Assembly: GCA_017466685.1 (NCBI GenBank)
Contig: JAFTTS010000079.1
Coordinates: forward strand, 1-46,102
DNA length: 46,102 nucleotides
Direction of reading: 5' to 3'
From: Clostridia bacterium
GTDB taxonomy: Bacteria; Bacillota; Clostridia; Oscillospirales; CAG-272
Each line of letters opens with the position of its first letter. Within the stretch, counting starts at the first letter, position 1. Position numbers and translations under genes: made by a program. The notes under the pieces are model-generated. The model saw nothing but the letters and a program-made list of their open reading frames with translations, did not search any database and had not been told where the DNA came from. This document shows, piece after piece, positions 1-46,102 of the stretch.

Positions 1-1341
1 AAATACCATCAGAAGATCGAAAACGGCGAGCCGGTTGACTATTCGAACAGTGTAATTTTCAAGAGCGCACACATTGTCTATGAGGAGCTTGGACTTGATC
101 CCAATGCATTAATGATACAGGGCTTCCGCGAGGCAGGAATCAATCCTTGGCTCTCGTTCCGTATGAACGACTTCCATGATCGCCGTCCGGAAACAAAAAC
201 CTCCGGCTGTTTCAGTAATTTCTACCATGAGCATCCCGAATATTATCTCTCCCATCTTCCGCCGAGATTCGCCGCTACGTTCCGTGATAGGGCATATAAC
301 TATGCGCTTGAAGCTGTACGTGAGCATATGCTTGGACTCATGGAAGAATCACTTGAGCGTTACGACTGTTACGGTATAGAGCTTGACTTCCAGCGTGAGG
401 CTTGTCTCTTCCCTTACGGAATGGAATATGACGGAATTGAGATCATGAACGGCTTCATGAGAAAGGTCAAGGAGCTTCTTAAAAAGTTCGAAGAAAAATA
501 CGGACATGAATTCAAGGTTGCAGTCCGCGTTCCGTCCGAGATACAGACCTGCTTTGATTTCGGTATGGACGTTGTACAGTGGGTGCGTGACGGACTTGTA
601 AATGTTGTCATCCCGACATCGCGTTGGGCGACGACAGACTTTGATATTCCCGTAAAGCTCTGGGCAAATCTTATAAAGCCTCTCGGCGGTATTCTTGCTC
701 CCGGCGTTGAATACAGAATCATGCCGTGTGACGACAGCGAGATGGTTACACATAACCTCGAAACCTTCGCGGCATTTGCAGCTAACGCATATGCCCAGGG
801 TGCAGACAGAATTTACTATTACAACTTTTTCCGCAGTAATCTGCACGACCGCTTCAACAAGACAACAGACTACGACACAGACCCGACAAAGCCGATTCAG
901 AATCTCGATATTTACTGGTCATTCATCAATATCACGGCTGATCCCGACCTGGTTCAGAAGGTCAACCGCCGTCATATCGTAAGCTATAAGGACAAATTCG
1001 CTCCGTGGGAACATATATATCCCGCGCTTCAGATTCCTGTTGTAACCGAAAGAACCTGCGGCTTCAAGCTCTTTGTCGGTGACATTCCCGAAAATGCAGA
1101 GCTTACGCTTAAAATCGGTGTTAAGGAAACCGAAAAGGCAATTGCAAATCCGCCGTGGATTTTCGTTAACGAATGTGAATGTCCGTATGTCGGCACGTTT
1201 GATGACGACAGATTTGCAAAGGGAACGGTGCTTTGTTACACTATTCCCAAACAAGCACATTCGAAGATGATCTGTCCGCGTATCGGCGTTACAGAAAAGA
1301 CCGAGATAAGATATGTTGAGGTCTATGTAAAAGTTCAGTAA
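1..1341 (+). CDS. Glycosidase-like TIM-barrel protein, 5' end outside window
   Basis: The reading frame is open from the first base, so the gene begins upstream; the ATG at 112 is internal because residues encoded before it (KYHQKIENGEPVDYSN) match the paralogue at 36095-37633. Shared family blocks are INPWLSFRMND, YGIELDFQRE, VRDGLVNVVIP and AFAANAYAQGADRIYYYNF. The pattern of acidic residues at strand ends resembles a family-10-like glycosyl hydrolase (GHL) barrel, with a small beta domain at the C-terminus (FKLFVGDIPENAELTLKIG). No signal peptide can be judged because the N-terminus is missing. It lies 15 nt before a solute-binding lipoprotein gene with an AAAGGAG site, so both are probably co-transcribed. 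The substrate is unknown; the family recurs twice more in the window. I am confident it is a gene, less so of glycosidase activity. Confidence 0.85.
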   Translation, partial: KYHQKIENGEPVDYSNSVIFKSAHIVYEELGLDPNALMIQGFREAGINPWLSFRMNDFHDRRPETKTSGCFSNFYHEHPEYYLSHLPPRFAATFRDRAYNYALEAVREHMLGLMEESLERYDCYGIELDFQREACLFPYGMEYDGIEIMNGFMRKVKELLKKFEEKYGHEFKVAVRVPSEIQTCFDFGMDVVQWVRDGLVNVVIPTSRWATTDFDIPVKLWANLIKPLGGILAPGVEYRIMPCDDSEMVTHNLETFAAFAANAYAQGADRIYYYNFFRSNLHDRFNKTTDYDTDPTKPIQNLDIYWSFINITADPDLVQKVNRRHIVSYKDKFAPWEHIYPALQIPVVTERTCGFKLFVGDIPENAELTLKIGVKETEKAIANPPWIFVNECECPYVGTFDDDRFAKGTVLCYTIPKQAHSKMICPRIGVTEKTEIRYVEVYVKVQ

Positions 1342-1356
1342 CAAAGGAGAATACAC

Positions 1357-2805
1357 ATGAAAAAAAGAATTATTTCGCTTGTACTTCTCGGCTCAATGCT
1401 CGCTTCATTGGCGGCTTGCGGCGGCGAGGAAGACAAAAGCAACAACAATGACAACACTCAAGGCAGCTCCGAAGCATATGACGCAACCGGCATCGAAAAG
1501 ACGGACTACGACCTGCCCTTTAAAATCTTAGCTCCCGAATGGGGAATGTATGAAAGATACTTCTTCGCAGACGATCCCGGAACAGACGTTATGAAAAAAG
1601 CACTTTACGAGCGTGAACTTGCCGTTGAGGAGCATCTCGGCATTGATATGTCATACGTCATCAAGGGTACGATCGAAAACATCCCAACCGAAATGCAGCA
1701 GATGGTCATGACAGGTGACGATACATACCAGCTCGTTCTGACACACTGCATCAGAGGTCTTTCGCAGATGGTCGTTGAGGATCTTCTTTACGACTTCAAC
1801 GATTTTGAATATGTCGATATGACAAAGGAATGGTGGAACGAAGCCGGTAATGCGGCACTTGAGGTGGGCGGTCACCGTTATCTTACCGTTTCCGACTATA
1901 TGCTCGCCGATCCTAACGCTATTCTCGTCAACCTTGATATCCTTGACGAATACAACCTCGAGGATCCCTATCAGCTTGTCCGCGACGGCAATTGGACGAT
2001 CGATAAGATGATGGAAATGATGAGCGCAGTCACCACCGATAACGGTGACGGAAAATGGGATCATAACGACGTCTACGGACTCACAACAGCCGATGACTGG
2101 TTTACAAACAGCTTCATCTTCTCAAGTGGCGTTAACCTTGTAAGCCGCAACACAGACGGCGAATTTGTTTTCGCATTTGACAGCGAGCGTGCATACACAA
2201 TGGTTGAAAAGCTCGACCAGCTTCTCATGGGCTCGGATACATATGTATACCCCATCCAGTTGGGTAAATCCGGTGAAGAGCATATGGCAGATGACACCTA
2301 TGTCGATCTCTCCAAGGGACGTTCACTTTTCAACATCGCATCTGTTCAGCAGCTTTATCTTTACCGCGACGTTGACATTAATTTCGGCATACTTCCCTAT
2401 CCGAAGCTTGACGAAACGCAGGACGGCTACACGACAAACGACTGGTCTGGACTCATGTGTGTTCCAAAGACAGTCGGAAATGCTGATATGGTCGGAAAAG
2501 CAATTGAGCTTCTTGCATATTTCAGCGAGGACGTAAGATATTCCTACTATGAAATCATGCTCGGCGAAAAGCTGACACGTGATCCCGAATCCAAGGAAAT
2601 GCTCGACATAATCTTCGACGGCATTGTGTTCGATCCGGGCGTTGCATACTTCGGTCTTAACGACAGCATGAGAAAATTCTTCTATCTTGGCGAAAATGTT
2701 ATCTTCCCCGGCAAGGGCAGCAAGAGATTCGCTTCTCACATAGCCACTTCCAAGCCTGCGGTAGAGGCAACGATCGAAGAATTTAATCTTGAGATTGCTG
2801 AATAA
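1357..2805 (+). CDS. Extracellular solute-binding lipoprotein
   Basis: The 482-residue protein starts with a lipoprotein signal (MKKRIISLVLLGSMLASLAAC, lipid-modified Cys at residue 21), followed by an acidic, Asn-rich linker. The mature part has the size and look of a family-1 type ABC sugar-binding protein, though quite divergent, with many aromatic residues and an N-terminal block around FKILAPEWGMYERYFF. A good AAAGGAG site sits 8 nt before the ATG. No permease or ATPase genes follow: the next gene is a cytosolic GH3 enzyme with its own promoter. The transporter partner must be elsewhere, or the protein serves as a carbohydrate scavenger or sensor. The role is inferred from the lipobox and size, and the ligand is unknown. 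Confidence 0.85.
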   Translation: MKKRIISLVLLGSMLASLAACGGEEDKSNNNDNTQGSSEAYDATGIEKTDYDLPFKILAPEWGMYERYFFADDPGTDVMKKALYERELAVEEHLGIDMSYVIKGTIENIPTEMQQMVMTGDDTYQLVLTHCIRGLSQMVVEDLLYDFNDFEYVDMTKEWWNEAGNAALEVGGHRYLTVSDYMLADPNAILVNLDILDEYNLEDPYQLVRDGNWTIDKMMEMMSAVTTDNGDGKWDHNDVYGLTTADDWFTNSFIFSSGVNLVSRNTDGEFVFAFDSERAYTMVEKLDQLLMGSDTYVYPIQLGKSGEEHMADDTYVDLSKGRSLFNIASVQQLYLYRDVDINFGILPYPKLDETQDGYTTNDWSGLMCVPKTVGNADMVGKAIELLAYFSEDVRYSYYEIMLGEKLTRDPESKEMLDIIFDGIVFDPGVAYFGLNDSMRKFFYLGENVIFPGKGSKRFASHIATSKPAVEATIEEFNLEIAE

Positions 2806-2836
2806 AAGTGCTGTTTTGAGTGGTTACGTTATACCT

Positions 2837-2905
2837 TTGACGTGGATTGGTTAAGGATTCCAACGCAAAATCCACCGTTTCCCGTGATAATGCCCGGTGG
2901 CGGCA
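2837..2905. repeat. Dispersed palindromic intergenic repeat, copy A (partial)
   Basis: This stretch matches copy D (28945-29100) from TTGACGT onward, including the shared block AAAATCC(A/G)CCG, then TTTCCCGTGA, then GGTGG. It carries a perfect inverted repeat CCACCG (2872-2877) / CGGTGG (2895-2900). It ends just before the GH3 promoter. The right half seen in copies C and D is absent here. Confidence 0.6.
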
Positions 2906-2925
2906 GCGGACGTTCATCTTTTTGC

Positions 2926-2954
2926 TTGACAAATCCACGTCTTCATGGTATAAC
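2926..2954 (+). promoter_or_regulatory. Promoter of the GH3 gene
   Basis: TTGACA at 2926-2931 and TATAAC at 2949-2954 are separated by exactly 17 bp. The predicted start of transcription, near 2961, leaves about 48 nt of leader before the ATG at 3009. This promoter lies inside what would otherwise be an N-terminal extension of the GH3 frame, which argues that translation starts at 3009. Confidence 0.8.
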
Positions 2955-3008
2955 TATCATATTGACTATGAGTCCTGTTTTGTAAACAATAACTTTTTGG
3001 AGATACCT

Positions 3009-5672
3009 ATGTTTGATTTGAAGAAAAACTACAAAATTTCAAGAGACATCGCTACAGGTGGTATGGTGCTTTTAAAAAACGAAGAAGCAACCCTTCCCTT
3101 TTCCAAAGATACCCGAGTTGGTGTCGTTGGAAAGGACTGCCTTGATTTAATAAAAGGCGGCGGCGGCAGTGCCAATGTAAGATGCGAATATACAAGAACT
3201 CTTTTTGAGGGACTCAAGGAAAAAGCAAACGAGGGAAAGCTTAAACTTTACGAGCCTTCGTTTGATATCGCCGAAAGCTGCGAATATGAGATGTCAGAGC
3301 TTAACGCGCTTGCACGGAACATCGATACCGCAATCCTGACGATCAGAAGATATGGCACTGAGGGAACGGATATGCCTCTCGGAAATAGCGGTGACGAAGT
3401 TAACGAATCCGAATATGGAGGAAAAAAAGTTGCTTACCACCTCTACCGCGATGAAATAGAGCTTCTTGATAAAATAGAGACATCAGATATAAAAAAGGTG
3501 GTTCTTCTTCTTAACATATCCTCTACTATGGATATGTCATTTATCAATCGGTATAAGAAAATACAGGCTGTGCTTCTTACCTATCTTCCCGGAATGGAAT
3601 GCGGTGCCGCTATTGCCGATATTCTCTCGGGTGACGTTACTCCGAGCGGAAAGCTTGTAGACACCGTGCCATACGCTTACAGTGACCTTCCCTCCGCGAA
3701 GAGCTTTAACTCTGACCCATACGTATCAAATTACGAGGAGGATATTTTCGTCGGATACAGATACTTTGAAACCTATGCAAAGGACAGAGTTCTCTATCCC
3801 TTCGGCTTTGGACTTTCCTATACGGTTTTTGAGTACACCGATTGCTCTCACTGCGTAAACGGCGATACGGTAACCGTTCGTGCAAGCATCAAAAATGCAG
3901 GCAAAACGAAAGGCAGCGAGGTTGTCGAGGTTTACATCAGTGCACCGAGCGGAGCTCTCAAAAAGCCGAAGATCGTTCTGACGGGATATGCCAAAACTGC
4001 AGTTCTTCTCCCCGGAGAAAGCGAAACCGTATCGGTTAACTTCTCGCTTCGGGATATGGCATCGTTTGACGAGGGCGGTGACACAGGCTTTATCGGCGCT
4101 TGGGTATTAGAGGCAGGAGAGTATGAGATTTTCGTAGGCTCTTCATCTCGTGATCTTATCAGCACGGGCTCTTACTGCGTAGAAAAAACCGTGGTCAAAG
4201 AACAGCTTTCCATTCGCTTTGACGGCAGAGATTACGAATTTAAGTCAGATTTTTCTAATGAAGAACATCACTTGTCAAGAGGAAATATTTCTCTCTACGA
4301 TGTGGAAAATGGCAAGCTCACATTAAAAGAATTTGTGGAGCTTCTTTCCCCCGAAGAGCTCGTATGGTTGGCAAGAGGACAGGCGATCGGCTTCCCTGAA
4401 GGAACGTCGGGAATGGGAGATATCAGATATCTTGAAATCCCCAATCCGCAGACAGCCGATGGACCGGTTGGAATCAGACGCTCGGTAAATACAACCTGCT
4501 TCCCCTGCGGTACTCTCGTTGCTGCATCCTGGGATACAAAGCTTCAGGAGGCTATGGGTGCAGCTTTGGGCTTTGAGGGCTTTTCAACAGGGCTTGACAT
4601 CATTCTCGGTCCGGCTTTGAATATTCACAGAAATCCGCTTGGAGGAAGATGCTTTGAATATTTCTCGGAGGACCCTATAATTTCGGGTAAGACATCCGCA
4701 GCTCTCGTACGCGGAATAGAAAAAGAGGGACTGCTTGCCACCTTAAAGCACTACGCTGCAAACAGCTGCGAGAACAACAGAAACATAAACAACAGTATCG
4801 TCAGTGAAAGAGCGATGAGAGAGATATATCTGAGAGGCTTTGAGATAGCGGTTAAGGAAGCAAATCCTGCCTTCATTATGACCTCTTATAACCTCTTTAA
4901 CGGAATTCACACCTCGGCTCACGCACAGCTTCTTCGCGGAATTTTGCGCGACGAATGGAATTATGAGGGCGCACTTATGACCGACTGGAGAAACGGCGTG
5001 CCGCTTAAAGATGAAATTGCAGCAGGAAACAATCTCAAAATGCCGCTCGGATATCCGGACGAGGCAGAAAAGGCGCTTCTTGCATACAAGAACGGAGAGC
5101 TTACGCTTTCTATGCTCAAGGACTGTGCATATTACGTGCTTTTGGCAATTATGAAATCAAGAAGCTTCAAGCAGCACGATTTCGGACTGATCCATCAGCT
5201 TGACGGTGATTCTCTTTATATTCCCGCCCTTATGGTCAACGGTATTTCCAGCTCGAAAGTGACTCATAAAACGCGTGAAGACGGCAAGGAATATTTCTAC
5301 AGTCTGAACCTTGATCAAAGAAACAAGCGCATCTATATTAATTACGCCGTAAACTGCGATCGTGGCGGAGATTTTGAGCTTGCGTTAGAGCTCTCGACAG
5401 ACACCCCGAACTCCGAGGTTTGGTTCTTTGATTACGACGGCAACGAGCTCGGCAAAATTTGCTGTGGGGATATGAAGGATGAGAACGATTGGCGCATACT
5501 TAAAACAAATATCTCTCTGAAAACAGGAACGAATATCATAAAATTCGTCTTTGCACTCGAGCCGACCGTAGAAAGAGAATATTTCTCTCCGAGAACAGAG
5601 GTTCCTAATGAGTGGGCAGATTTCTTACCCGGAGATATCCGATTCACGGGATTTTCGCTTGAAAGAAAGTAA
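3009..5672 (+). CDS. GH3 beta-glycosidase with permuted domain order
   Basis: The 887-residue enzyme has the two GH3 domains in reverse order. The alpha/beta sandwich (GH3_C) comes first (TGGMVLLKNEEATLPF near residue 20, RYFETYAKDRVLYPFGFGLSYT near 260), followed by a fibronectin III-like domain. The catalytic barrel comes after (about residues 430-700), with TADGPVGIRR, GRCFEYFSEDP, the KHYAANSCENN block and MTDWRNG, whose Asp is the expected nucleophile. A C-terminal beta domain follows, possibly carbohydrate-binding. This order is known from Ruminococcus albus and Butyrivibrio beta-glucosidases. There is no signal peptide, so it probably acts in the cytosol on imported oligosaccharides. 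The frame is open back to 2847, but the start at 3009 (MFDLKKNYKIS) has a GGAG site and its own promoter. The specificity (glucoside, xyloside or arabinoside) cannot be told. Confidence 0.93.
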   Translation: MFDLKKNYKISRDIATGGMVLLKNEEATLPFSKDTRVGVVGKDCLDLIKGGGGSANVRCEYTRTLFEGLKEKANEGKLKLYEPSFDIAESCEYEMSELNALARNIDTAILTIRRYGTEGTDMPLGNSGDEVNESEYGGKKVAYHLYRDEIELLDKIETSDIKKVVLLLNISSTMDMSFINRYKKIQAVLLTYLPGMECGAAIADILSGDVTPSGKLVDTVPYAYSDLPSAKSFNSDPYVSNYEEDIFVGYRYFETYAKDRVLYPFGFGLSYTVFEYTDCSHCVNGDTVTVRASIKNAGKTKGSEVVEVYISAPSGALKKPKIVLTGYAKTAVLLPGESETVSVNFSLRDMASFDEGGDTGFIGAWVLEAGEYEIFVGSSSRDLISTGSYCVEKTVVKEQLSIRFDGRDYEFKSDFSNEEHHLSRGNISLYDVENGKLTLKEFVELLSPEELVWLARGQAIGFPEGTSGMGDIRYLEIPNPQTADGPVGIRRSVNTTCFPCGTLVAASWDTKLQEAMGAALGFEGFSTGLDIILGPALNIHRNPLGGRCFEYFSEDPIISGKTSAALVRGIEKEGLLATLKHYAANSCENNRNINNSIVSERAMREIYLRGFEIAVKEANPAFIMTSYNLFNGIHTSAHAQLLRGILRDEWNYEGALMTDWRNGVPLKDEIAAGNNLKMPLGYPDEAEKALLAYKNGELTLSMLKDCAYYVLLAIMKSRSFKQHDFGLIHQLDGDSLYIPALMVNGISSSKVTHKTREDGKEYFYSLNLDQRNKRIYINYAVNCDRGGDFELALELSTDTPNSEVWFFDYDGNELGKICCGDMKDENDWRILKTNISLKTGTNIIKFVFALEPTVEREYFSPRTEVPNEWADFLPGDIRFTGFSLERK

Positions 5673-5684
5673 AAATAAAAAAGA

Positions 5685-5730
5685 GTACGCCACCCGGCAG
5701 GACAAAACCTTGCTGAGCGGCGTATTTTTG
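5685..5730. terminator. Terminator after GH3 gene
   Basis: An imperfect hairpin (TACGCC...GGCGTA outer stem, GCAGG/CCTTGC inner stem, ACAAAA loop) is followed by five T. An A-run before the stem makes it usable from both sides. The 46 nt from 5686 to 5731 are identical to 15256-15301. Confidence 0.85.
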
Positions 5731-5740
5731 TAATTTCACA

Positions 5741-5795
5741 CGTTACGTGAGAATGTCCGGTTGAGGCGATGCACAACTGCACGTTATCACGGAAA
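5741..5795. repeat. Dispersed palindromic intergenic repeat, copy B
   Basis: The core CGTGAGAATG (5746-5755) and its partner CGTTATCACGG (5782-5792) form the same inverted pair as in copies C and D. It is the most diverged copy, and it sits directly after the repeated terminator, as in copy C. Confidence 0.55.
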
Positions 5796-5829
5796 ATATG
5801 CATCACCGAAATTCGCTGAAATATTAAAC

Positions 5830-5874
5830 ATACCCTGCTGCATTACCGTATGGGTTCGAATCACAGCAGGGTAT
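5830..5874 (-). terminator. Hairpin, probable terminator of the sugar-acid operon
   Basis: A perfect 11-bp inverted repeat ATACCCTGCTG / CAGCAGGGTAT encloses a 23-nt loop. It lies 8 nt past the last gene of the minus-strand operon. On that strand a moderately T-rich tract (TGTTTAATATTT) follows, so termination is plausible but not textbook. A closely related hairpin lies at 32903-32948. Confidence 0.55.
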
Positions 5875-5881
5875 ACATAGC

Positions 5882-7531
5882 TTATGAATTTTTATTATGG
5901 CGCAGTATCTGTCCGGGACGTTTGCCGGTATGTTCACCGTTCTTGATAACCACCTCGCCGTTTACGATTACCCAGTCAAAACCTCCGCTGTATTGGCAAG
6001 GGTCAGCGAAAGTAGAATTGATATGTAAATTTTCAAGGTCGAAAACATTGATATCGGCAAAATTGCCTTCTGCAATCACTCCTCTGTTTGCAAGCTGATA
6101 GTGCTCGGCAGGCATACCTGTTACCTTATTTACTGCCTTCTCGAGAGAGATTGCACCAAGCTCACGAACATAGCGTATAAAGAAATAGATCATTGACATA
6201 TAGAATTGCACGTTCTGTGCCGGCGGCAATTCGGGATGATCAAGCCCGGTAACAGATGAATCCGTCATCCACATATATATCGGATCTCTTACCACACTGT
6301 CAATCATAATTTGCTCATGAAAAACATTCGCCTGCATACCTGCGTTGCGCAGTGCCTCCATAGAAGGAGCAGCGGCAATGATATCAAGAAAACATTCAAC
6401 AGGCTCCTTGCCCATCTCGTTTACGATTTCTTTAAAGCTCATGCCTGCATATTGCGGCAGATAGTCCGCTGTGACGTTAAGAAGACGGTCCCATTGACCT
6501 TTTCCGAGGAAACGCCAATATCTGTCAAGATCGTTTTTAACACGTTCTCTTCCCTCGGGATTTGAAAGTGTCTGCTTCAATTTTTCAATGCCGTCATCGT
6601 AGAGCCACGGCGGAAGTATCGCCATCGCCATTCCTGAGGCAAAACAAGTCGGAAGCATATCTGCATAAACGGACAAGTGTTCCTTTTCACGGGCATCTTT
6701 AAGCATCTGCATACTCTTTTGCAGATATTCATTCGGTATACCGTTGTCATATTTAACATTGAGATGTGACACGGTTCCTCTGATACCTGTCTTGCGGATA
6801 ACATTCAAGAATTCATCGACTGCCTCTAAAATGTAGGTGCCTTCATCTCGCATATGTGAGCAATAATTCGCATCGTATTCCGCAACGATCTTCGCTAAAC
6901 GCTCAATCTCTTCAGGCTCTGAATTGATACCCGGGTCAAATTCAAGACCTGTCGAAAAGCCGATAAATCCTGCATCCAACGCTTCCCGCAAAAAACCTTC
7001 CATAACAGAAAACTGTTCGGGTGTTGCTTCTTTACCACTGACACCGGCAATAATTCTGAGATCATTATGACCGCAAAGCCATGCAAGATTAACAGATGGC
7101 CGGAGCTTTTGTGCCTTGTCAAGAACTGCCGCCATTGCACCTTCCGGTACAGGCTTACCCGTGCCGAAAAGATCATACACAGAAGTGATCCCGTCAGCGT
7201 TTGAATCGAACGGAACATTTTCAAGTGAATGCTTCATGGAATAACCGCAGTTACCGACAATTTCTGTGGTAACACCTTGTCTTACGGCATTTTGGAACTC
7301 GGGGAAACACCAAAGAGTAAAATCTGAATGCGTATGAGAATCAATAAAGCCGGGAGTAACATATTTATCCTTGGCATCAATAACGAGCGGTGCATCCGTT
7401 TCGGAAAGATCGCCTATATAATCAATTTTTCCGTTCTTTACGGCGATATCTGCCGAATATGCCGGCGCACCGGTTCCGTCAATGATTTTCCCTGCTCTGA
7501 TTATCATATCGGGGGTACTAGCATATTTCAT
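5882..7531 (-). CDS. N-acyl-D-amino-acid deacylase family amidohydrolase
   Basis: This is a metal-dependent amidohydrolase of about 549 residues. It carries the D-aminoacylase signature set: PGFIDSHTHSD (metal His pair), EIVGNCG (metal-ligand Cys typical of D-aminoacylases), GFSTGLEFDPG, YCSHMRDEG and VSHLNVK (further His ligands) and MTDSS (catalytic Asp). Known members cleave N-acyl groups from D-amino acids or related amides. It is the last gene of the GntR-led operon, 39 nt after the dehydrogenase stop. The start is uncertain: ATG at 7531 has GGAG nine bases upstream and gives the usual N-terminus before IIRAGKIIDGTGAP; ATG at 7546 and TTG at 7552 are alternatives. The family assignment is firm, the substrate unknown; its presence among sugar-acid genes is odd. 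Confidence 0.9.
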   Translation of the reverse strand: MKYASTPDMIIRAGKIIDGTGAPAYSADIAVKNGKIDYIGDLSETDAPLVIDAKDKYVTPGFIDSHTHSDFTLWCFPEFQNAVRQGVTTEIVGNCGYSMKHSLENVPFDSNADGITSVYDLFGTGKPVPEGAMAAVLDKAQKLRPSVNLAWLCGHNDLRIIAGVSGKEATPEQFSVMEGFLREALDAGFIGFSTGLEFDPGINSEPEEIERLAKIVAEYDANYCSHMRDEGTYILEAVDEFLNVIRKTGIRGTVSHLNVKYDNGIPNEYLQKSMQMLKDAREKEHLSVYADMLPTCFASGMAMAILPPWLYDDGIEKLKQTLSNPEGRERVKNDLDRYWRFLGKGQWDRLLNVTADYLPQYAGMSFKEIVNEMGKEPVECFLDIIAAAPSMEALRNAGMQANVFHEQIMIDSVVRDPIYMWMTDSSVTGLDHPELPPAQNVQFYMSMIYFFIRYVRELGAISLEKAVNKVTGMPAEHYQLANRGVIAEGNFADINVFDLENLHINSTFADPCQYSGGFDWVIVNGEVVIKNGEHTGKRPGQILRHNKNS

Positions 7532-7570
7532 AGCTTTTTTCTCCATTACCAATATCCGATTCGCAGAAGG

Positions 7571-8596
7571 TTACATTTCTATTACTGCCTTGAGTAAGCC
7601 TTTTTCTTTGTTTTTAACAAGCTCAACCGCTTTTGGAAGCTCATCAAGACTAAATGTGTGTGTAACGATATCGTGAACATTGATTTTTCCGTTTGCCACA
7701 AGTGTGACTAACGTATCCCAACCGGCACAGTATTCCAAAATACCGTGTATACGAAGCTGTTTTATAAGCATTTTCATAAACGGGAACGGGATTTGCGCCT
7801 TTTCGTCGGGGATGCCGTAGCACAGAACATCTCCGCCAACTTTACATGCATCAAAAGAGAGGAGTATACCTGCTTCGCTGCCGCTTGCTTCAAGAACATA
7901 ATCGCAGCCCTCGCCGTTTGTAAGCTCCATTACTCTTGCCAAAACGTCTTCGTTTTTTGCATCGATCACATGATCGGCACCGAATTTTTTTGCATATGCC
8001 AATCTGTTTTCTCCTTTTGCCGACATAATAACCTTACCTGCACCCGAAAGCTTTGCGGCCTGTAAAAATGCAATTCCGGCAGGTCCACCGCCCTGAATAA
8101 GCACGGTTGAGCCAAGCTTTATACCAACACGAAGTACCGCTCCGAACGGGCAAGCAATGCTCTCAAGAATTGCCGCATCGCGGAAAGGAATTTCTTCAGG
8201 CAGATGTACAAGACACTGCGCCGGTACTCTCACATACTCTGCATAACCGCCATCATATGGATCGTATCCGATTTCCTGCTTTTCGTGACAGAGCTCTTTT
8301 CTTCCGCTTTTACAAGCCTTACATCTTCCGCAGGAAATAATAGTATCAATTACAACTCTGTCACCCTTTTTCCATCCCGTGACTCCGAGTCCAACTTCTT
8401 CTACCTCGCCTGCGATTTCGTGACCAAGTACGTGCGGAGGTTTTGCGAGTGAAACCTTGCCCGTTATCATATGTACGTCGGTAGCACAAACGCCGACAGC
8501 CTTAACCTTTACCACAACATGACCTGCGTCAGCCACAGGCATTGGCTTTTCAACAATGCTTATATGATCAATAGAATCCCATAATGCTGCTTTCAT
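7571..8596 (-). CDS. Zinc-dependent alcohol dehydrogenase (polyol/sugar type)
   Basis: The 341-residue medium-chain dehydrogenase has the catalytic zinc residues (GVCATDVH, GHEIAGEV), the four-cysteine structural zinc loop CGRCKACKSGRKELC and an NAD-binding turn GGGPAG. It resembles sorbitol, threonine or galactitol-phosphate dehydrogenases and should oxidise a secondary alcohol of a sugar, polyol or sugar acid with NAD in the cytosol. It lies 27 nt after the aldolase gene and 39 nt before the amidohydrolase, in the same orientation. In this operon it could feed a sugar acid to the dehydratase or reduce the aldehyde released by the aldolase. The exact substrate is not readable from the motifs. 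Confidence 0.92.
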   Translation of the reverse strand: MKAALWDSIDHISIVEKPMPVADAGHVVVKVKAVGVCATDVHMITGKVSLAKPPHVLGHEIAGEVEEVGLGVTGWKKGDRVVIDTIISCGRCKACKSGRKELCHEKQEIGYDPYDGGYAEYVRVPAQCLVHLPEEIPFRDAAILESIACPFGAVLRVGIKLGSTVLIQGGGPAGIAFLQAAKLSGAGKVIMSAKGENRLAYAKKFGADHVIDAKNEDVLARVMELTNGEGCDYVLEASGSEAGILLSFDACKVGGDVLCYGIPDEKAQIPFPFMKMLIKQLRIHGILEYCAGWDTLVTLVANGKINVHDIVTHTFSLDELPKAVELVKNKEKGLLKAVIEM

Positions 8597-8623
8597 AATT
8601 TTACCACCTTATAAATCATTTCC

Positions 8624-9517
8624 TTATAAAGCATTTAATAATAAATCAAGTTCTTCCTTTATTTGGCCGCGTAAGGAAGACATTTTCTCCTTGTCAACGA
8701 CCTGACAGTGTCCAATGGGAAGTCCTCTCATCTCATATACAAGCTTGTATCCGCTTGGGAACATAGCACTGTCTGCAAGTCTGAGAAGCTTTAATGCCTT
8801 ACGGTTAAGCTCCATTGCTTCGGTGATTTTTCCTTCTCCGAACAGCTTATATATTTTTGCGTTTACCTCAGGAACTATAACCGAAAACGCTGTTACAGAA
8901 CCAACACATCCGGCAACCAAGCTGGGGACAAGACTGTCATCAGTTCCGCCGAAGAGGGCAAAATCGGGTCTGTTTCTTCTGATCAAATCAGATTCATGTG
9001 CAATCTGCTTGATATTTGCAGAGGAATCCTTCATACCAATAATTCTTTTCTCACCAAGAAGCGATTCAAAGCAAGGAATCTCAATCGGATTGGTAAACAT
9101 GGGGATTTTATAAAGCAAAATATCACAAATATCAAGGTCGCTCAAATGCTTGTAATATCTTGCGACATCATTTTGACCCATTGTAAAATAATACGGCGGA
9201 CAAATCATAACAGCGTCGTATCCTAAATCAGCCGCAGCTTTCATGTATGTAACTGTTGTCGAAACATTAGGACTTGATGCACCGGCGAGAAGCTTCTTCT
9301 TGCCCTTAAGATGTTTTGCGGCAAACGCAAGCATTTCTAAATTTTCTTCGGGAGAAAGACTTACAAATTCTCCTGTTGTTCCGCACGCGAAAAAGCCGGT
9401 AATGTCCGATTTGGAAACAAAATCAAGCTCTTTTTCATATGCGTCATAATCAACGTGGCCGTCCGCTGTAAATGGAGTAAGTAATACGCCAAACGCTCCT
9501 TTTAACACAGCAATCAT
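8624..9517 (-). CDS. DHDPS/KDG-aldolase family lyase
   Basis: This is a class I aldolase of 297 residues in the dihydrodipicolinate synthase / N-acetylneuraminate lyase superfamily. The pyruvate-binding GTTGE (47-50 region), the proton-shuttle Tyr136 in LLYKIP and the Schiff-base Lys163 in GMKDSS are all present. Such enzymes split 2-keto-3-deoxy acids into pyruvate and an aldehyde, or run the reverse reaction. With a sugar-acid dehydratase two genes upstream, a 2-keto-3-deoxy-gluconate/galactonate type aldolase is more likely than lysine synthesis. The start at 9517 is chosen because its ATGA overlaps the stop of the preceding M24 gene, a sign of translational coupling; an upstream start at 9559 would lengthen the protein beyond the family norm. 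Confidence 0.9.
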   Translation of the reverse strand: MIAVLKGAFGVLLTPFTADGHVDYDAYEKELDFVSKSDITGFFACGTTGEFVSLSPEENLEMLAFAAKHLKGKKKLLAGASSPNVSTTVTYMKAAADLGYDAVMICPPYYFTMGQNDVARYYKHLSDLDICDILLYKIPMFTNPIEIPCFESLLGEKRIIGMKDSSANIKQIAHESDLIRRNRPDFALFGGTDDSLVPSLVAGCVGSVTAFSVIVPEVNAKIYKLFGEGKITEAMELNRKALKLLRLADSAMFPSGYKLVYEMRGLPIGHCQVVDKEKMSSLRGQIKEELDLLLNAL

Positions 9518-10152
9518 CCTTTCACTATATATTCTGTAATATTTATCGGCAAGCTGCAAAGTCTTTTGAAGCCGGATTCGGTTATCAGATAGTTATTTTC
9601 AAGTCTGATACCGAATTCATTGGGGTAATAGACTGCCGGCTCCAGTGTCACAACCATGCCTTCCTTTAAAATGTCTTCACTTTCCGGAACAAACCGTGGT
9701 TCTATGACAATTTCCTCTGTACCGATTCTATGACCTGCATGGTGGGTAAAAGCAAATTCTGTCCCTATTGCGTTATGCGCGGTGTTCCATATATCTTTCG
9801 CTTCAGAGCCCGGATGAAGCATAGCCTCGCCGGCGGCAAGTGCTCTCACCACCTGTTCATACGCGCTCTTCTGCTTTTCTGATGCCTCTCCCATAAAATA
9901 TACACGTGTAAGGTCAGACCATTGACCGTCCGCACACACCTGCAAATCGAGAAGCACAACATCACCGTACTCAATTGTTCTGTCAGTCGGACCGCCTTCT
10001 ATATCGGCACTTCTTTTGCCCGAAATAAGGTCTCCCTGCCACTGTGGAACAACCGCCGAAATTACATCTGCCAATTCATTTTCTGTCATTCCAATGTGTA
10101 GATTTTCTTTAACAGCACTATGAATCTTATTTTGCAATTCCCACGTTGTCAT
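9514..10152 (-). CDS. M24 (creatinase/aminopeptidase fold) metallohydrolase, catalytic domain only
   Basis: The 212-residue protein is a bare pita-bread domain. All five metal ligands are recognisable: Asp69 (LLDLQV), Asp80 (SDLTRV), His141 (HHAGHRIG), Glu171 (TLEPAVY) and Glu185 (IRLENNY). The N-terminal domain of creatinase and prolidase relatives is missing, and the ORF has a natural start overlapping the previous stop in a TAATG, so it is not a visible truncation. Members cleave peptide or C-N bonds, for example X-Pro dipeptides or creatine. Sitting between an acid-sugar dehydratase and a keto-acid aldolase, it may act on an amide- or amino-acid-linked sugar derivative, which is an inference from context only. 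Confidence 0.88.
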   Translation of the reverse strand: MTTWELQNKIHSAVKENLHIGMTENELADVISAVVPQWQGDLISGKRSADIEGGPTDRTIEYGDVVLLDLQVCADGQWSDLTRVYFMGEASEKQKSAYEQVVRALAAGEAMLHPGSEAKDIWNTAHNAIGTEFAFTHHAGHRIGTEEIVIEPRFVPESEDILKEGMVVTLEPAVYYPNEFGIRLENNYLITESGFKRLCSLPINITEYIVKG

Positions 10153-11273
10153 TATTTAACCTCGTAGCGCTTAAGAACTTCCTCGTCGATTTCAACGCCG
10201 AGACCGGGCTTCTGAGGAATATTAACATAACCCTCGTTATCAATAGAGAAGTGCTTCTTGACAAGGTTCTTGGAAAGGACGGTTTCCTGGCAGCAGTATT
10301 CGAGCCACAAAGCATTGGGAGTTGCGGCAATAACCTGCAGGGAGGCACTCATAAGTATGCCTGTTTTGAATGCATGGGGGATAACAGGGATCTTATGCAG
10401 ATATGCCATATCAATAACCTTTTTAGCTATTGTAATACCACCGCAGCGGCTGATGTCGGGCTGAATAATATCAATGCCGCAGCCTGCGATGAGCTCGTTG
10501 AATTCGAACATCGTACCAACCTCTTCGCCGGCTGAAATACGCATATTAACAGAATTACACAGACGCTTATACGCATCAAGATCATCGGGCTTGAAGGGCT
10601 CCTCTACCCAGTAAACATCCTGCTGCTCAAACTCGTTGCAAAGTCGGATAGCAGTCTTAAGATCACGCCATACCATACCGATATCTATCATAAGCTTAGG
10701 ATCGTCACCCATTGCTTTACGGCACATTTTAACAAGCTCTAAATCCTTTTTATCACTTTGTCCCAAAGCGCCCCAGCCGAACTTAATACCGGTGTAACCC
10801 TGAGGCAGATATGTATCAGCAATTCTCTTGATCTCATCCTCGTTATCGGGCATAAGTACGCTGCAGTATGCGGGGATCTTATCTCTGAACGCACCGCCAA
10901 GCAGCTTATGCACCGGAACGCCCATCTTCTTACCAAGAATATCCCAAATTGCCATATCAATACCGCTCATTGCGTGTATAGCAACACTTCTTCTGCCGTA
11001 GTAGTAGCAAAGCTCATACATCTTGTACCAGATTTTTTCAACGTCAAACGGGTCCTCACCCACTACAACGTCACGAAGTCCCATACATACCATATGAGAA
11101 GTTCCTGCTTCAACAATAGCCTTTACAACATAGGGAGAAGAGTCAACTTCACCTATACCTGTAATTCCTTCATCAGTCATAACCTTGATTACAACTGTGT
11201 CCTGACTTCCGTCACCGATGATACTGATCTCCGGTTGCTTTACAATAATTGCCTGTACGTCTGTGATTTTCAT
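10152..11273 (-). CDS. Enolase-superfamily acid-sugar dehydratase (mandelate racemase subgroup)
   Basis: This is a complete 373-residue member of the mandelate racemase/muconate lactonising family. The expected active site is there: Lys164 (GIKFGWG), the metal ligands Asp197 (MIDIG), Glu224 (WVEEPF) and Glu250 (SAGEE), Asp273 (QPDISRCGG) and the general base His300 (VIPHAF). The His-Asp pair puts it in the mandelate racemase subgroup, which includes galactonate, gluconate, rhamnonate and other acid-sugar dehydratases making 2-keto-3-deoxy acids. The next but one gene encodes the matching aldolase type. It lies 48 nt after the YhcH-type gene and overlaps the M24 start in TAATG. The sugar stereochemistry handled is not predictable here. 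Confidence 0.92.
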   Translation of the reverse strand: MKITDVQAIIVKQPEISIIGDGSQDTVVIKVMTDEGITGIGEVDSSPYVVKAIVEAGTSHMVCMGLRDVVVGEDPFDVEKIWYKMYELCYYYGRRSVAIHAMSGIDMAIWDILGKKMGVPVHKLLGGAFRDKIPAYCSVLMPDNEDEIKRIADTYLPQGYTGIKFGWGALGQSDKKDLELVKMCRKAMGDDPKLMIDIGMVWRDLKTAIRLCNEFEQQDVYWVEEPFKPDDLDAYKRLCNSVNMRISAGEEVGTMFEFNELIAGCGIDIIQPDISRCGGITIAKKVIDMAYLHKIPVIPHAFKTGILMSASLQVIAATPNALWLEYCCQETVLSKNLVKKHFSIDNEGYVNIPQKPGLGVEIDEEVLKRYEVK

Positions 11274-11321
11274 AATACTCCACCTTTCATTACTCTCTTT
11301 CGAGATAGTTGTTTTTTTATA

Positions 11322-11774
11322 TCAAACCCTTACTTTGACTATGATTTTCTTAATAGCCGAAGGGATGGTATACATTATTGCCCCTTTGTGTATATCGTTT
11401 GGAAAGAATATGGCAAATTTTCCCGGCGCCATTACTATTTTATCGCAAGCCTCACCGGTTGAAAAAAGCTCAAGATCCTTATTTTCATCATATATAGCTT
11501 CAGATTTAACAGAAGATATATCTGTGATCTTCATAAATTCATTGCCTGAAACCATATACTGAACATCTATGTATTTTCTATGACCTTCACATATACATTC
11601 TTCTTCTTTTTTCGTAACATAAGACTGGACAACAGCATAAATTTCATCGCCCTCAATTTCGTGTCTGCCTTCCGCCAAATCCGCAGGGGCTTTTTTCAAA
11701 AAATCAAACGCCTTTTTGAATTTATCGTTTACTCCGTAATATTTTTCACAGTTAACAATATTATCTACTATCAT
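11322..11774 (-). CDS. YhcH/YjgK/YiaL (DUF386) family protein
   Basis: The 150-residue single-domain cupin-like protein carries the family hallmarks GRHEIEGDEIYAVVQSY, EGHRKYIDVQYM and FAIFFPNDIHKG. The family often accompanies sialic acid, ulosonate and unusual-sugar catabolic genes (YhcH in the nan region, YiaL, EbgC) and has been proposed to act as an anomerase or epimerase on free acid sugars. It sits 14 nt downstream of the GntR gene, and its presence strengthens the reading of the operon as a sugar-acid pathway. The biochemical role is known only loosely for the family. Confidence 0.93.
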   Translation of the reverse strand: MIVDNIVNCEKYYGVNDKFKKAFDFLKKAPADLAEGRHEIEGDEIYAVVQSYVTKKEEECICEGHRKYIDVQYMVSGNEFMKITDISSVKSEAIYDENKDLELFSTGEACDKIVMAPGKFAIFFPNDIHKGAIMYTIPSAIKKIIVKVRV

Positions 11775-11788
11775 AGAAACATCTCCGC

Positions 11789-12415
11789 TTAATCTTCTAT
11801 CAAAGATAATTCTTTTGCCTCATCAATATGAGATCTCAGTACATCGATCACCGCTTCATCCCTGTCAAGCAGCATTTTTATAATAAGCATATGCCTTGTA
11901 TGAAAAGCATCCTTAACATTTTGAGAGTGACTGAAATTCAGTGAAAAGAGTTCTCTTGTCACGGGCGCAAAGGTTTTCCATGCCTGCAACAGTGCTTTGT
12001 TATTGCTCATTGCCACAAGCGTTTCGTGAAACTTGGCATCGCAATCGAGGAAGTCGTCATTCTCCTGTGCTTCTTCGATCACTTGAATGAGTTTTGATAT
12101 ATCCAGCGTACCGCTCGTTAATGCCTGCCTGAGTGCACTGCATTCAATATAGGTACGAAATTCATACAAATCATTTATGTCTTTTGTAGTTAAACTGCAT
12201 ATACGCTTTGTACCGTTTGGCATAACACGTATCAGACCTTCCTGTTCAAGAACAGCAAGTGCACTTCTTAACGCCGCACGGCTGCAAAGATACCTCTCGG
12301 CAAACTGCAGTTCTGTTACATGAGTATCGTTTTCGAGCTTTTTCATGATAATATCCCGCCTGAGCTCGTTCAAGGGCGTTTGTACTGTACTGCTTCTTTT
12401 TAAAGCATCCTGCAT
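11789..12415 (-). CDS. GntR family regulator, FCD (FadR-type) domain
   Basis: The 208-residue regulator has an N-terminal winged helix (about residues 12-75; CSRAALRSALAVLEQEGLIRVMPNG). An all-helical FCD ligand domain (80-205) follows, with the metal/ligand residues of the family (DLYEFRTYIE, DAKFHETLV, FHTRHML, LRSHIDEA). FCD regulators usually sense organic or sugar acids and repress the adjacent catabolic genes. It is the first gene of the seven-gene operon, and its promoter overlaps a duplicated palindrome, so autorepression is likely. An AAGGTGG site lies upstream of the ATG at 12415. Confidence 0.92.
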   Translation of the reverse strand: MQDALKRSSTVQTPLNELRRDIIMKKLENDTHVTELQFAERYLCSRAALRSALAVLEQEGLIRVMPNGTKRICSLTTKDINDLYEFRTYIECSALRQALTSGTLDISKLIQVIEEAQENDDFLDCDAKFHETLVAMSNNKALLQAWKTFAPVTRELFSLNFSHSQNVKDAFHTRHMLIIKMLLDRDEAVIDVLRSHIDEAKELSLIED

Positions 12416-12436
12416 TCATATCACCACCTTAAAATA

Positions 12437-12487
12437 ATTGTACACCAGCAAACAGAAATTGTCAACAATTTTTAAAAATGTTAACAA
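12437..12487 (-). promoter_or_regulatory. Operon promoter with double GntR-type operator
   Basis: On the minus strand TTGACA (12460-12465) and TACAAT (12437-12442) are 17 bp apart. The -35 box lies inside TTGTCAACAA (12459-12468). A second near-copy, ATGTTAACAA (12478-12487), is centred 19 bp further upstream, about two helical turns. The TNGT...ACNA form fits FadR-type operators. Binding would block the -35 element. Confidence 0.75.
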
Positions 12488-12554
12488 TTTATATTCAAAT
12501 ATCAATCACGCCATTGCAGTTCTTAAGGTGAGCACACAAGCCGATACAATAAAA

Positions 12555-12588
12555 CAAAAAAATCCTCGATTGACTCGGGGACTTTTTG
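12555..12588 (-). terminator. Bidirectional terminator between mutarotase-like and GntR genes
   Basis: The stem TCCTCG (12563-12568) / CGGGGA (12576-12581) is flanked by an A-run on the left and T-run on the right. It would end the transcript of the upstream minus-strand gene, 12629-13492, before the GntR promoter. Confidence 0.75.
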
Positions 12589-12628
12589 TATGGTTATATT
12601 ATTGGTGTTGCAAAGGGTGAACTTCCTG

Positions 12629-13492
12629 TCAGACCAATTTTTTGTACGACATTTTTAATGTGAACTCTGCTTTTTCTTTTGGCATCAGATATGAGCAAAC
12701 ATTTTCTTTCTCGGCGTTTACCGGACTATCGTAAGGTGCAGAACAGGGTTCAATCGCAATATTATACATTTCATTAATGTCGCCGGGATTTACCCAAACG
12801 CCAAAATATTTTATAACATCGTTATCAAACTCTACACTTACTTCGATTTTGCTTTTCGGGTAAACAACACCGCATTTCAAAGGCGTTACTGTATTGGTGT
12901 AATAAAATTTATAACACTTATTACCGAAATCCGGGAGAAAATGTACATCACCTGTCGGGTTGCCGCTCATAATCTTTATCTCGCTGTCTTCGGGGAAATT
13001 GCTTACCGCATGGATACCTTCTTCACCCTTTAACATCATATGCGCTGCCCAAATATAAGGGAAACGAACATCGTTATGGTTTTCGATGATGTATTTAATA
13101 AGAAGCTCATCATTTTCTATGTAAGCGATTTTTTTATAGGTTATGTTGAGTGAGGGCAAAAAGCAAGTAAAACAAACAGCACCGTCGATTATTTGGGCAG
13201 TATGTTCGCGGCGGCAAACTTCACCGTGGTCAAGATACTCAAAACCGTTTATCGTGCAAGGATCTATGGTGGGGAACATATCATCGAAGGCGCTGCATTC
13301 GCATTCCACATAGTCGGAATCAAGAAAAAGGCGTTTATATTCTTTGCCCGGCGCCTGTGCCAAAAGTTCTGTACCGTCTTCAGTTTTAAATGAAGCCATT
13401 TTTGCACCGTCTGACGGTAAAAAAACTGCAGAAAACCTACTGCATTCAATAGTTATTGCTTCTCTTCCTTTATACATTGATTTTTTTATCAT
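12629..13492 (-). CDS. Aldose 1-epimerase-like (galactose mutarotase superfamily) protein
   Basis: This beta-sandwich protein of about 287 residues belongs to the mutarotase superfamily. It has the expected order of a His-containing strand (YIWAAHMML, candidate catalytic His) and a later Glu (YNIAIEPCSAPYDSP, candidate catalytic base), with an N-terminal DGAKMASF block. Relatives interconvert anomers of free sugars or handle modified sugars. It is transcribed alone, ahead of the GntR-led operon and separated by a terminator. The ATG at 13492 has GGGTGA seven bases before it; a GTG at 13501 is possible. The exact substrate is unknown. Confidence 0.85.
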   Translation of the reverse strand: MIKKSMYKGREAITIECSRFSAVFLPSDGAKMASFKTEDGTELLAQAPGKEYKRLFLDSDYVECECSAFDDMFPTIDPCTINGFEYLDHGEVCRREHTAQIIDGAVCFTCFLPSLNITYKKIAYIENDELLIKYIIENHNDVRFPYIWAAHMMLKGEEGIHAVSNFPEDSEIKIMSGNPTGDVHFLPDFGNKCYKFYYTNTVTPLKCGVVYPKSKIEVSVEFDNDVIKYFGVWVNPGDINEMYNIAIEPCSAPYDSPVNAEKENVCSYLMPKEKAEFTLKMSYKKLV

Positions 13493-13664
13493 GATTTTCA
13501 CCCGGCTTTTGTTAGTTAATAAGTTTATCTTTATGTCATATCGGTTTCCGCATGAGAATTATTCACACGTGCACCCATTAATTATATATTATATGATATG
13601 TTTGCTAAAAAATCAATACTTTTCAGAAAAAAACCAAAACATACAAACAAGACTCCAAGTAATG

Positions 13665-13856
13665 TTATCCCAAAAATCTGTCTGCAAGGCTTCTGAAGCC
13701 GTTAAGAATATTCTCTTCTATCGCATCAGCAAATGCCTGTTTGTTTTTATCTCTTATAGCACTTAAAATTTTTTCGTGCTCAATTATGGATTGCTCCATT
13801 CGGGTTTGATTATGGTATTCCGTGCACCAACTGCCTATATTGACGACGAATGTATT
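13665..13856 (-). pseudogene. Relic of an FCD-domain (GntR family) regulator, C-terminal piece
   Basis: Reading the minus strand from 13856 gives about 63 residues, including IIEHEKILSAIRDKNKQAFA and a stop at 13665. This is the helix-rich end of an FCD domain (EH.KIL.AI......A). An in-frame TAA (13857-13859) lies just upstream, and there is no DNA-binding domain, promoter or start. The piece abuts the leader of the aminotransferase gene on the other strand. It therefore looks like the surviving tail of a second regulator that once faced that gene. A short live protein starting at MEQSIIEHEK is possible but unlikely. Confidence 0.65.
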
Positions 13857-13897
13857 TTAAAAGACGGAAATTTATGTATTTGAGAGGAGAATCAAAA

Positions 13898-15175
13898 ATG
13901 AACTATCCAAACGGTTTAGCATTCAGCGAAGAAATTATGAAAGAGGTGCAGGATAAGTTTCTGTATCTTAACGAAGACAAATTTGCAGGCGAAAGACTCT
14001 TTTTTGACAACGCAGGCGGCTCTTTCAGACTCAAAAAAATAGAAGAAGTTTTTGCAGAGCTCGATGCAATTCCCGACTGCCCCGAAAGAATCCACAATAT
14101 GGCACGTTACCTTCAGGATGTGCAGAAAAAAGGCGAGGACGACATTCGTATAATCCTTAACGCGCCGACATCCGGCAGCATTCTCACATCCCTCACCGCT
14201 TCACAGGTTATGTTCCAGAGGGTTGGAGCAATTGCAGAAAATACAGAGGGTACGAACATTGTTGCATCCGTGCTTGAGCATCCGTCTGCATTTGATGCTG
14301 TTTCGTACTATGCGGAAAAAACAGGATGTGAGCTGAGAGTTGCACAGAGTAACAAGGTTACCGGCGGTGTGGACCCTGAAACAGTTGCTTCACTTATTGA
14401 TGAAAATACAGTTCTTCTCAGTGTTATGTATGCTTCTAATATTACCGGTGCTATCTATAACATGAAAGAGATCATCCGTCAGGCAAGAGCCAAAAAGCCT
14501 GACTTATACATAGTTGTCGACGCTGTGCAACATGCTCCTCACGGTGTAATTGACCTTGAAGAGACACCCGTGGACGCTATTAACTTTGCTCCGTATAAAT
14601 TCTTCGGCTACCGCGGTTCGGGTATTGGTTGGGTTTCCGAAAGAGTTGCAAAGCTTCCTCACCACAAGCTTGCAGGAAACACAGCCAATGTATGGGGGCT
14701 TGGCAGTCCTGCTCCTGCACAGTATGCCGCAATCACTACAATTGTTGATTATGTATGCTGGCTTGGCGAAAAGTACATTGAGTCTGCAAACAGGAGAGAG
14801 TTGTTTGTAGAAGGTATGACAAGAATCAAGCTTCAGGAGAGAGCACTCCTTTACAGAATGCTTGAAGGAACTCCTGAAAATCCGGGACTCAGACATATCA
14901 AGAATGTAAAGGTATTCCTTGACAACGAGGATCTGACAACAAGAGATTTGATTCTTGCTATGGGCTTTGATAATCTTGGATATACCGAGGCTGTCCGTGA
15001 ATATGAAAAACGCGGAGTAATTGTTTACGATCGTCTTTCAAGCAGCATTTACTCAAAGCGTATGCTTGAATCCTTTGACATGGACGGTGCTGTAAGAGTA
15101 TCTCCGCTCCACTGTAACTCGCTTAAGGACATCGACAAGTTCTTACAGGTTACAAAAGAGCTTGCAAGTTTATGA
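13898..15175 (+). CDS. Class V aminotransferase (cysteine desulfurase-like fold)
   Basis: The PLP enzyme of 425 residues has the class-V layout: FDNAGGSF near residue 37, EHPSAFD (His128 stacking on PLP), VVDAVQHAPHG (Asp208) and the Schiff-base Lys234 in APYKFFGYRGSG. It resembles the SufS/CsdA-like group, but no sulphur-transfer partners are nearby. It could be an aminotransferase, lyase or isopenicillin-epimerase-like enzyme. The start at 13898 is chosen for the GAGAGGAGA site eight bases before; the frame is open upstream to 13850 without a site. It stands alone between a decayed regulator and a terminator. The substrate is not determinable. Confidence 0.88.
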   Translation: MNYPNGLAFSEEIMKEVQDKFLYLNEDKFAGERLFFDNAGGSFRLKKIEEVFAELDAIPDCPERIHNMARYLQDVQKKGEDDIRIILNAPTSGSILTSLTASQVMFQRVGAIAENTEGTNIVASVLEHPSAFDAVSYYAEKTGCELRVAQSNKVTGGVDPETVASLIDENTVLLSVMYASNITGAIYNMKEIIRQARAKKPDLYIVVDAVQHAPHGVIDLEETPVDAINFAPYKFFGYRGSGIGWVSERVAKLPHHKLAGNTANVWGLGSPAPAQYAAITTIVDYVCWLGEKYIESANRRELFVEGMTRIKLQERALLYRMLEGTPENPGLRHIKNVKVFLDNEDLTTRDLILAMGFDNLGYTEAVREYEKRGVIVYDRLSSSIYSKRMLESFDMDGAVRVSPLHCNSLKDIDKFLQVTKELASL

Positions 15176-15255
15176 AACCCAAAGGCTGTATTAAATAAAT
15201 CCACCGTTTTTTCGTGATTTTACGCAGTCACATACACAAACACACAAAAAAGCGA

Positions 15256-15301
15256 TACGCCACCCGGCAGGACAAAACCTTGCTGAGCGGCGTATTTTTG
15301 T
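15256..15301. terminator. Bidirectional terminator between convergent genes
   Basis: These 46 nt are identical to 5686-5731. The outer stem TACGCC/GGCGTA is followed by TTTTTG on the plus strand and GCTTTTTTG on the minus strand. It can end both the aminotransferase transcript and the long minus-strand surface operon. Confidence 0.85.
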
Positions 15302-15308
15302 TATTTGA

Positions 15309-15410
15309 CGTTTTCCGTGAGAATGCCCGGTGTATGCGAGGGATAACCACACGTTCTCACAGAGTGCGGTATATGGCTATTCTTGCCATCCCAGGCGTAC
15401 TAGCAGGGTA
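15309..15410. repeat. Dispersed palindromic intergenic repeat, copy C
   Basis: About 100 bp align with copy D at roughly four matches in five: GTGAGAATG, CGAGGGAT, CACGTT.TCAC, ATATGG.TAT, CTTGCCATCCCAG. It holds nested inverted repeats (GTGAGAA/TTCTCAC; GGGAT/ATCCC). A short further fragment of the left part (AAATCCACCG...) lies at 15196-15222, before the terminator. Confidence 0.65.
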
Positions 15411-15416
15411 TTCGCT

Positions 15417-18400
15417 TTATTCCTCATTCTTCTTTTTACGAAGAACAACGAACAGCACCGAACCGCAGGCAGCCACCACGCCACCGCATCCGACAATGAG
15501 CCAAATGAGCCATGACGGCATTCCATCGCGATCTGCATCCTGTCCGTCCGTCGGATTCGTGTTGCTTTGATTATCAGCTGCGGTGGTATCTTCCCCACCG
15601 GGAATTTCGGATTTCACGAAAATATATCCGCATTCATCACAAATATCGTCCCCGTCTTCATCCGTGTGATTATCCTCCGGGCAATTCTTCCAGACCGGCT
15701 CAAGCTCCACATTTCCTGTCAGCTTATCACCCTTTTTAACCGGCTCACCGGTCGCCTTGTCCACCCATCCTTCAAAAATATAACCTTCTTCTTTGGGCGC
15801 AAGTACCGGAAGTGTCGGGACCGCATTGCCGGAGCCTGTTGTAAGCAGCTCTTTAACCGTATGTGATGTGTCGGGAATCGGTTCTTTTCCGGGAGGAGTT
15901 CCTTGCGGATTCTCATTTGTTTCGTCATCGGGCTTATCGATTGAAGCTTCACCACCTCCGGAATAATCCGGCATCGTTATAACAAACTTATCCTCCGGCA
16001 CCTTCAGCATGGGAATCGATTCGCTGACTGTATAGCCGCAGATCTTGCACACACGCTGCTTTTCACCGTTAAACGTATATCCTGCCTTCAACACGGTTTT
16101 CCACTCACCGAGCTTATGCGGAGCTTTTTCCGTTGCTTCATGACAGAAGCTGCATTCCTTCCAGTGCTCGCCCTCGGTGTACTTGTGCTCATAGTTATGC
16201 TTCACCGCGGCAGTCTCTGCATCCTTCCATGAATGACCGCAGGAACAGGTATGCGTTGTATATCCGCCTGACAGACAGCTCGGCTCGGTCACGGTTGACT
16301 TATATTCATGCGTATGTCCGTCGGTCAGCTTTGGAATCTTTTCCTCTTTTGAGAATCCGCATTCTGTACAGCTAAGCTTCATCACGCCGTCCGCATCCTT
16401 CGTTGCTTGTTTTGTAACCTCAGCCTCACCAAAGGTGTGCGCCTGCACGTTCAGCTTAACGTCACAGCCCTCGCCACAGAGCGTCCAATGCTCATTTTCG
16501 TTATATTCTATTTTTGCAGAATCACCAACACAGTGTTCTCCGGCAGTGCAATAATGCGTCTTCCATTCGTCACTTTCGGGACAGATACCGTGATCACATC
16601 CGTAGCCTTGTGCAATTTCCGCACAACAATCGGTGCATAATTCACAGTCGGGACAGATTTCGATACAGCTCTCGCATTTTCCGCACTCCGAACAGAATCC
16701 GACACAGTCGGAACAATATTCACCGCAGTCACCGCAGATTTCGGCACAGTCACCGCAGTAATAACAGTCCTGACACATACTGTCTGCACAGTCTATGCAA
16801 ATACCGCAATCCGGACAAAACTCATCTATACAACCGGAGCATTTACCGCAGTCCTCACATACACTTTCAGCACAGTCCCGACAAACGATACCGCACTCCT
16901 CGCAGACCTCCGTACAGTCACCGCACTGGTAACACTCCTCGCAAAACAGATCGCCGGCACATTCACGGCAGAGATCGCAGGAAACGCAGAATTCATCACT
17001 GCAGGATGAACAGACCTCGCCGCAATCGGGACAAAGATCGGCGCAGTTTTCACAGCCCTCACCGCACGGACAAACATTGCCGCAATCGGAGCAAAGTCCG
17101 CAGGTCGTGCAGAAGCTGTCCGAGCCGGCGCAGTCAATACATTTACCGCATTCCGTACACAACTCCCCGTCGGAGCAGTTAGAGCATTTTTCACAGCACT
17201 CCATACAGACAACAGCACAGTTGGTACATCCGCCGCCGCATGAGCAGACCATTTCCACGCAGGTGATACATAGTGAACAATCAAAACAGAAGTTGCCGTC
17301 ACCCACACAGTCGGCACAGAATCCACAGTCGATACACAGCTCATCCGCGGCACAATTTTCGCATTTTTCGTTACACTCGGGACAGATTCGTTCCACACAT
17401 TCCGAACAGCCACCGCCGCAGATGCAGACAAAGTCCGAGCACATCTTGCAGGTTTCGCAGTTATCGCAGAAGTTACCGTCTCCGCCAACGCAGTCCTTGC
17501 AGACATCGCATCCGCCGCATATTTCCTCCTCTGCGCAGTTGGTACACTTTTCAGCACACTCAGGGCATACCGTCGCACACTCCACGCATCCGTTACCGCA
17601 TATACATATCTCCACGCAGTTTTTGCAAAGTCCGCATTCAGCACAGTAATTGCCCTCTCCGCCAACACAGTCGAAGCAGACCTCGCAGTCCTGGCAAAGC
17701 TGATCGTCTGCACAAGCCTCGCACTTTTCACCGCATTCGGAACAGATTATAGCACAGTTCGAGCATCCGCCGCCGCAAACGCAGACCATATCGACACAGT
17801 TATAGCAAAGACCGCACTCGACGCAGAAATTGCTCTCACCGCCAACACAGTCAATACAGGTACCGCACTCTGTACAAAGCTGATCGTCTGCACAAGCCTC
17901 GCATTTTTCGGCACATTCCGTACAGATCACTGCACATTCCACGCATCCGTTACCGCAAATGCATATCTCCACGCAGTTTTTGCAAACTCCGCACTCGGCA
18001 CAGTAATTTCCCTCACCGCCGACACAATCGAAGCAAACGCCGCAATCGCTGCAGATCTGGTCATCGGCACAGTTCATGCATTTATCGTTACATTCGGGAC
18101 ATAGCTCCGTACATTCCGCACATCCGCTTGAACATCCGCCGCATATGGCATCCACACAGTCAATGCATTGGTCGCACTCATAGCAATAGTTGCCATCGCC
18201 GCCAACGCAGTCAAAGCAGACACCACACTCGCCGCAAATACCGCCGTCCGCGCAGTTTTCGCATTTTTCGCCGCAATCCTCGCAGACAAGCACACATTGC
18301 GAACAGCCGCCACCGCAATAACAGATAGCATCAACACAGTTTTCACACAGCTGGCAGGTCGTGCAGAAGCTGCCGTCACCTCCAATGCAGTCATAACAGG

Positions 18401-19088
18401 TACTGCAATACAAGCAAAGCAGTTCCGGCTCGCAGTTGGTGCATTTTTCGTAGCAATCATCGCATCCGAGAGCACATCTTGAGCATCCGTCGCCGCAGTA
18501 ACAGATCCACTCCGCACAGTTTATGCAGATATCACAGTATGAGCAGTAAGCTTCGTTGCCTGCACAATCGGCACACTTACCGCAATCATCGCAGATCCAC
18601 TCATCACATTCGGTACAGTGTTCACCGCACTCGGAACAGATCGTGCCACCCTGCTCATAGCATCCACGGCATTTGTCATCACATTCGCAGTGATCCTCCA
18701 GACAGTTGCCGCAGTCGTCGCACATTTCGTGGTCGTCATCGCAGGCACCGCAATATCCGCAGTGGTGCTCCTCGTAGCAATCGCCGTCCGCACCCTCTCC
18801 GCAATGATCACCGTTCTCGCATTTCCAGTCATCATACCGCCAGCCGCCGCAGTAGTCACATTCAACGCCGTCCTCATAATCGGCACTGACGGGCACGGCA
18901 AACAGTGATAACACAAATCCGAGCGTATTGTCGATAATGTCGAGTACGCTTGTATGTTCTTCGTGTTCTTCATGTACATGGCCTGATTCCAAATGTATGT
19001 GCTCATATCCGCCTACTGTCGAAAATACACTGAACAGCATCAAAAAACAGAGCAGTAAACTCAAGCCTTTTTTAAACTCCGATTTCAT
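15417..19088 (-). CDS. Giant cysteine-repeat surface protein, membrane anchored
   Basis: The 1223-residue protein carries about 220 cysteines by hand count (18%). Order: signal peptide (1-25); a His/Glu-rich stretch (28-45, six His); a Cys-rich lead-in (77-164); eleven tandem units (165-809) of 54-61 residues, ten with exactly 16 Cys and the seventh after the first with one extra; a Cys/His module region (about 810-1010) with CxxC pairs and HxW motifs; a Pro/Gly-rich linker; an InlB-B-like repeat (GYIFEGWVDKATGEPVKKGD); a DEDGDDICDECG motif; one membrane helix (SWLIWLIVGCGGVVAACG) and a KKKNEE tail. Typical unit spacing is C2C2C2C7C2C2C2C4C1C3C2C3C2C3C2C. It is strongly acidic. It should sit outside the cell, attached to the membrane. 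Metal clusters, iron-sulphur or disulfide binding are all possible. It is the last gene of a nine-gene run, and I recognise no named family for the repeats. Confidence 0.9.
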   Translation of the reverse strand: MKSEFKKGLSLLLCFLMLFSVFSTVGGYEHIHLESGHVHEEHEEHTSVLDIIDNTLGFVLSLFAVPVSADYEDGVECDYCGGWRYDDWKCENGDHCGEGADGDCYEEHHCGYCGACDDDHEMCDDCGNCLEDHCECDDKCRGCYEQGGTICSECGEHCTECDEWICDDCGKCADCAGNEAYCSYCDICINCAEWICYCGDGCSRCALGCDDCYEKCTNCEPELLCLYCSTCYDCIGGDGSFCTTCQLCENCVDAICYCGGGCSQCVLVCEDCGEKCENCADGGICGECGVCFDCVGGDGNYCYECDQCIDCVDAICGGCSSGCAECTELCPECNDKCMNCADDQICSDCGVCFDCVGGEGNYCAECGVCKNCVEICICGNGCVECAVICTECAEKCEACADDQLCTECGTCIDCVGGESNFCVECGLCYNCVDMVCVCGGGCSNCAIICSECGEKCEACADDQLCQDCEVCFDCVGGEGNYCAECGLCKNCVEICICGNGCVECATVCPECAEKCTNCAEEEICGGCDVCKDCVGGDGNFCDNCETCKMCSDFVCICGGGCSECVERICPECNEKCENCAADELCIDCGFCADCVGDGNFCFDCSLCITCVEMVCSCGGGCTNCAVVCMECCEKCSNCSDGELCTECGKCIDCAGSDSFCTTCGLCSDCGNVCPCGEGCENCADLCPDCGEVCSSCSDEFCVSCDLCRECAGDLFCEECYQCGDCTEVCEECGIVCRDCAESVCEDCGKCSGCIDEFCPDCGICIDCADSMCQDCYYCGDCAEICGDCGEYCSDCVGFCSECGKCESCIEICPDCELCTDCCAEIAQGYGCDHGICPESDEWKTHYCTAGEHCVGDSAKIEYNENEHWTLCGEGCDVKLNVQAHTFGEAEVTKQATKDADGVMKLSCTECGFSKEEKIPKLTDGHTHEYKSTVTEPSCLSGGYTTHTCSCGHSWKDAETAAVKHNYEHKYTEGEHWKECSFCHEATEKAPHKLGEWKTVLKAGYTFNGEKQRVCKICGYTVSESIPMLKVPEDKFVITMPDYSGGGEASIDKPDDETNENPQGTPPGKEPIPDTSHTVKELLTTGSGNAVPTLPVLAPKEEGYIFEGWVDKATGEPVKKGDKLTGNVELEPVWKNCPEDNHTDEDGDDICDECGYIFVKSEIPGGEDTTAADNQSNTNPTDGQDADRDGMPSWLIWLIVGCGGVVAACGSVLFVVLRKKKNEE
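16662..18596 (-). repeat. Eleven tandem ~180-bp coding repeats (16-Cys units)
   Basis: Units begin with (L/I/F)C..C..C..C and follow one another without linkers at residues 165, 223, 283, 344, 403, 463, 522, 583, 642, 699 and 756. Length drops from about 60 to 54 residues towards the C-terminus, where the pattern becomes nearly pure CxxC. The units at residues 344 and 463 are almost identical in DNA (around 17.95 and 17.6 kb), which points to recent duplication or gene conversion. Cysteine number stays at 16 (one unit has 17) while the residues between change, so the cysteines are under selection. Confidence 0.88.
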
Positions 19089-19107
19089 TTAAACCCTTCT
19101 TTCGCTA

Positions 19108-19548
19108 TTATTTATCAGAATCACACATCACCGGCACAAGGCTCTCGATGATAAGTCTCACATCCGTGTCCTCGAGCGAAATCTCATGCTCCCTGTTTTT
19201 CATGAGGATCATAACCTGAAAAACACAGCCATCCCACTTTGCATCCAGCATCGTATACGGGTATCCGAGACTTGTGCAGGTGTAGCCGTTCCAGGTGTAA
19301 GCACCGAGGGTGATGGGCTCTATATCTGCAATATTGTCATAGAAGCTTTTGGGAGAAAGGTAATAATCCTCTTTGCCGAAGAAACATACCGTAATGCCGA
19401 CATGAGTGAAAATATCCGTCTCTTTTTCTATGCCTTTATAAATATGTACCTTCTTCGGCGTAATCTTTCCGTCACTGTCAGTACCGCAGAACGCCATCCA
19501 GCCGTCAGGCACGCTCACACGGAAGCTTCCACTCTCAAAAGCACTCAT
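19108..19548 (-). CDS. Small cytosolic protein of unknown function
   Basis: The 146-residue protein has no signal peptide or membrane helix. It begins FRVSVPDGWMAFCGTDSDGK and has a predicted alpha/beta character, resembling small stand-alone proteins that accompany DUF6935-type genes in Clostridia, as far as I remember them. It contains KEDYYLSPKSFYDN, echoing the GREDYLKSP of the next gene, so the two may be distantly related. It lies 15 nt after that gene and 19 nt before the cysteine-repeat gene. No catalytic motif is visible. Its conserved place in the operon suggests a helper role. Confidence 0.8.
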   Translation of the reverse strand: MSAFESGSFRVSVPDGWMAFCGTDSDGKITPKKVHIYKGIEKETDIFTHVGITVCFFGKEDYYLSPKSFYDNIADIEPITLGAYTWNGYTCTSLGYPYTMLDAKWDGCVFQVMILMKNREHEISLEDTDVRLIIESLVPVMCDSDK

Positions 19549-19563
19549 ACAGCGTCTCCCTAA

Positions 19564-20001
19564 TCATTCTGCCTTCACGAATCGGATGGTCATGAAGAAA
19601 ATAAAACCGTCACCGTCCGAGCCCTGTGTCCATCCATCCTCGCTGAGTTCAGTGGTGTACCAAAGCGCACCGTCACGTTCCTCCCACGATTCGAAACCGC
19701 TCATCATCATATCGTCGCGCAGAGTTATTTCACCGGAGGCAACAGCCGCATCGACCTCATCCTCACAAACTCCATCCGGAAGCGGCATCAGCATATACAT
19801 CTTGCCGTCCTCGCAGATTTCGATCTGCATACCGATCATGCTTTTTCTCTCTCTCTGCTCATCGGCGACCGCTTCTTCGTCCGTTTCATCGATATACGGC
19901 ATCGGGGACTTCAGATAATCCTCTCTGCCCAAATAGACCATTTCATCGGAATCCGTTATCGTACCGATCGAGTGAAATACCCACTTTCCAACATAACTCA
20001 T
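19564..20001 (-). CDS. Lipocalin-like small protein
   Basis: The protein has 145 residues. The N-terminus MSYVGKWVFHSIGTI fits the GxW opening of lipocalin-like barrels, followed by acidic loops and a C-terminal strand (GFIFFMTIRFVKAE). The start at 20001 is fixed by a strong AAGGAGG site eight bases before; the frame runs open to 20133 but that extension is unsupported. It has no signal peptide, so it is cytosolic. It is preceded by a 128-nt gap with a UUCG-type hairpin, the widest gap in the operon. The function is unknown; ligand binding is a guess from the fold hint. Confidence 0.78.
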   Translation of the reverse strand: MSYVGKWVFHSIGTITDSDEMVYLGREDYLKSPMPYIDETDEEAVADEQRERKSMIGMQIEICEDGKMYMLMPLPDGVCEDEVDAAVASGEITLRDDMMMSGFESWEERDGALWYTTELSEDGWTQGSDGDGFIFFMTIRFVKAE

Positions 20002-20100
20002 TGCATATACCTCCTTAATAATGATTTCTGTTTGCCAAATTATTTTCTTTCTCAAAATCCTCCTCGCATACGGATAAACGGAGAAGGACTTTGAGAAGAC

Positions 20101-20118
20101 GGGGAACCGAAGCTCCCC
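20101..20118 (-). terminator. Intra-operon hairpin with TTCG loop
   Basis: GGGGAAC-CGAA-GCTCCCC on the plus strand reads on the minus strand as a 7-bp stem closed by TTCG, an extra-stable tetraloop. No clear T-run follows. It lies between the lipoprotein gene and the lipocalin-like gene and may attenuate transcription or stabilise the mRNA end. Confidence 0.45.
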
Positions 20119-20129
20119 ACCTCGAAATT

Positions 20130-20606
20130 TCATTTGTGACAGGTTTCACTCTCTGCGAGCATTGCATCCAAAGCGCACACAAATTCGTGATATCCTTTCG
20201 GAAAATTCGCGGACCCGTCTGCAGAAACAGTCTCACCGCCGTTCACCGTCGCGTCAAAGCGGAACATGATCCCGTCCTGCACATTTTTGGGATGTTCGCC
20301 ATGAAATCCGTCCCAGCGAAGGATGCTGCAGGTGTTCATAAGTTTGATCATCGTTTGTGCACTGCAGGGGACGCTTTTTTCAAGCTCAAGCAAATCTTCG
20401 CCGTCACGGTATATTTCCCGATAACGCCGCAGCTCCGTGTAACTCCCCTCGCCTTCGAATTTGTAAACATAACCACCGCGCATTCCACGCAGGGTAAGCG
20501 TCATATTCTCCACCGAGGTGACCGTTTTTTGAGCTTCTTTTCCGCATCCGAAAAGTCCCATCAGCATTGTAAATACCATAGCACTTATCAGTATCCGGAT
20601 TTTCAT
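20130..20606 (-). CDS. Small lipoprotein of unknown function
   Basis: The 158-residue protein has a lipoprotein signal (MKIRILISAMVFTMLMGLFGC, Cys21). The mature domain has the block ILRWDGFHGEHPKNVQDG and FPKGYHEFVCALDAML, a pattern shared in outline with the anchored protein at 21217-21771 (a strand-rich domain with an ASGES or GSANF loop). They are probably distant paralogues. The ATG at 20606 overlaps the previous stop in ATGA, so translation is coupled; a GTG at 20612 is less likely. It should be tethered to the outer face of the membrane, near the two large surface proteins. Confidence 0.82.
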   Translation of the reverse strand: MKIRILISAMVFTMLMGLFGCGKEAQKTVTSVENMTLTLRGMRGGYVYKFEGEGSYTELRRYREIYRDGEDLLELEKSVPCSAQTMIKLMNTCSILRWDGFHGEHPKNVQDGIMFRFDATVNGGETVSADGSANFPKGYHEFVCALDAMLAESETCHK

Positions 20607-21187
20607 GCCCACGGATCGTCCGATTTAGCCTTTCGGATGCCGACCAGCAGGAATTGCTCCCACAAGAACCATTTTCCGTCACTGCCGCGTTTACGAAGCA
20701 CGATCTCACGAGGATTATCCGCACCGCCGCTTCTGATGAACAGCTTTTTATAGCCCTCATCTGCATTGGCATCGGAATATGCGCCCGATTCGACAGTTAT
20801 AGTGAAAGGGGTATCGGGAGTGTAATCATTTCCGGGAACAGCACCCTTGAAATACGAGAAAGGCACATGATGTCCGTCACGGAAACGCTCGTTTAAGAAC
20901 GAAATCTGAGCATTGTTAAGCGGTCTTGGACCGAGCAGGAAATTGAGCATTTCAGCACCGATCGCCTTGTCTGCCGCATAGACACAGAGTGCACAAACAG
21001 TCAGTGCGGCTGTCTTGAAGGGGGTATCCATTGATGCTTCCGGGATGGCCTGCAGCTCGGCAAGGCTTTCGGGAAGTGCGTCAAAGGTGAAGGTCTCCCT
21101 CTGGGTTGTCATCGCATTAACTGCGCCTGCAGCAGTATTTTTCACTGCATCGTTTACGGTTTTCTTGAGCTTATCAAAAATTGACAT
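20603..21187 (-). CDS. DUF6935-like protein
   Basis: The 194-residue cytosolic protein begins MSIFDKLKKTVNDAVKN, an amphipathic helix. A conserved core follows (FDALPESLAELQAIPEA, FKTAALTVCALCVYA, FLNERFRDGHHVPFSYFKGA, FLWEQFLLVGIRKAKSDDPW). I recall this pattern as the DUF6935 family of Clostridia; this is from memory and unverified. No enzyme motif is seen. Family members tend to lie in clusters of small proteins like those here. Its stop overlaps the lipoprotein start by four bases. Confidence 0.85.
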   Translation of the reverse strand: MSIFDKLKKTVNDAVKNTAAGAVNAMTTQRETFTFDALPESLAELQAIPEASMDTPFKTAALTVCALCVYAADKAIGAEMLNFLLGPRPLNNAQISFLNERFRDGHHVPFSYFKGAVPGNDYTPDTPFTITVESGAYSDANADEGYKKLFIRSGGADNPREIVLRKRGSDGKWFLWEQFLLVGIRKAKSDDPWA

Positions 21188-21216
21188 ATTGTTATCCTCC
21201 TGTAATTATATATGGT

Positions 21217-21771
21217 TTATTGCTTACCCTGTGACATAAAAAGTTTGTTGAGCTCACCCATTGATTCCATTGTCATAAAGCAGTCCTGATTATTGTGAGC
21301 ATAGATGGATTCGCCCGAGGCATATCGGATGTCGATCAGTGCACCGTACATATCCGGCAGTCCGCTGACCGTATGGACGTAACCGTTATGGGATGCCAAA
21401 TCATGCCTCGAAACGATTTCCTGCAATGATTCAAGAAAAGCTGCATCCGCTTCAAACTCGAAGCTTTCCGCCGGAGCACCGCGTCCGTACCGCTTGTAGG
21501 TGCAGTGAACCGTTTCGCCTTTATACAGAGCATCTAACTTGTATATCCTGTTTTCAAGCTCTTCAGGCTCTGCAGCGGCAAGCAGTGAAAATTCACAGTG
21601 AAATTCCGTGATTTCCGCAGACTCGATAACCTTCGGCGAATCGTCACCGCTTTGGTGCTTAACCACGCCACCGTCCACATCATCGGTTGATTTTGTGTTC
21701 ATTTTCTTGTATCCCACAAGAAGAAGTCCGGCGAGCAGTACGACACCCGCACCGCATAAAAGCCACTTCAT
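21217..21771 (-). CDS. Membrane-anchored small protein of unknown function
   Basis: The protein has about 184 residues. It starts with one membrane helix (LLCGAGVVLLAGLLLVGY) and a short charged linker. An extracytoplasmic domain follows, with FHCEFSLLAAAEPEELENR, GYVHTVSGLPDMYGALIDI and YASGESIYAHNNQDCF. The domain looks distantly related to the lipoprotein at 20130-20606. The ATG at 21771 is preferred to the GTG at 21780, though spacing favours neither strongly. It lies 21 nt after the large surface protein gene and 29 nt before the DUF6935-like gene. No function can be assigned. Confidence 0.8.
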   Translation of the reverse strand: MKWLLCGAGVVLLAGLLLVGYKKMNTKSTDDVDGGVVKHQSGDDSPKVIESAEITEFHCEFSLLAAAEPEELENRIYKLDALYKGETVHCTYKRYGRGAPAESFEFEADAAFLESLQEIVSRHDLASHNGYVHTVSGLPDMYGALIDIRYASGESIYAHNNQDCFMTMESMGELNKLFMSQGKQ

Positions 21772-21801
21772 GTTTTTCACATCCCAACTTCTTTCGTTTT
21801 C

Positions 21802-24681
21802 TTATTTTTTACCTTTTTTCTTCACCAGCACCACCGCCGTAAGGGCAACGCAGACAACAGCCACAGCCACGGCAGCTATAATGATCCACATAAACGCATT
21901 ATCATCATCCTGCTTCTCTGCAGAGTCGGAGGTGTCGCCGTTTTGTGATGAATCAGGAGAATTTCCCGTATCATCGGAGGTGTCACCCGTGGTAGGTTCA
22001 TCTGTTTCAGATTCCGCCTGAGTGGGCTCCTCTGTAATAGCATCTCCACGCTTATAGCCGCAGACGGTACATTTATCCTTCTCTGAGAAATCATGTCCTT
22101 CGTTCGTTCCGTCGATGATAGCGTCACAACCCTTGACTGTACATTCCTTCCAGTGAACATCCGCATCGTATTTCCATTTCGATTCCTTATGACCGGTGGC
22201 AGGTATAACGAGACTGTCTTTATCCGTGATTTCTTCGCCATCGGTGTTATTTGTGAAAATACTGTCGCAGGACTGGCAGTAGTAATACGATTTCATTCCC
22301 GGCTCTGTGCAGGTTGCCTTAACAGCGTCCATACGAACAAGCTTATGCTTATGTGTAGTCGCCGGAGCTATTGTATAGCCGCAAACGGTGCAATTTTGTG
22401 ATGCGGTTTCGGTTGCAGCTGCACCGGGAGTGTGCTTTACGACGTCATCGTGCTCACCGCAGACACTACACTTGTGTGCGTGTCCCTTTGCATCGGTATA
22501 ATCCCACTGTGCACTCCACTTGTGGTCGCCGACTTTTCCATATTCTGTGCCGCAGACAGAACACTTCGCTTTATTCTTGCAGTCAGCCGTGCCGCCGCTG
22601 TGAGCTACAACTGTATCATGTTCACCGCATACGGTGCATTTGTATGCGTGTCCGTTTTTATCGGTGTATTCGGGAGTTTTGCTCCACTGATGCTGGATCA
22701 CCTCGCCGTATTCGGCTTTACATTCGGAACACTTGGCAGTCTCACCGCATTTGGAAATACCGCCGCTGTGAGGTACGATCGTATCGTTGATTCCGCATTC
22801 CTTACATTTATGTGCGTGACCGGTTTCATCCTTATAGTCCCATGCCGTACCGAATTTGTGCTCGGCAAACTCACCGTACCATTCACCGCAGTTTTTGCAG
22901 ATCGCACGGTTGTCACAGGTTGCCTTGCCGCCGGTGTGCTCAAGCTTTTCAATTTTCCCCCATGCATTGATGTCGGTAATTTCCTTTGTACATTTGGAAT
23001 CCTCAAAGTTTTTACCGCACTCAGGGCAGAAATAATAGGACTTTTTGCCTTCTTCCTTGCAGGTCGCCTTAACTTCATCAATCTTCTTGGGAGAGCATTT
23101 GTGTTCTTCGGTCTTGGGGAAGGTGTAATAGAGAGTAACCTCCTCGTTGTTTCTGGAGCTTACCTCGGCACTCTTGCCGTTAACTGTGCCGGCTATGTTA
23201 ACCGAACCGGATTTATACTGAAATTCGTAGCCGTCGTTTGTCCAGATCATGATCTGCACAGTATAAACCTTGCCTGCCTCAAATTTATCCGATGTGGACA
23301 TAGTTTTCTTGTCCGTTTCGTTGTACCAGGAAATGCCGTTTTTATTGGTTTTATCGTTATAATCAGCGGCACCGTAGTTTACATTGCTGTACGATGCCTC
23401 GTAATCGGGAGAATTTCCGGTTACAGGTGCGTCAATATCGGTAACACCAACTTTGCTGATGGCGATATTTTCTGTCTCGGGGAATACATATGTAACAACT
23501 ATTTCATTTTTATTGCCGGAAACAGTCGCAGCCTTTCCGTTGACGGTGGCAGTAAGATCAATACTTCCGTTTGTCTTGGTTGCAAACTGATAACCGCTTG
23601 CAGGCTTCAGGCGAATATCCACCTGATATTCAGTCCTCGGAGCGAATGCCTGACCGGATGCAGCCAGATACGAGCCGCCATTGACCGACCAACACATACC
23701 GTTTTTGTAGTAAGCGTCACTGCGGCCTGTGCTCACATATCCGCTCGATGCCAAGGTGGCGGAATACGTAGGTGCACTGCCGGCAATCGGAGCTTTAACA
23801 TCCTTGATATCGATATTGTAAATTACAGGAGCACCGGTGGCGGTAAATTCGGCCATCATAGTTATCTTGCTTACCGTACCGTCAGCCGTAAATCCGAGTG
23901 CCTTCACGCCGTTGACGGTGCCGGACATATAATTGTATGCCCAGAAGCTGTAAGTGCTTTCGGCTGTGATCTCAATGAATGCATAATATTTCTGACCTGA
24001 CTCAAACTTATCCGAGGATGTCATATCCGTGTTTGAGCCTGACTTGTACCAACGGATTTTGCTGACATAATAACCGCAGCCCGTCGGCGTATCCGCATTA
24101 AAATCAGGTTTTTCACCCGAAGCCGGTTCGGTGACATTAAGTACAGCCACGTCCTTGACGGAGGTCTGCGCTTCGGTTGCCGGGAAGGTATAGGATACTG
24201 TCAGGTATTTCTGATATGTGGTATCATGCTCATATTTGGACGCATCTATCGAAAAGAGAGAATAATCCTGTGCATTATTTTGTGCTGCCGTATTACCGTT
24301 TATAGTAACCGACGGAACCGCCGATACTCTTCCCTCACCTGTTTTGAAATAATGCTCGGGAGTTGCAACCTCAAGAACCACAAAAACCGTATATTTTGTT
24401 CCTGCGGCCGCAGTTGACGAGGTGCTTGTTATGTAGTCGTCACGGTACTGTGCTTGCCAGGCAACCTTGATGATATTATATTTCTGCGAGTTTTCTTCAG
24501 CAGTGAAGTCGAATTTTTCACCTGCCTTCGGAGCGTCTATTCCGATAATGGTGACGTTGGTGATCTCATAGGTTGTGAACATCTCCTTGGCTGCAAATAC
24601 AGACGTCGACAAGCAACCAATCAGTAAAACGACAACTACCGCCATAGCAAGTATTCGTTTAAAATGTGTAATCTTTTTCAT
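21802..24681 (-). CDS. Large surface protein: four beta domains, Cys/His modules, membrane anchor
   Basis: The 959-residue protein has a signal peptide (1-31, ending VFAA) and four ~110-130-residue beta-sandwich repeats. Each repeat opens with a V..I.A P..G. motif (IDAPKAG, VTEPASG, VKAPIAG, IDAPVTG) and closes with a TVNG...V.YTFP block. Then comes a long run of Cys/His modules (CxxCG pairs with H..W and GHAHKC motifs). An acidic Thr/Ser-rich spacer (EPTQAESETDEPTTGDTS), one membrane helix (FMWIIIAAVAVAVVCVAL) and a KKKGKK tail end it. The anchor layout copies that of the cysteine-repeat protein, so both probably stand on the same membrane face. The Cys/His modules look metal-binding but also occur widely in clostridial surface proteins of unknown role. 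Adhesion or metal capture are possibilities. Confidence 0.88.
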   Translation of the reverse strand: MKKITHFKRILAMAVVVVLLIGCLSTSVFAAKEMFTTYEITNVTIIGIDAPKAGEKFDFTAEENSQKYNIIKVAWQAQYRDDYITSTSSTAAAGTKYTVFVVLEVATPEHYFKTGEGRVSAVPSVTINGNTAAQNNAQDYSLFSIDASKYEHDTTYQKYLTVSYTFPATEAQTSVKDVAVLNVTEPASGEKPDFNADTPTGCGYYVSKIRWYKSGSNTDMTSSDKFESGQKYYAFIEITAESTYSFWAYNYMSGTVNGVKALGFTADGTVSKITMMAEFTATGAPVIYNIDIKDVKAPIAGSAPTYSATLASSGYVSTGRSDAYYKNGMCWSVNGGSYLAASGQAFAPRTEYQVDIRLKPASGYQFATKTNGSIDLTATVNGKAATVSGNKNEIVVTYVFPETENIAISKVGVTDIDAPVTGNSPDYEASYSNVNYGAADYNDKTNKNGISWYNETDKKTMSTSDKFEAGKVYTVQIMIWTNDGYEFQYKSGSVNIAGTVNGKSAEVSSRNNEEVTLYYTFPKTEEHKCSPKKIDEVKATCKEEGKKSYYFCPECGKNFEDSKCTKEITDINAWGKIEKLEHTGGKATCDNRAICKNCGEWYGEFAEHKFGTAWDYKDETGHAHKCKECGINDTIVPHSGGISKCGETAKCSECKAEYGEVIQHQWSKTPEYTDKNGHAYKCTVCGEHDTVVAHSGGTADCKNKAKCSVCGTEYGKVGDHKWSAQWDYTDAKGHAHKCSVCGEHDDVVKHTPGAAATETASQNCTVCGYTIAPATTHKHKLVRMDAVKATCTEPGMKSYYYCQSCDSIFTNNTDGEEITDKDSLVIPATGHKESKWKYDADVHWKECTVKGCDAIIDGTNEGHDFSEKDKCTVCGYKRGDAITEEPTQAESETDEPTTGDTSDDTGNSPDSSQNGDTSDSAEKQDDDNAFMWIIIAAVAVAVVCVALTAVVLVKKKGKK

Positions 24682-24709
24682 TGTTTTATTCTCCTTGATA
24701 TAAAGTCGT

Positions 24710-24991
24710 TTATTTGCCCGGGATAAGAGCTACTTTTCGTCCGCAGTGTGGGCAATACTGCGTATCCGAGGTCAAAGGAATGTCACATGACGGACAGCGA
24801 GAATGCATCATTTTATATTCGTCAAAGAGTGTTTTGCGCGTCAACAGCCTTTTACACGCAGGACACAAAAGTGACGTCCTTTTTGCAATCTGACCGCATC
24901 TCGGACATATCTTGATTTTTTTCATGGCAACAGGTCCCATGCCGTAAGTCCCGAGCCGCATAAATTTTTCGCTTTTGTTATCACGTATCAT
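24710..24991 (-). CDS. Small double zinc-ribbon protein
   Basis: This 93-residue protein has four CxxC pairs: CPRCG, CPAC, CPSC and CPHCG, forming two zinc ribbons joined by a basic segment. It is cytosolic, with no signal peptide. The ATG at 24991 has GGAGGA seven bases before; a TTG lies one codon upstream. Its 5' end overlaps the previous gene by 11 nt. It may bind nucleic acid or protein, or act as a metal-handling helper for the Cys-rich surface proteins encoded downstream; the last is inference. Confidence 0.82.
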   Translation of the reverse strand: MIRDNKSEKFMRLGTYGMGPVAMKKIKICPRCGQIAKRTSLLCPACKRLLTRKTLFDEYKMMHSRCPSCDIPLTSDTQYCPHCGRKVALIPGK

Positions 24992-25361
24992 CAAATCTTC
25001 CTCCGTAGATCAGATGCTCTCCGCATTTCGGACATACGCAGTCGGAGCTGGACACCTTTGCACCGCAGAATTTACAGTATTCTGGCGTGTTTTCCCAAGG
25101 CGCACAGGCAACACACTCAAGCGCATCCGCATTGTACATCGCATCTATCACCCACCTGCCGCACTTGTGACACAAATTGAAATGTGACTTCCCCTCAGTT
25201 TCCCACGCAAGTCGAAGCTCCGCATCGGGCATATCCGCGTGATACGGCTTGGTGGTGCAAAGGAGTGCTCCGGTAAGCTCACAGTAGAAGCGGTACCGGT
25301 TTCCGCCCGAATCGGAAATGATTTTATAAGCCGCTGTTTTTCCTTTTGTCATACAAAACAT
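24981..25361 (-). CDS. Zinc-ribbon protein, first gene of the surface operon
   Basis: The 126-residue protein has an N-terminal strand-rich half (AYKIISDSGGNRYRFYCELT) followed by CHKCG, CVAC, CKFCG and CPKCG pairs, forming two zinc-ribbon-like knuckles. It is cytosolic. An AAAGGAGG site is present; the start is either the ATG at 25361 (only three bases away) or at 25352 (twelve away). It overlaps the next gene. As leader of the run it may be a regulator or assembly factor. No DNA-binding helix motif is evident. Confidence 0.82.
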   Translation of the reverse strand: MFCMTKGKTAAYKIISDSGGNRYRFYCELTGALLCTTKPYHADMPDAELRLAWETEGKSHFNLCHKCGRWVIDAMYNADALECVACAPWENTPEYCKFCGAKVSSSDCVCPKCGEHLIYGGRFDDT

Positions 25362-25397
25362 TTACCTCCTTTACTCAGAGCTGATATTTCGATGCTT

Positions 25398-25448
25398 TGA
25401 TCAAAACCTGTCAAAACCGTTGACTGATCAGGTATTATGTGGTATACT
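25398..25448. promoter_or_regulatory. Divergent promoter region with inverted repeat
   Basis: The plus strand has TTGACT (25420-25425), a 17-bp spacer and TATACT (25443-25448), a strong promoter for 25697-28757. The minus strand has TTGACA (25409-25414) with only a weak -10 (AAATAT, 19-bp spacer). GTCAA-N5-TTGAC (25410-25424) joins the two -35 boxes, and TGATCA occurs on both sides (25398-25403, 25425-25430). A regulator bound here could affect both directions. Confidence 0.65.
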
Positions 25449-25463
25449 ATAAATATAATAACC

Positions 25464-25528
25464 GGGGTGGCCTCCGATCCGTTGGCGCGTTTGCGGAGAC
25501 TGATGAAAAATCCATCATAGGGCACCCC
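25464..25528 (+). ncRNA. Structured leader RNA, three-way junction
   Basis: Just after the promoter the leader can fold as P1 GGGGTG/CACCCC (25464-25469 with 25523-25528), P2 CTCCG/CGGAG (25472-25476 with 25494-25498) and P3 TGATG/CATCA (25501-25505 with 25513-25517). Two more stems follow before the gene: GCAAGA/TCTTGC (25549-25579) and CCCCACC/GGTGGGG (about 25613-25636). The 240-nt leader is long for this window. It matches no riboswitch class I can recall. Confidence 0.45.
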
Positions 25529-25696
25529 ATATCTTCTTTTGACCGAAGGCAAGATTTATACCCTCCTTTAACCTCTTGCAATTACCATTATACATATTTT
25601 CGGATTTTTGTCCCCCACCCAAACGGGCAAAAGGTGGGGAAAAGAGAAAATATTTGATTTTTTTCGAGAAAAAACGAAAAAACGGAGGAACAAAAC

Positions 25697-27037
25697 ATGA
25701 AAAAAACACTTGCACTTCTTTTAGCGGCAGTATTACTGCTGTCCCTTGCCTTGACAGGACTTTTCGGCTGTTCGGAAAAAACACTGCTCGATCCCGCAAG
25801 CCCGGTCACACTGACGATCTGGCACGTTTACGGTGAGCAGGCTGATGCTCCCATGAATCTGCTTATCGAGGAGTTCAACGAAACCGTCGGACACGAGAAG
25901 GGCATCCGTGTTCAGGTCACCAACGTAACGAGCACATCCAAAATTCTGGCTCAGCTTCTCGACGCACAGTCAGGTAAGCCCGGCACTCCGGAGCTGCCCG
26001 ATCTCTTCTCCTGCCACACGCAGAATGCACCGTCACTCGGTATCGACAATCTGCTTGACTTTGGCGAGTGGTTTACCGAAAAGGAGCTGGAGACCTATGT
26101 GCCCGAATTCATCGAAAGCGGTATGATCGACGAAAAGCTGATCGTTTTTCCCGTTTCGAAATCCACATACGCACTCTTTATGAACGGCTCACAGTTTACA
26201 CGCTTCTCCGAGGACACCGGTGTGAGCCTTGATGACCTCTCAACCTGGGACGGCTTCTTTACAGCAGCTGAGAAATATTACAAATGGTCAGGCGGACGTC
26301 CGTTCTGCGCCTTTGACTATCTCGTAAGACACATGGAGCTTGATATTCTGTCAGGATGCGGTAAGCTCGAATATACCGAAAGCGGTTGGTATGATGAAAG
26401 CGATCCTGCAGTCAAGGAATCCTTTTCCATGTTCGCAAAATCCCTTGTACAAGGACATATCGCCGTATCCGACCTCTATGCAAATACGCAGGTCATGACC
26501 GGCGAGGTGCTTTCCGGTATCGGCTCATCTGCGGCTGTCGGTTATTATAACGACACCGTCACCTATCCCGATAACACATCCGAACCGATGGAGCTGCAGG
26601 TGCTTCCGCTTCCGAAATCGGGCGGTGAAAACGAATATATGCCGCAGACGGGTGTTGGCTTGTGCGCCTTCAGAACGACCGACCAAAAAGCAGAGGCAGC
26701 ATACGAATTTGTAAAATGGTTCACGGAAAGTGAGCGGAATCTTGATTTTGTCGTCAGCACAGGTTATATGCCGGTGACAAACGGTGCATTTGAGCAGATC
26801 GAAGCGTACACCTTTACCGATGACGGCTATGAAAGTCTCTACACCGCCATCAAAACAATGTACGACGAAACGATTCCCGTTGTGCGTCCGGATCTTGAGG
26901 GCTTTTATGATAAAACAAACGCTTTGTATGCAGGACTTCGTGATATGCAGCAAGCTCTCATAGAACGTGCCGAAAACGGCGAGAGTATTGATACACTGAC
27001 CGAGGAGATTTGGGAATTTTTCTGCGGTATTGATTGA
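25697..27037 (+). CDS. Extracellular solute-binding lipoprotein (ABC sugar-binding type)
   Basis: The 446-residue protein has a lipoprotein signal (lipid Cys25 in LTGLFGC). Family-1 solute-binding features follow: VTLTIWHVYG at the mature start, FNETVGHEKGIRVQV, a hinge with PDLFSC, and the C-terminal QTGVGLCAFRTTDQKAEAAYEFVKWF block typical of sugar-binding proteins. A CGGAGGAA site is at a good distance. There are no permease genes; the next gene, 13 nt on, is a membrane-bound LuxR-type regulator. This pairing suggests that the binding protein reports ligand to the regulator instead of, or as well as, to a transporter. The ligand is unknown. Confidence 0.9.
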   Translation: MKKTLALLLAAVLLLSLALTGLFGCSEKTLLDPASPVTLTIWHVYGEQADAPMNLLIEEFNETVGHEKGIRVQVTNVTSTSKILAQLLDAQSGKPGTPELPDLFSCHTQNAPSLGIDNLLDFGEWFTEKELETYVPEFIESGMIDEKLIVFPVSKSTYALFMNGSQFTRFSEDTGVSLDDLSTWDGFFTAAEKYYKWSGGRPFCAFDYLVRHMELDILSGCGKLEYTESGWYDESDPAVKESFSMFAKSLVQGHIAVSDLYANTQVMTGEVLSGIGSSAAVGYYNDTVTYPDNTSEPMELQVLPLPKSGGENEYMPQTGVGLCAFRTTDQKAEAAYEFVKWFTESERNLDFVVSTGYMPVTNGAFEQIEAYTFTDDGYESLYTAIKTMYDETIPVVRPDLEGFYDKTNALYAGLRDMQQALIERAENGESIDTLTEEIWEFFCGID

Positions 27038-27050
27038 AAGAGGTGGGAAT

Positions 27051-28757
27051 ATGCGTAAGCTTTCCACTCTGCGGTATTCCGAGTGGTCGTTAAAGCGCAA
27101 GCTGTTTGTCTATATGCTTTTTCTGGCAATTCTGGTTCTTCTTATACTGATCATGGGAATGGTCATATTCGGACGCACGACAAGCACAGAACAAACATTT
27201 TATGAGGTTTTGGACATTCAGATGGAGGTTTTCGAGAAGGATATTTCTGCCCATTTCGACCATCTCGCCGCCTCTGCGATCACAATGTCCGAGGAAATGA
27301 CCGCTGTTCTTGAATCGTATCTGCAGACACATAATGCTTCGTTTGCTTCTCTTAACGATTCCGTAACCGATGCCGCCGCCATACAGGAGGCAATGATCGA
27401 ACCGCTTCGCAACAAGCTCCTGCAGGCAAACTGTTCCGGCGCATTTGTGATGCTTAATGCCACAGTTAATACTGCCCTTCCCGAATCGGCTTTTTCAAAA
27501 AGCGGTCTTTACCTGCAGATCAATGGTTATACGCCGTCAAGTCCCGATGTGCTGATGTACCGCGGCTTCACCGATATCGCAAAAGCACACGGCATCATGC
27601 CGCATCGCAAATGGAGACTGGAATTTCGCACCGACCTCATTCCCGATTATGCCGAGCTTTCATCAGAGGCATCTCTCCCGCTTGATACGGCGTACCGGAT
27701 CACAGAGCTGTTCGTCCTTCCGGGAACCTCGGAAAATGTTCTTCTGCTGACCATCCCCATGCTTGGTGCAGACGGAACCTTTTACGGAATCTGCGGATAT
27801 GAGATCAGTGCCAGCTATTTTATGACATATCACACACAGCCATCAAAGCTCGAGCATCTCAGCTGTCTTCTGACAACGGCTCATGAAAATGTTCTGATCA
27901 CATCTGAGTCACTGAGCTGCGGCGGATCAAACGGGTATTTTCATGCTCTTACAGAGGATTACGCGATCACAAAACGTGAGGGCGGACTTACCGATTTCAA
28001 GTCTGATACATACACATATCTCGGGCTCACAAAAAAGCTCTCACTTTCTGCCGCTTCCGGCGAGCATCTTCTTACGGTTATGATTCCGAAGGAGGATTAC
28101 AACCGGGTATTCATTGAAAACACCGTGCAGACCGTCATACTTTTTGTTCTGCTGTTCTTTTTCACAGTGAGCTTCTGCCGTTATTTCAGCAAGCGCTTTT
28201 TGTCTCCGCTGCTTGGTGCACTCGAACAGATCAAATCCGATAAGCGGAGTGAGGCATCCTCCGACATTCCGGAAATTCTTGACCTTATTGAGTATCTTGA
28301 CCGTCAGGATAAAGCACACGGCGAAACAGTAAATGCCCTTACAGAGAAGCATCAGGCGGCTGAAAATGAAAAAATCCGCCTGCAAGCGGAATATGAAGCG
28401 GCATTGTCTGATTTTAACAGAATAAAAGCGCAGTACAGCAACGCACAAAGTGAGCTCAGCCGTATACAGACGGAGCTTGAACGTCTTGCCTATTCGCGCA
28501 AAACAGAGATCGATCCTGCGGATTACCAGTATTTCCTCGCAGGACTTCAAACGCTTACACAAGCGGAACGAAATGTTTTTGAATATTATCTTGCAGGAAA
28601 GAGCGCAAAAGAGATCCTTGCCCTGACCGGCATTAAAGAAAGCACGCTGAAGTATCATAACCATAATATTCTTGGCAAGCTTGGCGTATCGTCGCGCAAA
28701 CAGATGCTTCGTTATGCGGAGGTCATGCGCAATCAAAGGGAGGAAAATGTAACCTGA
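27051..28757 (+). CDS. Membrane-spanning one-component LuxR-type regulator
   Basis: The 568-residue protein has a membrane helix at about residues 16-42, an extracytoplasmic domain of about 300 residues (Cache-like length and layout) and a second helix (VILFVLLFFFTVSFC, about 365-385). A cytosolic coiled coil (EKHQAAENEKIRLQAEYEAA, about 420-490) and a C-terminal GerE/LuxR winged helix (LTQAERNVFEYYLAGKSAKE, then STLKYHNHNILGKLGVSSRK) follow. No kinase or receiver domain is present. It thus joins an outside sensor directly to DNA. The ATG at 27051 has GAGGTGGG before it. Its partner is the binding lipoprotein 13 nt upstream. The likely target is the divergent promoter region at 25.4 kb. Confidence 0.88.
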   Translation: MRKLSTLRYSEWSLKRKLFVYMLFLAILVLLILIMGMVIFGRTTSTEQTFYEVLDIQMEVFEKDISAHFDHLAASAITMSEEMTAVLESYLQTHNASFASLNDSVTDAAAIQEAMIEPLRNKLLQANCSGAFVMLNATVNTALPESAFSKSGLYLQINGYTPSSPDVLMYRGFTDIAKAHGIMPHRKWRLEFRTDLIPDYAELSSEASLPLDTAYRITELFVLPGTSENVLLLTIPMLGADGTFYGICGYEISASYFMTYHTQPSKLEHLSCLLTTAHENVLITSESLSCGGSNGYFHALTEDYAITKREGGLTDFKSDTYTYLGLTKKLSLSAASGEHLLTVMIPKEDYNRVFIENTVQTVILFVLLFFFTVSFCRYFSKRFLSPLLGALEQIKSDKRSEASSDIPEILDLIEYLDRQDKAHGETVNALTEKHQAAENEKIRLQAEYEAALSDFNRIKAQYSNAQSELSRIQTELERLAYSRKTEIDPADYQYFLAGLQTLTQAERNVFEYYLAGKSAKEILALTGIKESTLKYHNHNILGKLGVSSRKQMLRYAEVMRNQREENVT

Positions 28758-28807
28758 CGCTCGGAGCTCTCGGCAATACGCAACTCATAAAATATAATAA
28801 TGGCAAC

Positions 28808-28841
28808 AATCGGCAGATAATGGTTTTCCACTCTGCCGATT
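28808..28841. terminator. Hairpin after the LuxR-type regulator
   Basis: A perfect 10-bp inverted repeat AATCGGCAGA / TCTGCCGATT has a 14-nt loop, followed by TATCATTATTT. It lies 51 nt past the stop codon. The T-tract is interrupted, so termination is probable, not certain. Confidence 0.65.
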
Positions 28842-28944
28842 TATCATTATTTGATCTTAATCCGTAATCTGCAGATCATCGTATCCACTGCATATGGACA
28901 GCATTATCGTTAATACATCTGTCTGTATTGGGTAGCAGATATTG

Positions 28945-29100
28945 TTGACGTAAGTTGGTAGGAGTGTCACCCAAAATCCGCCGATTTCCCGTGAGAATGG
29001 CTGGTGGATACGAGGGATGACCGCACGTTATCACGGAGAAAGGCATATGGATATCCTTGCCATCCCAGACGTGACAGACGGGATAGCGACGATATCCATT
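28945..29100. repeat. Dispersed palindromic intergenic repeat, copy D (longest)
   Basis: The left part (TTGACGT to GGTGG) matches copy A, and the right part (GTGAGAATG through CTTGCCATCCCAG) matches copy C, so D shows the full element. Nested inverted repeats: CCCGTGAGAA/TTATCACGG; GGGATG/CATCCC; ATATGGATAT/ATATCCATT at the right. The rest of the 28758-29243 gap, outside this repeat and the two hairpins, shows nothing I can name. Confidence 0.65.
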
Positions 29101-29189
29101 GGAAAAATTCCCGGAAAATGCAAAGCTTCATTATTTATGATGTTTTTTCGAAAAGCAGCGTTCCTTTAAATAAAAATACGTCTTTTTTT

Positions 29190-29230
29190 ATAAAAAACAG
29201 GCAGGATATTTTAAACGTACCCTGCCATAA
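29190..29230 (-). terminator. Terminator of the AraC-type gene
   Basis: On the minus strand the stem GGCAGG/CCTGCC (29221-29226 with 29200-29205) is followed by TGTTTTTTAT. A T-rich run on the plus side makes it possibly bidirectional. Confidence 0.8.
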
Positions 29231-29243
29231 AAAATATTGTTTT

Positions 29244-30218
29244 TTATCTGCCGTTCTTGCGCCACTTGCTCGGTGACGTGCCGTACTGCTCGCGAAAACG
29301 CCTATGGAAAAAGCTATTGTTTTCGTAACCAACCGCTTCTGCTATAGCGGCAACCGGAATGTCGCTCTGCAAAAGAAGACGTTCTGCTTCAGAAAAACGT
29401 CTTTCCTTAACAAGCTCGGAGAACGATGCTCCGAAAAGCTCCTTTACACGTCTGCTGACATACGGCGGAGTCATTCCCACCGTTTCTGCAAGCTCTGTAA
29501 GTGTTGCAGTGCGGTAATATGTTTCGAGATAATCTCCGATACGCCTGCGAAGAGAATCTTCCTCACCCTCGCCTGCCGAGCTGTGAACGAGCAAGGACGG
29601 ACGTGTTTCGAGATAACGGAAAATGAGACAAAGTGTATCGGCGTTAAGTGCCTGCGGAGTATTCGGCGTGAGAACCGTATCGCGTATCAGATTTTCGAGC
29701 AGATTTTGAAGTGCATGGTCCTCTTTTACGCTGTAGATCAGATAAACGGGTTTGCCGCCTTCTTTGCGTTCCTCATCGGCAAAATCCTTAAGATTGGGAT
29801 TACTGCGGAATCTTGGAGCCGCGTATGAAATAAAATCTGAAGAAATGATATAATTCACCGCAATATCCTCCGCACCCGACGCGGTTATCGAATGTTTGAC
29901 GTGTCGGTTCATTAAAAGCAGCTCTCCTGCCTCGAGCGTGTATGGCATTCCCTCGATAAGATGAGCTACCGAGCCTTCACAGACATACATCATTTCAATA
30001 TAATTATGCGAATGAATCGGAATATCGACAAAACGGATATGCGTATGCGTGCTTACCATCTGACGGCTTCCGATAACATTCCACACATAATCCCGCCTGC
30101 GAAGCGGCAAATTATCAAACAGCATAGGGCTTTCCGATAATGCAATTTCACTCATGGACATGAGCGAGCGCTCGTTGTCGGAAATGCGCGATATATGCTC
30201 AAGAAGCTTTTTATCCAT
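29244..30218 (-). CDS. AraC family transcription regulator
   Basis: The 324-residue regulator has an N-terminal cupin-like sugar-sensing domain (HTHIRFVDIPIHSHNYIEMMYV near residue 58, LEAGELLLMNRHVKHSI near 95). A C-terminal double helix-turn-helix follows (LTELAETVGMTPPYVSRRVK, then IAEAVGYENNSFFHRRFREQ), ending YGTSPSKWRK. Such proteins activate sugar-use genes. It lies 104 nt downstream of the rhamnose isomerase/aldolase pair on the same strand, so control of rhamnose genes is likely. An AAAGGGG site lies before the ATG. The ligand, probably rhamnose or a related sugar, is inferred from context. Confidence 0.92.
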   Translation of the reverse strand: MDKKLLEHISRISDNERSLMSMSEIALSESPMLFDNLPLRRRDYVWNVIGSRQMVSTHTHIRFVDIPIHSHNYIEMMYVCEGSVAHLIEGMPYTLEAGELLLMNRHVKHSITASGAEDIAVNYIISSDFISYAAPRFRSNPNLKDFADEERKEGGKPVYLIYSVKEDHALQNLLENLIRDTVLTPNTPQALNADTLCLIFRYLETRPSLLVHSSAGEGEEDSLRRRIGDYLETYYRTATLTELAETVGMTPPYVSRRVKELFGASFSELVKERRFSEAERLLLQSDIPVAAIAEAVGYENNSFFHRRFREQYGTSPSKWRKNGR

Positions 30219-30321
30219 AAATATTGTAACCCCTTTACTTTATTTGTTGGGAGTTTGCTATGCCGTGAAATAGTTTTAGAAACAAATTATGTATTTATTC
30301 TGGTTCATATGCTTAGAAAAA

Positions 30322-31392
30322 TTATTTTCCGGAGCTTATTTTTGCGCGATAGCTCTCGACTTCCCAGTTTACAATAAAGTCAACAAGGTCGTCACTCATA
30401 CCGAAATATCCGCCATAATTATGCGATGCGTGGAAAACCTTTACTTGATCGAGGAAAACATCGCGTACGGTCGTAAGTTGTTTTTCGTCTGCACCGAGCA
30501 CAACAGCACCCTCTCCTCTTATGATAACGACTCGCGGATAATATTCGTTCTCGATTTTGAATATTTGAACTTTTTTGGTGAGCCGATCCTTTGTCACCGA
30601 AGAATCGACCGTCAGATAATTTGCCTTGCAGTATACGATATGATCAGGCGTCGGACTGTTGAAATCGGGATCGAACGAAGCAACATCGCCGCCGTCGAGA
30701 AACTCTGAATATCCTGTTTCGGTAAGCTCTTTGAGCCATACGCAAAGATTTTCTCTTGCCGCTTTTCGTGCAGCCAAAGCATATTCGTCGAGCTTATTCA
30801 TCATTTCCGAAACAAGCCCGTCAATTTCTTCGGTGCTGTCACCTGCGAAGAAAACGCCGTGATTCTGCAGGAACAAAAGGCAGGCATCCTTACCGGTTTT
30901 TGCTTTGTATGCATTAAGTTTATCGCGACATATAGAAGCGAGGATATATCCCGGACGGCAGGCATCAACCCAGACCGATTCGGGAAACAACTTTTCCGCA
31001 ATGGTTTTACCCATTTTAGCACAGGTCATAGCATTAACGGCTGACGGATGAACGTGAAGCACAAATTTTCCTCGGAAGAGATCGTGAAGAAGCGTTTCAA
31101 CGCTCGGACGACGGGTTTCACCTGTGGCACGTGCCGCCATCATATCTGCAAGCACCTGACTCTCACGTTCCGCTTCATTTTCGGAATAATTCACCTTCCA
31201 CATCGCACCGAGCTTTTCACGGTCAAGACGAACAAAGTCCTCTGCCTTTATTGTGGCAAGCGATGTTCCCGAGCCTTTAACATAAAGTGTTGTATCTGTT
31301 TTATACGATGTATTTCCACCGCCGGCGAGTACATATCTTGCATCTGCGCCGTATCGGTTCGACATTTCTTCAAGCTGCTTTAATTCTTTCAT
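30322..31392 (-). CDS. Class II aldolase, RhaE-like aldolase domain alone
   Basis: The protein has 356 residues with the zinc site of class II aldolases (FVLHVHPSAVNAM, then LFLQNHGVFFAG) and the N-terminal RYVLAGGGNTSYK block. This variant matches the N-terminal half of the bifunctional rhamnulose-1-phosphate aldolase/lactaldehyde dehydrogenase (RhaE, YuxG) better than the 275-residue E. coli RhaD, but the dehydrogenase half is absent. It should split rhamnulose-1-phosphate into dihydroxyacetone phosphate and lactaldehyde. The start at 31392 has GAGGAGAG four bases before and lies 10 nt after rhaA; the frame extends to 31497 within rhaA, without support. No rhamnulokinase gene is in the window. 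Confidence 0.87.
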   Translation of the reverse strand: MKELKQLEEMSNRYGADARYVLAGGGNTSYKTDTTLYVKGSGTSLATIKAEDFVRLDREKLGAMWKVNYSENEAERESQVLADMMAARATGETRRPSVETLLHDLFRGKFVLHVHPSAVNAMTCAKMGKTIAEKLFPESVWVDACRPGYILASICRDKLNAYKAKTGKDACLLFLQNHGVFFAGDSTEEIDGLVSEMMNKLDEYALAARKAARENLCVWLKELTETGYSEFLDGGDVASFDPDFNSPTPDHIVYCKANYLTVDSSVTKDRLTKKVQIFKIENEYYPRVVIIRGEGAVVLGADEKQLTTVRDVFLDQVKVFHASHNYGGYFGMSDDLVDFIVNWEVESYRAKISSGK

Positions 31393-31402
31393 AACTCTCT
31401 CC

Positions 31403-32650
31403 TCATACACGCTTTGCAAGCACATTTCTTTCGTAATCTTCAACTTCGTCAAACCATTTTTCCGATGCTTCGGTTCCGGCACGTCTGCAGAATTCATCCC
31501 AAACAGCCCCCATCGGCATCATTTTAAGTTCTTCCTGAAGTACCATAAGCTTCGTAAACTGTTCGCTGTCCTGAAGCTCGGCAAAAGCCTTGTGCGGAGT
31601 AAGGAGAGCCCAAAGCAGTGCCTTTCTGAAGCTGCGAAGACCAACTACCCATGCGGCGATGCGGTTAATGCTCGCATCAAAAAAGTCAAGAGCCATCGCG
31701 ATATCGTTCATTCTTCCGCTGGCAACTATCTCTTTCGCGATTTCCTTTGTTTCGTCGTCGAAGCGGACAACATGGTCGGAATCCCAGCGAACGCCGCGTG
31801 TTATATGTAATGCCAGCTTATTGTTAAAGAGCAATAGTGAAGAGATTTTGTCGGAAACAATCTCGGTCGGGTGATAATGTCCGTTGTCCATAAGCGGAAC
31901 AAGTCCGTTTGCGGCAACATAACCGAGAGTAAACTCAGACGAGCCTACGGTGTATGATTCAAGACCAATTCCAAACACCTTTGATTCAAGGGTTACATAT
32001 ACTTTATTCTTGTCATACGGCTCGGCAAAAATCTCGTCGAGCGACTTTTTGAAGCGTGCACGCGGACCGATACGATCTGCCGGAGTATCCTTGAGTCCGT
32101 CGGGAATCCATATGTTCATAACACACGGCATCCCCGTTTCGTCTGCAAAATATTCTGAGATACGGATGCAGGCCTTTACATGATCAACCCAGAATCTGCG
32201 GATATCTTCTTTTGCGCTGGAGAGAGTCATACCCTCTGCCTTCGGATGCGAAAAGCAGGTTGGATTGAAGTCGAGTCCGAGTCCTCTTTCTTTTGCAAAT
32301 TCTACCCATTTTGAGAAATGCTCAGGCTTGATTGCATCTCTGTCGACAAATTCACCGTCATCGAAAATCGCATAGCTCGCATGGACGTTTAGCTTGTGCT
32401 TTCCGGGTACAAGCGAGAGTGCCTTGTCTATATCTCGCATAAGCTCATCGGGGGTACGTGCTCTGCCGGGATAGTTACCCGTAGTCTGAATACCGCCCGA
32501 AAGTCCGCCTTCACTGTCAAAGCCGAGCACATCGTCACCCTGCCAGCAATGCATGGAGATTACAGTCTCGCCGAGTTGTTCAATTGCTTTTTCAGTATCA
32601 ATTCCGATTTCGGCATACCGTGCCTTTGCCGCTTCATATTGTTTGTTCAT
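31403..32650 (-). CDS. rhaA: L-rhamnose isomerase
   Basis: The 415-residue protein is recognised by MHCWQGDDV near the N-terminus, LDFNPTCFSHPKA, MNIWIPDGLKD, YVTLESKVFGIG, PLMDNGHYHPTE and HITRGVRWDSDHVV. These blocks hold the metal-binding Glu, Asp and His residues of this family. It converts L-rhamnose to L-rhamnulose in the cytosol. It is followed after 10 nt by the RhaE-like aldolase and then an AraC regulator. The promoter lies very close to the ATG (see 32656-32684). Length and motifs are normal; I see nothing missing. Confidence 0.96.
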   Translation of the reverse strand: MNKQYEAAKARYAEIGIDTEKAIEQLGETVISMHCWQGDDVLGFDSEGGLSGGIQTTGNYPGRARTPDELMRDIDKALSLVPGKHKLNVHASYAIFDDGEFVDRDAIKPEHFSKWVEFAKERGLGLDFNPTCFSHPKAEGMTLSSAKEDIRRFWVDHVKACIRISEYFADETGMPCVMNIWIPDGLKDTPADRIGPRARFKKSLDEIFAEPYDKNKVYVTLESKVFGIGLESYTVGSSEFTLGYVAANGLVPLMDNGHYHPTEIVSDKISSLLLFNNKLALHITRGVRWDSDHVVRFDDETKEIAKEIVASGRMNDIAMALDFFDASINRIAAWVVGLRSFRKALLWALLTPHKAFAELQDSEQFTKLMVLQEELKMMPMGAVWDEFCRRAGTEASEKWFDEVEDYERNVLAKRV

Positions 32651-32655
32651 TATTA

Positions 32656-32684
32656 ATTATAATCCTTTCAAGAATAATTGTCAA
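32656..32684 (-). promoter_or_regulatory. Promoter of rhaA, close to the start codon
   Basis: The minus strand reads TTGACA (32679-32684), a 17-bp spacer and TATAAT (32656-32661), a full consensus. The -10 box ends five bases before the ATG, so the transcript would start at or near the first codon. The GAAAGG that could serve as a ribosome site lies within the spacer. Either the mRNA is leaderless or a second start lies upstream. Confidence 0.6.
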
Positions 32685-32740
32685 ATATTCAGATAAATTT
32701 CTTGTTAATATTATTATATCAATATTGAAAACAATAAAAA

Positions 32741-32774
32741 AGGGCGTATTATACGAAGCAATACGTCTTTTTTT
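32741..32774. terminator. Bidirectional terminator between threonine aldolase and rhaA
   Basis: The stem GGGCGTATT (32742-32750) / AATACG(T)C (32760-32767) is preceded by A6 and followed by T7. It would end the threonine aldolase transcript, including the relic at 32811-32897. Confidence 0.8.
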
Positions 32775-32810
32775 AAGATTCGCCGAAAAAGCCTTGAAAA
32801 AGCATTTTTA

Positions 32811-32897
32811 GCAGTGTATTTATCCTGCCATACTTTACAGTCTACATCTTTATCGTTGAACCTTACTATTTCGGCTAACACCTTCTCGTTGTATCAA
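32811..32897 (-). pseudogene. Decayed partial duplicate of the threonine aldolase 5' region
   Basis: These 87 bp match 33844-33930 inside the intact gene at about four bases in five, with the first 20 plus-strand bases (AGCAGTGTATTTATCCTGCC) identical. Translated, it gives EKVLAEIVRFNDKDVDCKVW, against EQVLAEIARINDEDVDGKVG in the intact protein (residues 16-35). The relic sits downstream of the intact copy, in the same orientation. It has no start codon, and its match ends abruptly on both sides. It is best read as what is left of a tandem duplication of the aldolase gene. Confidence 0.8.
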
Positions 32898-32902
32898 TAC
32901 AT

Positions 32903-32948
32903 ATACCCTGCTGCGCTCCTCATAGAGGTTCAACTCGCAACAGGGTAT
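32903..32948. terminator. Nested hairpin after threonine aldolase gene
   Basis: ATACCCTGCTGCG pairs with CGCAACAGGGTAT (12 of 13 bp), with an inner CCTC/GAGG stem. It lies five bases past the stop of the aldolase. No strong T-run follows. It is related in sequence to the hairpin at 5830-5874. Confidence 0.5.
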
Positions 32949-32952
32949 TCGT

Positions 32953-33966
32953 CTATTTTATGGACTCCACAAGCCTCATAACATCTTCCTCAGTTGTGGA
33001 GAAAGTGGTAGCCATTCTGACAACCTTTTTATCCTCAAACCAATACTTGAGATCATACGTCGCTTGCATTTGGCGCAAAATATCCTCTTCGACAACACAA
33101 AATACCATATTACTTTGCACCGGAAAGTACGGCATTATTCCCTTTTGTCTCAATTGACCTCCAAGCAATTTAGCCATATTGTTTGCATGAGCAAAGTTTT
33201 TCACCCATCGGTCATCGTTAAAAAGAGCAAGCATTTGAATGCCCAAAAATTTAGATTTGTCAAAATGCTGCAATGATTGCTTCAAAATATAATCGCCCTC
33301 ACGCAGTACGTTTTTATCCAAAAAGACTACCGCCTCTCCGAACATAGCACCCGCTTTCGTTCCTCCCACAGTAAATGCATCTACGCCGGTGTCTGCTATC
33401 ATTTCCCGCAGTGTACATCCCAGGGAAGCAAGAGCAGAGCCAATTCTCGCTCCATCAATAAAAATTTTCATTCCTTTGCTGTGCCCATATACAACTAAAG
33501 CTCTCAACTCGTCGAGCGTATAAAGCGTACCGAGCTCGGTTGGTTGAGTGAGCGCAATGACTTGAGGACGGTATTGGTGACTTCTATGTTCAAAAAGCAA
33601 TCTATCGATCATCTGAGGAGTAATTTTAGCATCCGAGGTAGGTATAGTTAAAATTTTATTTCCCAAATTATATTCTACCGCACCGCATTCATATGTATTG
33701 ATGTGTGCTTGTTCAGAACATATTACCGAGCCAAATCTATTCAACAGCGCTTTCAGTGCAATTATGTTTGCTGCAGTACCGTTAATCGTATATAAAACAG
33801 CGATCTCTGTATCAAAAAACGATTGCAAATACGATGTAGCCTGAGCAGTGTATTTATCCTGCCCTACTTTCCCATCTACATCTTCGTCGTTGATCCTTGC
33901 TATTTCGGCTAACACCTGCTCGTCGATGTTGTTCCATACCTCGCCTCTGAAAGACTTGTTCGTCAT
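32953..33966 (-). CDS. Low-specificity threonine aldolase (beta-eliminating lyase family)
   Basis: The PLP enzyme of 337 residues has EQAHIN (His88 stacking on PLP), FIDGARIGSAL (Asp171, Arg174) and the Schiff-base Lys204 in VGGTKAGAMFGEAV. It cleaves L-threonine, allo-threonine or related beta-hydroxy amino acids to glycine and an aldehyde. An AAAGGAGG site lies before the ATG. It follows the GH127 gene after 55 nt with no clear terminator between them, so partial read-through is possible. A decayed piece of a second copy lies just downstream. The family assignment is firm; the threonine stereo-preference is not predicted. Confidence 0.9.
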   Translation of the reverse strand: MTNKSFRGEVWNNIDEQVLAEIARINDEDVDGKVGQDKYTAQATSYLQSFFDTEIAVLYTINGTAANIIALKALLNRFGSVICSEQAHINTYECGAVEYNLGNKILTIPTSDAKITPQMIDRLLFEHRSHQYRPQVIALTQPTELGTLYTLDELRALVVYGHSKGMKIFIDGARIGSALASLGCTLREMIADTGVDAFTVGGTKAGAMFGEAVVFLDKNVLREGDYILKQSLQHFDKSKFLGIQMLALFNDDRWVKNFAHANNMAKLLGGQLRQKGIMPYFPVQSNMVFCVVEEDILRQMQATYDLKYWFEDKKVVRMATTFSTTEEDVMRLVESIK

Positions 33967-34021
33967 AACATCCTCCTTTATGAGTTGTTAAAGCTCAATT
34001 TATCACTTTACTATAACATAC

Positions 34022-35914
34022 TTACTGCATCGGCTTGCGGTAAAGCCACGCAGCGGTACGTGATTCGTCAGTCCACGTTTTTCCGGCAGAAGCATAATCT
34101 ATCAAGCGCACCTTTCTGCCATCGGCAAGCGATACTTCAAGACACAGCTTACTTTCAGGTATTTCAGGGCAATTGGATATTGTATATGCCACATTTCCCA
34201 TATCATCGCAAAGAATATCAAGAACGTCATCGGGATCGGTAATTCTCTTATCTGCAGCAAGAACGATCGGACCACGCATATATGCTGCGAATATATCCTC
34301 GTTTACGGCTCCCTTTGGAGGAAGTATCTGCTTAACCGGCATGGGAAGCTCAAGAACCACTGTGTCACCCTTATTCCATTTTCGGAAGATACTCGCATAG
34401 CCCGAAGAAACTGAAACAGTTTTACCGTTTTCCGTAATAGCAGCTTTTTCACACCACGCCGGAATTCTGAACTTTATCTCAAATTCTTCTTCCACGTCAG
34501 TTTCAAACGTGAAGCTTACCTTGCCGTCATACGGATATTCGGTTTCCATCGTGACAGACAGCGGAGCACCGGTGGGAGTTTGAGTTTTTATCACTCCCTG
34601 CTCATAATAGTTTATTACTATGCCGTTTTCGGAACGAAGCAAAGCAAACTGTGGAATAAGTCCTGCTCCTGCAGCACCGATACACGCACAGCAGCCGTAA
34701 GAACCACCGTTGTGCAGGAAATTGAATCCTCCTATTCTCTTTCCGCGGCGAGCTGAAACAAGCGGACTGTAACTATCGAACGGAAGCACCTGAAGATAAT
34801 CCATAATTCCAACCAACGAATACATGGAATTAGAAGTCGGAACACGGTGTGTATTCATAGCACCGATATAACTGTTATAGAATGAACGCTCTATCGCATC
34901 GGCATATGTAACGTCACCGGTAAGCTCAAGAAGTGCCTCGGCAAATTTCATCCACGTAACCGTCACACAGGTCTCCTGAATGACGTCTTCCTCGTCTGCT
35001 TCCGGTCGTGTCTGTTTAACAGCAGTATGGTCAAACAGCTCGTGAGTACAGCCGCTACATCCGATAATGCTGAGCTCTCCGTTAACGATACGTTTGCCGA
35101 AATTAATAACTGCAGTTTTATATTTTTCGATACCTGTCAAACAGTAATACTGTAAGAGTCCCTCAAAGCAGGACATCATCTCATACGCCTTAGTTATGGG
35201 ATATTCGTGCGGAGCAACCTTGTCCTCATATGCAAGCTCAACAAGATTCCCGGAAAGAATGAATCCGGTGGAGATGATATACTCCGCAAATTCAAGATAA
35301 CGCTTCTCACCGGTAAGACGGTATAAGCGCACCATAGGCTCAAGGATAGAGCAGGAGTTAAGTCCTTCCCAATGCTTTGCACACTTGCGGATATCGAGCT
35401 TTCCTTCGCCAACGTGCTCAAGGATATAATCCGCCTGACGACACATCGAGGATATCAGCTCCTCCGCGAGCTTTTCATCCCGACAGATTTCAAGGAAATA
35501 CATCATTCCGAGCATTACATATTTTCTGCCCCATAAATCCCAACGTGTAAATTCTTCCTTGAAGGAGTAGCCGGAGATGCGTCCGTTTTCCTCCTGGGTT
35601 GTCAAAATATCGCGAACAGATGCCTCAACGATACGGTACATATCGTCATCACCAGTATATTTCAGTACCATGCAGGCACCGCGCATCATTTTACCCCAGA
35701 ATTCGCTTCTCCAGGTCATCCAGACTATAGCGTCACCGTCCGTCTGACGGCGGAATATATTCACAAACTCTTTCCAAAGTCCCACTTCGCAAATCTGATT
35801 TCGTTCCAGAAAGCGAACCGCCTCTGCAAGCGAGCGTTCAAATTTCATTGAGAGCTCGGCTTCTTTTGTTAATACGCGAATGCCGTCAAGCTCTTTTACT
35901 GTTTGTGGTCTCAT
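34022..35914 (-). CDS. GH127 family beta-L-arabinofuranosidase (DUF1680)
   Basis: The 631-residue enzyme has an (alpha/alpha)6 barrel followed by beta domains. The key zinc/nucleophile set of the Bifidobacterium enzyme HypBA1 can be placed: Glu314 and Cys316 (VIQETCVTVTW) and Cys408-Cys409 (GSYGCCACIG). These match the known Glu-X-Cys and Cys-Cys pairs, the second cysteine being the nucleophile. It should release beta-L-arabinofuranose from plant or glycoprotein oligosaccharides. There is no signal peptide, so it is cytosolic. The start at 35914 has GAAAGGAT before it, and the promoter lies at 35949-35977; an open frame to 36013 contains that promoter and is rejected. GH146 is a near relative and cannot be fully excluded. 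Confidence 0.9.
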   Translation of the reverse strand: MRPQTVKELDGIRVLTKEAELSMKFERSLAEAVRFLERNQICEVGLWKEFVNIFRRQTDGDAIVWMTWRSEFWGKMMRGACMVLKYTGDDDMYRIVEASVRDILTTQEENGRISGYSFKEEFTRWDLWGRKYVMLGMMYFLEICRDEKLAEELISSMCRQADYILEHVGEGKLDIRKCAKHWEGLNSCSILEPMVRLYRLTGEKRYLEFAEYIISTGFILSGNLVELAYEDKVAPHEYPITKAYEMMSCFEGLLQYYCLTGIEKYKTAVINFGKRIVNGELSIIGCSGCTHELFDHTAVKQTRPEADEEDVIQETCVTVTWMKFAEALLELTGDVTYADAIERSFYNSYIGAMNTHRVPTSNSMYSLVGIMDYLQVLPFDSYSPLVSARRGKRIGGFNFLHNGGSYGCCACIGAAGAGLIPQFALLRSENGIVINYYEQGVIKTQTPTGAPLSVTMETEYPYDGKVSFTFETDVEEEFEIKFRIPAWCEKAAITENGKTVSVSSGYASIFRKWNKGDTVVLELPMPVKQILPPKGAVNEDIFAAYMRGPIVLAADKRITDPDDVLDILCDDMGNVAYTISNCPEIPESKLCLEVSLADGRKVRLIDYASAGKTWTDESRTAAWLYRKPMQ

Positions 35915-35921
35915 ATGAATT

Positions 35922-35977
35922 ATCCTTTCAAAAATATATGTCAAAAAAATTTTAACAAAAATGCTTTCACTTGTCAA
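35922..35977 (-). promoter_or_regulatory. Promoter and shared leader motif of the GH127 gene
   Basis: The minus strand has TTGACA (35972-35977), a 17-bp spacer and TAAAAT (35949-35954). Just downstream, TTGACA-N7-TTGAAAGGAT (35922-35944) repeats with the same spacing the arrangement found before rhaA (32662-32684). It may be an operator shared by both genes. Confidence 0.7.
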
Positions 35978-36021
35978 GTCAGTATAAACGTAAAATATTG
36001 CATTTTCCACCATATAAAAAG

Positions 36022-36059
36022 TCTCGGCGCACCGGACATAATTATATGGTACGCCGAGT
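36022..36059 (-). terminator. Terminator of the glycosidase-like operon
   Basis: A long stem CTCGGCG-c-ACC / GGT-a-CGCCGAG (10 of 11 bp) is followed on the minus strand by ACTTTTTTAT. It separates the 36-46 kb operon from the GH127 promoter. Confidence 0.9.
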
Positions 36060-36094
36060 ATGGAGAAAAAGAATTGAAAAAAGAGGAAAGCAAA

Positions 36095-37633
36095 TTAATC
36101 TGTAACCTTTACATATACCTCAACCCAGGTGAACTCGGTGACCTCCTCCACTGCAACACGTGGACAAAGCATATTAGTATGTGCCTCTTTGGGTATCGAA
36201 TAGCAAAGTACAGTCGATGTGGCAAAGCGATCGTCCTGCTCGCTGCCAATAAACTCACACGCAGTGAGATTTACGCATACAAGCGGAGGATTTGCCAAGG
36301 CTTTTTCAGCATCTTTTACACCAAGGCGCAGAGTAAGCTCCGCTCCCTTCGGAATGTCGCCAACGAACAGCTTGAAGCCACCCGTACCGGAGATTACCGC
36401 AGGCAGCTGTCTTCCGATACCGCCGTTGTTTTCCCATAAGGGCTGTACATCCTTGTAGGTTACGATATGACGCCGATTCATTTTTTGTACGGCATCAGGA
36501 TCGCCAAGAGTATTGAGCACCGTCCACATTACCGGCAGATAATTTGGACCGATATCCGGCTCAAAGCTAAGCGGCGCTGTCTTGTCAAAATGCTGGTGAA
36601 CATTATCGCGGAAATAGTTATAAATATAAATCTTATCCGCACCCTGTGCATATGCGCTCGCCGCAAAAGCAGCAAAGGTCGTGATATCCGGCCATATCTT
36701 TTTAGCGGCAGGATACGGTGCGAACCACATTTCAATACACGGTGCAAGCGTTACGCCATATGGCTTCAGCATATTAGACCAAAGCTTTATCGGCATATCG
36801 TTGTCGTTAGATACCCAGCGTGCCGCGGGGATCACCATATCGACAATCCCATCGCGCACCCACTGCATAACGTCAAGACCGAAATCGAAGTTCGTTTGGA
36901 TATCGGGAGCAACACGCACTGCAAATTTTATCTCGTGTCCGTATTTTTCCTCATATCTGTGTACCAGTGTATCGATCTCACGGACAAAGCCGTTCATAAT
37001 CTCAACGCCGTCATATTCCATTCCGGGTCTGAACAGATATATATCACGCTGAAAATCAAGCTCGATGCCGTACGGATCATATCGCTCAAGAGATTCCTCC
37101 ATCATACCGATAGCAAATTCACGCACCTGCACATGAGAAAAATCATATGCATGATCGAAATAACCTGTACGAACAGCGGTATTCGGCGGTACGCGGCGAT
37201 ATTCCGGATGCTCATGGAAGAAATCGGGGACATTGAATCCGGTCTTTAAATAACGGTCGTGAACGTCGTTCATACGGAAGGATATCCACGGATTGATGCC
37301 TACCTTTCGGAATCCCTCAATTTGAATCTGATTATGGTCAACGCCGAGCTCCTCGAATACGATATGTGCGGCTCTTGCACAGGCTTCGTTTGAATAGTCA
37401 ATGGGCATACCGTTTTCAAGCTTTTGGTGATATTTCGAAAGAAAGCTTTGATATCGTTCCGATGGGAAATTGACGATCTGTTCAGCCACATTGAGAAAAT
37501 AGTCCGTGACCTGCGTCCCCTCAAATTCCTTCGGAAAATCCTCGATGTCCTGCACCGTCGTGGGAAGTGCATCCTCCCGTCCGATATAACGGAGTATGCC
37601 GTCAACATCAGAATTTATAATAATTCCCTTCAA
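36095..37633 (-). CDS. Glycosidase-like TIM-barrel protein, cytosolic
   Basis: The 512-residue protein is a full-length paralogue of the one at base 1 (shared INPWISFRMNDVHD, YGIELDFQRD, FAAFAASAYAQGADKIYIYN, NRRHIVTYKDVQPLWE). The N-terminal 110 residues (GIIINSDVDGILRYIG...) show what is missing there. Candidate catalytic acids are the Glu and Asp of GIELDF and the Asp of FRMND. It has no signal peptide. The start is TTG at 37633, with GGAGG nine bases upstream and a stop in frame not far before; no ATG fits. It lies 33 nt after the secreted paralogue and is followed by a strong terminator. The family may be an unclassified glycoside hydrolase acting on products of the secreted relative. 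Confidence 0.87.
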   Translation of the reverse strand: MKGIIINSDVDGILRYIGREDALPTTVQDIEDFPKEFEGTQVTDYFLNVAEQIVNFPSERYQSFLSKYHQKLENGMPIDYSNEACARAAHIVFEELGVDHNQIQIEGFRKVGINPWISFRMNDVHDRYLKTGFNVPDFFHEHPEYRRVPPNTAVRTGYFDHAYDFSHVQVREFAIGMMEESLERYDPYGIELDFQRDIYLFRPGMEYDGVEIMNGFVREIDTLVHRYEEKYGHEIKFAVRVAPDIQTNFDFGLDVMQWVRDGIVDMVIPAARWVSNDNDMPIKLWSNMLKPYGVTLAPCIEMWFAPYPAAKKIWPDITTFAAFAASAYAQGADKIYIYNYFRDNVHQHFDKTAPLSFEPDIGPNYLPVMWTVLNTLGDPDAVQKMNRRHIVTYKDVQPLWENNGGIGRQLPAVISGTGGFKLFVGDIPKGAELTLRLGVKDAEKALANPPLVCVNLTACEFIGSEQDDRFATSTVLCYSIPKEAHTNMLCPRVAVEEVTEFTWVEVYVKVTD

Positions 37634-37666
37634 GGTTAAATTCCTCCACTCGAAAATGTATACCGA

Positions 37667-39943
37667 TTATTCCACCGGCATTTCAAGAAATACCTCTGCA
37701 TATTCAATAGTGAAATCAACATCCGAGCGTATCTCGGCAACCATATAGCCGCCGTTATGTGCCTCAACAGGTATAGTGTAACACATCAGCTTATCGCTTA
37801 CATATCCGCCAACACAGGTTTCCATGCCTGTGAAGGTACACAGCTTGGAGTTCACATAAACTGTCGGGGGGGTATCGGAAAGCGTTGCAAGCGAGGTTGA
37901 GAACTTGAGCGTCAGTACCGCTCCCTCGGAAACGTCACCCATAGGAATACGAAGTGTTGCATAGTTCTTGGTGTCAACCGCAAGCGGAAGCTGTGCGTTC
38001 GAATCTCTCCATATCTGATAAGTGTCGCTGTAGGTGAGTATCGAACGGCGGTTTACGGTCATCAGCTTCTCATATGAACCGATGGTCGTTATCATGTTCC
38101 AGAAGCCCGCATCCGAACCGAGCGAATAGAAATCCGATGTCAGAGTGTACTTCTTGGATTCATCAAACTTTGTGCTGCCGCGGAAGAAGTTGTAAAGATA
38201 AACCTTGTCAGCGCCCTGCGAAAAAGCATTTGCAGAAAATGCTGCCATTGTGCTGAAAGTATGACCGCCGGTATTTGCCGCTTTGCTCTGCGATGCACGT
38301 ATATGTGACTCTATTCCGGGAGCTACCTCAACGCCATGAGGTGCCATAGCCGAGCTCCATATCTTGGTAGGAATATCCATATCGGTGGTTGAATAATGTC
38401 CGGTAGGGGTGATGAGGTCAATAATACCTTCGGCTGCCCAAGTCAGAACATCAAGACCAAAATCATAGCAGCTCTGAATATCCGAAGCAACACGGGCAGA
38501 TATCTTGATCTCATGACCGTACTTTTCCTCGTAAATCGCTACGAGATCGTCAACATCACGCATAAACTTATTCATGGTATCGAGACCTTCATACTCCTCA
38601 CCAATACCGAATAAATACATATTACGCTGGAAATCCAGTTCTATTCCGTATGCGTTGTAGGTGCTGAGTGCATCGTTTATCGCGCCGAGCACGTATTCAC
38701 GGGTTTCCGCATACTTATAATTAAGCGCAAAATCGTAGGAATTTGCATATTTATAATCGTCGCCAAAATGATGCGGATTACGGCGAAGTCCGGGATTCTT
38801 ATAATAGAAATCCGAAATAAGTCCGCTCGGAACTCCCGATACTACCGAATCGTACATCTCGTGAACGTCGTTCATACGGAAAGAAAGCCACGGATTGATA
38901 CCGATCGTCGGGAAGTATTCACACCAGAGACCGATATAGTCTGTCGATAAGGTATTGTAAAGGTAATTAGCCGCTTCTATATAGGATGTTTCTGTATAAT
39001 CGACCTCCACACCGAGTCTTTCTGTCGCAGTATAAAGCTCAAGATAGTCGGTACCGTATTTTGTCGGATAGTTGAACGTACCCTCCGAAAATACGTTGAT
39101 AATATAGTCTGTAACGTGCGTACCCTCGAACTGGCGTGCATAATCGACTATATCCTTCTCATTCCAACCGTTTATGGAAATCTTGGCAATAAAATCGGTG
39201 ATGTCATGGTTGATCATAATGCCGCCAACATCATACTGCTTTTCCTTTTCGGGATCGTACACTGAGATTGTTTTCGATATGGGCATCGACTCAAACGCCT
39301 TTTTTACATATTCTTCATCAGTAAGACCAAGGTTATCGCCGCATCTTAAGCTGCTGTCTTCGGGAATATCCTCGGGGTCAACGGCAACAAGCGAGAAGTT
39401 GTCAACGCAGTATTCCTGAACGCACTCATCGTATGGGCCGCCGCGAACTCTGATAAAGTAAAGGTCCTTATAAAGGGTAACATAAAACTCTGCCTTCACC
39501 CAATCATTGCCAACGTATATAAAGGTACGTACAGCCTCTATAGTACTGTCTATGGAGCCAAACAAGACCTGAAGCATTGATATCTCACCGGGGTTGGTTG
39601 TACGGAAGTATCCCGTAAATTTGTAAGTACCGGGGCCCACTATTGTTGAGGGATAATAGTCAAAGCCGTCCCATGCATTGATGATATCGCTCATTGAGAG
39701 ATATCCGCCGTTTGCATCCTCAACAAAGGTTATGGTCTGACCGTTAGGTGCCCAGTTTGATCTTAAAACTCTGTCACTGTTGAATGCACCGGTTATGCAC
39801 AGATCATCCTCGGGGATAGGATCGGTTATTGAAAGCGGAGGAGTATAATCTCCGCTCTCTGCCGCTGCAACCGATCCCACAGCCGTGAAGAGCTGAACTG
39901 CCATCACAGCGGTGAGAATAGCTGATATAAGTTTCTTTTTCAT
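37667..39943 (-). CDS. Secreted glycosidase-like TIM-barrel protein with N-terminal CBM-like domain
   Basis: The 758-residue protein has a signal peptide (1-28, ending SVAAA). A ~150-residue jelly-roll domain follows (FRTTNPGEISMLQVLFGSID, LYFIRVRGGPYDECVQEYCV) that resembles the last module of the giant protein upstream. Then the barrel shared with 36095-37633 (INPWLSFRMNDVHE, YGIELDFQRNMYLF, AFSANAFSQGADKVYLYNFF) and a C-terminal beta domain. It has AGGAGA before the ATG. It should act outside the cell, and having one secreted and one cytosolic paralogue fits stepwise breakdown of a glycan. I cannot name its CAZy family with confidence. Confidence 0.88.
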   Translation of the reverse strand: MKKKLISAILTAVMAVQLFTAVGSVAAAESGDYTPPLSITDPIPEDDLCITGAFNSDRVLRSNWAPNGQTITFVEDANGGYLSMSDIINAWDGFDYYPSTIVGPGTYKFTGYFRTTNPGEISMLQVLFGSIDSTIEAVRTFIYVGNDWVKAEFYVTLYKDLYFIRVRGGPYDECVQEYCVDNFSLVAVDPEDIPEDSSLRCGDNLGLTDEEYVKKAFESMPISKTISVYDPEKEKQYDVGGIMINHDITDFIAKISINGWNEKDIVDYARQFEGTHVTDYIINVFSEGTFNYPTKYGTDYLELYTATERLGVEVDYTETSYIEAANYLYNTLSTDYIGLWCEYFPTIGINPWLSFRMNDVHEMYDSVVSGVPSGLISDFYYKNPGLRRNPHHFGDDYKYANSYDFALNYKYAETREYVLGAINDALSTYNAYGIELDFQRNMYLFGIGEEYEGLDTMNKFMRDVDDLVAIYEEKYGHEIKISARVASDIQSCYDFGLDVLTWAAEGIIDLITPTGHYSTTDMDIPTKIWSSAMAPHGVEVAPGIESHIRASQSKAANTGGHTFSTMAAFSANAFSQGADKVYLYNFFRGSTKFDESKKYTLTSDFYSLGSDAGFWNMITTIGSYEKLMTVNRRSILTYSDTYQIWRDSNAQLPLAVDTKNYATLRIPMGDVSEGAVLTLKFSTSLATLSDTPPTVYVNSKLCTFTGMETCVGGYVSDKLMCYTIPVEAHNGGYMVAEIRSDVDFTIEYAEVFLEMPVE

Positions 39944-39981
39944 ATATTCGATTCTCCTATCATTATTATTCAGTACCGAAC

Positions 39982-42900
39982 TCAGTTTTTAACAATTGAA
40001 ACATTGTCAATGTCAAAATCCTTGTTGTCGGGTTCGCCGCGAGGTCCGCCCAGAATCGAGATGATAAAGGGACCTGCTTCGGTTGCCGTAAAGGTATGCT
40101 CAATACGGTGCCATTCGTTCGTAATCTCATAGATGTAATCATTCTCGGCAGCATATGTGTTTGTACGAACGACCACTCCGTTAAGAGCCGTTGTACCGAT
40201 TCTTGTACGACCGGTCATGGTTTCACCTTCAACACTCGTTCTGATATCGAAGGAGATGGTGTAGGTGTCACCGGGAGTCATATTGAAGCCGATTGAACTC
40301 TGGATTGCATGGAAGGAGTCGCCACGCTCACTTACGGCAAGATAAGCGTTACCGTCCTCTTCATTCACATTAACATTTCCGACACCGCCAAGAGCAATTC
40401 TCCAGCTTGAGAGTGCAAGCTCTGCGTCGTCAAAACCACCATCCTTCACAAACTCTGTTCCCGAGGGGTAGTAGTTAGCATCAACAAGACACAGATCCTT
40501 AAATTCGTAATCCTGTACGTTCTTCACTCTGGGACCGCCGCGAAGCTTCAAACTGAGAGGAATATCGCTTTCAACATCAAGCGTAAGCTCTATAAGCTGC
40601 CATTCATCTGTCAGCGTTGCGGATGCGAAGCTATCCTCACCGAGCATAACACGCAGCATTGGCGTTTCGCCCTCATTTGCAGTACGGAAGTAACCGCTGA
40701 ATTTGTAAGAACCCTTAGGAATCTCAAATCCCGGTTCATAGGTAAATCCAAGAGTGTTGTCTGTAATATTACCTGCCGCGAAGTAAGTGTTTCCATTTTC
40801 GTCATTCTTGACCTCAAGCGTCTGATCGCCATAATGCCAGTATCCGAGCTGTTCTGCGCTGACCGAATCCTTAACAAGATTATCGGCTGCAACAGAAGTG
40901 ATCGGAGGCATAATCGGCTTGCCATCCGCACCGATTCCGATAGCGTCAATATCATAGGTGCTTACCTTGGTGTCAATATTGATGTAATCAAAGTCGAGCG
41001 AGCAATTGCTGTCGAGCATCATTCGGATAGATTTCATTGAACTCTTTGCCGGAACATCGAGCACAAATGTTTCAACATTCCATTCCGGTGTTACAACTAC
41101 ACTGTCCTCGCCATCCACTGTCTTAAGTGCCGCACCTGCAAACGATGCACGAAGATTTGCTTTGTTGTTATCTGCCTTCAGCTGATCAGCGGTCATGTAA
41201 TCATACTTGAGATAATCAATCGCACTGAGTCTTACCTTTGCGGTAATATAATATTTACCTGCCTCAATGTAAGCACCGGTATTCTTAATCATAAGTTCCC
41301 CGGATGAGGTATTGCCAGTGGTCATATATGCCGATTCGGTTGCGGATACAATAGTAAGCGGTACATTAACATCGCCGGTGTCATTAGCATACCAACCTGC
41401 ATTTCCGGTGATAGGCTTGTCGCCGTTCTTTGCGAGATTTTCGCCTGTCACGGGCTTTCCGTTAGAATCAAGCGCAACAAGAGTGAACGCATCAATATCA
41501 AACGGTGCAACGCCATTACCGTAGCCATTACCGCGGATTATAAACTTGAAATCGGTAACCGAATTAAGAGTAAAGGTAAAGCTATACTTCTGCCACTTAT
41601 CCGAAAGGTCAAGGCAATTAGGATCTCTATAGAAAGCTCCACTCTTGGACGAAGAAATGTTTACAATAGAAGTCCTGTCATCGCCAAGGAAAATACGTAT
41701 AGGTGCCACACTGGTCTCTCTCGAAATATTGTCGAACTCTGCAGTACGAGCCCAGAAAGTGAGACGGTATGTTCCCGCCGAAAGATCCATATCCCTGTTT
41801 TCATAAACGATGCGGTCGCTGTTATGATCGCGGTTATAAATATGAACATAGGAATTGGAAGCTGTACCGTTCTTATCGCCGACAGCACCGAGAGCCTCGT
41901 CGAGAACGCCATCGACAACATCGAGAACCTTTCCGTTTGCCGACCACGCCGCATTGAGACCGAGCTCTTCGGTTTGTTTAGCCTTGAGCACAAGAAGCGT
42001 CATGATAGTACCGATATTTACATCGCCGATGGAACGTTTTGTCTCAATAAGCTCAATATTAACGTCTGCAAAATCAAGTGCATATGCACCGTCAAGCATA
42101 AGCTTGATCTGATTCATGTTTATCGCAACTTCAGTGTCAAGAACGAAGGTTACGTCTTTCCAATAATAATCTGCAAGTGAAGTGCTCTGTGCACCGCTGA
42201 GTGTATGAAGCTCCACACCGCTTGCCGATGCGCTGATTGCCGCGGTGATCATGTTGCCGTCCGCAGTAAGATAGTCGCTATTTCCCTCATACTTGTTATA
42301 GTCGATAACATCGCTTGTCATACGGAATCTGCCGCTTATGTGGTAAACACCCGGGATAAGCGTTTCATTACTTACAAAACTGAGTTCAGTATTGCCGCCA
42401 GAAGGTGCGGATACGCGGTTGTATGTGAGATCGTCGACAATCTCTACATTGAGATTTTTAATCTGATCGCCGCGATCGCTGTTTACAATGCTCCAGCCCG
42501 TACCGTTTGAACGAAGTGCACTCGCATTTGAAGCGACATTTGTTTCAGTTCCGTTCTTAACTATCTTAAAGTCGTAAATATCAAACGGTGCAAAGCCGAA
42601 ACCCGTCCAATTTCCTCTGAAAATAAACGATACCGTTGAACCGCCTGCACTTACTGTGAATGCATCTGTGAATATGACCTCCTGCCACTCGGACGTGAGT
42701 GTGGGAAGTGTTTTTACCGCAGAACTTGATCCGACGTTTGCGAACATACGTATTGACGCAGGGTTCGTTGCAACTGCGCCGTCTTCCGACGGGATACATT
42801 CAACCGTGCGTGCCTTTAAGGATACCGTGTATGTTCCTTCATCGAGAGTGCCTGCATCGTATACGAGCTGATCCTCGTTGTGGTCGCGTCCGGTCACACG

Positions 42901-45900
42901 TACATATGCGCCGTCAGCATTGTCATTCACGATGATGGGATTGCGTCCCTCACCGTCAACAAGAGCTATATTGTAGCTTGAGCTTGCATTCTCAATTTTA
43001 ACGTTTCTGATACCAAGTGCAGCTGCACCGTCTGCAGCAAAGATAATATCGGATTTCGCAATATTAGCGCCCTCGCTCACAAGAAGCTTGAAGGTTGCCT
43101 TGGTCCAGCCCTCGGAGCTGATTTTAACGCTTGCTTCGTTTTCGGGCGTTTCAAGAGCAACACCACCTGCACTTATGCCGAAATCGGTCACGTTTCCGTC
43201 TGACAGAAGTGTTTCGTAATCGCCTGCGAACTCGTACTTATTATAGTCAATTACAGCATTCTTGACGATATACTCACCTGTGATATGGTAGATACCCGGC
43301 TCAAGAATTTCATCACTTGCATAGCTGAATTCAGTCTTTGTGCCGGAAGCCGAAGATGCAGCCAGATATTTACCGTCAGGCATCTCTGTCACCTTGAGCA
43401 ACTTGATACCGGGCATATCCTGTACAATACTCCAGCCTGCACCCTCGTTCAGAAGGCCGTTTGCATTGGTTGCAAGATTTTCGCCCTCACCCTTCTTTAT
43501 AATTGTGAGATCCTTGATGTCGATCGGTGCAAAGCCTACGCCCTGTCCGCTTCCCATGAAATAGATACCGCCGATAAAGCCTGTTACCTCGTAAGGTCCA
43601 AAATCGCTCCAATCAGCACTGACAGGCATCCAGTTTGAGATATTGTTAGTACCGTTGGTCTTACCGGCACGAATAACTGCCGGATAGAATTTAATCGTAT
43701 CCGATTCAATATAAGGATCGGTACGTGCCTTGAATGAGATCAGATATGTTGCTTCCGCATCCCAAGTGGTTGTTGTATTGGTATAGCTGAAGCGGTCATT
43801 GTTGTGGTCACGTCCGCTTATACGGATGTATGTATCCTCATTTTCGGGAGTGACATAGATAAGAGCCTCGCCGTTTTCGTCAACGAACTCGGTCGAATAC
43901 ATATCGGATGCATCGGTAATGGTAATGTTTCTCGCTCCGAGCGATACTTCACCGTATGCAGTGAAAACGATATCATCCTTTGTGATCTCATCTCCCTCAT
44001 TTACAACAAGCTTGAAGGACGCCTGTGTATAGTTTTCAGGAGTGATCTCAGCCCTTGTGCCACCGTCAGCCGTTTTGAGAGCTGTTCCGCCAACAGTTAC
44101 GCCGAGAGGTGTCACGTTGCCGTCCGACGTAAGTGTCGCATAGTCGGCAAAGTTATACTTATTGTAGTCGATCTCGGTAACTTTAAACTCACCCGAAACA
44201 AAGTATACGCCTGCCTCAAGTGTATCTTCGCCGATAAGCTTAAAGGAGGTATTTTCGCCGGAAACCGCAGGAATCACTGTATAATCCTGCTCGGTCTGCG
44301 CGCTTACCGAAAGCGTCTTAATACCGGGCATATCCTGTGCAATGCTCCAACCTGCACCGCCGTTCAGCTCGCCGTTCGGATTGGATGCCAGATTTTCGGT
44401 TGTACCTTTCTTTACAATTGTGAGATCCTTGATATCAATAGGAGCAGCACTGTAACAGTTTCCGCTTCCCATGAAGTAGATACCGCCGGTAAAGCCTGTT
44501 ACCTCGTAAGAGCAGTTAGTCCACTCTGCACCGGGTCTTATCCAATTCGTGATATCTCTGGTTCCTGCAGACTTACCTGCACGAATGGTCGAAGGATTAT
44601 ATCCCACGGCGGATACAGTGGATTCTATAAACGCATCTGTACGAACCTTAAAGGATATTACGTATGTATCGCTCGAATTCCATGTCTTTGTAGTATCCTT
44701 GTAGCAGAACCAGTCATTATAGTGGTCACGTCCGCTTATACGAATGTATTCATCCGCAGACTCGACGTCATGTAAATAAAGCGGTTCACCTTCTGCCGTA
44801 GCTATCTCATCGGAGATGGTGTGAGTCAGTTTAAGCACAAGATCCTTGTAATCAAGCGAAACGATCTCGCCAAGCTCAAACTTGATCTTCGACATCGCGG
44901 TAGGCTCGGTAATCACAAAGCTATAAGAAATGTCAGTCCATGCACTGGGGTTGATCGTGATCTCACCGAGATTGGTCGTACCTGAATATGCCTTCAGGAG
45001 CGCCGTATTGTTGTTTTCGCTGATATGATACTTGTCACTCTTCATAACAAGCTTTGCATGGTCAAACCAGCCAAGTCGGAACGAACCCGTGAGAGTATAC
45101 TTACCGGGTGCAAGTGTAACATCGTCCGAACCAACCAACGCGGTGGTGAAGCCCAAACCGGTTGTAACAGGCACGGTCTCGTTAAAATCCTTACCATCGA
45201 CATTTACCGTCGTTTCGGTTGTAGGAATAACGATATGGTTATAAACCTCATCCGATTTTTTAACGGTAAGAATTTTATTGCCCGAATTTTTGGGAGTCCA
45301 TGTTCCGTTTACTGTGAAGGTTTCACCGTTAGGCTGGTTATCGCCGTCAACGGGTGTAAACGAAACGCCGCAAACATCAAAGGGAACGATATCCTCAGCA
45401 CCGTTGTAGTGACACTGGAGAGTAATAGCTGTTGAGGCGCCTGCAACAATTACAGCCTCATACTTCTGCCATTCGGTTGTAATATTGAATGCCGTCTGAT
45501 ATGTGTTGTTGTTCCAACCGCGGCAAATGAAACGAAGTGTGGGAAGGCTTGTTGCGTCAGCGTCACCGGGAACAAGGTCCTCGTTGGCTGCTTCGTTTAT
45601 TTGCGGAACTGCACGAAGCCAAAGGGATACCTTGTATCTTGCGCTTGCGACAGAGCCGGATGGAGTGGTATACGTTGCTCCGTCCTCGCCTGTCAGATTG
45701 TAGAAGCGATAAAAATAATCATCTCCCGATTCGTCCGTAGCAAGAGCCGCTTCGTCAATTGTGACGACTTCAAGCTCCTTGGCACCGCTGACGGCAGTCC
45801 ATACGTCCTCATCGGAAGCGGCAGTCTCACCGCTCGAAGCGAACACTGTCATCGGTATGCTCGATATAACAAGCAATGTCGATAACAGAAATGATAATAT

Positions 45901-45915
45901 TCGTTTTAGTCTCAT
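39982..45915 (-). CDS. Giant secreted protein of repeated carbohydrate-binding-like modules
   Basis: The protein of about 1977 residues has a signal peptide (MRLKRILSFLLSTLLVISSI through VFA) and is then almost wholly jelly-roll (CBM4/9-like) modules. A compound unit of about 310 residues recurs four times, marked by (Y/V)R(I/V).GRDHN.D at plus-strand positions near 44.74, 43.81, 42.89 and 41.82 kb. Each unit also has an APIDIKDLTI..KG or similar strand, ENLA.N followed by GAGWSI, and L.PGIYHI.G blocks. The last ~300 residues carry other modules (GETPMLRVMLGED) shared with the next gene. No catalytic barrel, sortase motif or S-layer domain is seen. The ATG at 45915 has GGAGG before it; 45930 is also in frame. 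It probably binds a glycan for the secreted glycosidase-like enzyme 38 nt downstream. Confidence 0.87.
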   Translation of the reverse strand: MRLKRILSFLLSTLLVISSIPMTVFASSGETAASDEDVWTAVSGAKELEVVTIDEAALATDESGDDYFYRFYNLTGEDGATYTTPSGSVASARYKVSLWLRAVPQINEAANEDLVPGDADATSLPTLRFICRGWNNNTYQTAFNITTEWQKYEAVIVAGASTAITLQCHYNGAEDIVPFDVCGVSFTPVDGDNQPNGETFTVNGTWTPKNSGNKILTVKKSDEVYNHIVIPTTETTVNVDGKDFNETVPVTTGLGFTTALVGSDDVTLAPGKYTLTGSFRLGWFDHAKLVMKSDKYHISENNNTALLKAYSGTTNLGEITINPSAWTDISYSFVITEPTAMSKIKFELGEIVSLDYKDLVLKLTHTISDEIATAEGEPLYLHDVESADEYIRISGRDHYNDWFCYKDTTKTWNSSDTYVISFKVRTDAFIESTVSAVGYNPSTIRAGKSAGTRDITNWIRPGAEWTNCSYEVTGFTGGIYFMGSGNCYSAAPIDIKDLTIVKKGTTENLASNPNGELNGGAGWSIAQDMPGIKTLSVSAQTEQDYTVIPAVSGENTSFKLIGEDTLEAGVYFVSGEFKVTEIDYNKYNFADYATLTSDGNVTPLGVTVGGTALKTADGGTRAEITPENYTQASFKLVVNEGDEITKDDIVFTAYGEVSLGARNITITDASDMYSTEFVDENGEALIYVTPENEDTYIRISGRDHNNDRFSYTNTTTTWDAEATYLISFKARTDPYIESDTIKFYPAVIRAGKTNGTNNISNWMPVSADWSDFGPYEVTGFIGGIYFMGSGQGVGFAPIDIKDLTIIKKGEGENLATNANGLLNEGAGWSIVQDMPGIKLLKVTEMPDGKYLAASSASGTKTEFSYASDEILEPGIYHITGEYIVKNAVIDYNKYEFAGDYETLLSDGNVTDFGISAGGVALETPENEASVKISSEGWTKATFKLLVSEGANIAKSDIIFAADGAAALGIRNVKIENASSSYNIALVDGEGRNPIIVNDNADGAYVRVTGRDHNEDQLVYDAGTLDEGTYTVSLKARTVECIPSEDGAVATNPASIRMFANVGSSSAVKTLPTLTSEWQEVIFTDAFTVSAGGSTVSFIFRGNWTGFGFAPFDIYDFKIVKNGTETNVASNASALRSNGTGWSIVNSDRGDQIKNLNVEIVDDLTYNRVSAPSGGNTELSFVSNETLIPGVYHISGRFRMTSDVIDYNKYEGNSDYLTADGNMITAAISASASGVELHTLSGAQSTSLADYYWKDVTFVLDTEVAINMNQIKLMLDGAYALDFADVNIELIETKRSIGDVNIGTIMTLLVLKAKQTEELGLNAAWSANGKVLDVVDGVLDEALGAVGDKNGTASNSYVHIYNRDHNSDRIVYENRDMDLSAGTYRLTFWARTAEFDNISRETSVAPIRIFLGDDRTSIVNISSSKSGAFYRDPNCLDLSDKWQKYSFTFTLNSVTDFKFIIRGNGYGNGVAPFDIDAFTLVALDSNGKPVTGENLAKNGDKPITGNAGWYANDTGDVNVPLTIVSATESAYMTTGNTSSGELMIKNTGAYIEAGKYYITAKVRLSAIDYLKYDYMTADQLKADNNKANLRASFAGAALKTVDGEDSVVVTPEWNVETFVLDVPAKSSMKSIRMMLDSNCSLDFDYINIDTKVSTYDIDAIGIGADGKPIMPPITSVAADNLVKDSVSAEQLGYWHYGDQTLEVKNDENGNTYFAAGNITDNTLGFTYEPGFEIPKGSYKFSGYFRTANEGETPMLRVMLGEDSFASATLTDEWQLIELTLDVESDIPLSLKLRGGPRVKNVQDYEFKDLCLVDANYYPSGTEFVKDGGFDDAELALSSWRIALGGVGNVNVNEEDGNAYLAVSERGDSFHAIQSSIGFNMTPGDTYTISFDIRTSVEGETMTGRTRIGTTALNGVVVRTNTYAAENDYIYEITNEWHRIEHTFTATEAGPFIISILGGPRGEPDNKDFDIDNVSIVKN

Positions 45916-45946
45916 AAGTTTTACCTCCATGAAATTATATGCGTAA

Positions 45947-46080
45947 TGTGAAACTCACATCGAGATCGCGCTTCGACCTCGGGCACAAATCCGAGGGGAA
46001 TGTGAACCTCTCGGACTCATGCCCCGGGCCGAAACCCGGGATTAATTTTAGTTTTCTCGTAGGGGCGATTCACGAATCGA
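45947..46080. promoter_or_regulatory. Cluster of palindromes upstream of the giant protein gene
   Basis: Four stems occur in 134 bp: ATGTGA/TCACAT (45947-45961), CCTCGG/CCGAGG (45978-45997), CCCGGG/CCCGGG (46024-46041, then T-rich on the plus side) and CGATTC/GAATCG (46067-46080). CCGAGG can pair instead with CCTCTCGG just after it, so two folds compete. They could be an attenuating leader, a terminator of a gene beyond the window, or repeat sequences; no promoter is clear. Confidence 0.45.
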
Positions 46081-46102
46081 CCGAATCTAATTAATGGAAA
46101 TA

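Follow-up and report, generated by a model that had tools for sequence, protein, structure and literature searches.

How so many cysteines might be held together outside an anaerobic bacterium is the question raised by one gene in the window analysed here, a stretch of 46,102 nucleotides from a Clostridia bacterium (contig JAFTTS010000079.1). Obligate anaerobes tend to exclude Cys from exported proteins, according to passages of PMC12453122. The open frame at 15417-19088 on the minus strand nevertheless encodes a predicted exported product of 1223 residues with 222 Cys, of which 201 lie within residues 77-822. On reading the sequence we found the frame, its strand and coordinates, the C-terminal hydrophobic helix, the acidity and the His-rich N-terminus all as described in the initial annotation. 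The gene is divided as follows:

15417..19088, minus strand: Cys-array surface protein, 1223 aa, 222 Cys (open frame, and relatives found with the array)
18882..19088, minus strand: predicted N-terminal secretion signal region with a His-rich stretch, residues 1-69 (hydrophobic segments by reading)
18606..18860, minus strand: N-cap, residues 77-161, irregular Cys spacing, conserved in relatives
16989..18593, minus strand: nine regular 16-Cys units, residues 166-700
16623..16988, minus strand: tail with shorter CxxCxxCxxC clusters, residues 701-822
16029..16622, minus strand: His/Cys modules (CxxC...H), residues 823-1020, conserved in relatives
15708..15836, minus strand: weak Listeria-Bacteroides repeat-like stretch, residues 1085-1127 (PF09479, E=0.0011, 19.5 bits, below the cut-off of 27)
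15441..15515, minus strand: hydrophobic helix near the C-terminus, residues 1192-1216, with RKKKNEE after it; a membrane anchor by prediction (by reading)

The signal reads as Sec-type, without a twin-arginine motif, and in two relatives with short N-termini (P0008 and P0012) a signal-peptide-like N-terminus ends just before the matching YEDG. The His-rich stretch is missing from both, and is thus not a constant feature. From residue 823 on, outside the array, the protein carries the CxxC/His modules and the sub-cut-off repeat match; similar modules occur in a 959-aa neighbour (by reading) and on contig C50.

The cysteine array is real and its clusters are strictly spaced

Nine units, starting at residues 166, 225, 285, 346, 405, 465, 524, 585 and 644, match the template C2C2C2C7C2C2C2C4C1C3C2C3C2C3C2C at 13 or more of its 15 gaps, and the best unit count over 2000 shuffles of residues 75-822 was 0. 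The same residues contain 116 CxxC, compared with 53 ± 5 in 500 shuffles. The repeat array is real. It had been described as eleven equal, linker-free units; nine are regular, but the N-cap and the tail are spaced otherwise, and since the ends are irregular, that description is approximate. The unit with 17 Cys is the one starting at residue 585, the extra Cys coming through an additional CC. The tail Cys are nonetheless among the most strictly kept columns in the family alignments. Residues 75-822 carry a net charge of -134. Beyond residue 45, 18.8% of the protein is Cys; the median is 1.0% in a crude sample of 28 exported-like ORFs from the same genome, the array ORF among them. His is nearly missing (0.1% in 53 canonical units, none in the consensus unit).

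Among 132 distinct units from 23 close relatives, gaps 2, 6 and 10, which lie within four-Cys clusters, were identical in 132/132 and gap 14 in 129/132, the units having been picked by other gaps. Gaps 2, 6 and 10 were likewise invariant in all 34 distinct units, again picked by gaps other than those scored, of 97 relatives with SLH or CW_binding_2 domains. Between clusters the gaps are only 3-7 residues in regular units and vary among relatives, whereas those within clusters hardly do, bearing out in relatives the earlier observation that the Cys are held while other residues drift.

Related arrays are joined to four kinds of anchor

A search with the array of the 1223-aa protein returned 211 proteins at E<=1e-5, the fuller members having about 200 Cys in the array. 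Arrays of this kind are joined to four types of C-terminal anchor: a hydrophobic helix, SLH, CW_binding_2 and dockerin. The protein had been called membrane-anchored, which agrees with the helix predicted here, but the helix is only one of the four types in the family. Because four different anchors go with arrays of this kind, selection has likely acted on the array itself, and the cell surface is its likely place. We examined 15 loci in 14 named metagenome-assembled genomes (MAGs), 7 of which have ruminant-gut titles, six of these colon or rectum, and the host is probably a gut bacterium. The ruminant colon and rectum are anoxic.

The repeat has no named family or significant structural match

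Searches of Pfam, NCBIfam and PDB sequences gave nothing significant over the array, only weak rows below threshold, so that the statement that no named family has this unit holds in these libraries. Metallothionein gave no curated-profile match in Pfam or NCBIfam, and none in Pfam at E<=1; 4Fe-4S ferredoxin and other Fe-S families had no curated-profile match with the whole protein or the nine single units, and LIM no Pfam match with the whole protein or single units. Giardia VSP (PF03302) was unmatched by the whole protein at E<=1 and by the nine single units at E<=10, although HMMER filters may conceal weak matches. DUF326 (PF03860), a Cys-rich family related to copper storage proteins, weakly matched two of nine single units (best E 0.0069), but left the whole protein unmatched at E<=1, and the predicted model has short helices only.

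In AlphaFold2 models, which contain no metal, the last four regular units reached a pLDDT of 89.7 and a pTM of 0.68, with two of the five models lower (65.6 and 56.4); a 760-residue model had a pTM of 0.34, its five models ranging from 79 down to 38. Four units thus fold confidently in prediction, without a significant counterpart among PDB structures. All ten Foldseek PDB rows were non-significant (E 4.7-9.9) and possibly follow the CxxC letters, not the fold; by their titles, we take all ten to be zinc-binding PHD, FYVE or RING-type domains.

Indirect evidence favours metal-thiolate folding over a disulfide rod

The initial annotation left a metal-thiolate structure and a disulfide-locked rod side by side. 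In the latter, the Cys would be paired outside the cell, spontaneously, by low-molecular-weight oxidants or by an oxidase that has escaped recognition, and the rod would be just as stiff and protease-proof with no metal in it. This alternative gains from the frequent disulfide bonding of Cys-rich repeats exported elsewhere, and from passages of PMC12453122 describing, in some anaerobes, disulfide-bonded proteins made through DsbA-like enzymes without a regenerating partner, and a set of clostridial proteins with disulfides, among them CdeC, a Cys-rich protein of Clostridioides difficile spores that resembles the present one by description. Against it, DsbA and VKOR were unmatched in 17/17 carrier genomes searched (two of the 17 handles are one genome) and DsbB in 16/16; the same searches matched DsbA in 8/14 controls, VKOR in 3/14 and DsbB in 6/14. 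The search covered these three families. As the carrier genomes are drafts and not complete, a gene may be missing from them only because its stretch of DNA is.

Cys totals also argue against a disulfide rod: of 33 distinct arrays, counting fragments, 20 have an odd number of Cys and 13 an even one. Cys10 alone is lost in 57 of 476 distinct units, replaced by Asp (25), Asn (12), Gly (10), Glu (9) or Ser (1), and in four relatives a single unit has His in place of Cys8. Metals are commonly bound by Asp, Glu and His; Gly, found in 10 of the 57, is no ligand. Such single losses, together with the colon and rectum titles, weigh against a disulfide-locked rod, which we consider fairly unlikely. Metal-thiolate folding is favoured, with metal as the putative cross-link.

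Neighbouring genes

The genes next to the array gene are:

19108..19548, minus strand: 146 aa, unmatched in Pfam at E<=1e-3, with relatives in L011 and L016
19564..20133, minus strand: 189 aa, unmatched in Pfam at E<=1e-3, with relatives in L011 and L016
20130..20612, minus strand: lipoprotein-like (by reading), 160 aa, relatives in 6/15 loci
20603..21187, minus strand: DUF6935 protein (PF22043, E=6.1e-56), relatives in 6/15 loci
21217..21780, minus strand: 187 aa, relatives in 7/15 loci
21802..24681, minus strand: another predicted surface protein, 959 aa, with CxxC/His modules (33 Cys) and a hydrophobic helix at the C-terminus, relatives in 7/15 loci
24710..24991, minus strand: small zinc-ribbon-like protein, 93 aa (read frame), by reading the counterpart of L010:3612-3923, whose protein matches double zinc ribbon PF12773 in Pfam
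24981..25361, minus strand: 126 aa, 12 Cys, relatives in L010, L016 and L017

At related loci zinc-ribbon-like proteins share the gene cluster with the array gene. This fits a surface metal buffer or store, in which the array would bind metal reversibly, either sequestering zinc, copper or cadmium or supplying uptake, and would play no structural part; the roughly 50 four-Cys sets per molecule and the weak DUF326 matches point the same way. However, the near-invariant internal cluster spacing and the ordered predicted fold exceed the needs of a loose store, and among the neighbours scanned Pfam named neither a metal transporter nor an efflux family (many had no match), making a store rather improbable.

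Many reduced surface thiols could alternatively form a shield that consumes oxygen, hypochlorite and other oxidants reaching the anaerobe. The very high thiol number and a DsbD/CcdA membrane domain in 12 of the 17 carrier handles (one genome counted twice) are in keeping with this, but a sacrificial thiol store has no need of near-invariant spacing, and a CcdA-type domain was unmatched in the genome that encodes the protein (89% complete); we think it very improbable.

An iron electron path, with Fe(Cys)4 centres like that of rubredoxin, or iron-sulphur sites, forming outside the cell in sulfide-rich anoxic gut contents and passing electrons along the rod, could draw on the acidic, nearly His-free array and on CxxCxxC clusters resembling the motifs of ferredoxins, themselves acidic and His-poor, but the iron-sulphur clusters and electron passage raised initially gained nothing positive, with no Fe-S family match, a Sec-type signal and scanned neighbours among which neither a cytochrome nor a flavoprotein or hydrogenase family was named (many had no Pfam match), and it is highly improbable. 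Equally slim is the prospect of a new extracellular bacterial metalloprotein class whose roughly 50 rubredoxin-like iron or iron-sulphur sites, self-assembled outside the cell in sulfidic gut contents, would form an electron-carrying wire from the anaerobe surface; one and the same wire would then be attached to the membrane, the S-layer, the cell wall or a dockerin scaffold.

Discussion

Our leading, still tentative, reading is that the 201-Cys array is surface-anchored and folded by metal, probably zinc, into a rigid, protease-resistant rod outside a probable gut bacterium. Sec would export the chain unfolded and reduced, successive CxxC pairs would take up about 50 metal ions outside the cell (some four sites per 16-Cys unit), the aromatic-poor chain would become a stiff row of small metal-held loops, and the anchor would hold the rod on the envelope, where it may act as armour or spacer. 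For the metal-held rod we count the four anchors, the lack of DsbA, VKOR and DsbB matches, the DsbD/CcdA membrane domain in 12 of the 17 handles, the single-Cys replacements, the odd totals, the near-fixed within-cluster gaps, the four-unit fold with its non-significant zinc-domain Foldseek rows, and published passages on protist CXXC proteins; against it stand Gly among the Cys10 losses, an acidity unlike that of metallothioneins, the lack of a significant structural match, the lower-scoring AlphaFold2 models, partnerless DsbA-like enzymes in some anaerobes, the unmatched CcdA-type domain in the protein's own genome and the draft state of the carrier genomes.

Giardia and other protists, with their protease-resistant coat rich in CXXC, offer the best functional analogue. 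Giardia VSP and the CXXC-rich surface proteins of Entamoeba, Tetrahymena and Paramecium likewise have a CXXC-dominated exported array of variable length, and the VSP plan of a CXXC-rich ectodomain with one C-terminal hydrophobic helix recurs here. The VSP tail, CRGKA, does not: the 1223-aa protein ends in RKKKNEE. Unlike VSP, the array has a strict 16-Cys unit with fixed spacing, is bacterial, lacks a PF03302 match and has relatives anchored by SLH, CW_binding_2 or dockerin. Passages of PMC6341118 describe VSP as having a single membrane helix, a gut setting and a short, highly conserved cytoplasmic tail, and one VSP as becoming trypsin-sensitive after chelators or reducing agents, which metal addition reversed; because both treatments abolish resistance, disulfides may contribute there.

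Other systems resemble the array less completely. LIM, PHD, FYVE and RING zinc domains share closely spaced CxxC pairs and are the kind of domain met in the weak, non-significant Foldseek rows, but the array is extracellular by prediction and almost His-free. The LIM junction [CH]xxCxxCxxC resembles the array's clusters; LIM itself has two zinc sites, CX2CX16-23HX2CX2CX2CX16-21CX2(C/H/D), a pattern absent here given the short between-cluster gaps and the His-free consensus. Metallothioneins, which bind d10 metals through thiolates, are alike in very high Cys and few aromatic residues, but they are Lys-rich, whereas the array protein is long, anchored, predicted exported, strongly acidic and strictly repeated. 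The 2[4Fe-4S] ferredoxins share CxxCxxC motifs and acidity, but the template, with 16 Cys per unit, lacks CxxCxxCxxxCP spacing.

Arrays predicted to be exported, with about 200 Cys in the fuller members, thus occur in genomes in which the known disulfide machinery was not found, though obligate anaerobes tend to avoid exported Cys (passages of PMC12453122). If metal-held, they would be an independently arisen bacterial counterpart of the CXXC coats that gut protists wear, and would show a new means of making a digestion-resistant rod. Predicted with confidence yet lacking a significant structural counterpart, the repeat invites structure work and is of interest for metal-linked materials, and the family makes the folding of Cys-rich proteins outside an anaerobe a directly testable question.

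A cysteine-repeat array in a predicted exported protein

The initial annotation described the product of this ORF as a run of eleven linker-free units with a shared cysteine spacing (template C2C2C2C7C2C2C2C4C1C3C2C3C2C3C2C, 16 cysteines, 15 gaps).

15417-19088, minus strand: array protein ORF, 1223 residues, 222 cysteines
Residues 77-161 of the array protein: cap, cysteine spacing unlike that of the regular units
Residues 701-822 of the array protein: tail, shorter cysteine clusters

Nine units depart from the template in no more than two of its 15 gaps (starting at residues 166, 225, 285, 346, 405, 465, 524, 585 and 644), while shuffling residues 75-822 (n = 2000) gave a best unit count of zero. 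The repeat array is thus upheld, and a count of eleven equal units is approximate because of the differently spaced cap and the shorter-cluster tail. Residues 77-822 hold 201 of the cysteines, and the composition of residues 75-822 is 27% Cys, 21% Asp/Glu and 3% Lys/Arg. Cysteine makes up 18.8% of the protein after residue 45, compared with a median of 1.0% in a crude sample of 28 exported-like ORFs from its own genome. The same genome encodes another Cys-rich exported-like ORF (L040:7799-8506, 235 aa, 15 Cys after residue 45). On contig C50 (L002, L003, L004, L006), the array protein's C-terminal His/Cys module is matched in tandem within a 903-aa ORF.

Distribution and anchoring of the family

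The protein search picked out 211 proteins from 2215 candidates at E ≤ 1e-5 and the profile search 295 from 3337, the best 120 of each being listed. Fifteen loci from 14 named MAGs carry the family; their titles denote Clostridia, Oscillospiraceae, Eubacteriaceae and Bacillota bins, seven giving the gut of a ruminant (sheep, roe deer, goat, water buffalo) as the sample and seven giving no source. In further genomes the family has an infrequent, patchy occurrence (in 5 of 146 among relatives and 4 of 394 within the order, the window's own genome being in both counts), and no array relative was confirmed in the viral contigs searched or found in the plasmids searched. Among the matches listed, many SLH-type relatives (P0027-P0154) have near-equal scores and differ in length (about 1065-1307 residues), which may point to repeat gain and loss between strains.

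Among the best 120 of the 211 proteins, no Pfam domain is listed for the array protein or for those nearest to it (P0001-P0021, P0025, P0026), and all six read at full length (P0001, P0002, P0003, P0010, P0012, P0017) have a hydrophobic helix and then a basic tail at their C-terminus. The remaining 97 were assigned SLH (PF00395, 95 proteins) or CW_binding_2 (PF04122, two), with the assignment confirmed in three of the 97. A type I dockerin ends the array protein of locus L019, a dockerin-bearing Cys-rich protein in L020 adjoins a second Cys-array protein cut by the locus end, and List_Bact and SLH occur in a 2252-residue relative from L021, very distant at 26% identity. Membrane, SLH, CW_binding_2 and dockerin-type anchors have established roles. 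Because of these roles, and because the array is kept while the anchors change, the array is probably the working part of the protein and located outside the cell. The tandem Cys-rich proteins at L020:8447-12140, of which one combines beta-sandwich-like spacers with a type I dockerin, read as Cys arrays meeting a cellulosome-type scaffold.

Gene neighbourhood

Nine close-packed genes on the minus strand, spanning 15417 to 25361, form a run that ends with the array gene.

First genes of the run, minus strand: 126-aa Cys-containing protein, then 93-aa zinc-ribbon-like protein
21802-24681, minus strand: 959-aa predicted surface protein with CxxC/His modules
Next in the run, minus strand: 187-aa protein, DUF6935, lipoprotein-like protein, two small unknowns, array protein
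25697-28757: solute-binding lipoprotein and LuxR-type regulator with membrane segments (by reading)

The 959-aa neighbour is predicted to be anchored, has repeated domains of ~100 residues by reading, and has relatives in 7 of the 15 loci. All ten close-type loci with upstream sequence (L007-L013, L016-L018) hold at least one neighbour-gene relative or members of a recurring set (zinc-ribbon membrane, TPM-domain and SPFH/zinc-ribbon proteins); L014 and L015 begin within the array gene. At L008:720-4155, an SPFH/Band-7 protein with zinc ribbons, a zinc-ribbon membrane protein and a TPM-domain protein lie beside the array gene. None of the window's neighbour genes occurs in L019 or L021, and L020 has only the solute-binding/LuxR pair. 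This pair, possibly a surface sensor, is kept upstream of the array locus in L010, L016, L017 and the distant L020 and not in L009 or L011, the latter having a weak LuxR-like match downstream only. The context of the array gene is one of envelope and zinc-ribbon proteins. Elsewhere in the window, a gene run at 5882-12415 (amidohydrolase, ADH, DHDPS-family, M24, MR/MLE, YhcH, FCD regulator) looks like sugar-acid or sialic-acid catabolism, and genes at 30322-45930 (class II aldolase, rhamnose isomerase, GH127, a 1982-aa CBM_4_9 protein) look like plant polysaccharide use.

Metal sites or disulfides

We tentatively favour a metal-held rod. The array protein would leave the cell reduced, via a predicted Sec-type signal, and successive CxxC pairs would take up metal outside, the 201 cysteines sufficing for ~50 four-Cys sites. 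Thiolate chemistry in general favours zinc, which would therefore be the likeliest metal.

Locking by disulfides, which would give a rod of similar form, ranks next and appears unlikely. Under pairwise locking, cysteines would tend to vanish in pairs and totals to stay even, while metal sites can show swaps of Cys to Asp, Glu or His. Among 132 distinct units of 23 close relatives, chosen by their other gaps, inner-cluster gaps 2, 6 and 10 are identical in 132 and gap 14 in 129, and between-cluster gaps 4, 8, 12 and 16 vary; all four inner gaps are identical in 34 distinct units, likewise chosen, of the 97 SLH/CW_binding_2 relatives. Of 476 distinct near-complete units from the loci and the proteins among the matches listed, at least 472 show Cys or a gap at any given one of 12 positions out of the 16, the exceptions being positions 2, 8, 9 and 10. 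Cys10 is the main site of loss, being the sole loss in 57 units (Asp 25, Asn 12, Gly 10, Glu 9, Ser 1). L007, L013, L018 and P0018 each have one unit with His in place of Cys8, His occupies Cys7 and Cys8 in two Cys-rich L020 pieces, and Cys2 and Cys9 are the only ones missing in 29 further units. Of 33 distinct arrays, fragments counted, 20 have an odd cysteine total and 13 an even one. Since single cysteines are swapped to Asp, Glu and His and totals are often odd, the pattern indirectly fits metal sites better than pairwise disulfides, although the ten Cys10 losses to Gly count against this.

The carrier genomes, which encode relatives of the array protein, are all drafts, so that single absences may be gaps. 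DsbA (PF01323) and VKOR (PF07884) had no match in 17 of 17 of them (8 and 3 of 14 control genomes match, respectively), and DsbB (PF02600) had none in 16 of 16 (6 of 14 controls match). Twelve of the 17 carrier handles encode the DsbD/CcdA membrane domain, G084 and G149 being one genome counted twice, as their identical coordinates indicate; the window's own genome (89% complete) gave no match. According to the introduction of PMC12453122, Cys tends to be kept out of exported proteins in obligate anaerobes, and some of these still make a few disulfide-bonded exported proteins.

Scanning the neighbour genes, many of them without a Pfam match, named no family of metal transporters or of electron transfer. 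That the array is a metal store is improbable, that its thiols act as a shield is very improbable, and an iron-based electron path, ranked last, is scarcely to be expected.

Closest known kind

The initial annotation knew of no named family with this unit, and within the libraries and papers searched this is borne out, no bacterial family like it being described there. Giardia variant-specific surface proteins (VSPs; PF03302) differ from it in two of three features: the array protein has the CXXC-rich ectodomain with one predicted C-terminal membrane helix and lacks the Pfam profile match and the conserved cytoplasmic tail. CXXC-rich protist surface proteins withstand proteases, and chelation or reduction makes a VSP trypsin-sensitive, which added metal reverses (PMC6341118). 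These surface coats are the closest functional analogue, and from them we infer a like way of working, in which the array protein may serve these bacteria in a comparable role.
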